From Hemileia vastatrix (taxonomy: Eukaryota; Basidiomycota; Pucciniomycetes; Pucciniales; Zaghouaniaceae): a stretch of DNA of 64,000 bases. The notes beneath the pieces were generated by a model, which saw only the letters and a list, made by a program, of their open reading frames with translations, had not been told where the DNA came from and ran no database searches. Below, in pieces: positions 1 through 64,000 of the stretch (positions within the stretch are counted from its first letter, which is position 1; each line of letters starts with the position of its first letter). Where the stretch lies: NCBI GenBank assembly GCA_030280995.1, contig JASXTE010000013.1, forward strand, positions 13,419,501 through 13,483,500, in the 5' to 3' direction. The translations under genes were made by a program, and so were the position numbers.

Positions 1-3000
1 TCAATTTTTTCACTTAGAAATACTGAAAACAGATTGTATTACTTGTTTTGATTTGTTTTTCCCATAGTTATTAGATCACATGGTTGTTTAGTTACTTATT
101 AATCTATAGAAACTAATTTGGGGAATTTGGGATGGGAATTTTACAGTCTTAATTGGGATACTTGTTATTTTTCGTATATTTATCTCTTAGTTACTATGTT
201 ACAAATGTCTACTGTTATCTTTTTGTTTTACTTCATTACTCTTTTGTATATAGTCATTTGTAGCGCTTCAGGGACCATTGCCTATAAAAAAGCCTTGGAT
301 AATCCCCTGTAGAGGCATCACTTACTATATACTCAACAATTTAACATATTTTATTATAACCATTTGATTATTATTTTTATTAGTATTACAAATCTAATTT
401 AAATTTTATATAACAAATTAAAGGTTGCAATAAGTCTGATAGTAATTACAGTGCTTGCCGTGCAGAACCCTTACTTGAAATAATAATATTATTAATAAAA
501 CCTCATCTTTTGTCACCTCTCAAGATACTCGTCGTTGGTTCCCTTTTAAATAAATTAAATAATATCTTACCTCTTTTTTTCTTTTTATCTTCTCCTTGTC
601 CTCCTCCTTTTCTCCCTTTTTCCTCTTCCCTCTTCTAGACAACTGACCAACAATAAGTGTAAGTAAATTGTAAATATGTAAGTGATGCAGCTGAAAGGGG
701 TTTCCAAGGCTCTTATATAGCCAAGGGGTCCTCTGAAGCGCCACAAAAGTAAATACAATAATTTATGAGTAAATGTAAGGGGTGAGAAATAAAAAATGTA
801 CTAATTTGTTAAAATGCAGTAGTCAATATTTCACCAGTATTAATTCCCCCTGGATATTACACATAAATAAGTACAAGACATATAAAAAATAACTAATGTA
901 ATTTAAAATAAGTATTATGCAGTACTATTTTAAAGTGGAATGTAATTTATTACTATTTTAATTCATACAATTAATATAAGTAATTATTTTAGATTAAAAT
1001 ATGAGAATGTAATTAGTTTAAATGTTTTAATAAATTTACTTACATAATTTTGAGCCACAGAAGCGCCCAAAAATCAGGAATAATAATGTATAAATTGTTA
1101 TAAGGGTCTAATAATTAATTAATATTATTATAAGTCAACATTTTGCCTTATAAGTAAAATATAATATTATAATTAATTAATTATTATTTTATAATTATTT
1201 AAATACATAAAAATGTGCCCAGTTTTTATAGAATATAATAAAATTTATGTTTATTTTAATATTATATAATTAATAACATAATAAAATAAATATAACCCTT
1301 ATTTTAATTTTATTTAATAAGGTAATTTGTACTTAATTTTATCATGCAATAAAATAAAAATTTATATACATAAAAAGCATAAATTTTTTCCCTCTTTCAG
1401 GTCCAATGACTTAACATAAGTTTTACTGGGCTCCTGGTACAGCCTGGCTGACATGAATAGAAAAAATATTTTAATTCTATGGTTCTGAAAAATAAATTAA
1501 GTGAAATTTTTTAGGTAAACTTTTTTAGTCTTTAGAATAAAAGTTTTGATAGGAGTGATTCACAACTGAACACTTACACACAATTCTAAAATTAAATATA
1601 TGAGTTCAGGATCTATCAATGATTTATTGGAATAATGATATTCATGCTGATTGGTAGATCTTATATGATGTTTCTATTCATTTTCTAAGTGTATGAAAAA
1701 CAATCCCTTTGATATTTTATTTAAATAGAAGAATTTATAAATCTTCTTGAAATTGGCCTTATCAAAAAGTAATACTGGAATGAGTGTATTTTTATAAAAA
1801 TTAATTTAAATAGAATTATTTCAAATCTTCATTATATATTTAAAACAGAAAATAATTATTAAAATTTGACTTTTTATAGAAATATATATTGATTTAAAAG
1901 ATATTTACTTAATTTTTTAACAAAATCGCGCATTTATCATGTGAGGCTTCCCTCCAGCTTACAAATATAAGTCTAAAAAATTAATATGATGCTCTGAAGA
2001 CTTTATATGATGTGTACCTAAAGTAAATAAAAAAAAATTTCTTTGAAGTACTTCAAATCGAAGCAAAAAATTTGATACCCTTTTTATATAATATAGTTGT
2101 ATGAAATTATTTTTAAGTTATTTTCTTAATCTGCCATATGGAAAGAACTCTTATCATAATAATATATTATCAACTTAAAACTATTTTTAATATTATATTT
2201 TATTAAAATGATTCTTAATTTGTACTTATTTTTACAACTTCAAAGTAATTAATAAAAATATATTGATATAAAAATATAATTATTTTTATTTTTAAAAATA
2301 CTTAATAGAACTTTAAAAAAGTATAAATTATTTCATGGATTAACTTAGCTTGAACCAAACTTTGAAACAGGATTGAATTGAGAGTTTAATCTAAGTTCCA
2401 CTAAAACATGATAAATATTTTTTGATAACATATATAGTCATTGCAATGAATAAAACTTGTAAAAGAAAGGATTCAAAATTTTTTTTCTGTTACTGAATAG
2501 ATTATTTTAAATATATTGAGGCAGATAAATTATTAAAGTTTCTTAAATTTGCAGTTATGAAACTCGATTATCCAGTTATATATACTAATCACAACTCAAG
2601 AAATAAAGCTAAATGGTTATATATGTAGATAGATCCTTTCTTCAAACTTTACTTGAATTATTTAATTTAGTTCAATGATATTTTTAATCTAACCAACATA
2701 TTTTACTATTGCATTTAATAATCAACACAATAAACTCATAAAATACACAAGTTTAATTGTCTAAAATTTCTTTTAATTTTTTGTTTTAGTTGTCAAATAT
2801 TTGCTACAATTTTACTGTTATATTAATTATTTATATCATGTATACTTATCAGAAGCATACTGTAAATTCTTGTGTAAAAAAGAAAAATAGTATATCATTA
2901 CCAATTATTTTATTATATTACTTTCTTAGTATTAAAGTGCTTGTAAATAAAAAATATTAAATAAAGATGTATAAACTATAGGTTTAAGTTCAAAAATATG

Positions 3001-3040
3001 AATAAAAGATATTTATCAATAAATTTTCATATTGGAAGAA
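1..3040. other. AT-rich decayed sequence, no gene seen
   Basis: Very AT-rich and dense in stops on both strands. The only open frames are short and hydrophobic (118-312 plus, 520-744 minus) and match no family I know. The one structured item is the inverted pair at 258-745. From about 760 to 3040 I see nothing beyond A/T runs. It is probably old transposon or intergenic sequence eroded by mutation. Confidence 0.5.
258..745. repeat. Inverted pair of ~80-bp promoter-like segments
   Basis: 258-340 on plus and 745-671 on minus are diverged copies of one segment. Both begin TGTRGCGCTTCAG, continue through a TATA-like stretch (CCTATAAAAAAGCC or GGCTATATAAGAGCC), share a CCTTGGAWAA-CCCCT core and end with GCATCACTTAC. 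The copies face each other across about 330 bp that includes a pyrimidine-rich tract (560-640). They look like promoter ends of two LTRs or of a fold-back element. No full LTR boundary is visible, so the class is uncertain. Confidence 0.5.
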
Positions 3041-3850
3041 TAGAGCTGTAGATTGAGGATGTGGACTCTGATGTTTGCCCAAAGAATAGAGTAGAATCTT
3101 TATTTTTTGATACTTCAATTGACAACCTCACAATCTCTCCACACAACTTTTTCTACCTTTTCATTTCTTTTAATTCTATTACCACCCCCCACCCTTTTAT
3201 TGCCCTCCTGATACATTAGCTACACCCTCTAAGCTTCAATATCCAAGTTTTAGCCTTCCTCACTATCCCCCTGCACTCTATTTCAACTTTAAACACAACT
3301 CTACCCCTTTTGCTACCATCCTCATCCCTCACCACTTCTTTCTTGCCTCTCCCTACCCTACTCCACCCCTTTAACCTTACCCTATCTATTTTTGCCTCAA
3401 CTCTACCCCACTTCTTTTATAACTAATTAAAGTGCTTTTTCTTTCAATTTGAATTTTTTCACTCCTCACCCCAGACATTTTCCACCTCACACCAATACAC
3501 CCTTTCAATTTTCATCCAGCCCCTATTTCTTTCTGAATCACCCCCTTTTCTGCCTATAGAGTAAAAGGGGTTTGAAGGGGAGAAAAAGGAGTGATATCAA
3601 GAAATTTGGGGAGGAAAATGGTGAATAGGAAAATAAATAGGGTGTTAATTGGTGCAAAATAAGTGAGGAGGGGTGTAATGGAATTATTAGGGGTGGAGAA
3701 GGGGGAATAAGGGTTTGCGATGGGACATTTCTTGGTAGACGTAAATAAAATGTAAGAGGGAAAAACTTTACCTGGGAGAAGAATGAAATTTGAAGTTTGA
3801 GGGAGGAAATTATTTTTAAAAAAAATTTTAAAATATTGTAAGAACAAAAA
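3041..3850. other. Block with a strand-composition switch, unclassified
   Basis: From about 3120 to 3545 the plus strand is strongly pyrimidine-rich, with repeats of CTCTACCCC and CACCCC type. From about 3550 to 3810 it becomes purine-rich with GGGG runs. The reverse complement of the second half resembles the first in composition, but I could not align the two as a clean inverted repeat. The minus-strand frame at 3554-3847 is Pro/Phe-rich low-complexity translation and not a credible gene. 3851-4394 is AT-rich with nothing recognisable. Confidence 0.35.
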
Positions 3851-4453
3851 TTTTATAATATATGTTGGGATATCAAAATCATATTGTTATGAAACATCCC
3901 AATAAAAACTCAAAAATGTTTTTTAATATTTATTAAACATATATTTTGTTCTCATAAAAATTGGATTTTTTATTCTTTTGAGATAATGAAGATCATGATA
4001 AGTTATATTTCTAATAGAATCGGGCCCAGTTCCTGTTTCAACTTATATAACTATGGAATGTAAATCAATCTTACAAATTGTTCTATTGACTAAATTCAAT
4101 GTTAAATTTTTGTAAAGAGTGTTTTAACTTCAATAAATAATTTGAAAATGGATCAATAAATAATAATATTGATTTATATAATGAGAAAAGGTGTTTTTTT
4201 CTCAATTTGTTACTGATAAAAATTTAATGAAATATATTAATTCAATAAATATTTCTTAATTAATAATTTCTTAGAATATTGGATGTTTTTGTCTATATAT
4301 TCTTATGGTGAATACCCTATAAATTTTTGTGAAATCTCTTATAATTCAAAGTATCTGAGAATTTCATTAGATTCAAAAAATGAAAAAATTTACAATTTTT
4401 CAAAATCTTATGAAGCTACAAGGCTAGATTGATATTAGTAATGCCCTTTCATA

Positions 4454-4714
4454 AACTATTTAATATAGGGGGTGGACTCACTAGCAAGTCCCCAACTTGA
4501 ACTCAGTTGGAAGTCAGATGGAACTCAGACTGAACTCATATTAAACCCATACTGAACTCTATTTGAGCACCCACCTAAAACTGTTCTTCTGAGTGGTGTT
4601 CATCCCTGATTGTGTAGTTCCTTTGTTAATAGCTCAATGTGTTTTCAATCTGTGGTGAGCTTGGGTCCAAGGTTTCAGACTTTCTAGCAAGTCGGCCCCC
4701 CATATTTTATGTTG
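4454..4714 (+). mobile_element. CACTA-type MITE, copy A
   Basis: A 261-bp element with terminal inverted repeats. Its first base has drifted, so it starts AACTATT rather than CACTATG. Just inside each end is the short palindrome around CTAGCAAGTC. It is flanked by a 3-bp duplication ATA (4451-4453, 4715-4717). Removing the element restores a sequence collinear with E1 gag near 31760-31790. No coding capacity. It faces copy B across about 42 bp, giving a near-palindromic pair over 4454-5017. Confidence 0.85.
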
Positions 4715-5658
4715 ATAGAAGCAAAAGAAGCATCTGACAAGGAGAAGGGTATCAGTCACTGCACAATATGGGTGGCAGACTTGCTAGCAAGTCTGCAACC
4801 TTGGACCCAAACTCACCACAGATTAAACACACATTGAGCTATTGACAAAAGAAACATACAATCATGGATGAACACCACTCAGCACAACAGTTTTAGGTGG
4901 GTGTTCAAATAGTGTTCAGTATGGGTTTAATATGAGTTAAGTCTGAGTTCAATCTGAGTTCCATCCGAGTTCATGTTGGGGACTTTCTAGCAAGTCCACC
5001 CCCTATATTTCATAGTGAGTTGAAGAAGTGGAGTATATATTTGAAAGTTTTGAAAAGTTTTGAGAGGAAGCAGAAACTCATTTTTCTTCTCCTTTAGGGT
5101 ATTTAATGGTGTTGTTAAATGATAAAGAGGAGAAGGCCTGGTGGATTCTGGGTGACAAATTAATTTAATTTCTTTAGAGCAAGAAACTATTATACACTTA
5201 CCAATTAAAACTGGTACTAGTGGTTATTTAAGAGGCATAGGTGGTAATTCTACTGAGCTTATGGTACAAAAGAGCATGTCAAGTTATGTATTGGTGTATC
5301 TGTTGGAAGAGTGCCCTTTTTGTGGCCAGAGGATCAGTAAAAAATGTTCTTGGTAGGCCCTTTGTGATGGATTTTGAAGAAAGAATAGGTTGCCAGAGTT
5401 ATATGGGAATGTTTTTATAGATTACTGGTGACAATATGAGAAGGCTTCATTTGTGATTGGCACCTCCAGGAGACTATAGCTGGGAAAAAACACCTGGTCT
5501 TACAACAATTTGTCAGTGTTGTTCTTGCTTAAAGAAGGGGCAAATAAAAAGGCCAGCTTCTGGTGAATTAATTGAAAAAGATAAGTATGAGTAGCCTCAT
5601 TTTTTTTGGTAGTAAGGGCTGATTGTTCTAATGTTTCAATCTCTCCTAAAGAAGAGAT
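4715..5658 (+). pseudogene. E6 gag C-terminus and aspartic protease remnant
   Basis: Outside MITE B, the sequence aligns with the last ~220 codons of E1 Gag-PR. The protease active-site region reads roughly 'WWILGDKLI', where E1 has VDSGSQINLI, so the catalytic DSG is lost. The following G-T-G...G-I-G-G segment, the L-G-[RG]-P-F-[LV]-M-D-F-E segment and a C-x-C-C-x-C cluster near 5515-5530 are still recognisable. The T-run and TAG of the gag end lie near 5600, where the run is longer than in E1. Several stops interrupt the frame. E3 is inserted just downstream at 5664. Confidence 0.75.
4757..5017 (-). mobile_element. CACTA-type MITE, copy B
   Basis: A 261-bp copy in the opposite orientation to A, starting CACTGCACAATATGGG and ending TATATTTCATAGTG. 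The target duplication is AGT (4754-4756, 5018-5020). The flanks join into a sequence collinear with E1 gag at about 31790-31825. The 261-bp length, CACT ends and 3-bp duplication fit the CACTA (EnSpm) superfamily. It carries no transposase, so mobility would need one supplied from elsewhere. Confidence 0.88.
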
Positions 5659-5663
5659 TAAGG

Positions 5664-6837
5664 TTTAGAAAATCCTATAGTACTAGCTATAGGCCTTGAC
5701 AAAGGGGGTTGGAGAAAACCCAGAGAGAAAATCCCTGTCCCTTAAAAAAATACAAGTGAGATTTACTTCCTAGTTAAATTGAGTCATGTTTCATAAAGCT
5801 TCTTTCCAAAACATTTGACTTCTTGATGAGCCAAGAAAGTAGTTCCCAGAAAGAATACCAGACCAAAGAAGTGAAATTTAGACCAATGGCCACACCAGGG
5901 AAGGCAATAATACTTACTGTAGGTTACAAATCCACACCAGAGACATCAAAAATACTTGATATAGATTACAAGACTATACTAGAGAAACAGTGACAAGAGT
6001 TGAGGTCAAGTAAGAACTAAACTTTTCACAACCCAGCCAAACAACACAAAATGTGAAGCCAGAGCTCCAGATATCCCAGATGGTAGATGGTCTCTTCTAA
6101 ATTACTTAAACTATCCCACACACAGACCCCCTAACCAGATCCCCAGCTTTATCCAGCTCTCCCAGCTATCTACATGCATAAAATAGTCTTTAGAGACTTT
6201 CCTGCTTGCAGGAAGACAGGACACCTGTCTTAGGCAAGGCCGCATTGAGGCAGACGGGCCGCCCATAGGCAGGAATCAGCTTCTAGGCCTGAAAACGCCC
6301 AAGAACAATCAAAAAACCTCTAAAGCCACAAAACAAAACAACTCACTACGCAATATAGGGGGTGAACTTGCTAGAAAGGCCTCAACTTGAACTCAGATGG
6401 AACCCAGATGGAACTTAGACTGAAATCATATTAAAACCATACTGAACTCTACTTGAACACCCACCTAAAACTGTTCTGCTGAGTGGTGTTCATCCCTGAT
6501 TGTATGGCTCCTTTATCAATAGCTCAATGTGTGTTCAATCTGTAGTGAGTTTGGGTCCAAGGTTGTGGACTCGCTAGCAAGTCCGCCCCCCATATTGTGT
6601 GGTGACTACTCATAGAAAAAATCTAATCACACATAACACACACCAAAATGATGAGAAAAGAAACGACAATAATCTGAGACATAATAAGTGACCCTAACTT
6701 AAGCCTACAAAAATACAACTAAACAACTAAATAATAACAAAACACCAATACTAAGCACCATTACCCCAACAAAACCCTACATACTAAATAACCCCAAATA
6801 CACATTCCAAATACCTATGCATCTTTGGAACACCACA
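5664..6837 (-). repeat. E3 3' LTR (left), interrupted by MITE C
   Basis: On minus it starts TGTGGTGTTCC and ends near TTTTCTAAA, where the right LTR ends ATCTACA. Without MITE C and its 3-bp duplication it is about 910 bp, against 895 bp for the right LTR. The two align along their length with many substitutions, so the insertion is old. On plus the copy begins near AATCCTATAGTACTAGC, a string also found at 11110 and 26983. Confidence 0.85.
6344..6604 (+). mobile_element. CACTA-type MITE, copy C (with paralogous empty site)
   Basis: A 261-bp copy starting CACTACGCAATATAGGGGG and ending CCCCCCATATTGTGTGGTG. The target duplication is ACT (6341-6343, 6605-6607). It sits in the left LTR of E3. 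The right LTR of the same element near 11765 reads AAACAACTATTCATAG without the insertion, so the two LTRs give the filled and empty site side by side. This fixes the ends and the 3-bp duplication directly. Confidence 0.93.
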
Positions 6838-6847
6838 TCCTCCCTCA
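6838..6847 (-). other. E3 polypurine tract
   Basis: Read on minus, GAGGGAGGA directly precedes the TGTGGTG start of the 3' LTR. E1 has GGAGGGAGGA before TGTGGTA. This is the expected plus-strand DNA primer site for reverse transcription and confirms the minus orientation of E3. Confidence 0.8.
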
Positions 6848-6884
6848 AATTAAGAATTTACTCATTCTTCATCCTCTAACCACC

Positions 6885-7178
6885 ATGTTCACACACCTCT
6901 CTAAAAAAGCCTTTGAACTTAGCCCTTTCCAATACTGCATTGACAAAAATCTCATCCATTCAATGAATGGACCACTAAACATCTACAGAGCCTCTTGTGA
7001 TGCTTTCCATTCCAGGAATAAAAAATTAAATAGACCTGGCTCACTATCATCTTCTTCAGCTTCCTCCTCTGCTCAGCCTAGTCCATCCTCTTCTACCAAG
7101 AGGTCCAGACCTTCTATCATCATTCCAAAAATAATCAACAGACTCCATTCCTACAAAATAAAGACTGTAACTCCTTAA
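6885..7178 (+). CDS. Antisense ORF next to the E3 3' LTR, unknown function
   Basis: A 97-residue plus-strand frame starting at ATG 6885, antisense to E3 and about 50 bp inside its 3' LTR. This is the slot where E2, E4 and E6 carry antisense Zn2Cys6-type genes. The N-terminal half is mixed; the C-terminal half is a Ser-rich run followed by a basic T-K-R-S-R-P stretch. It has only two cysteines and no zinc-cluster spacing. It could be a diverged remnant of the antisense accessory gene or a chance frame. No splice sites were identified. Confidence 0.3.
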   Translation: MFTHLSKKAFELSPFQYCIDKNLIHSMNGPLNIYRASCDAFHSRNKKLNRPGSLSSSSASSSAQPSPSSSTKRSRPSIIIPKIINRLHSYKIKTVTP

Positions 7179-9334
7179 GCCTCTTATCCCTCTTATAACC
7201 CTGGGTCCCCAAAAAGTGAGATTCCTTTTCTCTCCACTAAACTAGACTGACCATTTTCTCAGCCTCCTTTCCACCAGTTATTGATGATGATGACAATGTA
7301 GGAACCATTGAAACACCACTGCCAAACTCAATTCTTCTTTCCAGAGAAAAATTTCAACATCATACCCAACTTCCAATCAACTCCTGCCAAGAAACAACAG
7401 GACATTTATAAGAGAAGGAACCTCATTAAACAGTTCAAGGCCAATTCAGAACATTTTTCCTCCTCCCTTGATACCCTTCTGTAATTACACTAGATCTTGA
7501 TTTTGACTTAGAAAAGAAAATATTATCACATCCTCTAAAGGATGTCACCACCAAACTACATTAAGTTTAAAGTCTTGGGGTATTATCCTCATTTTAAGTC
7601 TTTGATGACTCAAAAATCCTCAGTTTATAGTCTTGGGGGACTCAAAACCCTCAGTTTGTATTCTTGGGGGACTCAAAACCTATATAATAAACTGAGAACA
7701 GACAAAGAGGAAAAACTAAAATTCTGGGGTAATTGTGAATAGAGCTGCCAGCCCATCAATTACCCTCAAACTTGCCTTTGTTAAATTCAGAGGCCCCCCG
7801 TGTAGATACCCTCTTCCAATCTTCAAAACCAACACCAAAACAACACGCATCTCTCAGTTTATAGTCTTGGGAGACTGTATAACCAGTTTTCAGTTTAAAG
7901 TCTTGATGGACTGATGCATATTTCAGTTTAAAGTCTTGATGGACTAATGCATATTTCAGTTCTAAGTCTTGATGGACTATCCAAAGAAAATTTTTGAATA
8001 TATAACCCATATAATCCAAACCCAAAAACCATCAAAGCCAAAACATTTAAACCTTCCCTGAAGAACCTGAACAACCTGATGATATAAACCATTGGATCCA
8101 AACCAAAAATTATCAAGTCTAAAATTTTAAACCTCCTTTAAAAAATAAAATAAAATAGTATCCCCCAGTTGATTGATGAGCTGATCCCCAGATACCTTAC
8201 CCACATCCAAGTGCACCTTGATGTGGTCACACCTAAAAAAAATTATATTTATTTTGAGACCTCCTCTTCTATAAAAAACATTGCCAGAGCCCTATCTTGA
8301 GCCTTTGAACCAACATAGCCTCCATAAAAAATTAAAAGAGAAAAAGAGAAAAAAGAAAATAATCTTGAATCTACTTTTTCAGCAAACACCCTAAAACCAC
8401 ATAAAAGAGCCAGATCCAGGTCCACAGAGAATATCACTGGGTGGGCTCCCTCCAATAAGTAAAAATGATGGGAGACCACCAGTGATCCACAATCAATCCA
8501 AAAGCACCAAAAGACATCCAAAGCCAAGGAGCCAGTCCAGTCCAGTTTTAGGTCATAGAGGACTAAAAACTTGTATCATGAACACAGAACTAGAATTCAA
8601 CCATATAAAACCAATAATTTGAAACAGACTTTCTGGGGCAACTGTTGCACAGAGAATCTAGCTCATCATTTACCCCTACACTTTTCAAAATTAAATCTAG
8701 AAGCCCCTCCCATGGGTACCTTCTAACAAGAAACATACATCCACACATAATTCAACTGATCAACACAAAACACCAGAATAAGACCATCACTTGAAGACCA
8801 AAGAATTCCAGTTTAAAGTCATAAAGGACAAAAACCTGAAAATAGAAACCAATTCTAGGTTTCAACCAAATTAAGAGAAGGGTTTTGAAAAATAAAATCT
8901 GGGGTAACTCTTGATAGAGCAGCCAGCTCATCAGTTACCCCCACACTTGCCAATTCAAAATCTAGAAGCCCCCCCTGGGTACTTTCTAACAAGCAAATTC
9001 CAACTCAAATCTTCTTCCATAAAAAAATCCATTAAAATTCTTGGAATTTCAGTTTAACCTCATGCTGGAGGTTATATAAAACCAATGATCATCATTTTTA
9101 TCTTAATTTTATTTAAAATAAAATATCCATCTTCATTTGGAATTTTTCTTTTCTTCCATCTTCATTATACTAAGATTTATATATATATAGAGAGAGTGAG
9201 TGAGTGAGTGAGAGACTTGAACAAGAGAGACTTATAAGAATTAGAAAAAATATAAGAAATCCTGACCAAAAACATAGAGACAAAATTAAACAAAACCAAA
9301 ACAAATTAAGTAGTTAATCCTCATTTCGGAGGAG
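7179..9334 (-). other. E3 post-pol-type region with mini-hairpins and large hairpins
   Basis: Non-coding. On minus it holds repeats of the TTTAAACTGG mini-hairpin (near 7623, 7653, 7855, 7889, 7923, 7957, 8540 and 8809), three copies of the TGGGGTAATTG hairpin (7721-7766, 8634-8680, 8889-8934), the CACTGGTGG/CCACCCAGTG hairpin (8424-8490) and the CCACATCAAG hairpin (8201-8228). A GT-type microsatellite (GAGT repeats) lies near 9195-9212. The short open frames here overlap these repeats and are not credible genes. Confidence 0.7.
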
Positions 9335-10290
9335 TCAGATTCTTGAAATCTCTAGGGTGAAACAAATAAGTTTTCCCCTAGGGCCTGAAACCCCTAAACC
9401 CCTCTTCAAATTCTGATATCCCAACATCAGACCTCCAAAAAAATCTTCCATCCTTCTCCATACACTGACTTTACCACCAATTTCAATCCCAGCTTCCAGA
9501 AACTCTGCATCCTTGGATATTGAAGGAGCAGTCACCACATTTTTAATTTCTCTACAATGAGAATCTAAAATGACCTCCTCCATGTAAGGGATACTCAAAT
9601 TATCAATATTTTTCCCCTTCAAACTACAAAAACTATCTCCATTTGAGTGAAGAAGCTGAGAATCCACTGACTTTAACTCCAAATCATCCATCACAAAATT
9701 TTTCTGAAATTTCAAAAATTCCTCCAAAATAGGACCCAGAACACTCAAAGAATCATATTACCCAAAGAAACCATATCCTGATTATGAGGGAACCAGATTG
9801 GTATTATATTTCTTCAACAGACATACATCCACAACATCAAAGTAAAAATCCTCCTCCAAGCAGACATCTTCTGATTTTGAAGGAAAACTCTGATAATAAT
9901 CTTCCTCCATCAGAAATAGATCCATGATACAATCTTGATGCCCATCACAAAATCTAACAGACAAATTTTCCTCCAAACAGGAATTATCCACCACAGATTC
10001 TTTCTCAACATTCTAAAACACCTGATCATCATCAGCCATGTTTGCTCCCCCCACATAATCAATCCAACGTTTAGGAAATACACTGATCCTCTAGTTCATA
10101 CATCTGCAAAACATCCAGTGAAGCACATTCCTGTGATCCCATGGTATCCTCTGGAAAAGAAAAAACATTTTCACAAACATCATCAGAATTACCATCTTCT
10201 ACAATTAATGGCTTCAACACCTCCCAAGAAGCTGAATTTTCTACCACAGTCTTCTGAACCTCTCAATGCAACAGAATTTCTTCTCTAGAC
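9335..10290 (-). pseudogene. Unrecognised acidic coding-like stretch in E3, in place of pol
   Basis: Minus-strand frames at 9782-9994 and 9335-9748, plus an open stretch to about 10290, have protein-like composition rich in Asp/Glu (such as E-E-D-Y-Y and S-E-D-V-C-L-E-E-D). Single stops separate them. They lie between the gag remnant and a CTCC...GAGG-ATTAACTAC motif that in E1 comes right after the pol stop, so they occupy the position of pol. No protease, RT, RNase H or integrase motif is visible. It may be a captured host fragment, a diverged late-gag region or a lineage-specific protein. Confidence 0.4.
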
Positions 10291-10389
10291 CCCACATCCT
10301 TATACTTTATACCATGCAAATATCCCAAAAAAACCTCCTTTAAAACAGCCATAGCAGAAATCTTATTTTCCCATTTGAAAGGTATTTCA

Positions 10390-10905
10390 TCAAATCAGCC
10401 TTGAAAAAGATATCCAGAACCTCCACCTTAACATCCCTACCCATGGCACTCCAAAATACATACTTGGCCCCATCTTCATGTGGTAATAGATCATTATATA
10501 CCAGATAATCCAGAGCCTCCCCGAATTCCTACATAAATTCCCATTCCGGGAAGGAGAAGTTACACCACCTTCCCATTCCCCTTTCCTAGCAATCCCATGA
10601 AGATCCACCATTGAGAAAGTAGTGGGCCACCTTTTAAACATCTCTATCTTCAACTTCCCCTAATCCTGACTCCTATATCCTACCATACCTGCAACTTCCC
10701 TCTCCAATTCCCTATTAACAATGAAAAGATTACTTGCCTAACCATATCCAACAGTGAGGACCCATCAATATCAGCAGCCAGCATAAAGCTAGCCAAAAAC
10801 CCCTTTGCATCCTCCCCTAAAAACCTTGACCCATCCCAGGACTATATCCTAACCATCCTAGAAATTCCCAATACACTCTCCGATATCCACCAAAAATATC
10901 CAATG
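10390..10905 (-). pseudogene. E3 Gag capsid-region remnant
   Basis: Read on minus with frame changes, this aligns with the N-terminal third of E1 Gag. S-W-D-G is followed by a G-E-[DE] step, A-A-D-I-D-G-S-S-L-L-D-M-V-R-Q-V matches A-A-V-D-G-A-S-H-V-D-M-V-K-Q-V of E1, and R-E-L-E-R-E-V-A matches R-E-V-E-K-E-V-I-A. Frameshifts and stops (for example near 10680) prevent expression. The zinc knuckle of E1 Gag is not found. The leader from 10906 to the PBS at 11098 has no clear start codon context. Confidence 0.65.
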
Positions 10906-11080
10906 TCCCCCCAATAGCCTTAGAGACCTAGGAGGGACCAAATCCAACAGAAGAGAAGACCCCTGTACCAACCACAAAGAGATATAGCACCAAAATTCAA
11001 AATCCACCAAGTTCCAAACAAAAACCGCCAGCAAAAGGCCAACCAAATAAAACAACAACTCCAAAGAAATAGCATGTCCC

Positions 11081-11098
11081 ACCCCACATTGGGCACCA
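11081..11098 (-). other. E3 primer-binding site (tRNA-Lys type, mutated)
   Basis: On minus the 18 bases TGGTGCCCAATGTGGGGT lie 4 bases inside the right LTR. The E1 site is TGGCACCCAACGTGGGGT. Two of the differences are C-to-T changes. The E1 form is complementary to the 3' end of tRNA-Lys(CTT). This fixes the right LTR as the 5' LTR of E3. Confidence 0.8.
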
Positions 11099-11102
11099 GA
11101 AA

Positions 11103-11997
11103 TGTAGATAATCCTATAGTACTAGCTATAGGCCTTGACCAAGGGAGTTGTAGAATACCCAGAGAGAAAAACCCCTGTCCCTTAAGGAAAATACAAGTGA
11201 GATTTACTTGCTAGTTAAATTGAGTCTTGTTTGATAAATCTTCTTTCCAACGCACTTAACTGCTTGATGAGCCATGAAATTAGTCCCCAGACATACTACC
11301 AGACCCAAGAACTGAAATGTAGACCAATGGCCACACCCAAGAAAGCAATGATACTTGATGCAGGTTGTAAATCCACACCAGAGACATAAATGATATTTGA
11401 TATAGCTTGCAAGACTATTCCAGAGAAACAGTGACAAGAGTTGAGGTCAAGTAAGAACTAAAATTTTCACAACCCAGCCAAAAAAACAAAAATTATGAAG
11501 CCAGAGATCTAGATATCTTAGATGGTAGATGACCACTTCTAACTTGCTTAGACTATCTCACACACAGACCCCCTAACCAGATCCCCAGCTTGATCCTGCT
11601 CTCCCAGCTATCTACATGCATAAAATAGTCTCTAGAGAGTTTCTCACTCTCAGGCGGGTGGGACCCCCTCATAGGCAAGGTCCCGTTGAGGCAGTCTGGA
11701 AGCAGCTTCTAGGCCTGCAAATGCCCAAAAACAACCAAACAACCTCTAAAATCACAAAACAAAACAACTATTCATAGAAAACAGCTGATCATACATAACA
11801 CACCAAAATAATGAGAAAAGAAAGGACAATAAGCTGAGATATAATAAGTGACCCTAACTTAAGCCTACAAAAAAGCAACTAAACACCTAAATAATAACAA
11901 AACACCAATACTAAGCACCATTACCCCAACTAAGCCCTAAATTCCAAATACCCCCAAGTACACATTCCAAATGCCTATGCATTTTTAGAACACGACA
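11103..11997 (-). repeat. E3 5' LTR (right), empty site for MITE C
   Basis: An 895-bp LTR ending CTACA on minus just outside the PBS. It aligns with 5664-6837 throughout except for the MITE. An E3-type LTR also starts at 26976. Just outside lies CCAGG (11998-12002), after which E6 resumes at the point matching E1 about 32460. Confidence 0.85.
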
Positions 11998-12033
11998 CCA
12001 GGTTTTGATAGGTCAGATCACTTGGAGATAATT

Positions 12034-13206
12034 TTTCAGCCTAGATATCCCTAGTACTGAGTATTTCTTATACTTAAAATAAGATAACCTTAAGTACATT
12101 AAGCTTATATCTTAAAATAAGGTTAAAACAATAATATATATGATTATATTACATATATATATAATTATTACTCTATTATATAGATTATAGTAGTTTAAAT
12201 AGCTTATCCATAGCCTAAATATACTTATTAAGGTGTTAATGGAGTCATAATATACTTATCTTAAGTGATATTAAGTAATTATTGACATACATAAGCTTAT
12301 ATGTATACATAAATCTCATATTCAGTGAAATATGCAGTATATTATGTATATTTAGGTATATAAGTGGGTTTTAGGCTCTTAATAGCCTATAAACTTTGTT
12401 TTTCTGCTTATTTTAGGTCATATGGACGTATCCAGTGGACTCACAATGCCTAAAGAATCATAAACATCTATTTCAGGTGTATACACCCAGTCTGGACAAC
12501 TTAATCTGCTTCCTTGGATGGATATTCACAGATTTATGGGTTGGGAGGTCATTTCTGGGTTAATATGGATGCTTGGGGATGTTATTGGGGGCTTGGACAT
12601 TTCATTTGTTTCCTTTATATGCTTTGGATTTCATTATATTCTCTTTGTATGAGTTATTTTACCTGTTTCTTTATGGTATCCGCTTTTATCTGGATTTTCT
12701 ATTTATGGTATAGGTCTGTGTTATCATTAATTGTGATGGAGGTTCCTTACTGGAGGTCTGGGTGTTGAATCTACTTGAAGTGGACACCATGCGGAGGTGA
12801 TGGGCCTCACAGTGCTGTAATTGCCGGGGATAGCAGTGACATCATCTGGATTGAAGGTCTGTGCACTCCAGTGGATTTTGGTATAAGTAAGGGAGGATTT
12901 TGACGGTTATTAGACATCATTCAATTACTACAATTCAAACAAACATTATAGCACAATTATTATTATTCAAAGATATATTATAAAGCCATTATAAATTTAT
13001 ATTATCTTTATATAAGCTATAACTATATTATATTCATCTATTTTCCACCACTAGCATGCATTTAAATCCAAGTATTGTGAGTTTTATTTGAGTATAACTA
13101 TTTTATTAGTCTTTCCCTGAGGTTTAATCACTAAATCATTTATCAATAATTAGTAGGACCATAAATAAATACTATTATATCATACTTAAATACTAGATAA
13201 ACTGAC
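12034..13206. mobile_element. Unclassified 1173-bp insertion with 6-bp duplication
   Basis: The E6 sequence stops after GGAGATAATT and resumes at ATAATTCAAGTGG; in E1 these join as GGAGATAATTCAAGTGG (32490-32506). ATAATT (12028-12033, 13207-13212) is therefore duplicated. The insert is AT-rich at both ends. Its G/C-richer middle (12400-12900) contains a TATATAAG near 12358 and an aromatic-rich frame at 12514-12768 that I do not recognise. I found no clear terminal inverted repeats, TG...CA ends, PBS or transposase. It could be a solo LTR, a SINE-like or a non-autonomous DNA element. Confidence 0.7.
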
Positions 13207-14102
13207 ATAATTCAAGTGGATTCTCAATTATTTTCTGTTATTAATTCATTGGAATTTCATTATGTGTTGGATTTCTATTTATGTTTATTAACTTTATCAG
13301 ATTATTCTATAAAATTTAAAAAAATTTCAAAAGAACTATGGGATATATTATGTAGGATAAATATTTGAAAGGAATTTGGTCAATTATGATGATATTAATG
13401 GTGGATTATTTTATGGCCTCCAGCATGAGGATAAACTGCATAATAGGGGGTGTCAGTTCTGGAAAATCAGCACTTAAATTTTGCAAAAAAGTCACTTATT
13501 TCAAAAAAGGGTGTCAGTTATGACCTCAAATCAGCACTTTTTTCCCGTTTTTTTTCACAACCACATTTTGGCCACAAAACATCCCTGTCACATGTGACAC
13601 ACTGACCTTCCTCGCTACCTACCCATCAATCATCGGCACATACCCCTTCCTGACATTTTCAATATTTTGACCAGGCATGTTTACATTCTTTGTTACTTAT
13701 TTCTTCTACTTCTTAATCTTTTTTCTATGGGTGTCAGTTCTGACCTCAAATCAGCACTTTTTTTGTGATTTTTTTTTCAAAACCACATGTTGGCCACATC
13801 ATCCCTTTCTTTCCCATACCATTTTGTACTCTCCAAATGTCCTCTTTGTGTACATCATTCACTTGGGTTGGTATTTTGGTTCGTTGCATATTCATTTTTT
13901 TTGGAATTTACGGTGAATTTTTTTTTTTTGGATGGCTCATTGGTTTTCTTTCACCAGCTCAACATGAAATCGCATATTTTCTGAAATCGCATATTTTGTC
14001 AGTGATTTTTTTTTTCATTCATCCCTCATATCCTTTTCCTATTCTCCTCCAACATCCCTCAAACAATTTGGTTTCATTCATTTTGTCATCTCATCTCTCC
14101 AG

Positions 14103-14468
14103 GTAAGTCACTTTATTCTTTTTTTTTGATTTTTTGATTACTAATTATAATTTTTTTTTGTTTTTTTCTGTTTATTTTATTTTTTTATCTAAATTTTTTT
14201 TGTAAGTGGTTATTTTGGATTTCAATGTTATAATTAACCTTTTTTTTCTCTCCCTCTTTACTTTCTTTTTTAGCTCCATCACCCTACTCTTCATCCCTCC
14301 TTGGCATGGTCATTATCCCCCCTTTCCCTTATTTCACTTTTTTTGGCTCTATTTCATTGAAACACATACATTGCACATTCTTTATGCATTTCACTTACTC
14401 CATATTCAATTTCCCCACAATTCCAACATCAATCTTTCTCACTCTATTTTTCCTACTTTTCAATCAAG
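14103..14468 (+). other. Splice-signal pair upstream of the TET/JBP-like gene
   Basis: CTCCAG-GTAAGT at 14103 and CTTTTTTAG at 14273 bound a plausible 171-nt intron. A C-rich exon-like segment (14274-14468) ends AAG-GTAAGT, opening a second possible intron at 14469 with a candidate acceptor ...TTATCTAG near 15048. This would lead into ATG 15068 and suggests a spliced leader. Frames in this T-rich stretch (13677-14503) are hydrophobic low-complexity and are not called as genes. Confidence 0.45.
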
Positions 14469-14651
14469 GTAAGTTTCATCTCCTTTTTTTCATGCCTATA
14501 TGATATCTCATTCCTTTTATGAAAAGTTCATACTTAAATATATGTATGACTCTTATCTGGATAATAGTGAACTTATAAAACTCCTTTTGATCTCATCTTC
14601 ATTACCACTTTTCAAGTTTTTGTAAAATTTTGAAAATCAGACTCAGAATTT

Positions 14652-14970
14652 GGGTTAGGTTTATTCAAATCTAATGTTCTTTTTACTGAAGATTCTCCTG
14701 AAGGCTACCTTTCATTTCCCACAAACAGATTTGAATTTGATTCAGTGGTTGCTGAGATATTGACCATTAAAGTTGAGCCTTTTTTTTCCCAATTTAAATT
14801 TTTATTTCATTTTTTTATGTAACAAATTAGGGTTAGGTTTATTTAAATCACATGTCCTTTAACTGAAGATTCTACTAAAGCATATCTTTCATTTCCCTCA
14901 AACAGGTTTGAATTAGGTTCAGTGGTTGCTGAGATTTTGACCTTTGAAGTTGAGCCTTTTTTCCGAATTT
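14652..14970 (+). repeat. Two-unit tandem repeat (~177-bp period)
   Basis: Two diverged units start at 14652 and 14829, each beginning GGGTTAGGTTTATT. Both continue through ACTGAAGATTCT, CATTTCCC and TTCAGTGGTTGCTGAGAT to GTTGAGCCTTTTTT. They lie between the putative leader and the TET/JBP-like gene inside the Harbinger element. Function unknown. Confidence 0.7.
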
Positions 14971-15067
14971 CACTTGTCTTATTTCACATTTTTATATTGC
15001 ATATTTAGAGGATAAGGATTCTGAAACTCTTATATGATTATTATCTAGGCATTTCAATTATATAGGC

Positions 15068-15694
15068 ATGTATTTGTTGCTCAAGAATATCACTAAAGCT
15101 CAAAAAGATGAAGATTTTTGCTTATGGGACACTCTACCTTCCTTTAACTCTTTTCTTGCTCTTCGACTCAAAAAGCACTGTAATAAAGCATTTGAAAAAA
15201 ATCATGAACTTGCAACCAAAGTTTGAATACCAAATTGGTTTGACTCCGAATGGGAAGATATCAGCCACAAATATCTTTTATTTTCTAATGTTATTATCAC
15301 TCATTCTGGATTTCACAATAAAATTCACACTGATACCAAGGACACCAATTTTCTTACTTTTGGTATATTCTCATATATCAAACCGATTACTGGCCAACCA
15401 ATACCATCTCCAGCTAAAATCAAATGACATGGTTTATATTTTCCAGACCACCGGTGCATCATTGATTTTGGTTTGGGAAATGGTATCATCGAAACTATTT
15501 GGAATTCTTCTAAGGATAATCATCAAACGACCAAAGCTCTTCCTGGTTTGGAATCCTGTCAACATTTAACACATTTTGGTTGCTCATTTCAAATCAGTCA
15601 TAAGTTGATTCAAAGAATCAATAAGGTAATGAAAGAAGGTAAATTTAATCGATTTAAAAAAACTTTATTTAGATCCAAAAAGTATGGGGATTAG
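15068..15694 (+). pseudogene. TET/JBP-like 2OG-Fe(II) dioxygenase, broken by two TGA codons
   Basis: One plus-strand frame from ATG 15068 to TAG near 15694 (about 208 codons) keeps the landmarks of the Tet_JBP fold. These are a G-F-H-N-x4-D-T lead-in with the Fe(II)-binding H-x-D (H codon 15326, D codon 15332), an L-Y-F-P-D-H-x-x-x-I-D-F strand, G-I-I-E-T-I-W, and the distal iron-binding His in N-H-Q-T-T (15521). Two in-frame TGA codons (15224, 15425) break it. Family members oxidise 5-methylcytosine (TET) or thymine (JBP). In basidiomycetes such genes are known to be expanded and transposon-associated. Here it is convergent with a Harbinger-type transposase. Because the key iron ligands persist, it was probably functional until recently. 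Confidence 0.72.
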
Positions 15695-16218
15695 AGTTGT
15701 CATTGAAAATTTTATATTTTTTTCGTAAATTTTTAATAAATATTTTTTATGTATCAATTTCCTCAACTAGAGTAATGGGCCCACGACCTTGTGTTGTATA
15801 AATGGTAATCATGATAACATTTATTTGTTTCATGGGGTTCCTCTAGCCTATACTTGTGGAAAGTCCCAAACTTTTGTTTCTAGATTTGATCTGCATTTTG
15901 GCTTAAGGGATTGTCATTACTTTAAACTAGGGAAATTGATATATATTAGATATTTATTTAATAATTTACGTAATAATACTAAATTTAGATGACTTCCACC
16001 ACTTACTTCAATAAAATGCAGGGGGGGGGGTATTGCCAAATTTTCAAATCTGACATGTGAAATTGATGACTTAGAAAAAATTTTGTGATATCCACCCCTT
16101 GCTTCAATAAAATGCAGGGGAGAGTATTGCCAATTTTTTAAAACAGATATAGAATTTTTTTGACTTGTAAATATTTTAGTGAAAATTTTTGATGAGAATG
16201 TGAAAGTAATTGTTTCCA
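15695..16218. other. Gap between the convergent Harbinger genes
   Basis: AT-rich sequence that may hold 3' ends of both genes. A duplicated segment TTCAATAAAATGCAGGGG recurs at 16008 (with a G run of 10) and 16102, about 95 bp apart. The transposase motifs expected after YF (second D and E of the catalytic triad) were not found on minus here. They have been lost, or lie behind an intron I cannot define. Confidence 0.4.
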
Positions 16219-16832
16219 CCTTGAGCAGGTTTCTGGCTCAAAGAAATAGCAGTACCATCAACAAAACCAATACATCCTGGGAAGCCCTCTGCTTGCATAA
16301 CCTGAGATGATTCAAGTCACTCTTCTTTTGTTGGCCAGGTGAGAAGTTGAGATTACAAGGAGTTGATGGCAGTGATACATTGTTTGGTATAAGTGTTAAC
16401 TGAACCATACCCTAAATCAAAGACATTTTCTAAACGTTTCAAAGCGGCTCCATTACCATTTGAACCCAAATGACATAGTGTGATGGCCAATTGAATTGAA
16501 GGATGTTGTTGTTCTTTTTGAGAATTATTGTGAAATATGGGATGATCCTGAATAAGCTCAAGCAATTTAAGGAAACATTCCTGAGAAGTCCTGAACAGCT
16601 CTCTAAAACTGGGTGTAGATAGTTTAAGAAGTGTTTGGATGGTGTACTTGGGGGTATGAAGTATTTGAGGCTTTCTGGGAAGAAGGTAACGTTTCGTGGC
16701 CATTTTTGATAAAAAGACAAAATCTTCTTCTAGATCAGAATCAGAATCGCAATCAGAGTCCAAGAGCAGTTCAAGATCCATGAAAGTCATTGCTTTATGT
16801 AATTTATCACGATTTGAAAGTGAGGAAGGCAT
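16219..16832 (-). pseudogene. PIF/Harbinger transposase (DDE_Tnp_4-like), truncated
   Basis: The minus-strand frame from ATG 16832 opens with an acidic segment (E-L-L-L-D-S-D-C-D-S-D-S-D). F-R-E-L-F-R-T-S is followed by L-I-Q-D-H-P-I-F and by an L-A-I-T-L-x-x-L-G-x-x-G-N-G-A helix-turn-helix-like segment and G-Y-G-S-V. This order is typical of HARBI1-like transposases. After a stop at 16353 the frame continues T-W-P-T-K-E-E, stop (TGA at 16319), then G-C-I-G-F-V-D-G-T, whose Asp (16257-16259) is the first catalytic residue. Similarity stops after N-N-Y-F. The second Asp and the Glu are missing, so this copy cannot be active. The TGA replaces a codon that could have been CGA. Confidence 0.75.
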
Positions 16833-17140
16833 AACTCTTATATGATATGATATGAAGATGTAAGTGATGTACGATGTTTTGAGTTATGAAGTGTTATGCT
16901 GCGGAGTGCTGCGTATGAATGGGATGATGCTGACAAATCAGTGAAATGGGACTTGATGGTGAAATCAGCACTTTTGGTTGAGAAAGTGTGGATTTGAGTG
17001 AAATAAGTGACTTATTTCATTTTGAAATCCACCAGTATTGGGGCTAGTGTGTTTTGGAAATCCGCACTTATTTAAGTGCGGATTTGGTCAAATTTAAGTA
17101 CGGATTTGTAAGTGCCGATTTGCCAGAACTGACACCCCCT

Positions 17141-20100
17141 AATAAGGGCCTCCAGAATGAGAATAAACTTCAATTACCACATCAAAATCAACAAAAAAAT
17201 CTTAGTATAAATAATTTATAAAAAAATAATATTTTTGATGATTCTATTTTTTTCCTCCAGAAAGAGGTTAAGCTTCCAAATTTATTTACTGGTTATTTTG
17301 TGATGGAAGATGAAAGGGAAATAGGTGTTGGAGAATTATATGATAAATTAGACATAGGAAAAGGGGGTAGTAGTGATAAAATAAAAATTTTGAAAATAAA
17401 AATTATGTTTCAAATTACTCTATTTCTGATTCTGGTTCTTTGTTGAAGAAAATTATAATGACAAATTCTATAATGGAAAAATTATAATGGATCAAGTATC
17501 TCAAGTAAAAGTGAAAGTTGGAGCAGCAAAATATAAAAAGGTAGAAAATAAAATTAGGCCAATTAAAAAACCTTTGCCAGCTGAATTAAATCTGCATTTA
17601 TGAAGACCAAAATTATCAAGAGATCCATATGACTGTCCTTTAGTCAAGAAACCCTCTGAATTTTCTGAAACTTTTAGAATCACTGTCAAGAGATTAGAGG
17701 TTGTTAATTTTGGAACTGAAGGATGGCTTTCAGGTGAAGAAAAAATGTTGTTGTTGGATGTAATGGTTAAGAGGAAGAAGGAAATTTCATTTGTAGAAGA
17801 GGAGAGAGGTGTGTTAAAGCATTCTTATTGAAAGCCCTACAATAATCCAGTTTTTTGCCACAAACCATGGAAACAGAAACCAATTTATGTACCTGCCTCT
17901 TTAAAGGAAGATTAAATCAAAGTCATATGAGAAAGATTTTGAGCTGGATTATATGAGCAACACTCATCAAGTTACTCAATTCCAGAATTCTGTATTAAAA
18001 AACCTAATTTCAAGCTTAGGGTATTTCATGACTTAAGAGAACTAAATAGGGTTACAATGAAAGGTGCAAGAATACCACCTAGTGCGGAGGAGTTTTTAGA
18101 AATATTTTCAGGGAAAGTGTGTTATGGTTTAGGAGATATAATGGGGGGATATGAAGAAAGGGAGTTTAATCTTGACTCAAGATCCCTTACAACTTTTGAT
18201 ACAACACTTTGAAAATTACAGCTAACAAGATTACCTCAAGGAGCAAAAAATTCAGTTGCTGATTATCAAGCTCAGATTGAATTTATTCTACAAGAAAAAA
18301 TTCCACAATATGCTGGTATATTTATTAATGATGGTGGCATAAAAGGACCTTAAACAGATTATGTTAATGAATTATTTAAGGAAAATCCAGTAAAAACCAA
18401 AACAAATCCAGGAATATGCTGTAATTATAGAGAGGATTTTGTTTACGGTAGAAGAGGCTGGTTTAATGATTTCAGGTTCAAAATTTTCTTGTTGTGTGTC
18501 AGATTTGGAAATCTTATGTTATGTGGTATGTAGAGAGGGTAGGATTATGTTAAAGTAGAAAGTATAAAAAAAATTGAATCCTTTCCAACACCCAAAAATA
18601 AGAGAAAAGTTAGAGCGTTTTTAGGCATCTGTCTTTATGTTAGAATGTTTATCAAAGGTTTTTCTTCACTGGATCCTCCTTTGAGACAGTTGGCTAGGAA
18701 GAATTCTGACTGGGAGTGGGATGAAGAGTGTGAAAAGGTATTTATTAGGTTAACGAAAGTAGATGGGGAAGATATTATCCTGCGCAAGTTAGATTATGGG
18801 AAATATGCAGGATGGATTTATTTAGCTGTGGATTCAAGTCAAATTTCTGCAGAGGCAGTTTCATCTTAAATGGATAAAGCTGGTTATATTAGACTGGATG
18901 GGTATGAATCTGTGATTTTTACTGAGGTTGAATCAATATATTCTAAACCAAAATTAGAAATTTGTGGTGTGGAAAAATTCTTAAAGAAACTTCAAAATAT
19001 CTTATGGTGACAACACTTCAAATTAAAAGTTGATGCAAAATCTTTGATTCAAATGATAAATTGCCCTAGTTTATCAAGTGCTCCCATGACTAGATGGGTA
19101 GCTTTTATTCAAAAATTGTCTTTTGATTTAGTTCACAAGCCTGGCAAGATGTTTACTATGCCTTATGGCTTATCTAAAAGACCACCTACTGAAGAGGTTT
19201 TGGACTCAGAGGAATTCGATGAAGATATACCTGTGATTAAAAAAAGTACAAAAGTTTCTGAAGACATTTCTTACCTCTCCCATGAGGTTAAACTGGATGG
19301 ATTAATATCTGTGGATAAATATGATGATTACCTTCACCAAGAGGATAAACTGGAAAATAGTAAAAATATGGTAAATTATGTGCTTGGGGAGTTGGATGAT
19401 GGTGCAGATAAATTTGGTAGAAAAGAATTTGGAGTTGTTGTGTATATAAATGAGTATGGTGAATTAGTGTGGATAGTAAAAATTTGGCGAATGGTGTATA
19501 TGTTGAAGGTTTAGAAAATTCTGTTAAAGATAGGTTGGGTGTTGAAAATTTGGTTAAAAGGAAGTCAGAAAAAGATGAAAATGATAATGCTAAAAAGGTT
19601 AAAAAAGGGAAAGAAGTAAAGGTGGTTGCTAAAAGATTTGAAGGTTCAAAGATGGAAATTTCCAAAATATTTTATGATAAAAGGAAAAGTCAAGGTTTAA
19701 AGTTATTGGCTCATTCATGTGCAGATTATTTAGGAGATAGGGAAGTTCCCATTGAAATAATATTAATGAATTTTCAAGATGATGTCTGGGGACAGACTGG
19801 ATTTTGTTATCAAATGGTTAAAAAATTTATTAACATTAGAAAGGCCAGATAATAGTGATAATGATGAATTGGTGGCTGTCAAAAGAAGTCACCAGCATTT
19901 TATCTCTCCAGAAGAAGATTAATGAGTAGGATGTATCCAAATACTCAAGTAGTAATTACTCAAAAGAAAGGGCAAGAGTTGGTTATGAAATCACTGCATG
20001 AAGAACTTTGGCATAGAGGAGTTGGTGAAACTTATAGAAATTTTTTTGATAGATTTTGGTGGCCTGGTATGAAGCTGACTTTTAAAAAATGGGTTCAGTC

Positions 20101-21057
20101 ATGAGAATAATTTCAAAGGTGAAGTTATTTAAGGCCAAAAGAACCTGGACATGCAACCAATGAAAATACTCTTTTTGGTAGGGTTAGTTTGGATGCTGTT
20201 CATATTAAAGAGGGGATATATAAATATTTGATTGTAGCCAGAGATAATTTATCTGGTTGGTTAGAGGAAGCACCTCTTATTAATTTAAATTCCAGGAATT
20301 AGGCAGATTGTTTGATGAGAAACTGGGTATATAGTTATGGAGTGACGAATTTTGTAAATGTTGATGGAGGTTCTGAATTTGGGGAAGAGTTTAGAGAGGC
20401 TATATAAAAATTTGGATCAAAGGTTAGGGTAGCAACCCCATAATATCCCGAAGCTGAAGGAATTTTAGAAAGAGGGAGTCAAGTTTTCAAAGATGCTTTG
20501 GTTAAAATGTGTGGATCAAGTGCTAAAATGTGGAGGCACTATTTACCATTAGTTTCATTTGCTGACAGAATCACCCCCAAAAGGGCAACTGATTATTAAC
20601 CATAAAAACTAGTTTTTGGACAGAAAGCAATTTTACCAGTTGATTTAGAGGCTGAGTCATATCTTGGAGTATATTGGGACATTTTCAAAACTACTGAAGA
20701 ATTATTATGTGCAAGAATGGTTTAGTTAGAAAAGAAGGAAGCACTCTAGAAAAGGCATATTAAAAAATGATGAATATTAAGAATCAGCCAGTCAGATTTT
20801 AGGATAAGAGGTTTGCTTTTAAGTTAAGGAATACTTTGAAAACTGGAGATATGGTCTTGGTGTATAATAGGAGTTTGGAAAGTCAGTGGGGAGGAATGTT
20901 TTCAGATAGGTGGAATGGACCATACAGAGTTAGTGAACAACTTTCTGGTGGCTCATATGTGTTAAAAGACTTGGATGGAGTTGTTTTGAAGAAGATTGTA
21001 CCTGCTGATCAGTTAAAGTGGTTCTATTCTAGGGGCACAAGGTGTCCCAAAGTATAA
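17141..21057 (+). pseudogene. E6 pol: spacer, RT, RNase H and integrase remnants
   Basis: Collinear with E1 32700-36638 but with many stops. The spacer keeps the CCTCCAG...GAGG-TAAACT motifs. In RT the catalytic box reads F-I-N-D (near 18325) where E1 has F-I-D-D, a G-to-A change that kills the active site. RNase H keeps Y-L-A-V-D-S-S-Q (about 18820) but lacks other residues. The integrase zinc finger is damaged: C-E-E-C is interrupted near 20100. D-A-V-H and V-D-G-G are recognisable. The C-terminal G-D-M-V-L-V-Y...W-N-G-P-Y-R segment (20836-21057) is the best preserved piece. Confidence 0.8.
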
Positions 21058-22009
21058 ATCCAAAATGAGGAGAAACTATCTACTATCATTAAGAAACCAT
21101 TGTTTATGAAGATTTTCTAAAAATGAGGATAAAATACTTTTTTTTTGTTTAAAGAAGGTTTAATTGGAAGAGAGTATAAGCTAAAGCTATCATTAAACTT
21201 ATCAATTTTTAAATTCAAATGTTAAAAGTTTATGGCAAAGAATTATGCAGGAATGTAATTATTTTTGGTAGAAGTGCTCACAGGGGAACCTTCTAGATTT
21301 AATATTTGAAAGTTTGGGGAAATTGATAAACTGGCTGCTCTATAAAAAATTAACTCACAATGTTATTTATCAAAGTTTCTATTTTTTTAGTTGTATCCTG
21401 GCTTTATTTTTGTTTTATAGGAAGTCTACTAAGACTCTAAAATAGATCAACACAATGTCAAAGATTATGCTCATCTGAAGCTGGATTAAATGATTTTTTT
21501 TGTTTAATTTTTGTTTTATGAAATTTTATTTTTGAATTTTTTATGTTAGGATTCCATTTTATTTTCATTTAAATTTATTAAATTAATTGTTTCAGAGATA
21601 ATGATCACTGGTGGTCTCCAATCATTTTTAAAAATTGAAGGGAGCCCACCCAGTGATTGTTTCTATTTTTTTTATTATGTTTTCAAAAATTTTAAAAAAC
21701 TCTTTATTTTCTATTTCTTTCTTGTGTATCCCACATCAAGGTGCACTTGGATGTGGGTATGATGTCAGGGGTAGGGCTCTTCAAATGGCTGGAAGTAATC
21801 TTATAAATATATTTAACTGTAATTTTTTCTAAATTTTTGGAGATTTTTTTTAATATACACAAATTTTTTTTTCATATTAAAAATTAAATAAATAGTAAAT
21901 CTATAAAAAGAATTTTTAAGAAAATTAAAAGTAATATAATAAAATAAAATAAAATAAGTAGTATGTAGCTTTTAAGATTTTAGATATAAAGATTTTTTTA
22001 ATTTCTTTA

Positions 22010-23380
22010 AAACTTCTAGTAGGAGCCTGAAGAATTGAGGATGGTTCTCTTTCATTGAAGATGGCACAGTGAAGGTTTCTGGAGAGGCTCTATAAAATCT
22101 TTCAATCTATTCAAATTGAAAATGTTTTTTATGGTCCAGCCAAGTGGCTAATTTAAAGTGACATTTCAAAACTTTCTCTCTGGAAAATACTTCTGTGAAA
22201 TCATTTGGCAGATAATATTTGTAATGGGCCAAGTTAATGTTAAAATGAGAATATAGTTTTTGAGAAACCTGATTACATTTTACTATAGTTGAAGTGGTTT
22301 CTGGATCAGGGATAAAACACTACGCAATATAGGGGGTGAACTTTCTAGCAAGTCCTCAACCTGAACTCAGATAGAACTCAGATAGAACTTAGACTGAACT
22401 CATACTGAACCCATACTGAACTCTACTTGAACACCCACATAAAACTGCTCTTCTGATTGGTACTAATCCTTGATTGTATGGTTCCTTTATCAATAGCTCA
22501 ATGTGTGTTCAATCTGTGGTGAGTTTGGGTCCAAGGTTGTGGACTTTCTAGCAAGTCCACCCCCCATATTGTGTGGTGAAATAAGCAGATGGAGAATAAA
22601 AGGATGCTGAAGAATGTAGATCAGGTCATCAATAAAAGAATCAAGAGAAATATTATAAAGAAAAATGAGTATATTAATTGCCTACTAGATTCAATTGTTT
22701 CAATTTCAAGATTTAAAGGCAGGCTTGGAAGAAATTTTTTTTCAAAAAAGGTGGAGTATTGATTTTAAATGTTGTGATATGAAGGTAGTTTTAAGAAAGT
22801 TAGGATTTATTTGAAAGGAGAAGGGATTAAAGATCCATTAACTGAAGGAATATTTCTTTTCTTACAGCAAACTATTGGAGAACTAGGAGATCTGGGTATT
22901 TTTTTATGAAGAAGGGAAATGAGGGCTGCTAAATTTATTTTGAGGAGAAATAGGCTCTGTTATAGTAGGGGGAGAGAAAGAAGGAGAAGGAGATAAATCT
23001 AGAACTGATTTAGGAGGATTCAACATTGTACTTGGGGCAGCAGTCATTCTAGGGATGACAGAAGAGAGTCTTGATTGAAGAGAAGGAGAAGCATAAGGTT
23101 GACCCTGAGACTCAAAGTCAGAAGGAATATTTAAAAAGGCTTATGGTGTGAAAGGAGTAGGATTTTTGGAGGAGGATGACTTTGGAGAATGAGTAGAAGG
23201 CTTGCAATGAGGGGAAAATCTGGTAGCAGGAAGGGTAAATGAGTCATATTTGAGGCCAGAGAATTTTCTCTTCCTCTCAAAGCAGTTGAAACATGCCCTG
23301 TTGTAGGTATTTCTTTTCTGGTTATAGGTGAAGCTTCACTCTTGATATTTAAAAAAGCAGTAATCACAGGCTTTGTCACT
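22010..23380 (-). pseudogene. Antisense coding-like block in E6, unknown protein with C-x2-C and basic stretch
   Basis: On minus, an open frame from about 23350 reads ...N-R-A-C-F-N-C-F-E-R-K-R-K, then a long Ser/Pro-rich stretch to about 22930 with few stops. This resembles the second half of a Zn2Cys6 cluster with the last Cys replaced by Phe. After a damaged AT-rich part and MITE D (22318-22578), 22310-22020 is open for about 68 codons (K-C-N-Q-V-S-Q...W-L-D-H-K-K-H-F), one stop, then about 30 more. I do not recognise the protein. E1 has only non-coding sequence here, so it looks like a captured gene or a second antisense accessory gene. Confidence 0.4.
22318..22578 (+). mobile_element. 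CACTA-type MITE, copy D
   Basis: A 261-bp copy starting CACTACGCAATATAGGGGG and ending ATATTGTGTGGTG, with duplication AAA on both sides. Of the five copies it is the closest to copy C. It interrupts the antisense coding-like block of E6. Confidence 0.88.
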
Positions 23381-24465
23381 AGAAGCAGTGAATTTGGAAG
23401 GGGTTATCTTCAAAATTTGAAAATTAGTATAAAAAAGGATAAACTGGATGGGAAAATAGGAAAGGAAGAAAAATGTGGTGAAAATGCACTCAAGGATAGT
23501 AGCAGGCAGTTGGAATCAAAAAACTCTTTGGTCCACTATGATCTAAAACTGTAAATGAACTATAGTATTTGGTCTTCTATGACCTTAAACTGGAAATTAA
23601 AGCCAAATGTGAATCACTGCTTCCCTATGACCTCAAACTTGAATATTACTTTCACTTTGGTGCACAAAGACTATAAACTGGCTATCCATTAAAAGCTTTT
23701 ATCTCAAGGATATAAAGTGGAAATTTTAACCAAGTGGTATATTCAATTAGGTCATTTTTAACTTATCACTGGTTCATCATTACTCAAACTGCTACTCACT
23801 AATTTGGACAACTCACTCATTAATGAAAATAGTAAAACTAAGTTTAGGAAATGGAGATGTCATTAAATGAAGTTATTTAGGATTTAAGAAAGATAGAGAT
23901 TTTGAAGGTTATTTATGAATATTAATAAAAAGTCAAAAATCTAGGTGCTAAAATGTCAGTAAAATTATGATTTATGATAAAAATAGGGGTGATTTGAAAG
24001 GGTTGGAAATTTATTTGAATTTTGTGATGCTGAGTCATAGAAGAAACATAAGATTTGGATTTAGTGAGTCTGTTTGGTAGACTATTTAGGTGGAAGCTTA
24101 AAAGACCTTATGGCAAGAATGGAATCAGAGAATTAGGCTCAGGGGGAAGCCCAATGGGAATGGAATCAAAATTATTTGGCTAATTAGGGAGGCCCACTCT
24201 CTCATTCTGTGAAGAATTATGGAGACTGGTAGAGGAGAGTCTGAAGGGATTTAAACCTTGCTCTCAGTAGTGGAATCATCACAAGGCAAAAAAAGTTTAT
24301 CAAAAGTTTATTTCAAATTATGAAAAATATATGACAAATTTAAAGAATTAAAATCAACCAGAAAATAATGATCATCAGCCTTAAAAGAATAAAAAGAATA
24401 AAATTATTAAAATTTTAAAGAAGAGAAGAAAATAAAAATAAAAAAAATCCCTTTGGTATCTTTAA

Positions 24466-25113
24466 ACATCATTATCAAAGCTTTGCATTAAAATTCTTCT
24501 CTTCATTAAATCTTCAGTATTATTAGCAGGAGTTTCCTGAAAATAAGTTAAAAATTTAAGTTTGATATAATCAAAAAAGTCAAGAAAAAGATATATATGA
24601 AATTTAAGATAATTATTTATGTAATCATTCTGCGCCTGGCCAATGTCATCTGTATTGGTGATTTCAATAGCTTAGAAGTAGGAAAAGATAGTTGTTGAAT
24701 TTTGAAATAGTTTGAGAATTATTTAATTAAAATCAAAAGACTAATTTTTTGAGCCAGGAAATAATGTTTCAGAAAAACTGAATGGAGAAACTGGCATAAT
24801 AGGATTAGGATCTTGAGATAGAGGAGGAAACTCAGGATCGGGATTTTTAGAAGAAGGAGCTGTTTGGCCTTTCTATTATGAAAAAAGGTGGGAATTTTTG
24901 ATAATCTCTTTATAGGAACATTAGGATCAGGAAGAGTGGCTGTTCCGGTATAAAAATTAGTTCTTGAATGTATAATTAAACAATTACACTTGATTTTCTT
25001 AAGCCTGCAAAGATCACAGGCAGTCCTTCCAGGACAACCAGGGTTAGAAGTAGACAAGGAATCTGGTATTTGGCACAAATTTCACATTTGAAAGCAAGGT
25101 CCTTTTATGACAT
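24466..25113 (-). pseudogene. Antisense Zn2Cys6-type accessory gene of E6
   Basis: Antisense to E6, just inside its 3' LTR. From ATG 25113 the frame reads M-S-stop-K-D-L-A-F-K-C-E-I-C-x6-C. After one frameshift it continues G-C-x5-C-D-L-C-R-L-K-K-I-K-C. This is a full zinc-cluster pattern of the fungal Zn2Cys6 class with a basic second loop. A Pro-rich middle (D-P-N-P-I-M-P-V) and a C-terminal segment Y-F-Q-E-T-P-A-N-N then D-L-M-K-R-R follow in other frames. The same order of segments occurs antisense in E4 (49836-50594). The first stop (TAA) could have been CAA. It is now broken. Zn2Cys6 domains normally bind DNA as transcription factors. Confidence 0.68.
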
Positions 25114-26348
25114 ATTGATGATGATATTGATTTAAAAATATAAGTTGAAATTTTTCAGGACTAGTTAAGAAAAATGGTTGAAGAGGATGAAGAGAGGATG
25201 AATATGTGTTTGATCAAATATGCAAATTTAAAGGATTGGGAAATTTTTTCTACTATCTTTAATAATTTTATAAAGTATTTTTGATTATTTTTGATTTTTC
25301 ATGATTTTCTCAGTTTTGATAATTTTTTACTAGGTGAATAAGGCTGCCCAGGATACAAAAATTAAAATAGGAGATAAAGAAGTAGAACTATAATCTTTAA
25401 TTTTTGTAGATTTTTTTTAATATTTTAAAGGCTCTAATTAAGTCCAGAAGTCTGTACATGCTCCAGAATACTCTGGACAAGTTCCATACAAACTCCGGAG
25501 AAGCTCCTGAATGCTCCGGTTAGGGAAAGTAGGGAACATGACTTACTATGAATATAATGCCTTTCCCCACACAATATGGGGGGGCGGACTTGCTAGTGAG
25601 TCCGCAACCTTGGACCCAAACTCACCACAGATTGAACACACCTTAAGCTATTGATAAAGGAACAATACAATCAGGGATGAAAACTACTCAGCAGAACAAT
25701 TTTAGGTGGGTTTTCAAGTAGAGTTCAGTATGGGTTCAGTATGAGTTCAGTCTTAGTTCCATCTGAGTTCCATCTGAGTTCAGGTTGAGGACTTGCTAGC
25801 AAGTCCACCCCCTATATTTCATAGTGTGTATATTTGAAATTAGACAAGAAAAAAATCATCATACAACAACCAACAACAACAAGGCATATTTTAACAATCA
25901 TTAATTATCTTTCATAATAAAAAAATATATAAATTGCAATACCCTTATAAGTATAAAACTTTTACATAACAATATATTAAATTCAATCATCTTCATTAAT
26001 ATTAACTTATAAGTTACCATTTTAAAGTTCTCATCACCAGGGATCAGATTTTAACAATTAAATCTCATGAAAATTAAAGCTTTATAAAAATATCTTGTTC
26101 AATCATTTATATAACTTCTCTAAATACAGCTTCACTGTTGTTTTTTTCAACTTCATTGTAAAGAACACTGATTCTACATCTTAACACCATCAATAACAAA
26201 TAGGTTATTGGTTGTTTCTTATCAAGTAGAGGTTATAGCTTAGATAATTGTGAACTCCTTATTTTTCTAAAGGGACAGGGTTTTCTTCAGTTTATGTAAC
26301 TTTCTTGGATTCTGCTTACAGCAAGGAAACTGCAAGAGTCTTCCTACA
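25114..26348 (+). repeat. E6 3' LTR, with MITE E inside
   Basis: Aligns with the E1 LTR from about 25220 (GGGAAATTTTTTC) through the CTCCG-rich tract (25438-25520), the AATACCCTTATAA segment and the end ATTCTGCTTACAGCAAGG...CTTCCTACA at 26348. The left boundary is poorly preserved; I place it next to the antisense gene start, without a clear TGTGG. E1 ends TACCATA instead of CTACA, so E6 is closer to E4/E5 at this end. A plus-strand chromovirus remnant follows. Confidence 0.65.
25565..25826 (-). mobile_element. CACTA-type MITE, copy E
   Basis: A 262-bp copy, same orientation as B. The left end has drifted (CCCCACACAATATGG for CACTACACAATATGG); the right end is TATATTTCATAGTG. The flanking triplets TTT and TGT no longer match exactly. 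It is inserted in the 3' LTR of E6. Confidence 0.82.
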
Positions 26349-26975
26349 CCTTGAAGCCAAAAAAAAATCATAATTAAAATCAATTCTATTTAATACATTT
26401 CCAAAAAGTACCAAACTACACAAAAAAGGCCCTAGCCAATTTTGAATCACCACAGCGCTACTACTTGAGCTTGTGCCAGGGATAGGCCAACAGTTTCTCA
26501 ACCTATTTCCTGCACTCACTCTCTTGAACCTCTCAAATTAAAGTTAGGGAAACATTCAATTCAACCAGTAGAGGACATTCCTCAGGATTTCAAAAATTCT
26601 TGTGGGTAGGAAGAAGGTGATAAGAAAATACTCAAGGCATCATCTGCTCTGGCCACCAAATTTTTGGGCCAAAGCTGTGAATCTGGTCCAACTCCTTCTT
26701 TGGATAATTTTTTGAAATTATTAATGAAATCCATATCTAATACTTCTTATTTGGAGGTCTCTAAATGGAAAACTCCCTTTATCAGATCCCAAGATAAATT
26801 TGATGGAGAACATCCTGACATATTAAGACTTTTTTTGAAAACCAGTAAATTTTGTTCCACAATGACCCTCCAACCTTCAATGCAGATCATTCAAAGATAA
26901 TTTATGCCTCATCATTCTTATCTGGGAAGGCATAACTATTTTTCAAGCCATATTTTCTCATGCTTTCTTTGACAG
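26349..26975 (+). pseudogene. Chromovirus gag remnant (E2-type), outer host of the nest
   Basis: Plus-strand sequence matching the N-terminal Gag of E2 (47271-46720 on minus). It shows A-T-T-x-A-R-A-R, H-S-[LI]-x-P-[LV]-E-D-I-P-Q-D-F, then G-Q-S-C-E-S-G-P...S-L-D-N-F and D-K-F-D-G-E-H-P-D in the open stretch 26664-26900. The start region near 26428 lacks its ATG and there is at least one stop and one frame change. It ends at TTTGACAG (26975), where an E3-type LTR begins; in E2 the same codons continue. E6 abuts on the left, so this gag is split from its own 5' end. Confidence 0.78.
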
Positions 26976-27561
26976 TGTAGACAATCCTATAGTACTAGCT
27001 ATAGGCCTTGACTAAGGGAGTTGGAGAAAAATCAGAGATAAAATCCCCTGTACCATTAGAATAATTAAGTGAGATTTACCTGCTAAATTTAATTGAGTAC
27101 TGTTTTCTAAAACCCCCTTATCAACAAAATTGACTGCTTGATCAGCTAAGAAAGTATTAACCAGACAGACTACCAGACCAAAGAACTGAAATGTAGACCA
27201 ATGTCCACACCAGAGAAAGAAATTATACTTGAGTAGGTCTCAAAGACACACCAGAGAGAGATATAATACTCGATATAGCTTGCAAGACTATACCAGAGAA
27301 AACAGTGACAAGAGTTGAGGTCAAGTAAGAACTAACCTTTTCAAAACCCAGAGAAAGATGCCACAAACACACAAAAGAGTGAAGCACAGAGATTCCAGGT
27401 ATACCAGCTGTTTTATGATAAACTAGAATGTCCTTAAAATACCTTTAATATCTCACACACTGACCACCCTAGTTTTTTCCCAGCCAAATCTAACTCTCCC
27501 ACCTCTCTACATGCATAAAAACACCTCCAGAGGCTTCCATGCACACAGGAGGGTGGGCTAT
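26976..27561 (-). repeat. E3-type LTR, first part (interrupted by E2)
   Basis: Starts TGTAGACAATCCTATAGTACTAGC, as at 5664 and 11103, and follows that LTR to GGGTGGGCTAT. E2 is inserted there, and the LTR resumes at 48116. This element lies in the chromovirus gag and its interior is outside the window. Confidence 0.85.
27557..27561 (+). repeat. E2 target-site duplication, left copy
   Basis: GCTAT directly left of the E2 LTR. The identical GCTAT lies at 48116-48120 directly right of the other LTR. This 5-bp duplication shows that 27562-48115 entered as one unit, E1 later splitting it. Confidence 0.93.
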
Positions 27562-28333
27562 TGTCACTGGAAGACCTACGCACAAGGTCGAGGATGTTCC
27601 TGAAAGTGAGATGAGAGATTTAGAAACTTCTTCGAAGCACAGAGGAATGATTCGAGGAAGTGATTCGAAGGTCACTCAAAGTAAGAGCTACAGGTTCGAG
27701 GTAGATTTGAGAAGAATGATAAAGTAGTTTCAAAGGTAATAGGAATTCTTAAGATCTCACAAAGGGTTGGAAACTCAATAATCAAAGATTTAGGATTTAG
27801 AAATGAATATTGAGAAAATAAAAGAAAGATACAATAACAATGATTTAACTTAAAGATTTTACCACTATTAATGTAAATATGTTTTATAATTTAATTCTAA
27901 GGAATATCGAACCAAATACCCAACCCTTTTATATCCTTTATTCCTCCTCGCATTGACCTCCCTTTCATTGCGCCATTCCCATACCATTGACCATTACTAA
28001 CATACACTTAGACCCTCTTTGCTAAATATCCGTCCATGCTCAATTTACCCCTTTTTAATTAATTAACAAAACTTTTAATGAAAACTACTACTGTACTATT
28101 ACGTTGATCCTAGCGCTGTGCGTCGCTTATTGAAAAGTAGACTAAGGCACCCTATTGGGAGATTGACTAATTTAGATTTAGAGTTTAGGCTAGCGCAGTT
28201 AAATAGTAAGTACACAAAGGGGAATTGCAGTTGCTATGGAGAATTGCTTTCTGCGCTTTGAGTATAGATTTAGGACTCGATATTATTGATTTAATGAGCT
28301 GATTTTGCCTCAAGTGTCACGTGGAGCGTGACA
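27562..28333 (-). repeat. E2 3' LTR (left)
   Basis: On plus it runs TGTCAC...GTGACA, a perfect 6-bp inverted end. It contains on plus TATAATTTAATTCT near 27889, the complement of the self-priming PBS. The LTR is relatively rich in CpG (GATTCGAAG, GACTCGATA). No ordinary polypurine tract precedes it on minus; the flanking bases read ACCCGGGCATC. Confidence 0.92.
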
Positions 28334-28506
28334 GATGCCCGGGTATAAGAATCGCGAACTCCGTTGAGCTTGAGCCATCTTCTCACACTAGTTTCCCTTC
28401 TTCTATATATATATTTTTTTCCTTATTTATTAATTTCCCTTTTATAACGAACTGCCCTACTCCCACACCTACGCCCCCACACCCTAAAGCGGATAAGGGA
28501 ATGATT

Positions 28507-28510
28507 ACGC
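28507..28510 (+). repeat. E1 target-site duplication, left copy
   Basis: ACGC directly left of the E1 LTR, repeated at 40587-40590 directly right. Joining the flanks restores the open antisense frame of E2, which supports these boundaries independently. Confidence 0.9.
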
Positions 28511-29625
28511 TGTGGTAGCCTAAAGTTTAGTATGGCACCTTAGTACGTAAATGGAGTTATTACGGTGTGCTAGATTGGCGTTATTATTTTTTTATATATA
28601 AAAGGGTTTTATTTAATTTATTTGAGTTTTAAATATGAAGAAATTGGTCACGAGCAAATGCCTACACAAATACAATTTATTTTACAGAGAAAACTTATTA
28701 TTATGGTCTGAAAAATTTATAAGTATCAAGTCAAGTCACTCAAGAACCTTGGGAAATTTTTTCAGAATTTTTACTATTTTTCTTATATTTTTAAATGAAT
28801 TTTAAAGTTTTATAGAAATATTTACGTTTTCAAAAATTACTTAACTTTGATGAATTTTCACGGGGTAATTAGAGCTGCGCAGACTACGAAAATTAGTTTG
28901 GTATGTAAAGGGGAAGTAGCTCTATTATGTGTAATTTTTCTAGATTTTTTATCATAGTTTTAAGGTTCTAATTGAGTCCGGAAGTCCGTACAAACTCCGT
29001 ACAGACTCTGTACGGACTCTGTAAGGGCTCCGGATTGACTCTGGAAGAGCTCTGGAGGGGAAAACTTAGGCACGTGACTAGGAATACTTAAGCGCTTCTC
29101 AAACTCGAAATTGAGGGGGGGGACACATCATACAGCTTAATCATTGACCACCACGGTCTCATTTTTTATTACTCAACAAATTAAAATAAATTGTAATACC
29201 CTTATAACTTTATATTTTATATATAACATTTTAGAAATACTACTCAAAAATTTAAATCACACTTCATACAGGGTATCTTTAGAAAGGTCTTCATCACTGG
29301 GACTGGATTATTGCTGTCTCATAAAAATTCAAATTAATATAAAAACATAAAAGTCAATCTTTTCAGATCTTTCACTGGTAAACCTTAATTGTTGTTATCA
29401 GTATTTCTTTCTCAACAGCTACAATCATTAAATCTCAATAAGCGTTAAATATTTTAGAGTTTCATTATTTTTTTAACAATCAGATCTAAGTAGACTGGTT
29501 AGCTTAGTGATTTAGAATTCTCATTTTGTTATTTTTATTGGAAGGACGGGGTTTTCCACTAAATCCACATATCTCCTCTGGATTCTGCTTACAGCAAGGC
29601 GACTGTAAGAGTTTACCTTACCATA
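28511..29625 (+). repeat. E1 5' LTR
   Basis: Starts TGTGGTAGCC and ends TTACCATA two bases before the PBS. A TATA-like TATATATAAAAG lies near 28593. A cluster of CCG/CGG triplets lies at 28976-29037. The short frame at 29144-29350 is repeated in the 3' LTR and is not a gene. Confidence 0.95.
28976..29057 (+). promoter_or_regulatory. CCG/CGG triplet cluster in the E1 LTR
   Basis: In otherwise AT-rich sequence, about 80 bp repeat ACTCCGT, GTCCGTAC, TACGGACT and CTCCGGA, with several CCG and CGG triplets in opposite orientation. The 3' LTR copy (39927-40020) has an 11-bp longer, rearranged version, so this is the fastest-changing part of the LTR. Clustered CGG triplets are the usual half-sites of Zn2Cys6 factors; a regulatory role is an inference. 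Confidence 0.4.
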
Positions 29626-29627
29626 GT

Positions 29628-29645
29628 TGGCACCCAACGTGGGGT
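29628..29645 (+). other. E1 primer-binding site, tRNA-Lys(CTT) type
   Basis: TGGCACCCAACGTGGGGT starts 2 bases after the LTR. Reversed, it gives a tRNA 3' end with CCA, a G discriminator base and a GTTGGGT acceptor strand. Complementarity continues into the T-loop (TTCGAA). Eukaryotic tRNA-Lys(CTT) ends almost identically, so the minus-strand primer is probably tRNA-Lys. Confidence 0.88.
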
Positions 29646-29802
29646 TCGAATTCTCTAGCTTTCTTTAAAAGACTTACTTGGATCAAGAACGTTATTAGCC
29701 TGCAAGAGGCTTATTTTCTGGAACTCTAATTGGATTTTTGTTATTGGCCTGCAAGAAGCTTGTTAATTTATCGATTGTTAACGCTTTTAATTACTTATTG
29801 GG

Positions 29803-32412
29803 ATGTCTTCTTCTGCTGTTGCTTATGGATCTTCTAACCCTCTTACTCCCTCAGTTAGAATTGTTTCTTGGGATGGCCCAAAGTTTGATGGGGAGGAGGT
29901 TAAATGGTTCATTAGCAGGTATGAAGCTGCTGCTGCTGTTGATGGTGCTTCTCATGTGGACATGGTGAAGCAAGTTAGATTTTTTATTGCTGATAGGGAG
30001 GTGGAAAAAGAGGTTATTGCTATGCAGGCATTCAAGGACAAGGATTGGGTTAAGCTTTCTAAAGCTATGGTTGATAGATGGGGTGTTAGGTTTACTATGA
30101 TGGACCTCAATAAAATTGTTGGAGACTGGCAAGCAAAAGGTGGAGTTTCTTCTATGGCTGACTTCAAAAAGCTCTGTGTTCAGTTTGATGAAGTGGTGGA
30201 ATATCTCATATTGGTGGACAAGTTAGTGCATGAGAATCAAGCAAAAGATTTGTTTTGGACAGCATGCAGTAGGGATATTCGAATGGACGTCTTGAAGGAT
30301 CTTTCAAGAAGAGATTTGATGAAGGAACTGCCTAATGGTGAGCAGAAACTGCCGGCTCTGGAGGTTATCAAGGACAACATTCAAGCCCGTTTAAAGTTAT
30401 TGGCGTTGGACAAATATCAAGAGTCATGCACTCAATATGTTAGCAAGGTTAGCAAAGTTTTGGCCGAAAACAACGATATTATGGTCAAAGCCCAGGAGGC
30501 CAAGAAGGCTCAAATGGGATTACCTGCTGCTAAAGTTGAGGGCAATGTAGATAATAAGATGGTCGATCACTTGGCCGATTTAACGAAACAATTAAAAATA
30601 TTTGTTCAAGAGACTCAGAAGGCCAACAAGGCCCCAATCGCTTCTTCGTCGACGTTGACTTCTTATCAGTCCAGAGGTTATGAACGTCGAAATTATAATG
30701 GCAATAATAATGGTAACCGCTTCCCAGGCAATGGGAGAAATGGTGGGAATGGTGGTAATGGATATAGAGGTGGCTACGATGAGCCAAAGATGTGCTCCTA
30801 TTGTAATAGGAGGGGGCACAGAGCAACAGTTTGTTTTGCTCTTGATAAGGATATGGATGCTGGGCGAGTTTTATTTGATGGTAAAGTTTATAAATTTCCT
30901 GATGGTTCGTTCATCAAGCCCAGTGATGGACAGTCTCCTTCTGATTTGGTCAGAAGAAGTTTAACGGCTGAAAGGAGAGCCAGATTTGAAGAGGTGACGG
31001 ATGAAGATGTTAATGCCAAGGGTGGCAAAAATGGTAATGGTAATGGTGGTAAAGCTGACAAGGGCAAGGAGAAAGAGGTCAGTAAAGCCACACTTTCTAC
31101 TTCTTTTGGTGGTTTAGAGCTGGCGACGGTTGCCCAGGTGGAGGGTAGCTGTATGGCCGGCAAATACAATGTTAATGCTGCTAGAAGAGCAGCTGCTACT
31201 AAGGCAAAAAGTAGCATTCAGAGCCAATTGAGGGCTAATCCTGGCAAGGCCAATAACAAAGTGAATCCTTACTCTAAGGACAAGAATTCTAGTGCTCAAA
31301 CTGCCGCCAACAAATTGAACCCTTACTCTAAGGACGAATTATATAAAATGCAGAAGGGGATTGCTGATATGGGGCCCCCTAGTTATGGAAAGCTTGATTT
31401 AAATGGTGAGCCTATGACAGAGGATGATTCGGATTCTGAGGAGGATGTACCGTTGGCGTCTCTACCCAGACCAAGTTTTAGCGGTCCCATCCCAATGGAG
31501 GGAGTAAGAAGGACTAGCAATGGATCAGGATTAGTGCAAGAAGCTGGTGACGGAGTTAGGGTTATAGAAAGTGAAGATGTTATAATGGGGGGTGAAGATG
31601 GCTCGGTTGGACCTCAAGAGGTACCCAGGGCCAAGGTTGTTAAATCAAAGGTCCAGTATGAGCGGCCAGTAGTTTCTGGTCAAGCTAATGCAATGGACGC
31701 AGTTTTGAATAGGGTGAATCAACTGCAGATTCCCTTATCTTTGGGGGAGTTATTTACGATTAGTCTGGCGCTTTCTGAAAAGCAAAAGAAGCATTTGACG
31801 AGGCGTCGGGTTTCCACTGGAGAGGTGGAATATATTTGTGAAAATGCTGAAAAGTTTGGGGAAGATGTAGATACGCATTTTTCCGCTCCCCTGGGTTACC
31901 TGGTGGTAACTCTTAATGGTAAAGAAGTAAAGGCCTTGGTCGATTCAGGGTCTCAAATTAATTTAATTTCATTGGAGCAAGCGACAAGTATAGGCTTGCC
32001 AATTAAAAGTGGAACTGGGGGAAACCTCAGAGGCATCGGAGGGCATGCAACAGAGCTGATGGGTACAGCTGAGCATGTCAGGTTAGGCATTGGTGGATCT
32101 GTTGGTAAGGTTCACTTTTATGTGGCCAGAGGAGCAGTCAAAACTGTTCTTGGTGGTCCTTTTTTGATGGATTTTGAGGCCAGGATAGGGTATCAAGCTG
32201 GCATGGGGATTAGTTTGGAAATCACTGGTGAAGATATGCGGAGGTTACATATGCCGTTAGCACCTCCTGGAGATGAAGGTTGGGAAACACGGCCAGGGAT
32301 TACTACTCTGTGCCAGTGTTGTGTATGCACCAAGAAGCGGCATATCAAACGGACGGCTTCTGGTGAATTATGTTTGTTGGAAAAAGATGGATGCCCTCAT
32401 TTTTTGGGGTAG
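29803..32412 (+). CDS. gag-PR: E1 Gag-protease
   Basis: An uninterrupted 869-residue frame. Gag capsid-like region about residues 20-290; a Gly/Asn-rich basic stretch about 290-325; a CCHC zinc knuckle C-S-Y-C-x4-H-x4-C at about 331-344 that binds the genomic RNA; a Ser/Asp/Glu-rich linker; and an aspartic protease around V-D-S-G-S-Q-I-N-L-I (about 712-721) with a later G-G-P-F-L-M-D-F-E segment. A Cys cluster (C-Q-C-C-V-C) lies near the C-terminus. The protease is in the Gag frame and the frame ends right after a slippery site. It would form cytoplasmic particles. The start ATG follows an untranslated leader of about 160 nt after the PBS. It is the only intact large gene in the window. Confidence 0.92.
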   Translation: MSSSAVAYGSSNPLTPSVRIVSWDGPKFDGEEVKWFISRYEAAAAVDGASHVDMVKQVRFFIADREVEKEVIAMQAFKDKDWVKLSKAMVDRWGVRFTMMDLNKIVGDWQAKGGVSSMADFKKLCVQFDEVVEYLILVDKLVHENQAKDLFWTACSRDIRMDVLKDLSRRDLMKELPNGEQKLPALEVIKDNIQARLKLLALDKYQESCTQYVSKVSKVLAENNDIMVKAQEAKKAQMGLPAAKVEGNVDNKMVDHLADLTKQLKIFVQETQKANKAPIASSSTLTSYQSRGYERRNYNGNNNGNRFPGNGRNGGNGGNGYRGGYDEPKMCSYCNRRGHRATVCFALDKDMDAGRVLFDGKVYKFPDGSFIKPSDGQSPSDLVRRSLTAERRARFEEVTDEDVNAKGGKNGNGNGGKADKGKEKEVSKATLSTSFGGLELATVAQVEGSCMAGKYNVNAARRAAATKAKSSIQSQLRANPGKANNKVNPYSKDKNSSAQTAANKLNPYSKDELYKMQKGIADMGPPSYGKLDLNGEPMTEDDSDSEEDVPLASLPRPSFSGPIPMEGVRRTSNGSGLVQEAGDGVRVIESEDVIMGGEDGSVGPQEVPRAKVVKSKVQYERPVVSGQANAMDAVLNRVNQLQIPLSLGELFTISLALSEKQKKHLTRRRVSTGEVEYICENAEKFGEDVDTHFSAPLGYLVVTLNGKEVKALVDSGSQINLISLEQATSIGLPIKSGTGGNLRGIGGHATELMGTAEHVRLGIGGSVGKVHFYVARGAVKTVLGGPFLMDFEARIGYQAGMGISLEITGEDMRRLHMPLAPPGDEGWETRPGITTLCQCCVCTKKRHIKRTASGELCLLEKDGCPHFLG
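32400..32406 (+). promoter_or_regulatory. -1 ribosomal frameshift site (T TTT TTG)
   Basis: In the Gag frame the codons read CAT TTT TTG GGG TAG, so the heptamer T TTT TTG fits the X XXY YYZ rule and lies four bases before the stop. A -1 shift continues into the pol frame F-F-G-V-A-G-A-D-H, which overlaps gag by 43 nt. E4 keeps the identical heptamer and stop (56782-56776 on minus). No stimulating downstream structure was worked out. Confidence 0.8.
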
Positions 32413-33428
32413 CAGGGGCTGATCACTCTAATGTTGTAATCTCTCCTCAGGATGAGATCCCAGATTGCAATAGGTCAGCTCACTTGGAGATAATTCAAGT
32501 GGATTCTCAATTATTTTCTGTTAATATTACTTTGGAGTGCAAATACGTTATGGACTTTTCTATATGTTTATTGGATTTATCCTGTTTTTCTATTAAATTT
32601 AAAAACGGTGAAAAAGGCAAAATGGGCCAAATTAGGTTGGATAAAAATTGGAGGGGTATGTTTCCGGGCCTCCAGCAAGAGGTTAAACTGCAATTATCTC
32701 CTTCTATTATGGACCTCCAGCAAGAGGGTAAACTGCAAAAATCTTATCAAAATACGATTAAAAATCTCGGTATAAGTAAAACACAAAAAAATAATTTATG
32801 TGAAAATGTTATTCCGGTTCCCCAGCAAGAGGGTAAACTGCGAAAATCTTATCAAAATCCAATAAAAAATCTCAGTATAATTAAAACACAAAAAAATAAT
32901 TTTTGTGAAAATTCAATCCCGAGCCTCCAGCAAGAGGTTAAACTTCCAACTTTCTTTACGGGTGATTTACTGTTGGATAAGGGAAGCAAAGGTGTTGGAA
33001 AATCTGTTTATAAATTAGACAAGGGAAAGGAAAAAAGGGTAAAATTTAAAAATGAAATAAAATATTTTTCTAATTTTTCTTATTCCAATTCTGGCGATGA
33101 AGAAGATTCATTTGATGAAAGTTTTAATGGCGATACAAAAGAAAATGTTTTACCTCAAGTTTATTTAGATGTGGAAGCAGCCAAATATAAAAAGGTAGCA
33201 AATAAAGTTCGACCTATTAATGAACCGCTACCTGCTGAATTAAATCCACCTTTGAGAAGACCAAGGTTATCAAGAGATCCTTATGAAAGTCCCTTGGTAA
33301 AGAATCCGCCTGAATTTTCTGAGATGTCAAGAATCACTTTTGAGAGACTTGGTGTTGTTAATTTTGGACCTGATGGTTGGTTGTCTGGAGAAGAGAAGAA
33401 GTTGTTGTTGGATGTGATGGTCAAGTGA
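32407..33428 (+). pseudogene. E1 pol, N-terminal spacer domain (ends at TGA)
   Basis: Reached by -1 frameshift. About 340 residues with no known fold. It carries four repeats of L-[QP]-Q-E-[VG]-K-L because the DNA has the CCTCCAGCAAGAGG-TAAACT motif (32669, 32714, 32820, 32924). A conserved C-terminal part (P-R-L-S-R-D-P-Y...V-N-F-G-P-D-G-W-L-S-G-E-E) leads into RT. The frame stops at TGA 33426-33428. E6 has AGG and E4 has CAA here, so the ancestral codon was probably CGA. The same frame continues beyond. Confidence 0.75.
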
Positions 33429-35495
33429 GAGAAGGCCATTGCTTTTGTAGAAGAGGAGAGGGGTGTGTTGAAGCATTCCTATGGGGAGCCTTACAAGATT
33501 CCTGTGGTATGTCATGAACCGTGGCAGCAGAAACCGATTCCTATTCCGGCTGCATTAAAAGAAGCCTATATTGAAGTTGTCAGAGAACGGATACGCACTG
33601 GACTGTATGAGCAATCAACATCAAGTTATTCTAGTCCGGTATTTTGTATCAAGAAACCGAATGGCAAGCTTAGAGTTGTTCATGATCTTAGGGAATTAAA
33701 TAGGGTTACAATAAAGGATGCTGGGATACCGCCTAGTGCTGAGGAGTTTGTTGAAGCGTTTGCAGGGAGGGTGTGTTATGGTTTGGGAGATATTATGGGT
33801 GGATATGATGAGAGAGAGTTACATCCGGACTCAAGGCCTCTCACTACATTTGATACACCACTAGGACGTTTACAGTTAACAAGATTACCTCAAGGAGCAA
33901 CAAATTCGGTTGCAGTTTATCAAGCTCAGATGGCTTGGATCCTTCAAGACAAAATTCCACAATATGCTGGAATCTTTATAGATGATGGAGGAATTAAGGG
34001 ACCAACAACCGACTATGATAACCAGGTGTTGGAAGAGAATCCCGGGATATGCAAATTCATTTGGGAGTTTGCAATTACATTAGAAAGAATCTTGTTTCGA
34101 ATTGAAGAGGCTGGCTTAACTATTTCAGGTTCAAAATTTTCATGTTGTGTGCCAGCCTTAGAAATATTAGGCCATATGGTATGTAGAGAGGGTAGGATTA
34201 TGTCCAAGAAGAAAGTTAACAAAATTCAGTCCTGGCCAAGACCCAAGAATACGACCGAAGTTAGAGGGTTTTTAGGCGTTTGTGTATATGTTAGAATGTT
34301 TATCAAGGACTTTTCTTCATTGGCAGCTTCATTGAGACGGTTAACGAGAAAGGATGCAGACTGGGAGTGGGATGAAGAGTGTGAGAAGGCGTTTGTGAAG
34401 TTGAAGGAGGTTGTAGGGAAGGATTTAGTCCTGCACAAGTTGGATTATGGAAAAAATGCTGGCAGAATTTATTTAGCAGTTGATTCAAGTCAGGTTGCAG
34501 CTGGGGCGGTTTTGTCTCAGATGGATAAAGCTGGTTACATCAGGCCAGTTAGGTATGAATCTGTAGTATTTACTGATTTGGAATCAAGATATTTTCAACC
34601 AAAATTGGAATTATGTGGTGTGGCAAAAATATTGAAGAAACTTCAGCATATTTTGTGGGGGCAACATTTTGAGTTGCAAGTGGATGCGAAATCGTTAATC
34701 CAGATGATTAGTTCCCCAATTTTACTGAATGCACCCATGACGAGATGGGTAGCTTTTATTCAACATTTTTCGTTTGATTTAGTTCATAAACCTGGCAAAA
34801 CTTTTACTATGCCAGATGGTTTATCAAGGAGACCACCCACTGAAGAAGATTCAGACTCAGAAGAGTTCGATGAAGATATACCTATTTTCAAAGCCAGCAC
34901 TAAAGGAGCTGAAGACTTTCCATACCTCCCCCATGAGGTTAAACTGGCAGGACTATTGTGTTTAGATTATGGTGAAGATGACCTCCACCAAGAGGATAAA
35001 CTGGAAAATAGTTTTTATGTTAATAAAGGTGTTGGAAAAGGTGTAGATAAATTCGGTAGAAAGGAGGTAGAAGAAGATGTGGTGTATGTAGAGGAATATG
35101 GATTGGTAGTGTGGGATAGTAGTAAATTAAGGAATGGTGTATATGTTGGAGAATTAGAGAATTTAAATAAAAAGGTGGATAAAGAGAAAGAGGTATTTTC
35201 AAATACGGTTTACGAAGGATCCAAAGGTTCAGAAGAAAAACGTCGACATAGCTCGATTAAAGATTTATTTAGGGGTCAACGATTATTGGCTCATTCATGT
35301 GCAGGTGATATTGGTGATAGAGAAGTCTCTATTGATGTTATATTAATCAATTTTCAAGATGAAGTCTGGGGTCAGACTGGTTTTTATTTTTTGTTAGTCA
35401 AATATTTGTTGACTTTAGAGAGGCCAGAAGATTGTGAAGACGATGAATGGGTGGCTATCAAGAGGAAGTCATCTACGTTTTACCTATCTGGTTGA
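33429..35495 (+). pseudogene. E1 pol, reverse transcriptase and RNase H (ends at TGA)
   Basis: RT motifs in order: S-S-Y-S-S-P-V-F-C-I-K-K-P-N-G-K-L-R, D-L-R-E-L-N-R, L-P-Q-G-A-T-N-S-V and the catalytic F-I-D-D (near 33975-33986, in place of the usual Y-x-D-D), then S-G-S-K-F-S-C-C...L-E-I-L-G-H. RNase H: Y-L-A-V-D-S-S-Q (about 34475), K-L-E-L-C-G-V-A-K and L-Q-V-D-A-K-S-L supply the acidic residues. A connector with two more mini-hairpin motifs (34925, 34982) follows. The frame ends at TGA 35493-35495. It converts the RNA genome to DNA in the particle. The active sites look intact but stops on both sides prevent a full Pol. Confidence 0.85.
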
Positions 35496-36638
35496 CGCTT
35501 AATGAGGAGAAGGTATCCAAATCCTCAAGTAGTTATAACTTAAGAGAAGGGGCAAGAATTAGTTTTGAAATCACTGCATGAAGATCTCGGGCATAGAGGC
35601 GTTGGAGAAACGTTTAGAAGAATTTCTGATCGATTTTGGTGGCCTGGCATGAAGATGGCTGTTAAACAGTGGGTTCAGTCATGCGAAGAATGTCAAAGAC
35701 GAAGTTATTTAAGGCCAAAAGAACTGGGACGCGCGACCGGAGAATATACGCTCTTTGGGAGAGTTAGTTTAGATGCCGTTCATATAAAAGAGGGACGGTA
35801 TAAATATTTAATTGTGGCCAGAGATGATTTATCTGGTTGGGTAGAGGCAGCGCCTCTTATTAATTTAACTGCCAAAAATGTGGCAGAATTTTTTTTGAAT
35901 AATTGGGTATATAGGTATGGGGTGATGAAGTTGGTAACGGTAGATGGAGGTCCTGAATTTGGGACAGAGTTTAAAGAGGCCGTATTGAAAGTTGGATCAA
36001 AGGTTAGGGTAGCAACCCCATATTATCCTGAAGCTGAAGGCATGGTTGAAAGAGGGCATCAAGTTATTAAGGATGCTTTAGTTAAAATGTGTGGGACAAG
36101 TGCCAAAAAGTGGAGGCACTATTTACCTTTAGTTTTATTTGCTGATCGAATCACAGCCAAAAGGACGACTGGATTTTCACCTTATGAACTTGTTTTTGGA
36201 CAGAAAGCAGTTTTACCGGTTGATTTAGAAGCTGAATCATATCTTGGAGTTGACTGGGACAGGGTCAAAACTACTGAAGAATTATTGTGTGCAAGAATGA
36301 TGCAGCTAGAAAAGAAAGAAGAATATTTAGAAAAGGCATATTCGCGGATGATGAAGATCTGAAATCAATCAGTCAGATATTGGGATGAGCTGTTGGCACA
36401 TCGATTAAGGAAACCTTTGAACCCAGGTGATATGGTCCTGGTGTATAATAGGAGTTTGGAAAGTCAGTGGGGAAAGATGTTTGCAGATAGGTGGAATGGA
36501 CTGTATAAAATCAAGGAGCAAGTTTCCGGCGGTTCATATGTGCTAGAAGAGTTGGATGGAGTAGTATTGAAGAAGAGGGTAGCAGCCGATCAAGTGAAAC
36601 GGTTCTATCCTAGAGGCACCAGGAGTGCCGAAGTCTAA
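35496..36638 (+). pseudogene. E1 pol, integrase (TAA and TGA inside)
   Basis: After TAA at 35541 the frame 35565-36362 carries the zinc-binding H-x-x-L-G-H...C-E-E-C, then the catalytic core: Asp in V-S-L-D-A-V-H, Asp in V-T-V-D-G-G-P-E-F and Glu in G-M-V-E-R-G-H. After TGA 36360 the C-terminal domain (36393-36638) has G-D-M-V-L-V-Y and W-N-G-L-Y-K-I-K. Integrase inserts the DNA copy in the nucleus; no chromodomain is present. TAA 35541 is also found in E4, while E5 and E6 have CAA. TGA 36360 corresponds to CGA in E4. Confidence 0.85.
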
Positions 36639-36976
36639 CTCCAAAATGAGGATAAACTACAATTTTAATGACATTTATCAAATTTTATGGATTCCTCTGC
36701 AATGAGGATAAACTATGATATCGACAAAATTTTATGGATACCTCCGCAACGAGGATAAACTATCTTCTTTTTTTATCAAAAATACTTTACTATCGTTACA
36801 CTGTATATGGTCGACGAAACTATGATGAAACTTAACGAAATTCGAGAAGACCTTCTTTGAAATTTTCAAAAACTTAAAATTCTTAAAATATGGGTGAAGA
36901 TAGTGTTGGAAAAATTTTAAAATTTATTGGAAGAAGTGTTCACAGGGGAACCTTCTTAATTTAATATTGGCAAGTG

Positions 36977-37020
36977 TGGGGGTAATTGATGGGCTGGCTG
37001 CTCTATACACAATTACCCCA
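36977..37020 (+). other. Hairpin H1 (TGGGGGTAATTG...CAATTACCCCA)
   Basis: An 11-bp inverted repeat around a conserved loop GGGCTGGCTGCTCTATA. Counterparts: E4 52338-52382, E5 60115-60160 and 59317-59358, E6 21313-21360, E3 7721-7766, 8634-8680 and 8889-8934. The loop is as conserved as the arms, which suggests RNA structure plus a loop function. Confidence 0.75.
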
Positions 37021-37236
37021 TAATGTTCGTTTCCAAAATTTTCCCTGTTTCTAGTTGAATCCTGGCTTTGTCTTTTAATTTTAGGAAGTCCACTAAGACT
37101 ATAAACTGGAATGAATCAAGAGATACCGCTCTCAACGCCGGATTCAAGATTCTTTTTATTTTATTTTGTTTTTGATTTTTTTTATGTTAGATTGTGATTT
37201 CTTTTCTTTAATATATATTATGAATTATTGTAAAGG

Positions 37237-37300
37237 TGATGCTCACTGGTGGTCTCTAATCATTTTTATAAATTGGAGGGAGCCCACCCAGTGATCATCA
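37237..37300 (+). other. Hairpin H2 (CTCACTGGTGG...CCACCCAGTGATC)
   Basis: Imperfect inverted repeat: TCACTGGTGGTCTC against GGGAGCCCACCCAGTGA, joined through an A/T-rich loop. Counterparts at E4 52047-52104, E5 59882-59940, E6 21601-21659 and E3 8424-8490. Confidence 0.7.
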
Positions 37301-37368
37301 TTATAAAAAATTATCTTCTAAAAACTTTCATTTATTTTCTTTCTTTTCAATTTCTCAAAATTTTGTAA

Positions 37369-37394
37369 CCACATCAAGTTGCACTTGGATGTGG
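37369..37394 (+). other. Hairpin H3 (CCACATCAAGT...ACTTGGATGTGG)
   Basis: Near-perfect hairpin with one bulged G and a 3-nt loop. Counterparts at E4 51911-51938, E5 59660-59692, E6 21730-21757 and E3 8201-8228. A conserved GGTATGATGTCGAGGG-type segment follows in sense orientation. Confidence 0.75.
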
Positions 37395-37557
37395 GTATGA
37401 TGTCGAGGGTACGGCTCATCAAATGGCCGGGGGGCATCTTTTAAAAATTTTATTTTGAAATTTTTTTATTATTATTACTTTTTTATCTTTCTTTTCACAT
37501 TCATTTATCTTTCTTTAAAAATTAAATTATAACTTTTATTTCAAAACTATCTTTTTT

Positions 37558-37752
37558 AAAAATAAAATAAAATAAAATAAAATAAAAATAAAATAAAATA
37601 AAATAAAATAAAATAAAATAAAAATAAAATAAAAATTAAAAAAAAAATAAAAATAAAATAAAATAAAATGAAATAAAAATAAAAATAAAAAAAAATAAAA
37701 ATAAAATAATAAAAATAAAATAAAATAAAATAAAATAATAAAATAAAAAAAT
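37558..37752 (+). repeat. AAAAT microsatellite
   Basis: About 195 bp of AAAAT/AAAAAT units. Related elements have shorter A/T-rich tracts at the same point (21930-21960, 51660-51860, 59560-59840), so this is an expandable part of the superfamily's 3' region. Confidence 0.9.
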
Positions 37753-37895
37753 TAATTAATTAAATCAAAATTATTATTATATTTCTTAGTTTATTTTTCA
37801 GTCTTCATTCTTTTTAGTTTATTCATTTAGTTTAGACAGGAAACAGGGTCTAGGGGAAGTCAATACCTATGCGATTTTACTTCAAGACATCTGTT

Positions 37896-38793
37896 AGTCC
37901 TCCAAGACTTTAAACTGGCTACTGTTCAAAACATTCTTTATGGTTTTTTTATACTTATTTTGACATCTGTTAGTCCTCCAAGACTTTAAACTGGCTATTT
38001 TTCAAGACTTTCATTAAGGATAATTTTCTTTATCTTGACATCTGTTAGTCCTCCAAGACTTTAAACTGGCTACTGTTCAAGACATTCTTTAAGGTTTTTA
38101 TACGTATTTTGGATCTGTTAGTCCTCCAAGACTTTAAACTGGCTAATTTTCAAGACTTTCATTAAAGATTTTATATTGTAGCTGTTAGTCCTTCAAGACT
38201 TTAAACTGAATTTCAAGGATGATTAAGATTTTATGGATATTTTTGGAGACGGATTTTTTTTATTTTTTTATCAATCAAATGTTAGGTCCACCAAGACCTT
38301 AAACTGGAGTGTTATCAAATTTTAGGTCCACCAAGACCTTAAACTGGACTTTTATCAAGCTGTTGGGTCCATCATGACCTTAAACTGGATTTCTTATCGA
38401 TTAAATGTTTGGTCCACCATGACTTTAAACTGGTAGTTCATTCATTGTTTAGTCCACTATGACTTTAAACTGGAAAATTAATATCTGCAGGATAATTCAG
38501 CATTCATTGGTCCACTATGGCCTTATACTGGATTACTTGTTGATAAAATGTTTGGTCCACTATGACATTAAACTGGATTATCAAATTTATTCAATCTTTG
38601 GTGAAGCCTAGGCCTTATTTGGGAATATTTCAAGTTATTTATGCACTTAAACGATCTTTGGTCCACCAAGACCATAAACTGGCAATCGATTATATGTTTG
38701 GTCCACCAAGACTTTAAACTGGAATGTCAATCTTGTTTGGATAACTCAATTCAATCTTTTAATTTATCACTGTCCACTAAGACTCTAAACTGG
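37896..38793 (+). repeat. Array of 15 mini-hairpins followed by TTTAAACTGG
   Basis: Starts at 37896, 37972, 38047, 38120, 38187, 38285, 38325, 38366, 38411, 38451, 38509, 38554, 38660, 38700 and 38772. Each is a 4-bp stem and 6-nt loop, such as AGTC-CTCCAA-GACT or GGTC-CACCAA-GACC, followed by N-TTAAACTGG. Spacing is irregular (40-106 bp) and spacers are not repeated. Ten further copies lie in the pol spacer, the RNase H-integrase linker and just after pol. Confidence 0.85.
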
Positions 38794-39047
38794 TTATTCA
38801 ATTATTTCTGGAATTGGGTGCTGATAAGCTTTAAGAGGTTAAAATTTTAGGTGGTGATGATGCTAAGGGAAGCATAATGGTTAATTAGGTGAAATTTGTG
38901 GCGCTTTAACATGGTCTAAAGTTAAAATTATTATTGGAAGCCTGGCAAAAGTATTTTATGGGTTTGCTGTATGGCAAAGTTTGAAAATTGTGATGAAGGA
39001 ATCAGAAGTTAGGATGGTAGTTGGTTTTTAGGGAATGATTTTTTTTT

Positions 39048-39290
39048 AGTGCCTCAGTGTTAGGCCATTTTTGGTGTGAAGCTTGGAGGAACTTATGGCG
39101 AGATTGGAATCATAGAATTCGGCTCAGTGGGGGGCCCTATGAGGTTGGAATCAGGAGTATTCAGCTCATAGGAAGATCCACTCTCTCAATGCTGTGACAA
39201 GAAGGAAGACTGGTATATGGGAGTCTGAAGGGATTCAAACCTTGCTCTCGTAGTGGAATCATCACAAGATTTATATTATTTTATTTTATG
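39048..39290 (+). other. Pre-LTR conserved module
   Basis: Contains GCTTGGAGGAACTTATGGCG, two copies of TTGGAATCA...ATTC-GCTCA and AGGGATTCAAACCTTGCTCTC. The last looks like a tRNA T-arm or B-box (stem AGGG/CCTT around a 7-nt loop). Counterparts at E6 24060-24295 and E4 50586-50800; E5 has three copies of a related unit (58898-59172). Function unknown. Confidence 0.5.
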
Positions 39291-39450
39291 TTATATCAAG
39301 CCAGAGAAGAAGAAACAACGTTTTTATTATCAAGAATTAAAAGAAGACCAGCTAAAACAAATTTATCAAATTACTTTATTGGAAAAGATAATTCTTTTGG
39401 AATTGCTCAACCACTTATGCAAAGTTATAAGAATGGGGACATTCTCAATT

Positions 39451-39460
39451 GGAGGGAGGA
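39451..39460 (+). other. E1 polypurine tract
   Basis: GGAGGGAGGA directly before the TGTGGTA start of the 3' LTR. The same tract precedes the 3' LTR in E3, E4 and E5. Confidence 0.9.
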
Positions 39461-40586
39461 TGTGGTAGCCTAAAGTTTAGTATGGCACCTAAGTACGTAA
39501 ATGGAGTTATTACGGTGTGCAAGATTGGCGTTATTATTTTTATATATATATAAGGGTTTTATTTAATTTATTTGAGTTTTAAATATGAAGAAATTGGTCA
39601 CGAGCGAATGCCTACACAAATACAATTTATTTTACAGAGAAAACTTATTATTATGGTCTGAAAAATTTATAAGTATCAATTCAAGTCACTCAAGAACCTT
39701 GGGAAATTTTCCCAGAATTTTTACTATTTTTCTTATATTTTTAAATGAATTTTAAAGTTTTATAGAAATATTTACGTTTTCAAAAATTACTTAACTTTTA
39801 TGAATTTTCACGGGGTAATTAGAGCTGCGCAGACTACGAAAATTAGTTTGTTATGTAAAGGGGAAGTAGCTCTATTATGTGTAATTTTTCTAGATTTTTT
39901 ATCATAGTTTTAAGGTTCTAATTGAGTCCGGAAGTCCGTACGGACTCCGTTTCGATTCCGCTTTGACTCCGTACGGACTCTGTACGGGCTCCGGATTGAC
40001 TCTGGAAGAGCTCTGGAGGGGAAAACTTAGGCACGTGACCAGGAATACTTAAGCGCTTCTCAAACTCGAAATTGAGGGGGGGGGGACACATCATACAGCT
40101 TAATCATTGACCACCATGGTCTCATTTTTTATTACTCAACAAATTAAAATAAATTGTAATACCCTTATAACTTTATATTTTATATATAACATTTTAGAAA
40201 TACTACTACAATTTAAATCACACTTCATACAGGGTATCTTTAGAAAGGTCTTCATCACTGGGACTGGATTATTGCTGTCTCATAAAAATTCAAATTAATA
40301 TAAAAACATAAAAGTCAATCTTTTCAGATCTTTCACTGGTACACCTTAATTGTTGTTATCAGTATTTCTTTCTCAACAGCTACAATCATTAAATCTCAAT
40401 AAGCGTTAAATATTTTAGAGTTTCATTATTTTTTTAACAATCAGATCTAAGTAGACTGGTTAGCTTAGTGATTTACAATTCTCATTTTGTTATTTTTATT
40501 GGAAGGACGGGGTTTTCCACTAAATCCACATATCTCCTCCGGATTCTGCTTACAGCAAGGCGACTTTAAGAGTTTACCTTACCATA
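39461..40586 (+). repeat. E1 3' LTR
   Basis: 1126 bp, starts TGTGGTAGCC and ends TTACCATA. It is nearly identical to 28511-29625 except for scattered substitutions and the rearranged CTCCG tract (39927-40020). Followed by ACGC (40587-40590). Confidence 0.95.
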
Positions 40587-41480
40587 ACGCGACAATTTTC
40601 CCAAGCTTGCACGGCTTGTGAAAGCATGGAATACTTCTGTGTCGAAAGTACGGCGACTCGAGGCCCTTGCCAGAAATGCGAGTTTTGCCGTTGGCGACCA
40701 GTGGCGTGCGATGTGTTGACGAAGAACGCAGAGATCGAACAACGGTTTACCAAGACCAAGTTTTTGGTAATCCCTAAAATAAAAGATGTGGTCGAAGACA
40801 TTTGGGATGTCTCGGTTGGAGATGAACAATCGGTGGGGGAGAATGATAAGGAGCTCAACAACGAGATCACAACCTGGGTAACCCAGGCCACAAGTTCAAA
40901 GTGGGGTGTCGAAGAAGAGGTCGACGAATTGGTGGAGGAAGATGAAGATGAAGTCCCTGTTCCAGGGTGGGCACCCAAGAAACGACGGGTGGTCATCAAA
41001 GATGACGAGGAGGAAAGAGAAGCAGAGGTTGAGGTGGCGCCAAGGTTATTCTTAGAACCTGACCCCATCTTCGAAGTAAGCTTTTAGTTGTTGTTTTTTT
41101 TAAGGATGAGGTTACTGATGAGTTTTGTTTAGACATCAAATACCATCGAAGACCCAATTGGGGAGCCTGCGTCACTTTTGCCAACTGAGGCAAACCCTCC
41201 GGTCACGGGTGGAGTCGAAGAACCTGAAGACACGCTGGACCAGGTGTGGTCGAAGAAACCTCTTCAGGGTCAACGAGTAAGGTTCCCAGAAGAGTTGTGT
41301 GGGGAGGTCGACACAATTATCGACGCTGCTTCCTTCGACGTGGCAGAGGAACTCTTGGAGATTGGAGAGGTGGTTCCGGTAGGAGAGGGGGAGGTATTTG
41401 AGAAATGCAGGAAGGAGATAAGAGTAGTTTTGGAGAAGATGAAAATATTGGTTCGAGAAAAATTAAAAGAAAAAATTTGA

Positions 41481-42480
41481 AATGAAAAGGAGAGATGTAA
41501 AGAAGTAGAAAAGTAGAATTGTATTTTACTTTTATTTTTTTTTATTTTTTTTATTATTGTAGGTGAATATTATTATTTTTTTATAAGATTTAGGAGAGAG
41601 AGAAGAAAAAAGAAGTTTTAAATAAAATTTTGCTTTAGAATTTGAAAGAAGAAATTTAAATAAGAAAGAAAGAAGTTATTTAATTGAAGGAAGTTTTAAG
41701 TTTTAAAAGAAAAAATTTATGTAAGAAAAGAGAGAGAAAAAGAAACGGTTGGTGATTGAGATGAGTTTGTTGAATTGAGAATTTAATGAAAGAAGAATTT
41801 GTTTTTTTTGCGAAAAGTTTTTGATTGATTTTTTTAGGAAATTTTAGTTGAAAAGAGAGGAAGAAGAAAGAAAAGAAAAAAAAAACAGAATTTAGAATTT
41901 AAAGAGAATTTGAAAAGAAGAATCATTTGTTCGAAGAATTTTTATAGGGAGATTTAGAGGTTGAAATTAAGTTCGAGGAAATGGTCGTGTCGTACAAGAT
42001 TTGATGGTTCGAAGGAAAGAAAATTTTAAAGCGAGAATAAATTTTTAGGAAAGAAAATTTTACAGAGAATTTTAAATTTAAGAAAGAATGTATTTAGAGA
42101 ATTGAAAAAGAAAAAGAGAAAGAAAAATATTTAGAGAGATTTAAGAGTTTTTTTTTTATTTATTTATTTTATTTTATTATTTATGTTTGTTCTATTTATT
42201 TTATTTTATTTTATTATTTATATTTATTCTATTTATTTTATTTTATTTTATTTTATTTAATTTTAATTTTTGATTTTATTTTTAGTTGGTTTTGGAGGAA
42301 ATTTTATAGAAGGAGAAGAAAGAAAAAGAAGAGAAAAAAAAGAAAACAAGGCTAAGAAATTTAAGAGGTGTTTTTGATTTTTTACGAGAAAAAGAAAGAA
42401 AGAAAAAGAAAAAGAAAATTTAAAATAAAAGAAACTTTAAGGTTTTGGTTTTAAAGGATATTTCAAATGAAAAGATTTTA
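41481..42480. other. E2 purine-rich non-coding tract
   Basis: About 1 kb with long A/G-rich runs on plus (GAAAGAAAGA types) and a TTTTATTTTATT block near 42160-42260. It separates the antisense gene from the chromodomain end of pol, so the two genes converge here. No open frame of interest. Confidence 0.6.
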
Positions 42481-45400
42481 GGAGTTCAGGGGCGTTAGAA
42501 ACATTGATGGCTGGTTCCCAGGATGTTTTGTCTGAGTCATTGAGGAAGCCTTCCCATTCCACGAGGTATTGAAGTTTCCCTTTCCCATTTATGAATCAAG
42601 GATACAACTTACTTCCCACTCTAGATGATCTTCTACTTCGACCGGTTCCGGAGGGGGTTGGTTCTTGCCCGGGTATATTTCTTGAGCCAGTTCCAGGAGA
42701 GATACATGGAAAACAGGGTGAATCGCCTGCCATTTAGGAGGTAACTTGAGTCGAAATGCAGTTTTAGAGACTTCAGAGTCGATTTCGAATGGTCCCAAGC
42801 GCTTTTCAGCCAGTTTCTTTGATGGTCGTGTTGTTCGAATGTTTAGTGCGTTGAGCCATACTTTGTTGCCTGGTTTAAAGGAAGGAGAAGATTGTCGATG
42901 TTTGTCGGCCTGTTCCTTGTATCTTCGAATCACTGATTCCAAATTTGTTTTAAGTTCTTCTTGGAGTCGTGATATAGTTCAAAGATAATGTTCCGCAGGA
43001 TGATTAGTTCTTACATGGATTGAGTTGAATCGAGGATGTCTTCCATAAATGGTTTCGAAGGGAGATTGTCGTGTCGAAGAATGAGTCGAGTTATTATAAG
43101 CAAATTCTGCCAATGGTAACCATGTGGTCCAATCGTCTTGTTGGTAAATGACATACATTCAAAGATATTTTTCGAGGATTTGGTTAACTCTTTCTGTTTG
43201 ACCATTGGGTTCAGGGTGATAGGCCGTGGAGAGGTTCCTTGTGATATTGAGTTGTCGACACAGTTGGGTCCAGAATGTGGATACAAACAATGAGCCTCTA
43301 TCTGAAATAATATCATTTGGTAAGCCGTGTTTGGAAAATACATATTCTAGAAACAATTTTGACAAATCTTCTGCTGTAGCAGTAGTAGTGGTTTTAATGA
43401 AAATAGACATTTTTGAAAATCTATCTACTATTACTAATATAGCATCAAAATCATTAGAAAAAGGAAGTTGAGAAATGAAATCCATCGATAAAGATTCCCA
43501 AGGTTTAGAGGGAATAGGAAGTGGTTGAAGCAACCCATGCTTCCGGTGACAGGGAGCCTTATTCCTATTACATTCATAACAAGCTGTTATATAGGCCTTG
43601 ATTTCCCTGGTCATACCTGGCCAGAAGAAATACCTTGCTATTAACTGGTAGGTTTTATCAACCCCAAAATGACCAGCTAATGGAGAATCATGTCAACTGT
43701 TGAAAATCCATAATTTTCTCTCATTGTTGTCGGGTATGACTACTCTACCATTGAAGACTAATAGACCTGATTCAATACTAAATCTTTTGGCCCCTTGCTT
43801 TGAGAGTATTTTGTCTTTTAACCCTAAACAATATTTGTCCTTCGACTGAGCTTTGAGGATGTTGGATAGTGGATTTCGAAAAGATTGAATTTTCATCGAA
43901 TTAAGTTTATGAGTCGTTAACATTGATTCGTTGAAGATTGATTGCACATTTGCTGGGTTCTTGTCAGCAAATGCGTCCCCCGGCTGTGGGTAAACGTCTT
44001 CCTGACGTGACAAGATATCTGGGACAATGCAGTTTTTACCTGGGAAATAGGAAATAGAGAAGGAAAATTCAGACAAAAATTCAGCCTACCTGGCTTGACG
44101 CCTGTTTAACACTTTGGAAGACATGAAGTATTTTAAAGCATTATTATCTGTTAAAATTTGAAAAGGACTATCTAGGCTGAGAAGAAAAGAACCCCATTTT
44201 TTAAGACAATGGATAATAGCTAAAAGCTCTTTGTCATGAATTTCATAATTTAATTCTGCGGCTATGAGTTTGAATGACTCAAAAGCAACAGGATGAAACA
44301 AATTTGTTTCAGGATTTAATTGGGAGATGACCCCTGCAATAGCATAATCGCTTGCATCTGTCTCAACTATTGTCGAGGCAGAAGGATCAAAATGTCAAAG
44401 AATTGGGGCTGTGGTGAACGGCGTTTTTAGTGCTTCGAATTCCTTTCGTGCTGTAGAAGTAAAAACAAAAGGAATGTCTTTTCTAAGAAGAGAAGTAAGA
44501 TTGGAAATAGTTTTAGAGTAATCTTTAATAAATCTTCTATAGAAGTTGGCAAAACCCAAAAATCCTTGGAGCGATTTAATGTTTTTGGGCTCAGGCCATT
44601 CCAGGATTTTCTGGACTTTTTTGTCATCCATGACTAAACCGTCAGTGGATAACGTAAAACCCAAAAAATCAATTGATTTGAGGTGGAATTCGCATTTATT
44701 ATGCTTGGCGTAGAGACCATGATCTCGAAGACAATTTAGGACCTGTCGAACATGATGAATATGTTCATCTAGTGTTTTTGAGAATATTAAAATATCATCT
44801 AAATAGACGACTACAAATTGTTCAACAACATCTTGAAAGATGTCATTAACAAAAGTTTAAAAAGTTGAAGGTGCGTTACATAATCCAAAAGGCATAACTA
44901 AATATTCAAAACTACCAAATCTAGTGCGCATTTCAGTCAGTAGTTCATGACCTTCTGCAATGCAAATCAGATTGTAAGCGCCTCTAAGATCAATTTTAGA
45001 AAAGAAATTAGCACCATTGAAAAGGGTAAGAAGTAATGACATAGGAGGAACAGGATATGCATTCTTCTTAGTGACTGTGTTGAGCTTTCTATAGTCAACA
45101 CACAACCTAAGACTACCTTCCTTCTTTTTTACAAAGAGGACAGGGGAGCTGGTTGGAGATTTACTGGCTCTGATGAAACCTTTGGCTACATTCTCTGCAA
45201 TGTAGTCTCGAAGAACTTGAGATTTGTCCTTCGACAAAGAATAGACAGGACCTGCTGGAGGTACTGGGCCTATTAACTCTATTTGATGGTCGTAGGGTCG
45301 ATGAGGTGGTAACTTATCGGCCTTGCGGATTGAGAAAACATTGAGGAAATCGTGGTAGATTTCCGGTAGAGTTGATTTAATGGCTTCAACGTTGATTTGG

Positions 45401-46068
45401 TTGTCCTCTTCATCTTCGAGAGAATCTTTCGAGGGGATACCTGTATTGAGAGAGCAGAATTTGATTACTTTGAGGCAATTTAAATCCTCTTTGAGTGAAG
45501 TTATCGAGCTAGAAGGGTTAGCCAATTGCTTATTTAGAGAAAGATCAGATGCTTGCAAGTCATCTGGCAGAGATTTGTCCTCTAGCAGGACGTTGTCAGG
45601 CGGGTTGTTTAACTCCCTATTGACCTGCATTGAAGAATCAGAAATATACTTAGAGCGTGGGGTGATCAATCCCTTAGTCCAATCAATATCGGGATTCCAA
45701 TGCGTTAAAAAGTCATGGCCAAGAATGGTATCCTCCATCCTTGGGGCATCCAAGACTGATAATTCCCACTCGAAGGGGGGAAAGTTTGGAAAGTTGAAAA
45801 CCCATAAAACTTTCTTACTTACCCAATATTTGGGTTCCTCTGATTCGACCAAATAGATTGGATTTCGATCGATATCTGTAAATGTTAGTTGAAGCTTCTC
45901 GGCAAAAGATAAACTAACAAAAGAAATTGAAGCTCCAGAGTCTATAAGATAACTGAAGGGGATATCCTCCTTAAAAAGAATGAATCTCAGGCGGTTTAAG
46001 GCTACTCCAGTCCTTAAGACATGGAGGTTCTGTGCACTGGGAGAGATAAGATAGTTTGCTTTGCACAC
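42481..46068 (-). pseudogene. E2 pol: protease, RT, RNase H, integrase, chromodomain
   Basis: Minus-strand frame broken by stops. Protease Y-L-I-D-S-G-A-S (residues 40-47 of the 46068 frame). RT with V-D-Y-R-K-L-N, M-P-F-G-L-C-N-A-P-S-T-F and catalytic Y-L-D-D (near 44800). RNase H with V-E-T-D-A-S, K-E-L-L-A-I and L-T-D-N-N. Integrase with C-Y-E-C, then Asp (S-M-D-F), Asp (I-I-S-D-R-G) and Glu (Q-T-E-R-V-N). A G-P-F-E-I-type module is followed by a chromodomain (E-W-E-V...L-V-E-W-E-G-F, W-E-P), frameshifted near 42585. Chromodomains direct integration to heterochromatin. Stops near 44857, 44394, 44085, 43692, 43158 and 42980 are each one transition from the expected codon. Confidence 0.88.
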
Positions 46069-46080
46069 AAGTAAACTATC

Positions 46081-47271
46081 TACTAGTTTTTTGACTTCGA
46101 ACTAGTACCTTCTCTTTCCTTCAACTTTACACAGTCTTCCAACTTGTGCTTACCCCCACAATACATACATAACCCATTATCTGCTCGTCTCTTCCTCTCA
46201 GCTTCTTTAAGTTCCCCTTTAGGATCCAGTACTTTGCTGATATTGCCTGGGGTAGAGCCTTTTGGTCAAGGTTTATCCTTTCCCTTATTGGGTTTGGATT
46301 GAGTCGAGGCGGATTGATTTGGTCGTGGGTGTGAAGAAGTTCCCAATTTAAAATTTAGGCCTTGAGATTTTTTGGCATATCGACAATGTTGAAGTCGTCC
46401 TTGATAAACGCCGTCAAGATCAAGGGTTCAATCGATTAAATCCGTTAAAGTAGTCATCTTCTGACCGTGAAGATTTAATTGATCCAGAATCCTCAAAGGA
46501 AGTCCTTTCTTGAAATATAATTAAGGGCAGCATCATTCCAACCTACTCCAGATTGAAGTGCTCTGAAGTTCGAAATATATTCAGAGGCTTTACCATTATC
46601 ACTCATGCGAAGAAAATCAAGTTCAATTTCTGCGTTGTCTGTTACATTAGGGTGCCCAAAAACAACGTAAAAAGTTGGTCTTCGAATTTTTCCCAATTAT
46701 TGATAAGTAAGTGGGTTTCTGTCAAAGAAAGCATGAGCAGATAAGGTTCGAACCATCTTGCTGCTTTCCCGGCTAGGAATGAAGAAGCTTAAACAACCTT
46801 TGATTGGTCGCTGTTAAAGGTTCGAGGGTCATTATGGAACAGTAGCTTACAGGTTTGCAAGAAGGGTCGCAATCTGTCGGGGTGTTCTCCGTCGAATTTG
46901 TCAGGAGATTTCATAGAAGGAGTTTTGAACTTAGATCCCTCCGAAGACGTTGGATTTGAAAGGGTTTTCATGAAAAGTCTCATGAAATCTTCCAGAGAGT
47001 TAGATGCTCCAGGTTCTGAGGATTGACCAGAAGGGTGATTGGCTGGGGCGGATGGTGCCTCATGCATTGTATCCTCTCCTTCTTCTTCATCACTAGAATC
47101 CTCAAAATCTTGTGGGATGTCTTCTACAGATTGAACTGAATGTTGCCGCTCCCTAAGGTCGAGTGGTTCCAAAGAGTGAGTGCGGGAAACAGACCTTGTG
47201 GCTGTTGGCCTGCCCCTAGCACGAGCTCTAGTAGTAGCGCCCGTTGGAGGAGTGCGTTGAACAGGTGCCAT
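46081..47271 (-). pseudogene. gag: E2 Gag (frameshifted)
   Basis: Starts at ATG 47271 with a basic N-terminus (A-R-A-R-G-R), then an acidic linker (D-S-S-D-E-E-E-G-E-D). A conserved capsid region has F-K-T-P-S-M-K-S-P-D-K-F-D-G-E-H-P-D. A stop lies at 46789 and the frame continues to a second piece (46493-46696). A 1-base frameshift near 46500 follows, after which L-P-L-R-I-L-D-Q-L-N is in another frame. A zinc knuckle C-M-Y-C-G-G-K-H-x4-C lies near 46135-46175. It would form the particle and bind RNA. The plus-strand chromovirus remnant at 26428-26975 is a relative. Confidence 0.8.
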
Positions 47272-47329
47272 TTTAAAACTTTAAAAAACACCTAAAAGGA
47301 CGTTGTAGTGCAAAGAATGAGAACTACGG

Positions 47330-47343
47330 AGAATTAAATTATA
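47330..47343 (-). other. E2 self-priming primer-binding site
   Basis: On minus, TATAATTTAATTCT lies one base inside the 5' LTR. Its exact complement AGAATTAAATTATA is in the LTR (47667-47680), about 35 bases downstream of a TATAAAAG on minus, where transcription would be expected to start. No TGG-type tRNA site is present. This matches the scheme known for Tf1 of fission yeast, where the 5' end of the transcript folds back and primes cDNA synthesis. Confidence 0.75.
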
Positions 47344-47344
47344 C

Positions 47345-48115
47345 TGTCACAGGACGACCTACGCACAAGGTCAAGATGTTCCTGAAAGTGAGATGAGAGA
47401 TTTAGAAACTTCTTCGAAGCACAGAGGAATGATTCGAGGAAGTGATTCGAAGGTCACTCAAAGTAAGAGCTACAGGTTCGAGGTAGATTTGAGAAGAATG
47501 ATAAAATAGTTTCAAAGGTAATAGGAATTCTTAAGAACTCACAAAGGGTTGGAAACTCAATAATCAAAGATTTAGGATTTAGAAATGAATATTGAGAAAA
47601 TAAAAGAATGATACAATAACAATGATTTAACTTAAAGATTTTACCACTATTAATGTAAATACGTTTTATAATTTAATTCTAAGGAATATCGAACCAAATA
47701 CCCAACCCTTTTATATCCTTTATTCCTCCTCGCATTGACCTCCCTTTCATTGCGCCATTCCCATACCATTGACCATTACTAACATACACTTAGACCCTCT
47801 TTGCTAAATATCCGTCCATGCTCAATTTACCCCTTTTTAATTAATTAACAAAACTTTTAATGAAAACTACTACTGTACTATTACGTTGATCCTAGCGCTG
47901 TGCGTCACTTATTGAAAAGTAGACTAAGGCACCCTATTGGGAGATTGACTAATTTAGATTTAGAGTTTAGGCTAGCGCAGTTAAATAGTAAGTACACAAA
48001 GGGGAATTGCAGTTGCTATGGAGAATTTCTTTCTGCGCTTTGAGTATAGATTTAGGACTCGATATTATTGATTTAATGAGCTGCTTTTGCCTCGAGTGTC
48101 ACGTGGCGCGTGAAA
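47345..48115 (-). repeat. E2 5' LTR (right)
   Basis: 771 bp; on plus TGTCAC...GTGAAA (last but one base changed relative to the left LTR). Contains the minus-strand TATA-like element GGATATAAAAGGG (about 47705-47717) and the putative transcript start near 47680. Flanked by GCTAT at 48116-48120. Confidence 0.92.
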
Positions 48116-48240
48116 GCTATCAAACATAGGGATGGCTTCTTATAGGAAGGCAGCCACTCTTAAGCCTTTAACAACCTAAAAATACTCTCTAAACAGCAAA
48201 AACAACAATATTTACATGTAAAAACAAGCTAATCACACAT
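48116..48240 (-). repeat. E3-type LTR, second part (interrupted by E4)
   Basis: After the second GCTAT the sequence continues the E3-type LTR that stopped at 27561, up to CTAATCACACAT. In the left LTR of E3 this string continues into AACACAC. Here it is broken by TGTAGGTAGAC, the end of the E4 LTR. The remainder would lie right of E4, outside the window. Confidence 0.75.
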
Positions 48241-49717
48241 TGTAGGTAGACTCTTACAGTCATCTTGCTGTAAGCAGAATGCGAAGGAGCTGGATAAACC
48301 GAAGAAAACCTTGTCCTTCTAAGTAAAATAAGGGTTGTTCAAATGACTAAGCTCTCTAGTCTACTTGAATTGATTGAAATATATATATGAAACTCTGATT
48401 TGTATAAACTCTTATTGAGATTTAGAAAATAGCAGCTGTTGAAAAAGAAATACTGATGACAACAATTAAGGTGTACCAGTGAAAGATCTGAAAAGATAGA
48501 CTTATATGTTTTTATAAAGATTTTATTTTAAATTGTTTAACAATAAAAATAAGTCCCTGAGATGGAGACCTTTCCAATGATACCCTATATGTGATGAAAA
48601 TATAATTGTTGTGTTGTATTTCAAAAGTGTTATGAAAAATATAAATGTTATAAGGGTATTATAATTTTATTTAATTATGTTGAGTAATAAAAAATATGAA
48701 TAATGGTTGTTAATAATACAAAAAGACCCTCCTTATCGAAACTAAAAAGACAAAAACATGTAGAAGACTAAGATTCCACCCTTTCTATCTAATTCTCCTA
48801 CTCCTGACCTTTCCAAAAATACCCTACATGCATAGGATCTACAATAAACTATTGATCTAATAAGCATAATAAATTCTAACCAAATTTTGCCACAATTTCC
48901 AAATTTTTCCACAGTCACCAAACTTTGGTACAGTGTCCAAAATGTGGTATAGTGACTAAACTTTGGTACGGTGACCAAACTTTGGCACAGTGACCAAACT
49001 TTGGTCCAGTGACAAAACTTTAACCCAGTGACCAGACTTTCGCATTGTGAGAAAATTTTGCCACAATGAGCTCTTTTTTCCATAATGAGCTAATTTTGCC
49101 AGAGTGAGCTAAATTTGCCACAGTGAGATAATTTTTCCACCATGACCAAACTTGGCCACAATGACAGAATTTTTCCAGTACTCTTTGCTTTTGCACTGGA
49201 GAATCACCAGAGCAAACAGGAGCGCACTGGAGCATACCAAAGCACTGGAGCTCAGTGGCCTTTCCATCAGCACACCATATCCACCAATAATACTATAAGT
49301 CACTAAATAAAGTAAAACACTAAGAAAACATTAAAATATGATAAAAAACCATCAAGACATAAAAGATAGAGAAAAATCTGGGCTATCCAATGATAATAAT
49401 CACCTTCCAAAATTCCAAATATTCAGCATTATAGTCCAGAAAATTGCTACTAAACTTCAAAAATAAACCTAAAAGAGCCCCATAAAAAACCCAAAGTTGG
49501 AGAATCACCCCAAAAATCCAATATGACCATTTCCAAATCCATAAAATTATCAAATCACAAGAAAAATACCATCATATAATCATTCCAAAATGCCACAAAT
49601 CATCCCAAAAATATCAATAATTAACCAAATTAACACCTGGTAACACCAAAATTTCCTTTCAAGAAATATTCAATTAAATTTTCACCTAAGTGGCATACCC
49701 AGATGTGGAATGCCACA
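48241..49717 (-). repeat. E4 3' LTR
   Basis: On minus it starts TGTGGCATTCC and ends CTACCTACA (1477 bp). The stretch 48240-48700 aligns with the E1 LTR 3' half. A run of about 15 short units ACTTTG-CACAGTGACCAAA type (48895-49165) forms a local tandem array, shared with the E5 LTR (58140-58400). Confidence 0.85.
48895..49165 (-). repeat. Tandem ~21-bp units in the E4 LTR
   Basis: Units of the form CAGTGACCAAACTTTGG-N repeat about a dozen times with drift. Frames across it are repeats of W-S-L-x-Q-S-L-V-T type and not a protein. E5 has the same array at 58140-58400 with a different unit order, so unit number changes between copies. Confidence 0.8.
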
Positions 49718-49835
49718 TCCTCCCTCCAATATGGAATGTCCTCATTCACAAATTTGCATAATTGATTGACCAAAATCTTCCATCTCTCTCTTAAACCACC
49801 ATTAACCAAGCTTCTTCTAAATTAACCTACAATAT

Positions 49836-50594
49836 CATCATCTTAAAATTTCCTTCAAAGAACTAGCCCCTCCATGTGAATTATGAGGTTGCTAACAAGT
49901 ACCCTGTCTAATGTCTAATTCTGATCTTCATGGTAGAACTTCTTACAACTTTTGCTGTGTAAAGAAATTTAAATGTAACCGGCCCATAGTTCCTTCCAGA
50001 ACAAATGTTTATCTTGGACCAGCTGCTCTTCCTGATCCCACAATAGCCAAAAAGTGATCTAAAATTCCTGTCTTCCTTAAAAGAATTTGTTCAAAAACAG
50101 CTTCCTTATCCAAAGTCCATTCTTCTTCAATAGATCCCAGCCTAATTCAGCCTTCTCAAGATCCAGATCCCATAATGCCAGTTCCTCCTATAAATTTCAC
50201 TGAAAATTTTTTTCCTGGCTCAGAATGTAAGACTTGATAATAATAATAAAAAACTGATGATGTTGGTAAAGTGAGGACGGATTATATTAGTCATTATCCT
50301 TATTTTTATTGCTATCTTTTTCTTGAGTTTACTGTTGAGTTGAAGCGTAAAATTATGACCTATTTTCAAGAAACTCCAGCCAATAATCATGAAGATATCC
50401 TAAAGAGAAGACTCCTAATTCAAAGTTTTGATAATGATGTCGAACAATTTTTAAAGAAATTATCTTTTCTAATTAGTTTTTTTCATGAATTTTGTTTTAG
50501 CTGGTCTTATACAAATTTAAACTGTTTGTCAGCTTCTCTGGCTCTTGATATAAATCATAATAATAATAATAAAAATAAAAATAAATTTTTGTGA
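49836..50594 (+). pseudogene. Antisense Zn2Cys6-type accessory gene of E4
   Basis: Plus-strand remnant about 110 bp inside the 3' LTR of E4. The frame reads F-K-E-L-A-P-P-C-E-L-stop-G-C, then Q-V-P-C, where the TGA stands at a Cys position (TGT/TGC to TGA). It continues with F-C-C-V-K-K-F-K-C, A-L-P-D-P, D-P-D-P-I-M-P-V-P-P and N-F-F-P-G-S. The open stretch 50271-50594 then has T-Y-F-Q-E-T-P-A-N-N, D-I-L-K-R-R and Q-S-F-D-N-D. All blocks match the antisense gene of E6 in the same order, so this is a shared gene of the lineage. One Cys of the second half has become Tyr. It is now inactive. Confidence 0.65.
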
Positions 50595-50599
50595 TGATT

Positions 50600-52640
50600 C
50601 CACTACTGAGAGCAAGGTTTGAATCCCTTCAGACTCCCATATACCAGTCTTCCATCTATGTCACAGCATGAGAGAGTGGATCTCTCTCATGAGCCCAATA
50701 CACTTGATTCCATTCTCATAGGTCCCCCCACTGAGCTGAATTCTTTGATTCCAATCTGGCCATGAGGTCCTCCAAGCTTCCACCAAATAGCCTAACACTG
50801 AGGCTTTAAAATAAAACCATAATAAATTCAACTACCACCCTGACTTCTGATTCTTCATCACAATTTTCATACATTTTCTTATTTAGAAACCTTCACAAAA
50901 TACTTTTAGCCAGGCTTCCAATATTTGATTTTAATATTTTAGACCATTTTAAAGCACTACAAATATCACCTAATTAAACCATTTTGCCTTCTTAGCATCA
51001 TTAGCACCTAAACTTTTATTCTCCTAAAGCTTAACAGCACCTAAATCCAACAATGTTTGAGATTCCAGTTTAAAGTCTTGGTGGACATAGATAAATTAAA
51101 AGATTGAACTGAGTTGACCAAATAGATTGACATTCCAGTTTATAGTCTTAGAGGACCAAACTTTTAATAGATTGCCAGTTTATACTCTTAGTGGACTAAA
51201 GTTTGTTTATGTGCATTGATATACTGAATTCTTCCTAATTAAGGCCTAGGCTTGACCAAAGATTTAATAATTTTGATAATCCAGTTTGAATTCATGGTGG
51301 ACCAAAGAATTTTAACTTGCCAGTTTAAGGTCATGGTGGACCAGGCTCTCATATATAATAAAAGAAATCTTCATAAATTTTCAGTTTAAAGTCTTGAAGG
51401 ACTAACAGCATCCAAAGGAGAACCGAATTCTTTAAGAAATTCTTGAAAACTATCCAGTTTAAAGTATTAGAATACTAAATATCTTGAATACAAAATAAGA
51501 CCTTAAAGAAAGTCTTGAAAATCAGCCAGTTGAAAGTCATAGATGACTTACAGATCTTGAAATGGGATCCACTTTTTCTCGAGCTTCACTTGACCCTTTT
51601 TCCTGTATAAAATATACTATGAAAGAAATAACCAAAAAGAAAAATTTGAAACTTAAAAAAAATTGAGAAAGAATTTTATATTTATTTATTTTTATTTTTT
51701 TTATATTATTATTTCTTTTTAATTTTATTTTATTTTATTTCATTTTTTAATTAAAGGAGTGAATTTAGAAAAAAATAAAAATATTGATTTATAATGAAAG
51801 TTTAAGAAAGAAAAATATTTAAAAGAAGATTTTGAAAAATTTTAAAATAAAAATTTAAAATTTAATAGATGCCCCCTGGTCAATTGATGAGCCGTACCCT
51901 TGACATCATACCCACATCCAAGTGCAACTTGATGTGGTTACACAGTTTTGAAAATTAAAATATAATAAATTAAATGAAAGTTTTTATTATTATTATTATT
52001 ATTATTATATATTTTTTTTTTTTTAGAAAATAGAAATTTTTAAATAATTATCACTGGGTGGGCTCCCTCCAATTTGTTAAAATGATTAGAGACCACCAGT
52101 GAGAATTACCATTAACAATAATTTTAAAGATGTAAAATATAAAAGAAATATATTGAAATCACAAAACAAAAACATAAGAGAGAAAATAAAACTAAACAAA
52201 ATAAAAGAAATCTTGAATACGGAATTAAGAGTGGTGTCTTTTTTTTTTTCCAGTTTATAGTCTTACTGGACTTCCTATATTTTAAAAAACAAAGCCAGGA
52301 TTCAACTAGAAACAGGGAGAAATTGGTAATGAACATTGTGGGGTAATTGTGTATAGAGCAGCCAGCCCATCAATCACCCCCAAACTTGCCAATATTTAAT
52401 TTCAAAGGTTCCCCTGTGAGCACTTCTACCAATAAAAAATTTATCAATCCAACATATATCTTCCTCATAATTTTTGTCGCTTTTAAGAGTTTTGAGAATT
52501 TTCAAACATATTTCTTCATAAATGTTGTAAAATTTTGTTAACAGTTTCATCTCCCATACCATAGTAAAACGACAGTAATATTTTTGATAATAAAGTAGTT
52601 TATCCTCATTCCAGAGTTAAACTTGATAATGAATGATTAT
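50600..52640 (-). other. E4 post-pol region
   Basis: Non-coding, same modules as E1 in minus order: CTCC-GAGG motifs next to pol (about 52590-52670), H1 52338-52382, a single mini-hairpin at about 52251, H2 52047-52104, H3 51911-51938, an A/T tract, mini-hairpins near 51064, 51144, 51175, 51281, 51320, 51381, 51453 and 51525, and the pre-LTR module 50586-50800. Confidence 0.75.
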
Positions 52641-52646
52641 TTTTTT

Positions 52647-55600
52647 TTAGTTTATCCTCATTGCGGAGTGAACTTCTGTCCTTGTAGTACCTATAGGATA
52701 GAACCTTTTAACTTGATTAGCAGCTACCTCCTTTTTTAGTACCACTCCATCCAACTCTTCTAAAACATATGAACCACCAGATACTTGTTCCTTGACTTTA
52801 TACGGTCCATTCCACCTATCTTCAAATATCTTGACCCATTGTCTCTCCAAACTACTATTATACACCAAAACCATATCTCCAGTTTTCAAAGGTTTTCTAA
52901 GTTGATGTTTCCACAGCTCATCCCAATATCTTACTGACTGATTTCGGATCTTCATCATCTGCAAATATGACTTTTCTAAGTACCCTTCTTTCTTTTCTAG
53001 CTGCATCATTCTTGCACATAATAAATCTTCAGTAGTCTTGAACGTGTCCCTGTCAACTCCAATATATTATTCAGCTTCCAAATCAACCAGTAAAACTGCT
53101 TTCTGTCCAAAAACAAGTTCATAGAGTGAAAATCCGGTTTTTCTTTTGGCAGTAATTCAATCAGCAAATAATACTAAAGGTAAATAATGACTCCACTTTT
53201 CAGAACTTGACCCACACATTTTGACTAAAACATCCTTAATACCTTGATGCCCTCTTTCAACCATACCTTCAGCTTTAGGATAACAAGGGGTTGCCACCCT
53301 AACCTTTGACCCAACGTTTAATATAGCTTCTCTAAACTCTGTCCCAAACTCAGGACCATTATCTACCGTTACCAATTTCATAACTCCATATTGGTACACC
53401 CAATTTTTCAAAATAAATTCTGCCACATTTTTGGCAATCAAATTAATAAGAGGTGCTGCCTCTACCCAACCAGACAAATCATCTCTGGCTACAATTAAAT
53501 ATTTATACCTTCCCTCCTTAATATGAATGGCATCCAAACTAACCCTTCCAAAGAGAGTATTTTCTCCGGTAGCGTGTCCAGGTTCTTTCTGCCTTAAATA
53601 ACTTCTTCTTTGACATTCTTCACATGACTGAACCAACTGTTTAACAGACATCTTCATGCCAGGCCACCTAAATTGATCAGCAATTCTTCTGAACGTTTCT
53701 CCAACGCCTCTATGCCCAAAATCTTCATGCAGTGATTTCAATACTAAATCTTGCCCTTTCTTTTAAGATAAAACTACTTGAGGGTTTGGATACCTCCTTT
53801 TCATTAATTGTCCACCAGACAAATAAAGCGTAGATGACTTCCTTTTTATAGCCACCCATTTATTGTCTTCACAATCTTCTGGCCTTTCTAAATTCAATAA
53901 ATATTTGACCAACAACAAATAAAAACCAGTCTCACCCCAGACTTCATCTTGAAAACAGATTAATATAATATCAATGGGCACTTCTCTATCACCAATATTA
54001 CCTGCACATGAATGAGCCAAAAGATGTTGACCACAAATTTGATTCTTGATTGAACTATGTCAATATTCTTCTTCTAAACCTTTTGACCTCTTAGAAACCA
54101 AATTTAAAAATACCTCTTTCTCTTCTTCACCCTTTAAACATGTAGATTTTTTCATCCTCTTTTTAACCAAATTCTCTAATTCTCCAACAAATACACCCTT
54201 CCTTAACCTACTACTATCCCAAACTACCACTCCATCTTCATCTATATACACCACCTTTTCTTCTACCTCTTTTTTACCAAATTTATTCACACCAATTTCA
54301 TCAATTTTATCTTCATAAAAATAATTTTTCAGTTTATCCTCTTGGTGGAGGTCATCATCACAATCATCTAAACATAATAGTCCTGCTAGTTTAACCTCAT
54401 GGGGAAGGTATGGAAAGTCTTCAGCTCCTTTAGTGCTGGCTTTAATCATAGGTATATCTTTATCAAACTCTTCTGAGTCTGAATCATCTTCAGTGGGTGG
54501 TCTTATTGACAAACCATCTGGAATAGTAAACTTTTTGCCAGGATTATGAACTAAGTCAAAAGAAAAATGTTGAATGAATGCTACCCATCTAGTAATAGGT
54601 TCATTTGGTAAACTTGGGGAATTAATCATTTGAATTAAAGATTTTGCATCCAATTGCAATTTGAAGTGTTGGCCCCACAAAACATTTTGAAGTTTCTTTA
54701 AAATTTTTGCCACTCCACACAGTTCCAATTTTGGCTGAGAATATCTTGATTTGACTTCGGTGAATACCACAGATTCATACCTAACTGGCCTAATGTAACC
54801 AGCTTTATCCATCTGAGACAAAACTGCCCCAGCAGCAACCTGACTTGATTCAACTGCTAAATAAATCCTATCAGCATCTTTTCCATAATCTAACTTTTGC
54901 AGGACTAAATCCTTCCCCACAACCTTCTCTAATCTCTCAAACACCCGTTCACACTCTTCATCCCACTCCCAGTATGCATCCTTTCTTCTCAACCTTCTCA
55001 ACGGAGCTGAAAATGAAGAAAAGTCCTTGATAAACATTTGAACATAATCACATATGCCTAAAAACCCACCAACTTTGGTTGTATTCTTGAGTCTTGGCCA
55101 GGACTGAATTTTATTCACTTTCTTCTTGGACATAATCCTACCCTATTATATACCACATGACCTAAAATCTCTAAATCTGGCACACAACATGAAAATTTTG
55201 AACCAGAAATAGTTAAACCAGCTTTTTCAATTCATAACAAGATCCTCTCTAAATTTATTGCATACTCCCAGATGAATTTTTGTATCCCTGGGTTCTCCTC
55301 CAACACTTTCTTATCATAATCTGTTGAAGGCCCTTTGATTCCTCCATCCTAAATAAATATACCAGCATATTGAGGAATTTCATCTTGAAGAATCCAAGCC
55401 ATCTGAGCTTGATAAAAAGCAACCAAATTTGTTGCTCCTTGAGGTAATCTTGTCAGTTGTAAACATCCTAGTGGCATATCAAAAGTAGTGAGAGGCCTAG
55501 AGTCTGGATGTATCTCTCTCTCATCATATCCCCCCATAATATCTCCTAAACCATAACACACTCTCCCAGAAAATGCTTCCATAAACTCCTCAGCACTAGG

Positions 55601-56775
55601 TGGTATACCAGCATCCTTTATTGTAACCCTATTTTATTCCCTGATATCATGAACTACTCTAAGTTTGCCATTTGGCTTCTTGATACAAAATACTGGACTA
55701 GAATAACTTTATGATGATTTCTCATACAGTCCAGTGCAAATCCATTCTCTGAAAACTTCGATATAAGCTTCTTTTAATGCAGCCAGAATCGGGATTGGTT
55801 TTTTCTGCCACAGTTCATGACATACCACAGGAATCTTGTAAGGCTCCCCATAGGAATGCTTCAACACACCCCTCTCCTCTTCTACAAAAGCAATAGACTT
55901 CTTTTGCTTGACCATCATGTCCAACAACAACTTCTTCTCTTCTCCAGACAACCAACCATCATGTCCAAAATTTACAACACCTAATCTATAAGCAGTGATT
56001 CTTGATGTTTCAGAAAATTCGGGCGGATTCTTCACCAAGGGAAATTCATAAGGATCTCTTGATAGCCTTGGTCTTCTCAAAGGTGGATTTAATTCAGCAG
56101 GTAGAAGTTTATTAATCGGCCGGATTTTATTTGCTACCTTTTTATATTTTCCTGCTTCCACATCTACATAAACTTGAGGTGAAACATTTATTTTTGTGTT
56201 GCCATTGAAAATTTTATTAAAGGAATTCTCTTCATAATTAGAATTGGAATCAAAATAAGCAGATTAATATTTTATTTCACTTTTAAATTTAACCTTATTC
56301 CCTTTTCCTTTGTCTAATTTATCAAAAAAATTTCCAACACCTTCAATTCCCTAATCCATCATAAAATCACCAGTGAAAAAAGTTTGCAGTTTATCCTCTT
56401 GCTGGAGGACCAGATTTGAATTATCACAAAAATTATTTTTTTGTGTTTTAATTATACTAAGATTTTTTATAGAATTTTGATGAAATAATTGCAGTTTAAC
56501 CTCTTGCTGGAGGTCAGAAAATAATTCATTCCAATTTTTATTCAATATAATATTTCCTATCTTCCCTCTTGATCCATTCTTGAATGTGATTGAAAAACTT
56601 GACAGAGAAGTGAGACAAACCAAAAATTTGAAGACATAATAACAATTGAATGTATTATTAACAGAAAATAATTGAGAATCCACTTGAATTATCTCCAAGT
56701 GTGCTGCCCTATTTCAATCCAGGATCTCATCCTGGGGAGAGATTGAAACATTAGAGTGATCAGCCCCTGCTACCC
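52647..56775 (-). pseudogene. E4 pol: spacer, RT, RNase H, integrase
   Basis: Collinear with E1 pol. The spacer (56698-55709) keeps CCTCCAGCAAGAGG motifs. RT keeps L-P-Q-G-A-T-N but the catalytic F-I-D-D box is damaged near 55350 by a stop. RNase H (55133-54060) keeps Y-L-A-V and C-G-V-A-K; its first Asp is Glu (V-E-S-S-Q). The integrase frame 53741-53157 has H-x-x-F-G-H, C-E-E-C and D, D, E (D-A-I-H, V-D-N-G-P-E-F, V-E-R-G-H), then TGA at a codon that is CGA in E1. It has TAA at 53763, the same codon as in E1. The C-terminal domain is at 53009-52647. Confidence 0.82.
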
Positions 56776-57417
56776 CAAAAAATGAGGGTCTCCATAATCC
56801 CCCTCTAAACATACTTCACCAGAAGCCGTCCATTTAATACGCCGCTTTCTGATGCAAGTACAACACTGGCACAGAGTAGTGATCCCTGGCTGTGTTTCCC
56901 ATCCTTCATCTCCAGGAGGTGCCAACAGCATATGTAGCCTCCTCATATGCTCTCCAGTAATCTCCAAACTAATACCCATGCCAGACTGATAGCCAATCCG
57001 GGCCTCAAAATACATCAAAAAAGGACCACCAAGAACAGTTTTAACTGCCCCTCTAGCCACATAAGAGTGAACATTACCAATAGATCCACCAATAGCTAAT
57101 TTGAAATTCTCAGAAGTACCCATCAGCTCTGTTGCATGCCCTCCAATACCTCTGAGGTTTCCACCAGTACCAGTTTTAATCGGCAATCCTATAATTTTTG
57201 CTTGCTCTAAAGCAATCAAATTAATTTGACACCCTGAATTGACCAAGGCCTTAACCACTTTACCATTAAGACTTACCATCAGGTAACCCAGGGGAGCAGA
57301 AAAATGTGTTTCAAAATCCTCCCCAAAATTCTCAGAATTTTTACAAATATATTCCACATCTCCAGTGGAAACCCGTCACCTCGTCAGATTCTTCTTTTGC
57401 TTTTCTGCAAGCGCCGG
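56770..57417 (-). pseudogene. E4 Gag C-terminus and protease, truncated by E5
   Basis: The frame 57357-56770 aligns with E1 Gag-PR from E-Y-I-C to the TAG. The protease site reads V-N-S-G-C-Q-I-N-L-I, so the catalytic Asp is Asn (GAT/GAC to AAT/AAC). The slippery T TTT TTG and following GGG TAG are unchanged (56782-56770). Similarity extends to 57417, where the E5 LTR starts with TGTAGAGTAGAC. Confidence 0.8.
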
Positions 57418-58759
57418 TGTAGAGTAGACTCCTACAGTCACCTTGCTGCAGGCAGAATCCAAGGGAGTTGGAAAAACAAAAAGAAATCCCTGTCCCTCTA
57501 AGTAAACGTAAGATTCAATTAACTAAGCTTGAAGATCTGCTTGAAGAGTTGGATAAGTTGAAAATCTGAGAGAAAGACTTTGAAAGTGTTGGAAACCTAT
57601 AATTTAGAAAAAAATAAGTGCAATAAATGATTACACCTCCAAAACAAATACCTAATACCAGATTACACTGATACAAGTCACAGCAAATACTTAGAACAAG
57701 CCACAACACTTGCCCCAGAGACTGAAAAGTACAGTAAAGTACCCCAGAAACTACCCTTGGGATGATCTGTTCAAAGGTGCCTTATTTAAGGTCTGCCCAA
57801 GATTTACCCAGTTTCTTACCAAAATTAAAGAGTGTTCTTTATTATATTTTTATTTTATAAATTTTATAAGAAAAGAAATAAATTTGAGTCACCAAGGAGG
57901 AGAGCTATCCAATGGTACCCTATATGTTGATATTTTTTATTATAATTGTTATTATATGTTAAAAATTTTTAGTTATCAAAAAAGACCCTTATTATCAAAA
58001 CTAAAAGACAAAAAAAATGTAGAAGACTAAGATTCCCTCCCCATATGATTCTCCTCCTCCAGACCTTTCCAACTATACCCTACATGCATATGATCTACAA
58101 TAAACTATTGATCTAGTAAGCATAATAACTTTCTAACCAAATTTTGCCACAATAGCCAAACTTTTGGCACAGTGACCAAACTTTGCACTGGTTATCAGAT
58201 TTTTCTACAGTGACCAAACTTTGCCACAGTGCCCAGACTTTTCTGCAGTGACCAAACTTTGCACTGGTGATCAGACTTTTCTACAGTGACCAAACTTTGC
58301 CACAGTGCCCAGACTTTTCTGCAGTGACCAAACTTTTCCATAGTGCCCAGACTTTTTGCACCAATGACCAAACTTTGCCACAATGACCAACTTTGCCACA
58401 GTGACTTTGCTTTTGCACCAGAAAATCACCAGAGCAAACTGGAGTGCACCGGAGCTCAACGGAAAAAAATGGCTACTACATGAGCACACTGCATCCACCA
58501 AAAATACCAAGAGAGCCCTAGAAAATCCAGTAAAACCAATACCCAATCCATGAAACCATCAAATAACAATAGGAATACCAACATATATCCATTCCAAAAC
58601 ACCATAAATCCTCCAAAAAAAATCACCATAAATCCACCCAAAAAAAATCCAGTTAACTCCCTTCAACCAAATTAACACCTGCTAACACCATGATTTTCTT
58701 CCAACCAAGGTCCAATCAAATTTTCACCTAAGTAGCCTACCCAGATTTGGAATGCCACA
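57418..58759 (-). repeat. E5 3' LTR
   Basis: 1342 bp; on minus starts TGTGGCATTCCA and ends GTCTACTCTACA. Very similar to the E4 LTR at both ends, with the ACTTTG-type tandem array at 58140-58400. The sequence inside is TCCTCCCTCC, the complement of the polypurine tract. Confidence 0.85.
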
Positions 58760-58769
58760 TCCTCCCTCC

Positions 58770-60333
58770 AATATGGAATGTCCCCATTCCATTGTGAATC
58801 ACATAAAAACTTTTCCACCATCATTTCAATAAAAATTTTGCTTCTAAAGTTGACTCCACTTGATTTTTGATGCTTCAATCCTCTGAGTATGAAAGAAGAG
58901 GCTTTAAACCCTACTGAGCTAAAACTGCAATGATCTAGACACCGCCATGAGGTCCTCCAAGCTCCTCTACCATTCACCTCCAACAAAAAAAAGAAATTTA
59001 AGAGAGTGGGCTTTCATCTCTACTGAGCCAGAACTGCAATGATCTGGACATCACCATGAGGTCCTCCAAATTCCAAAATCACCAACTACAGAAAAGAAAA
59101 TTTAGAGAGTGGGCTTTCATCTCCACTGAGCCAGAATTGCAAAGATCTGGACATCGCCATGAGGTCCTCCAATTTCCAAAAACGACCTCCACTTGAATTT
59201 TCTTGAGTCATCAAGTGCAAAATAACAAGTTTATAGTCTTTGAGGACTTCCACCTGCATCACAAAACCAATGCTAGAGATCAATCTATAAACAATAAAGC
59301 ATATAAACAAAATTTGTGGGGTAATTGTGTATAGAGTTTAAAACTCATCAATTACCCCCAAACTTGCCAATATGAAACTAGAAGGTTCCCCGATGAACAC
59401 TTCTAACTAAAAGAAATCCTCCTCAAATCTTGACCATTATAATTCCTAGTTTTATTGACATCTTCAGTTTTCCAGGGTCTTGAAGTTTAGGACCAATCAT
59501 AAATGATCTTGAAAAGAATTTCAGTTTTAAGTCTTTATGGACTAGCAGAATAAATAAAATAAATATATAATAAAAGAAAAAGATAAATAAAATTAAAGAT
59601 AAATAAAAAAATAATAGATGTCCCCCAGCCATTTGGATGAGCCAAACCCCTGACATCATACCCACATCCAAGTGCACCTTGATTGTGGATACACAGGAAA
59701 GAACAATTAAAAATATAATATAAAATGAAATTTTTGATAACAAATTATTTTTGAAAATAATAATAATTTTTTTTTTGAAAATTAAATTTTGAAAATAATT
59801 TTTTTTTTAAAAAAAAAATTAAAATTTGAAAATTTGAAGATTGGAAAAATGATAATTTAATGAAAATCAAGGAAACAAACTAATGATCACTGGGTGGGCT
59901 CCCTCCAATTTGTAAAATGATTGGAGACCACAAGTGATCATCCAACCCAATACAACAAAAAAATGAAACATAACAAAATTCTTGAATCCAGACTTGCAAA
60001 AGATTGTGCTGTGTCGACTTAAGGTTCCAGTTTATAGTCATAGAGGACTACCTATATAAAAAAAAACAAAGCCAGGATTCAAATAGAAACAGAGAAGGGT
60101 TGGAAACAAACATTATGGGGTAATTGTGAATAGAGCTGCCAACTCATCAATTACCACCAAACTTGCCAATATAAAATCTAGAAGGTTCCCCTTTGAACAC
60201 TCCTAACAAAATTTGTTTCCCCCTCATATTTTCACCACATAATAAAATTTTAAAACTGAAGTAATGATTGATTTTTCGAAAGACTGTGAGATTTCCTAAA
60301 AGATTGATGTTGTAGTTTATCCTCATTTTGGAG
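58770..60333 (-). other. E5 post-pol region
   Basis: Contains three ~100-bp spaced copies of a unit with CTGCAATGATCT-GAC and CCATGAGGTCCTCCAA (58898-58970, 59006-59075, 59106-59172), two H1 hairpins (59317-59358, 60115-60160), H3 at 59660-59692, H2 at 59882-59940, A/T tracts and single mini-hairpins near 59218, 59519 and 60028. No credible gene. Confidence 0.7.
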
Positions 60334-63300
60334 TCAAACTTCAGCACTCTTTGTGCCCCTAGGGTAAAACTTCTTCACTTGATCAGCAGCTACCCTCTTC
60401 TTTAAGACAACACCATCCAGTTCTTCCAAAACATTTGAGCCACCAGAAACCTGTTCTCTAATCCTATATGGTCCATTCCATATATCTGCAAACATTTTCC
60501 CCCACTGACGTTCCAAACTCCTGTTATACACCAACACCATATCACCAGGCCTCAAAGGCTTCCTGAGTCTATGAGCCAACCTTTGATCCCAATACCTGAC
60601 AGACTGATCCCTGATCTTGATCATCCTATTGTATGCCTTCTCCAAATATTCCTCCTTCTTTTCTAACTGTTGCATTCTAGCACAGAGCAAATCTTCAGTA
60701 GTTTTGACTACATCCCAATCAACACCAAGATAAGATTCAGCTTCAAGATCAACCAGTAAAACAGCTTTCTGACCAAAAACTAATTCATAAGGTGAATAAC
60801 CAGTTGTCCTCTTGGTGGAAATCCTGTCAGCAAATAAAACAAGGGGTAAATAATGCCTCCACTTTTCAGCACTTTTTCAACACATTTTAACCAAAGCATC
60901 CTTAATAACTTGATGCCCACTTTCAACCATTTCTTCTGCTTCAGGATAATATGGGTCGCCACCATAACCTTTGAGCCAATTTTTGAAACAGCTTCCTTGA
61001 AGTTTGCACCAAACTCAGAGCCACCATCAACAGTTAACAACTTCATAACACCATACCTATACACCCATTCCTTCATCAAAAATTCTGCTACATTTTTAGC
61101 AGATAAACTAATAAGAGGGACAGCCTCAACCAAACCAGAAAAATCATCCCTCTCCACAATCAAGTACTTATATTTACCTTCCTTGATGTGAACAGCATCC
61201 AAACTAACCCATCCAAAGGTAGTATTTTCACCAGTAGCATTTCCAGGTTCTTTTGGCCTTAAATAACTTCTTCTATGCCATTCTTCACATGACTGAATCC
61301 AAGATCTAACAGCCATCTTCATTCCAGACCACCAAAATCTATCAGCAATCTGCTTATAAGTTTCTCCAAAGCCCCTATCCCCTAAATCTTCATGAAGAGA
61401 TTTCATCACCAATTCTTGACCTTTTCTTTGAGATACCACAACTTGAGGATTCATATGTCTTCTTTTCATCAACCTTCTACCAGAAAAATAAAAACCAGGT
61501 GACTTCTTTTTGATAGCCACCCATTCAGCTTCATCACATTCTTCTGGTTTTCCCAGAGACAACAAATATTTCACCATTAAAAAAGAAAACCTAGTCTGGC
61601 CCCAAATTTCATCAGAAAAATCCAATAATATAACATCCAAAGGAACCTCCCTGTCCCCAATATATCCCACTTGTGAATGAGCAATTATTCTCTGAGCATT
61701 TGGCTGTTTGCTGAAATTCACATAATCCACCTCATTCAAACATTTTTCCATGCTACCACTATCCTCCTTCTTTTCCCAAACATAAACACCATTAACCAAC
61801 TTCCAATTATCCCAAACAACCACACCATCCTCATCTACAAAAACCTCATGATCAACTAGATCATCAACTTCATTAAATTCAACAAAAATAGAACCAGCCA
61901 GTTAAACCTCATGGGGGAGGTATGGAAAGTCCTCAGCACCCTTTGTACTGGCCTTGATTATAGTTATATCTTAATCAAACTCTTCTGAATCTGAATCATC
62001 CACTGTAGGTGGTCTTCTTGACAATCCATCAGGCATAGTGAAAGATTTTCCAGGCCTTTTCACTAAATCGAATAAAAAATGTTGAATAAAAGCTACCCAC
62101 CTAGTCATTGGAGCATTAGGTAAACTAGGTGAATTAATCATCTGAATTAAAGATTTAGCATCCACTTGAAGTTCAAAATTTTGACCCCATAAGATATTTT
62201 GAATTTTCTTTAAAATTTTTGCCACACCACAGAGTTCCAACTTTGGTTGTGAATATCTAGATTCCACCTCAGTAAAAACTAAAGATTCATACCTAACTGG
62301 TCTAATATAACCACCCTTATCCATCTGAGAAATAACTTCACCAGCAGCCAGCTGACTAGAATCAACAGCTAAATAAATCCTTCCAGCTCCTTCACCATAA
62401 TCCAACTTATGAAGAATAATAGCTTCACCAAACACCTTCTTCAACTTAACAAAAGCTTCTTCACAAGCTTCATCTCAATCCCAAACAGCATCCTTCCTAG
62501 TTAAACTTCTCAATGGAGCAGCCAATAATGAGAAATCCCTAATAAACATCCTAACATAAACACATACTCCCAAAAATCCTCTAACTTCAGTAGTGTTTCT
62601 AGGTCTCAGCCAAGATTGAATTTTGTTGACTTTCTTCTTAGACATAATTCAGCCTTCCCTACACACCACATGACCAAGAATCTCTAAAGCTGGAACACAA
62701 CAAGAGAATTTAGAACCGGAAATAGTTAAACCAGCATCTTCAATGCTAAACAACATTTTTTCCAAAGTTACTGCATACTCCCAAATAAACCTCCTAATAC
62801 CTGGATTCTTCTCCAACACTTCATTATCATAATCAGTTGAAGGACATTTAATTCCACCATCATCAATAAATATACCAGCATACTGTGGAATTTCATCTTG
62901 AAGAATCCAAGCCATTTGTGCTTGATAAACAGCAACAGAATTAGTAGCACCTTGAGGTAATCTAGTCAGCTGTAACCTTCCAAGAGGAGTATAAAAAGTT
63001 GTCAGAGGTCTTGAATCTGGATGTTATTCTCTTTCATCATAGCCCCCCATAATATCACCCAAACCATAACATACCCTTCCAGAAAAAGCATCAACAAATT
63101 CCTCTGCACTTGGAGGAATACCAGCATCTTTTATAGTCATCCTATTCATTTCCCTAAGATCATGAACCACTCTAAGCTTTCCATTAGGCTTCTTGATACA
63201 GAAAACTGGACTTGAATAACTTGATGACAATTTTTCATAAAATCCAGTCCTAATCCTTTCCCTAAAAACTTCAATATAATCATCTTTAAGAGCAGCAGGA

Positions 63301-63902
63301 ATTGGAATTGGCTTGAGTTGCCAAGGTTCATGACAAACAACTGGAATCTTGTAAGGTTCACCATAAGAATGCTTTAAAACACCCCTATCTTCTTCCACAA
63401 ATGCGATAGCCTTCTCCCTCAACACCATCACATCCAACAACAAATTCATCCTCTCACCAGATAACCAACCCTCTGGCCCAAAATTTACAACACCAATCCT
63501 ATCAAAAGTAATTCTTGACGTTTCAGAAAATTCAGGCAGATTCTTTCTTAAAGGAGTTTTATATGGATCTCTTGACAAAAGTGGTCTCTTCAACGGCAGA
63601 TTCAATCCAGTTGGCAGCGCTTCATTGATTGGTTTAACTTTCACAGCAACCTTCTTATATTTTTCCGCTTCCACTTCCACATGTACTTGAGGAATTGAGC
63701 TCTTTTCATCAACAGAATCTTCATTTTTAGACCCATTTTCCACTACTCCAAAACTTTTCCATACCAAATTCTGCTCATCCACTTCACCAGTACCCAAATC
63801 ACCAACCAAATCAAAAATACCCCTGGGGCAATAAACATCATAATTAGGTTCAGGATTCTCATCAAAGAGAATGTCCATGTTTCCTTCAGATAGGTCCTGC
63901 AC
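60334..63902 (-). pseudogene. E5 pol: RT, RNase H, integrase
   Basis: RT (63902-62649) keeps S-S-Y-S-S-P-V-F-C-I-K-K-P-N-G-K-L-R, G-D-I-M-G-G-Y-D-E-R-E, then an in-frame break near 63024, and an intact catalytic F-I-D-D-G-G. RNase H (62444-61971) keeps Y-L-A-V-D-S-S-Q, E-L-C-G-V-A-K and V-D-A-K-S-L. Integrase (61823-60780) has the zinc finger with C-E-E-W instead of C-E-E-C, D-A-V-H and V-D-G-G-S-E-F. A frameshift near 60950 loses the Glu motif. The C-terminal domain (60690-60334) is open. It is the best preserved pol after E1 but inactive. Confidence 0.82.
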
Positions 63903-63934
63903 TGCAGTGACCGCCCCACCAGAAGCTAGAAAGT

Positions 63935-64000
63935 TATGCCTTTTATCCTCATGCTGGAGTAACTCTCTTCTTCAACTGGACACAGACACACCAGTGTTGC
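63935..64000 (-). other. E5 pol spacer with mini-hairpin, cut by the window end
   Basis: Contains TTTATCCTCATGCTGGAG, the complement of the CTCCAGCATGAGGATAAA motif, as in the pol spacer of E1. Coding continues beyond the window. Confidence 0.6.

What the first reader, a model, noticed from the sequence alone, without database searches (positions are those of the whole stretch)
28501..41480. Antisense spliced Zn2Cys6-type gene inside a chromovirus, split by a later insertion
Between pol and the 3' LTR of E2, on the opposite strand, a frame opens at 28501, runs up to E1 at 28510 and continues in the same frame from 40591 after one ACGC copy is removed. With a well-formed 57-nt intron (41076-41132) it is 280 codons long. 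Its first cysteines fit C-x2-C-x6-C-x12-C-x2-C-x6-C exactly, followed by a possible P-K-K-R-R nuclear signal. A retroelement carrying an antisense gene for a putative DNA-binding factor could control its own LTR or silencing. E1 landed 10 nt behind the start codon.
Basis: partly seen in the sequence, partly recalled or inferred. Interest (0 to 1): 0.88.

Follow-up and report, generated by a model that had tools for sequence, protein, structure and literature searches.

The report
Antisense spliced gene inside fungal retrotransposon
A jumping element in what looks like a rust-fungus genome carries, backwards next to one of its ends, a small intron-containing gene for an unknown cysteine-rich and possibly nuclear protein; similar backward genes are known in plant elements and in a human leukaemia virus, but no relative of this protein was found.

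Summary
E2 is a chromovirus on the minus strand (LTRs 27562-28333 and 47345-48115, 5-bp target duplication, chromodomain found). Its best named RT relatives are from the rust fungus Austropuccinia psidii. Between its chromodomain and its 3' LTR, on the opposite strand, lies a two-exon gene: start 28501, E1 inserted after 28510, frame resuming at 40591, a 57-nt GT-AG intron with a CTGAT branch-type site, stop 41480. Both exons show strong three-base periodicity (0 of 1000 shuffles each). The DNA behind the gene and two stretches of E1's corresponding region show none. So it is a protein gene, not a chance frame.

The Zn2Cys6 label is not supported. The cysteine spacing fits only if one of seven cysteines is ignored, PF00172 does not match at E<=10, and the first loop lacks basic residues. 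Protein searches found no relative. Whether other E2 copies carry the gene could not be tested, because the genome search did not complete.

Best reading: a transposon-borne antisense accessory gene, arranged like those of plant Grande/Retand elements and retroviral HBZ, probably encoding a nuclear metal-binding regulator. Its function is inferred.

The parts
27562..28333 (-). 3' LTR of E2 (ends TGTCAC/GTGACA on the + strand; GCTAT outside it at 27557-27561)
   Evidence: 13 substitutions and 1 gap against the other LTR (counted from the list)
47345..48115 (-). 5' LTR of E2 (GCTAT outside it at 48116-48120); TATAAA on the minus strand at 47715 and 47670
42589..46101 (-). E2 pol frame (protease, RT, integrase, SH3-like pieces), 1171 codons with 6 internal stops plus the last
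42440..42595 (-). Chromodomain of E2, in another frame than the pol frame that ends at 42589
   Evidence: PF00385 E=7.8e-9
28334..28500 (+). Putative promoter and 5' UTR of the antisense gene: TATATA at 28404, pyrimidine-rich stretch before the ATG
   Evidence: consensus only, not proof of function
28501..28510 (+). Start of exon 1 (ATG and the next 7 nt), cut off by E1
28511..40586 (+). E1, another Ty3/gypsy element inserted in the gene (LTRs 28511-29625 and 39461-40586; ACGC on both sides)
40591..41075 (+). Rest of exon 1: seven-Cys cluster (40608-40709), acidic stretch, APKKRRVVIK
41076..41132 (+). 57-nt intron, GTAAGC...TTTAG, CTGAT at 41115-41119
41133..41480 (+). Exon 2 (115 codons and stop), Lys/Arg-rich C-terminal end

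Best explanation
E2 is a Ty3/gypsy chromovirus that carries an accessory gene on its antisense strand, between the chromodomain and the 3' LTR, with a compact promoter-like region next to the 3' LTR. The gene makes an acidic protein of about 280 residues with an N-terminal cluster of seven cysteines (probably zinc-binding), a KKRR nuclear-signal-like run and a Lys/Arg-rich tail. Shown: the coding nature, the position and orientation, and the later split by E1; the intron is predicted from sequence with strong support. Inferred: because the genomic RNA is read from the other strand, its splice sites are not seen by the spliceosome, so the intron survives each retrotransposition round, which a gene in sense orientation could not ensure. 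Inferred further: the protein acts in the nucleus on the element's own expression or integration, as HBZ does for HTLV-1 and as is proposed for the plant Retand antisense proteins, while the overlapping antisense RNA may also dampen the sense RNA. In this copy the gene lost its start region to E1.
For: Periodicity and codon score in both exons. In a scan of the whole window this is the only antisense signal inside the stretch between a recognised pol and its LTR for E2 and E1; in the E1 stretch 36363-39460 no window passed the threshold. LTR pair with target duplication around it. Chromodomain. Precedents: antisense coding regions between pol and 3' LTR in the Retand elements examined, TRP28 in 97% of clusters, DNA binding predicted, nuclear location for Grande (PMC11963269, abstract and passages); HBZ and APH spliced antisense genes acting on the 5' LTR (PMC10186651, passages); spliced antisense transcripts in TEs of a fungus (PMC10648671, passages).
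Against: Only one copy seen; no second E2 copy was available. No homologue among 1715 and 8 word-sharing candidates. No transcript data. No clear counterpart in the other Ty3/gypsy elements of the window. Third-position G+C (0.54, 0.50) differs from the gag/pol frames (0.30-0.40), which would also fit a captured gene. Trained on E2 frames alone, the codon score of the right frame barely exceeds the best minus-strand frame (0.084 against 0.071; 0.070 against 0.068). Nothing ties the protein to DNA, zinc or the LTR. The single-sequence AlphaFold model of exon 1 is uninformative (mean pLDDT 44).
Confidence: 0.58

Rival explanations
1. Transduced or captured host gene: this E2 copy (or a few) picked up a host gene with its intron, at the DNA level and in antisense, and it has no role in the element.
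For: Third-position G+C of the exons (0.54, 0.50) is higher than that of the gag/pol frames of the window (0.30-0.40), as might be expected of a gene with another history. Only one copy seen.
Against: No host homologue found in the protein search, whose database holds many A. psidii proteins. The same place and orientation serve as an accessory-gene slot in a plant Ty3/gypsy lineage.
Confidence: 0.25
2. A spliced antisense long noncoding RNA whose open frame is incidental.
For: [quoted passage not shown] The open length of exon 2 alone is not exceptional (50 of 500 shuffles).
Against: Strong periodicity in both exons, open frame kept across the intron, right frame best by codon score.
Confidence: 0.08
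3. A true Zn2Cys6 (Gal4-type) transcription factor carried by the element.
For: The spacing C-x2-C-x6-C-x12-C-x2-C-x6-C can be read. A pattern of that kind (x5-16 in the middle) arose in 0 of 100000 shuffles of the 276-residue translation and 7 of 100000 shuffles of its first 60 residues; the clustering of cysteines accounts for part of this.
Against: No PF00172 match at E<=10. The first loop, ESMEYF, has no basic residue. A seventh cysteine allows other pairings (CX2C-X16-CX2C). No sequence relative in the PDB at E<=10 for the N-terminal 56 residues.
Confidence: 0.09

Closest known systems
Antisense aORFs of plant Ty3/gypsy elements (Grande, RIRE2, Retand lineage; TRP28 proteins)
   Same: Gene antisense to gag-pol, between pol and 3' LTR; nuclear location reported for Grande and DNA binding predicted for TRP28 (PMC11963269, abstract and passages)
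   Different: Retand is a non-chromovirus plant lineage; here the element has a chromodomain and is probably fungal; no TRP28 match; this gene has a predicted intron and a cysteine cluster
HTLV-1 HBZ and HTLV-2/3/4 APH genes
   Same: Antisense gene expressed from the 3' LTR side, spliced forms; a model for feedback on the 5' LTR (PMC10186651, passages)
   Different: HBZ is bZIP, this protein is cysteine-rich; other element class; no expression, location or function shown here
Zn2Cys6 (Zn_clus, PF00172) fungal transcription factors
   Same: One reading of the cysteine spacing
   Different: No profile match, no basic first loop, seven cysteines
Spliced TE-antisense lncRNAs of Blumeria hordei
   Same: Spliced RNA from the antisense strand of TEs in a plant-pathogenic fungus (PMC10648671, passages)
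   Different: Reported as not coding; this one looks coding by periodicity, and has no transcript evidence yet

Membership tests
Chromovirus (Ty3/gypsy with chromodomain) | protease, RT and integrase in order on one strand | tested here: met
   Pfam hits on separate E2 pieces: RVP_2, RVT_1, Integrase_H2C2, rve, SH3_Tf2-1
Chromovirus (Ty3/gypsy with chromodomain) | chromodomain at the integrase end | tested here: met
   PF00385 E=7.8e-9 at 42440-42595
Chromovirus (Ty3/gypsy with chromodomain) | LTR pair with target duplication | tested here: met
   GCTAT on both sides
Antisense aORF of LTR retrotransposons | coding frame antisense, between pol and 3' LTR | tested here: met
Antisense aORF of LTR retrotransposons | present in most copies of the element family | not testable with these tools
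   17 genome-search requests did not complete; single copy in the window
Retand TRP28 protein (PF04195) | TRP28 domain | tested here: not met
   no PF04195 among Pfam matches up to E=10
Zn2Cys6 (PF00172) | C-x2-C-x6-C-x5-12-C-x2-C-x6-8-C spacing (rule recalled) | tested here: met
   one reading of seven cysteines fits
Zn2Cys6 (PF00172) | match to the Zn_clus profile | tested here: not met
   no match at E<=10 for the 276-residue protein or for its first 60 residues; HMMER filters drop most weak matches
Zn2Cys6 (PF00172) | basic residues in the first CX6C loop (recalled) | tested here: not met
   the loop reads ESMEYF
HBZ-like antisense regulator | bZIP domain | tested here: not met
   no bZIP match in Pfam; APH-2, 3 and 4 also lack it
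HBZ-like antisense regulator | nuclear protein acting on the 5' LTR | not testable with these tools
   only an NLS-like KKRR run

The most novel reading that the evidence does not exclude
Fungal chromoviruses have evolved, independently of plant elements and of HTLV, an antisense-encoded, intron-containing nuclear regulator next to the 3' LTR. Antisense placement is what lets the intron survive reverse transcription, and the protein, with a cysteine cluster that matches no described family, tunes transcription, silencing or chromatin targeting of its own element family.
Probability: 0.3. Interest if true: 0.75.

Novelty: new variant of a known kind. Interest (0 to 1): 0.5.

Why it matters
If other copies keep the gene, it would be a third setting, after deltaretroviruses and plant Ty3/gypsy elements, of an antisense accessory gene at the 3' LTR, in a fungal group whose genomes are swollen by such elements. 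It would make a direct test possible of whether retroelements repeatedly evolve antisense self-regulators. The intron gives a ready-made strand-specific marker in RNA data.

Tried and rejected
Zn2Cys6 family: no profile match, no PDB sequence relative at E<=10 for the N-terminal 56 residues. Death_3 (PF21733) at E=0.051 (14.1 bits) and E=0.14 (12.6 bits) is far under its cut-off of 27 and was dismissed. The opposite-strand open frame 40574-41083 (169 codons): no Pfam match at E<=0.1 and a negative codon score; taken as a shadow of the coding strand.

Second copies: none in the window by tblastn. Viral-contig scans with the antisense protein, the E2 integrase piece and an RT alignment of 11 sequences and one genome-contig scan with the antisense protein: 11, 9, 17 and 88 pattern matches, none confirmed by tblastn. 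Protein searches: 1715 and 8 candidates, none at E<=1 and E<=10 respectively. Structure of exon 1 from a single sequence: mean pLDDT 44, so no fold search was made. Rfam at gathering scores: no match in the window. Selection argument from stop codons: at the pol stop density 1.57 stops are expected in the antisense gene, P(0)=0.21, so its intactness alone is no evidence of selection. Literature: ten searches, of which one search listed 10 of 879 papers and one search listed 8 of 11. No title or abstract start in the listings described an antisense protein gene in a fungal LTR element. Term finds in three rust-TE papers gave 0 occurrences of 'antisense' (PMC12210899, PMC8063080, PMC10067951). 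PMC8444563, a stem rust small-RNA paper with 3 occurrences, was seen in a listing only. Passages of PMC4007536 were seen and not used. This is an open-access sample and does not show that nothing is in print.

Full report
What is there. E2 runs on the minus strand. Its LTRs lie at 27562-28333 and 47345-48115, bounded by TGTCAC/GTGACA (the last base but one of the right copy differs), with GCTAT outside both ends. The LTRs differ by 13 substitutions and one gap (counted inside the LTR from the list). Pieces of its pol frame match protease, RT, integrase and the Tf2-1-type SH3 domain. The chromodomain lies at 42440-42595 (PF00385, E=7.8e-9). E2 is therefore a chromovirus. Its gag and pol are broken: the 1171-codon pol frame has six internal stops, and by eye gag reads on only by changing frames. 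The RT search scored 7982 candidates and found 6955 at E<=0.001, of which 120 were listed; the best row is an unnamed protein (51% identity), and most named rows are Austropuccinia psidii, at 40-67% identity over parts of the query. With the low G+C content of the window and the 33.8% reported for A. psidii (PMC8063080, abstract and passages), the source is probably a rust fungus, though by these identities hardly A. psidii itself. That is an inference; no species name was given.

The antisense gene. On the + strand an ATG stands at 28501, 167 nt past the edge of the 3' LTR, after a TATATA at 28404 and a pyrimidine-rich stretch. Ten bases on, E1 begins, with ACGC on both sides. The frame resumes in phase at 40591 and runs to 41075. 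A 57-nt intron (GTAAGC...TTTAG, 41076-41132, CTGAT at 41115-41119) follows, and exon 2 runs to the stop at 41478-41480. The two exons give 276 codons right of E1, and 280 in all.

Is it coding? Very probably. Three-base periodicity is 32.9 in exon 1 and 31.4 in exon 2 against shuffle means of 5.6 and 5.4; none of 1000 shuffles reached either. The same test on the adjacent 41481-42440 and on two E1 stretches gave 2.6-4.3, reached by 540 to 804 of 1000 shuffles. The + frame has the best codon score of six in both exons under three training sets; the margin is clear when trained on all nine gag/pol pieces or on E1, and slight when trained on E2 alone. Open length is weaker evidence. Shuffled spliced exons gave a frame of 270 codons or more in 13 of 5000 cases; the exon-1 stretch alone was matched in 2 of 500, exon 2 in 50 of 500, the unspliced region in 32 of 500. 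A scan of the whole window in 300-base windows (threshold G>17) marks gag/pol frames, this gene, and stretches that I did not assign: 9401-10400, 12101-12400, 14501-14900, 16501-16800, 22901-23500, 24501-25200 and 49901-50500, most of them with several stops per window; 9401-9700 has none. Between the pol frames and the 3' LTR of E1 (36363-39460) no window passed the threshold.

What the protein looks like. It is acidic (pI 4.36; 65 acidic and 33 basic residues of 276). It has seven cysteines in its first 39 residues, an acidic stretch followed by APKKRRVVIK, and a Lys/Arg-rich C-terminal end. No Pfam model reaches its cut-off and Zn_clus does not appear at E<=10. The first loop lacks basic residues. 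The cysteines could equally pair as CX2C-X16-CX2C plus extras. I call it a probable metal-binding cluster of unknown family. No relative was found. The AlphaFold model without an alignment is uninformative.

How it may work. The full-length sense RNA of E2 presumably starts in the 5' LTR (TATAAA on the minus strand) and covers the antisense gene in reverse, so the gene's splice sites are read backwards and not used. The intron can thus pass through reverse transcription unchanged; a gene in sense orientation would tend to lose it. This is reasoning from the anatomy, not a result. The most likely role, by analogy and not by test, is a nuclear regulator of the element. HBZ of HTLV-1, expressed in antisense from the 3' LTR with spliced and unspliced forms, lowers expression from the 5' LTR (PMC10186651, passages). 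Antisense coding regions between pol and 3' LTR are reported for the Retand elements examined, with a TRP28 domain in 97% of clusters that is predicted to bind DNA (PMC11963269, abstract and passages). A second, cheaper role needs no protein: antisense RNA acting on the sense RNA, as suggested for spliced antisense lncRNAs of Blumeria TEs (PMC10648671, passages). The coding signal argues that the protein mattered as well.

Timing. E1 sits inside the gene, so this copy is broken. The E1 LTRs differ by 24 substitutions over 1115 bases and the E2 LTRs by 13 over 772 (counted). Since E1 must be the younger, the two insertions were probably close in time, within the noise of these counts. Six pol stops are more than the 1.43 expected from the E2 LTR divergence (P=0.0035; P=0.03 if the divergence were 2.7%, 0.12 if 3.9%). 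E2 may thus have been copied with a broken pol, or it suffered hypermutation. The antisense gene has no stop, but at the pol density a gene of this size escapes with P=0.21, so no selection can be claimed from one copy.

What is missing. The question that decides the matter, whether other copies keep the gene, needs the host genome. Seventeen requests to search it did not complete. The verdict therefore rests on one copy: a spliced antisense gene in a probably fungal chromovirus, of a known arrangement but with a protein that matched nothing searched, function inferred.

Noticed in passing
41481-42480: One kilobase behind the antisense stop is almost free of C on the + strand (2% C, 18% G), a low-complexity stretch; part of it (42148-42284) matches TTTTA-type repeats in E1 (37557-37771) on the other strand.
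   Followed up: partly
42589-46101: E2 pol has six internal stops although its LTRs differ by only 1.7%; 1.43 stops would be expected since insertion (P=0.0035). It may have been mobilised in trans or hypermutated.
   Followed up: partly
9335-10400: Minus-strand stretch with coding-like periodicity, open for 140 codons at 9335-9757 and broken by stops beyond; no Pfam match at E<=0.1 for that piece.
   Followed up: partly
17149-21088, 29791-36662, 52645-56513, 60305-63692: Four related Ty3/gypsy elements of the E1 family, about 75-86% alike in matching pol stretches.
   Followed up: partly
26455-26975: A fragment 71% identical to the E2 gag region, in inverted orientation, shortly before the 3' LTR of E2; perhaps a remnant of a related element.
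   Followed up: no
28985-29127 against 39946-40088: A patch of E1's LTRs is only 90% alike, with an 11-base gap nearby, while flanking stretches are 97-99% alike; it may be a conversion or recombination patch.
   Followed up: no
48244-48695: Just outside the 5' LTR of E2 lies a stretch about 77% alike to the E1 LTR, inverted; perhaps a remnant LTR of the E1 family.
   Followed up: no
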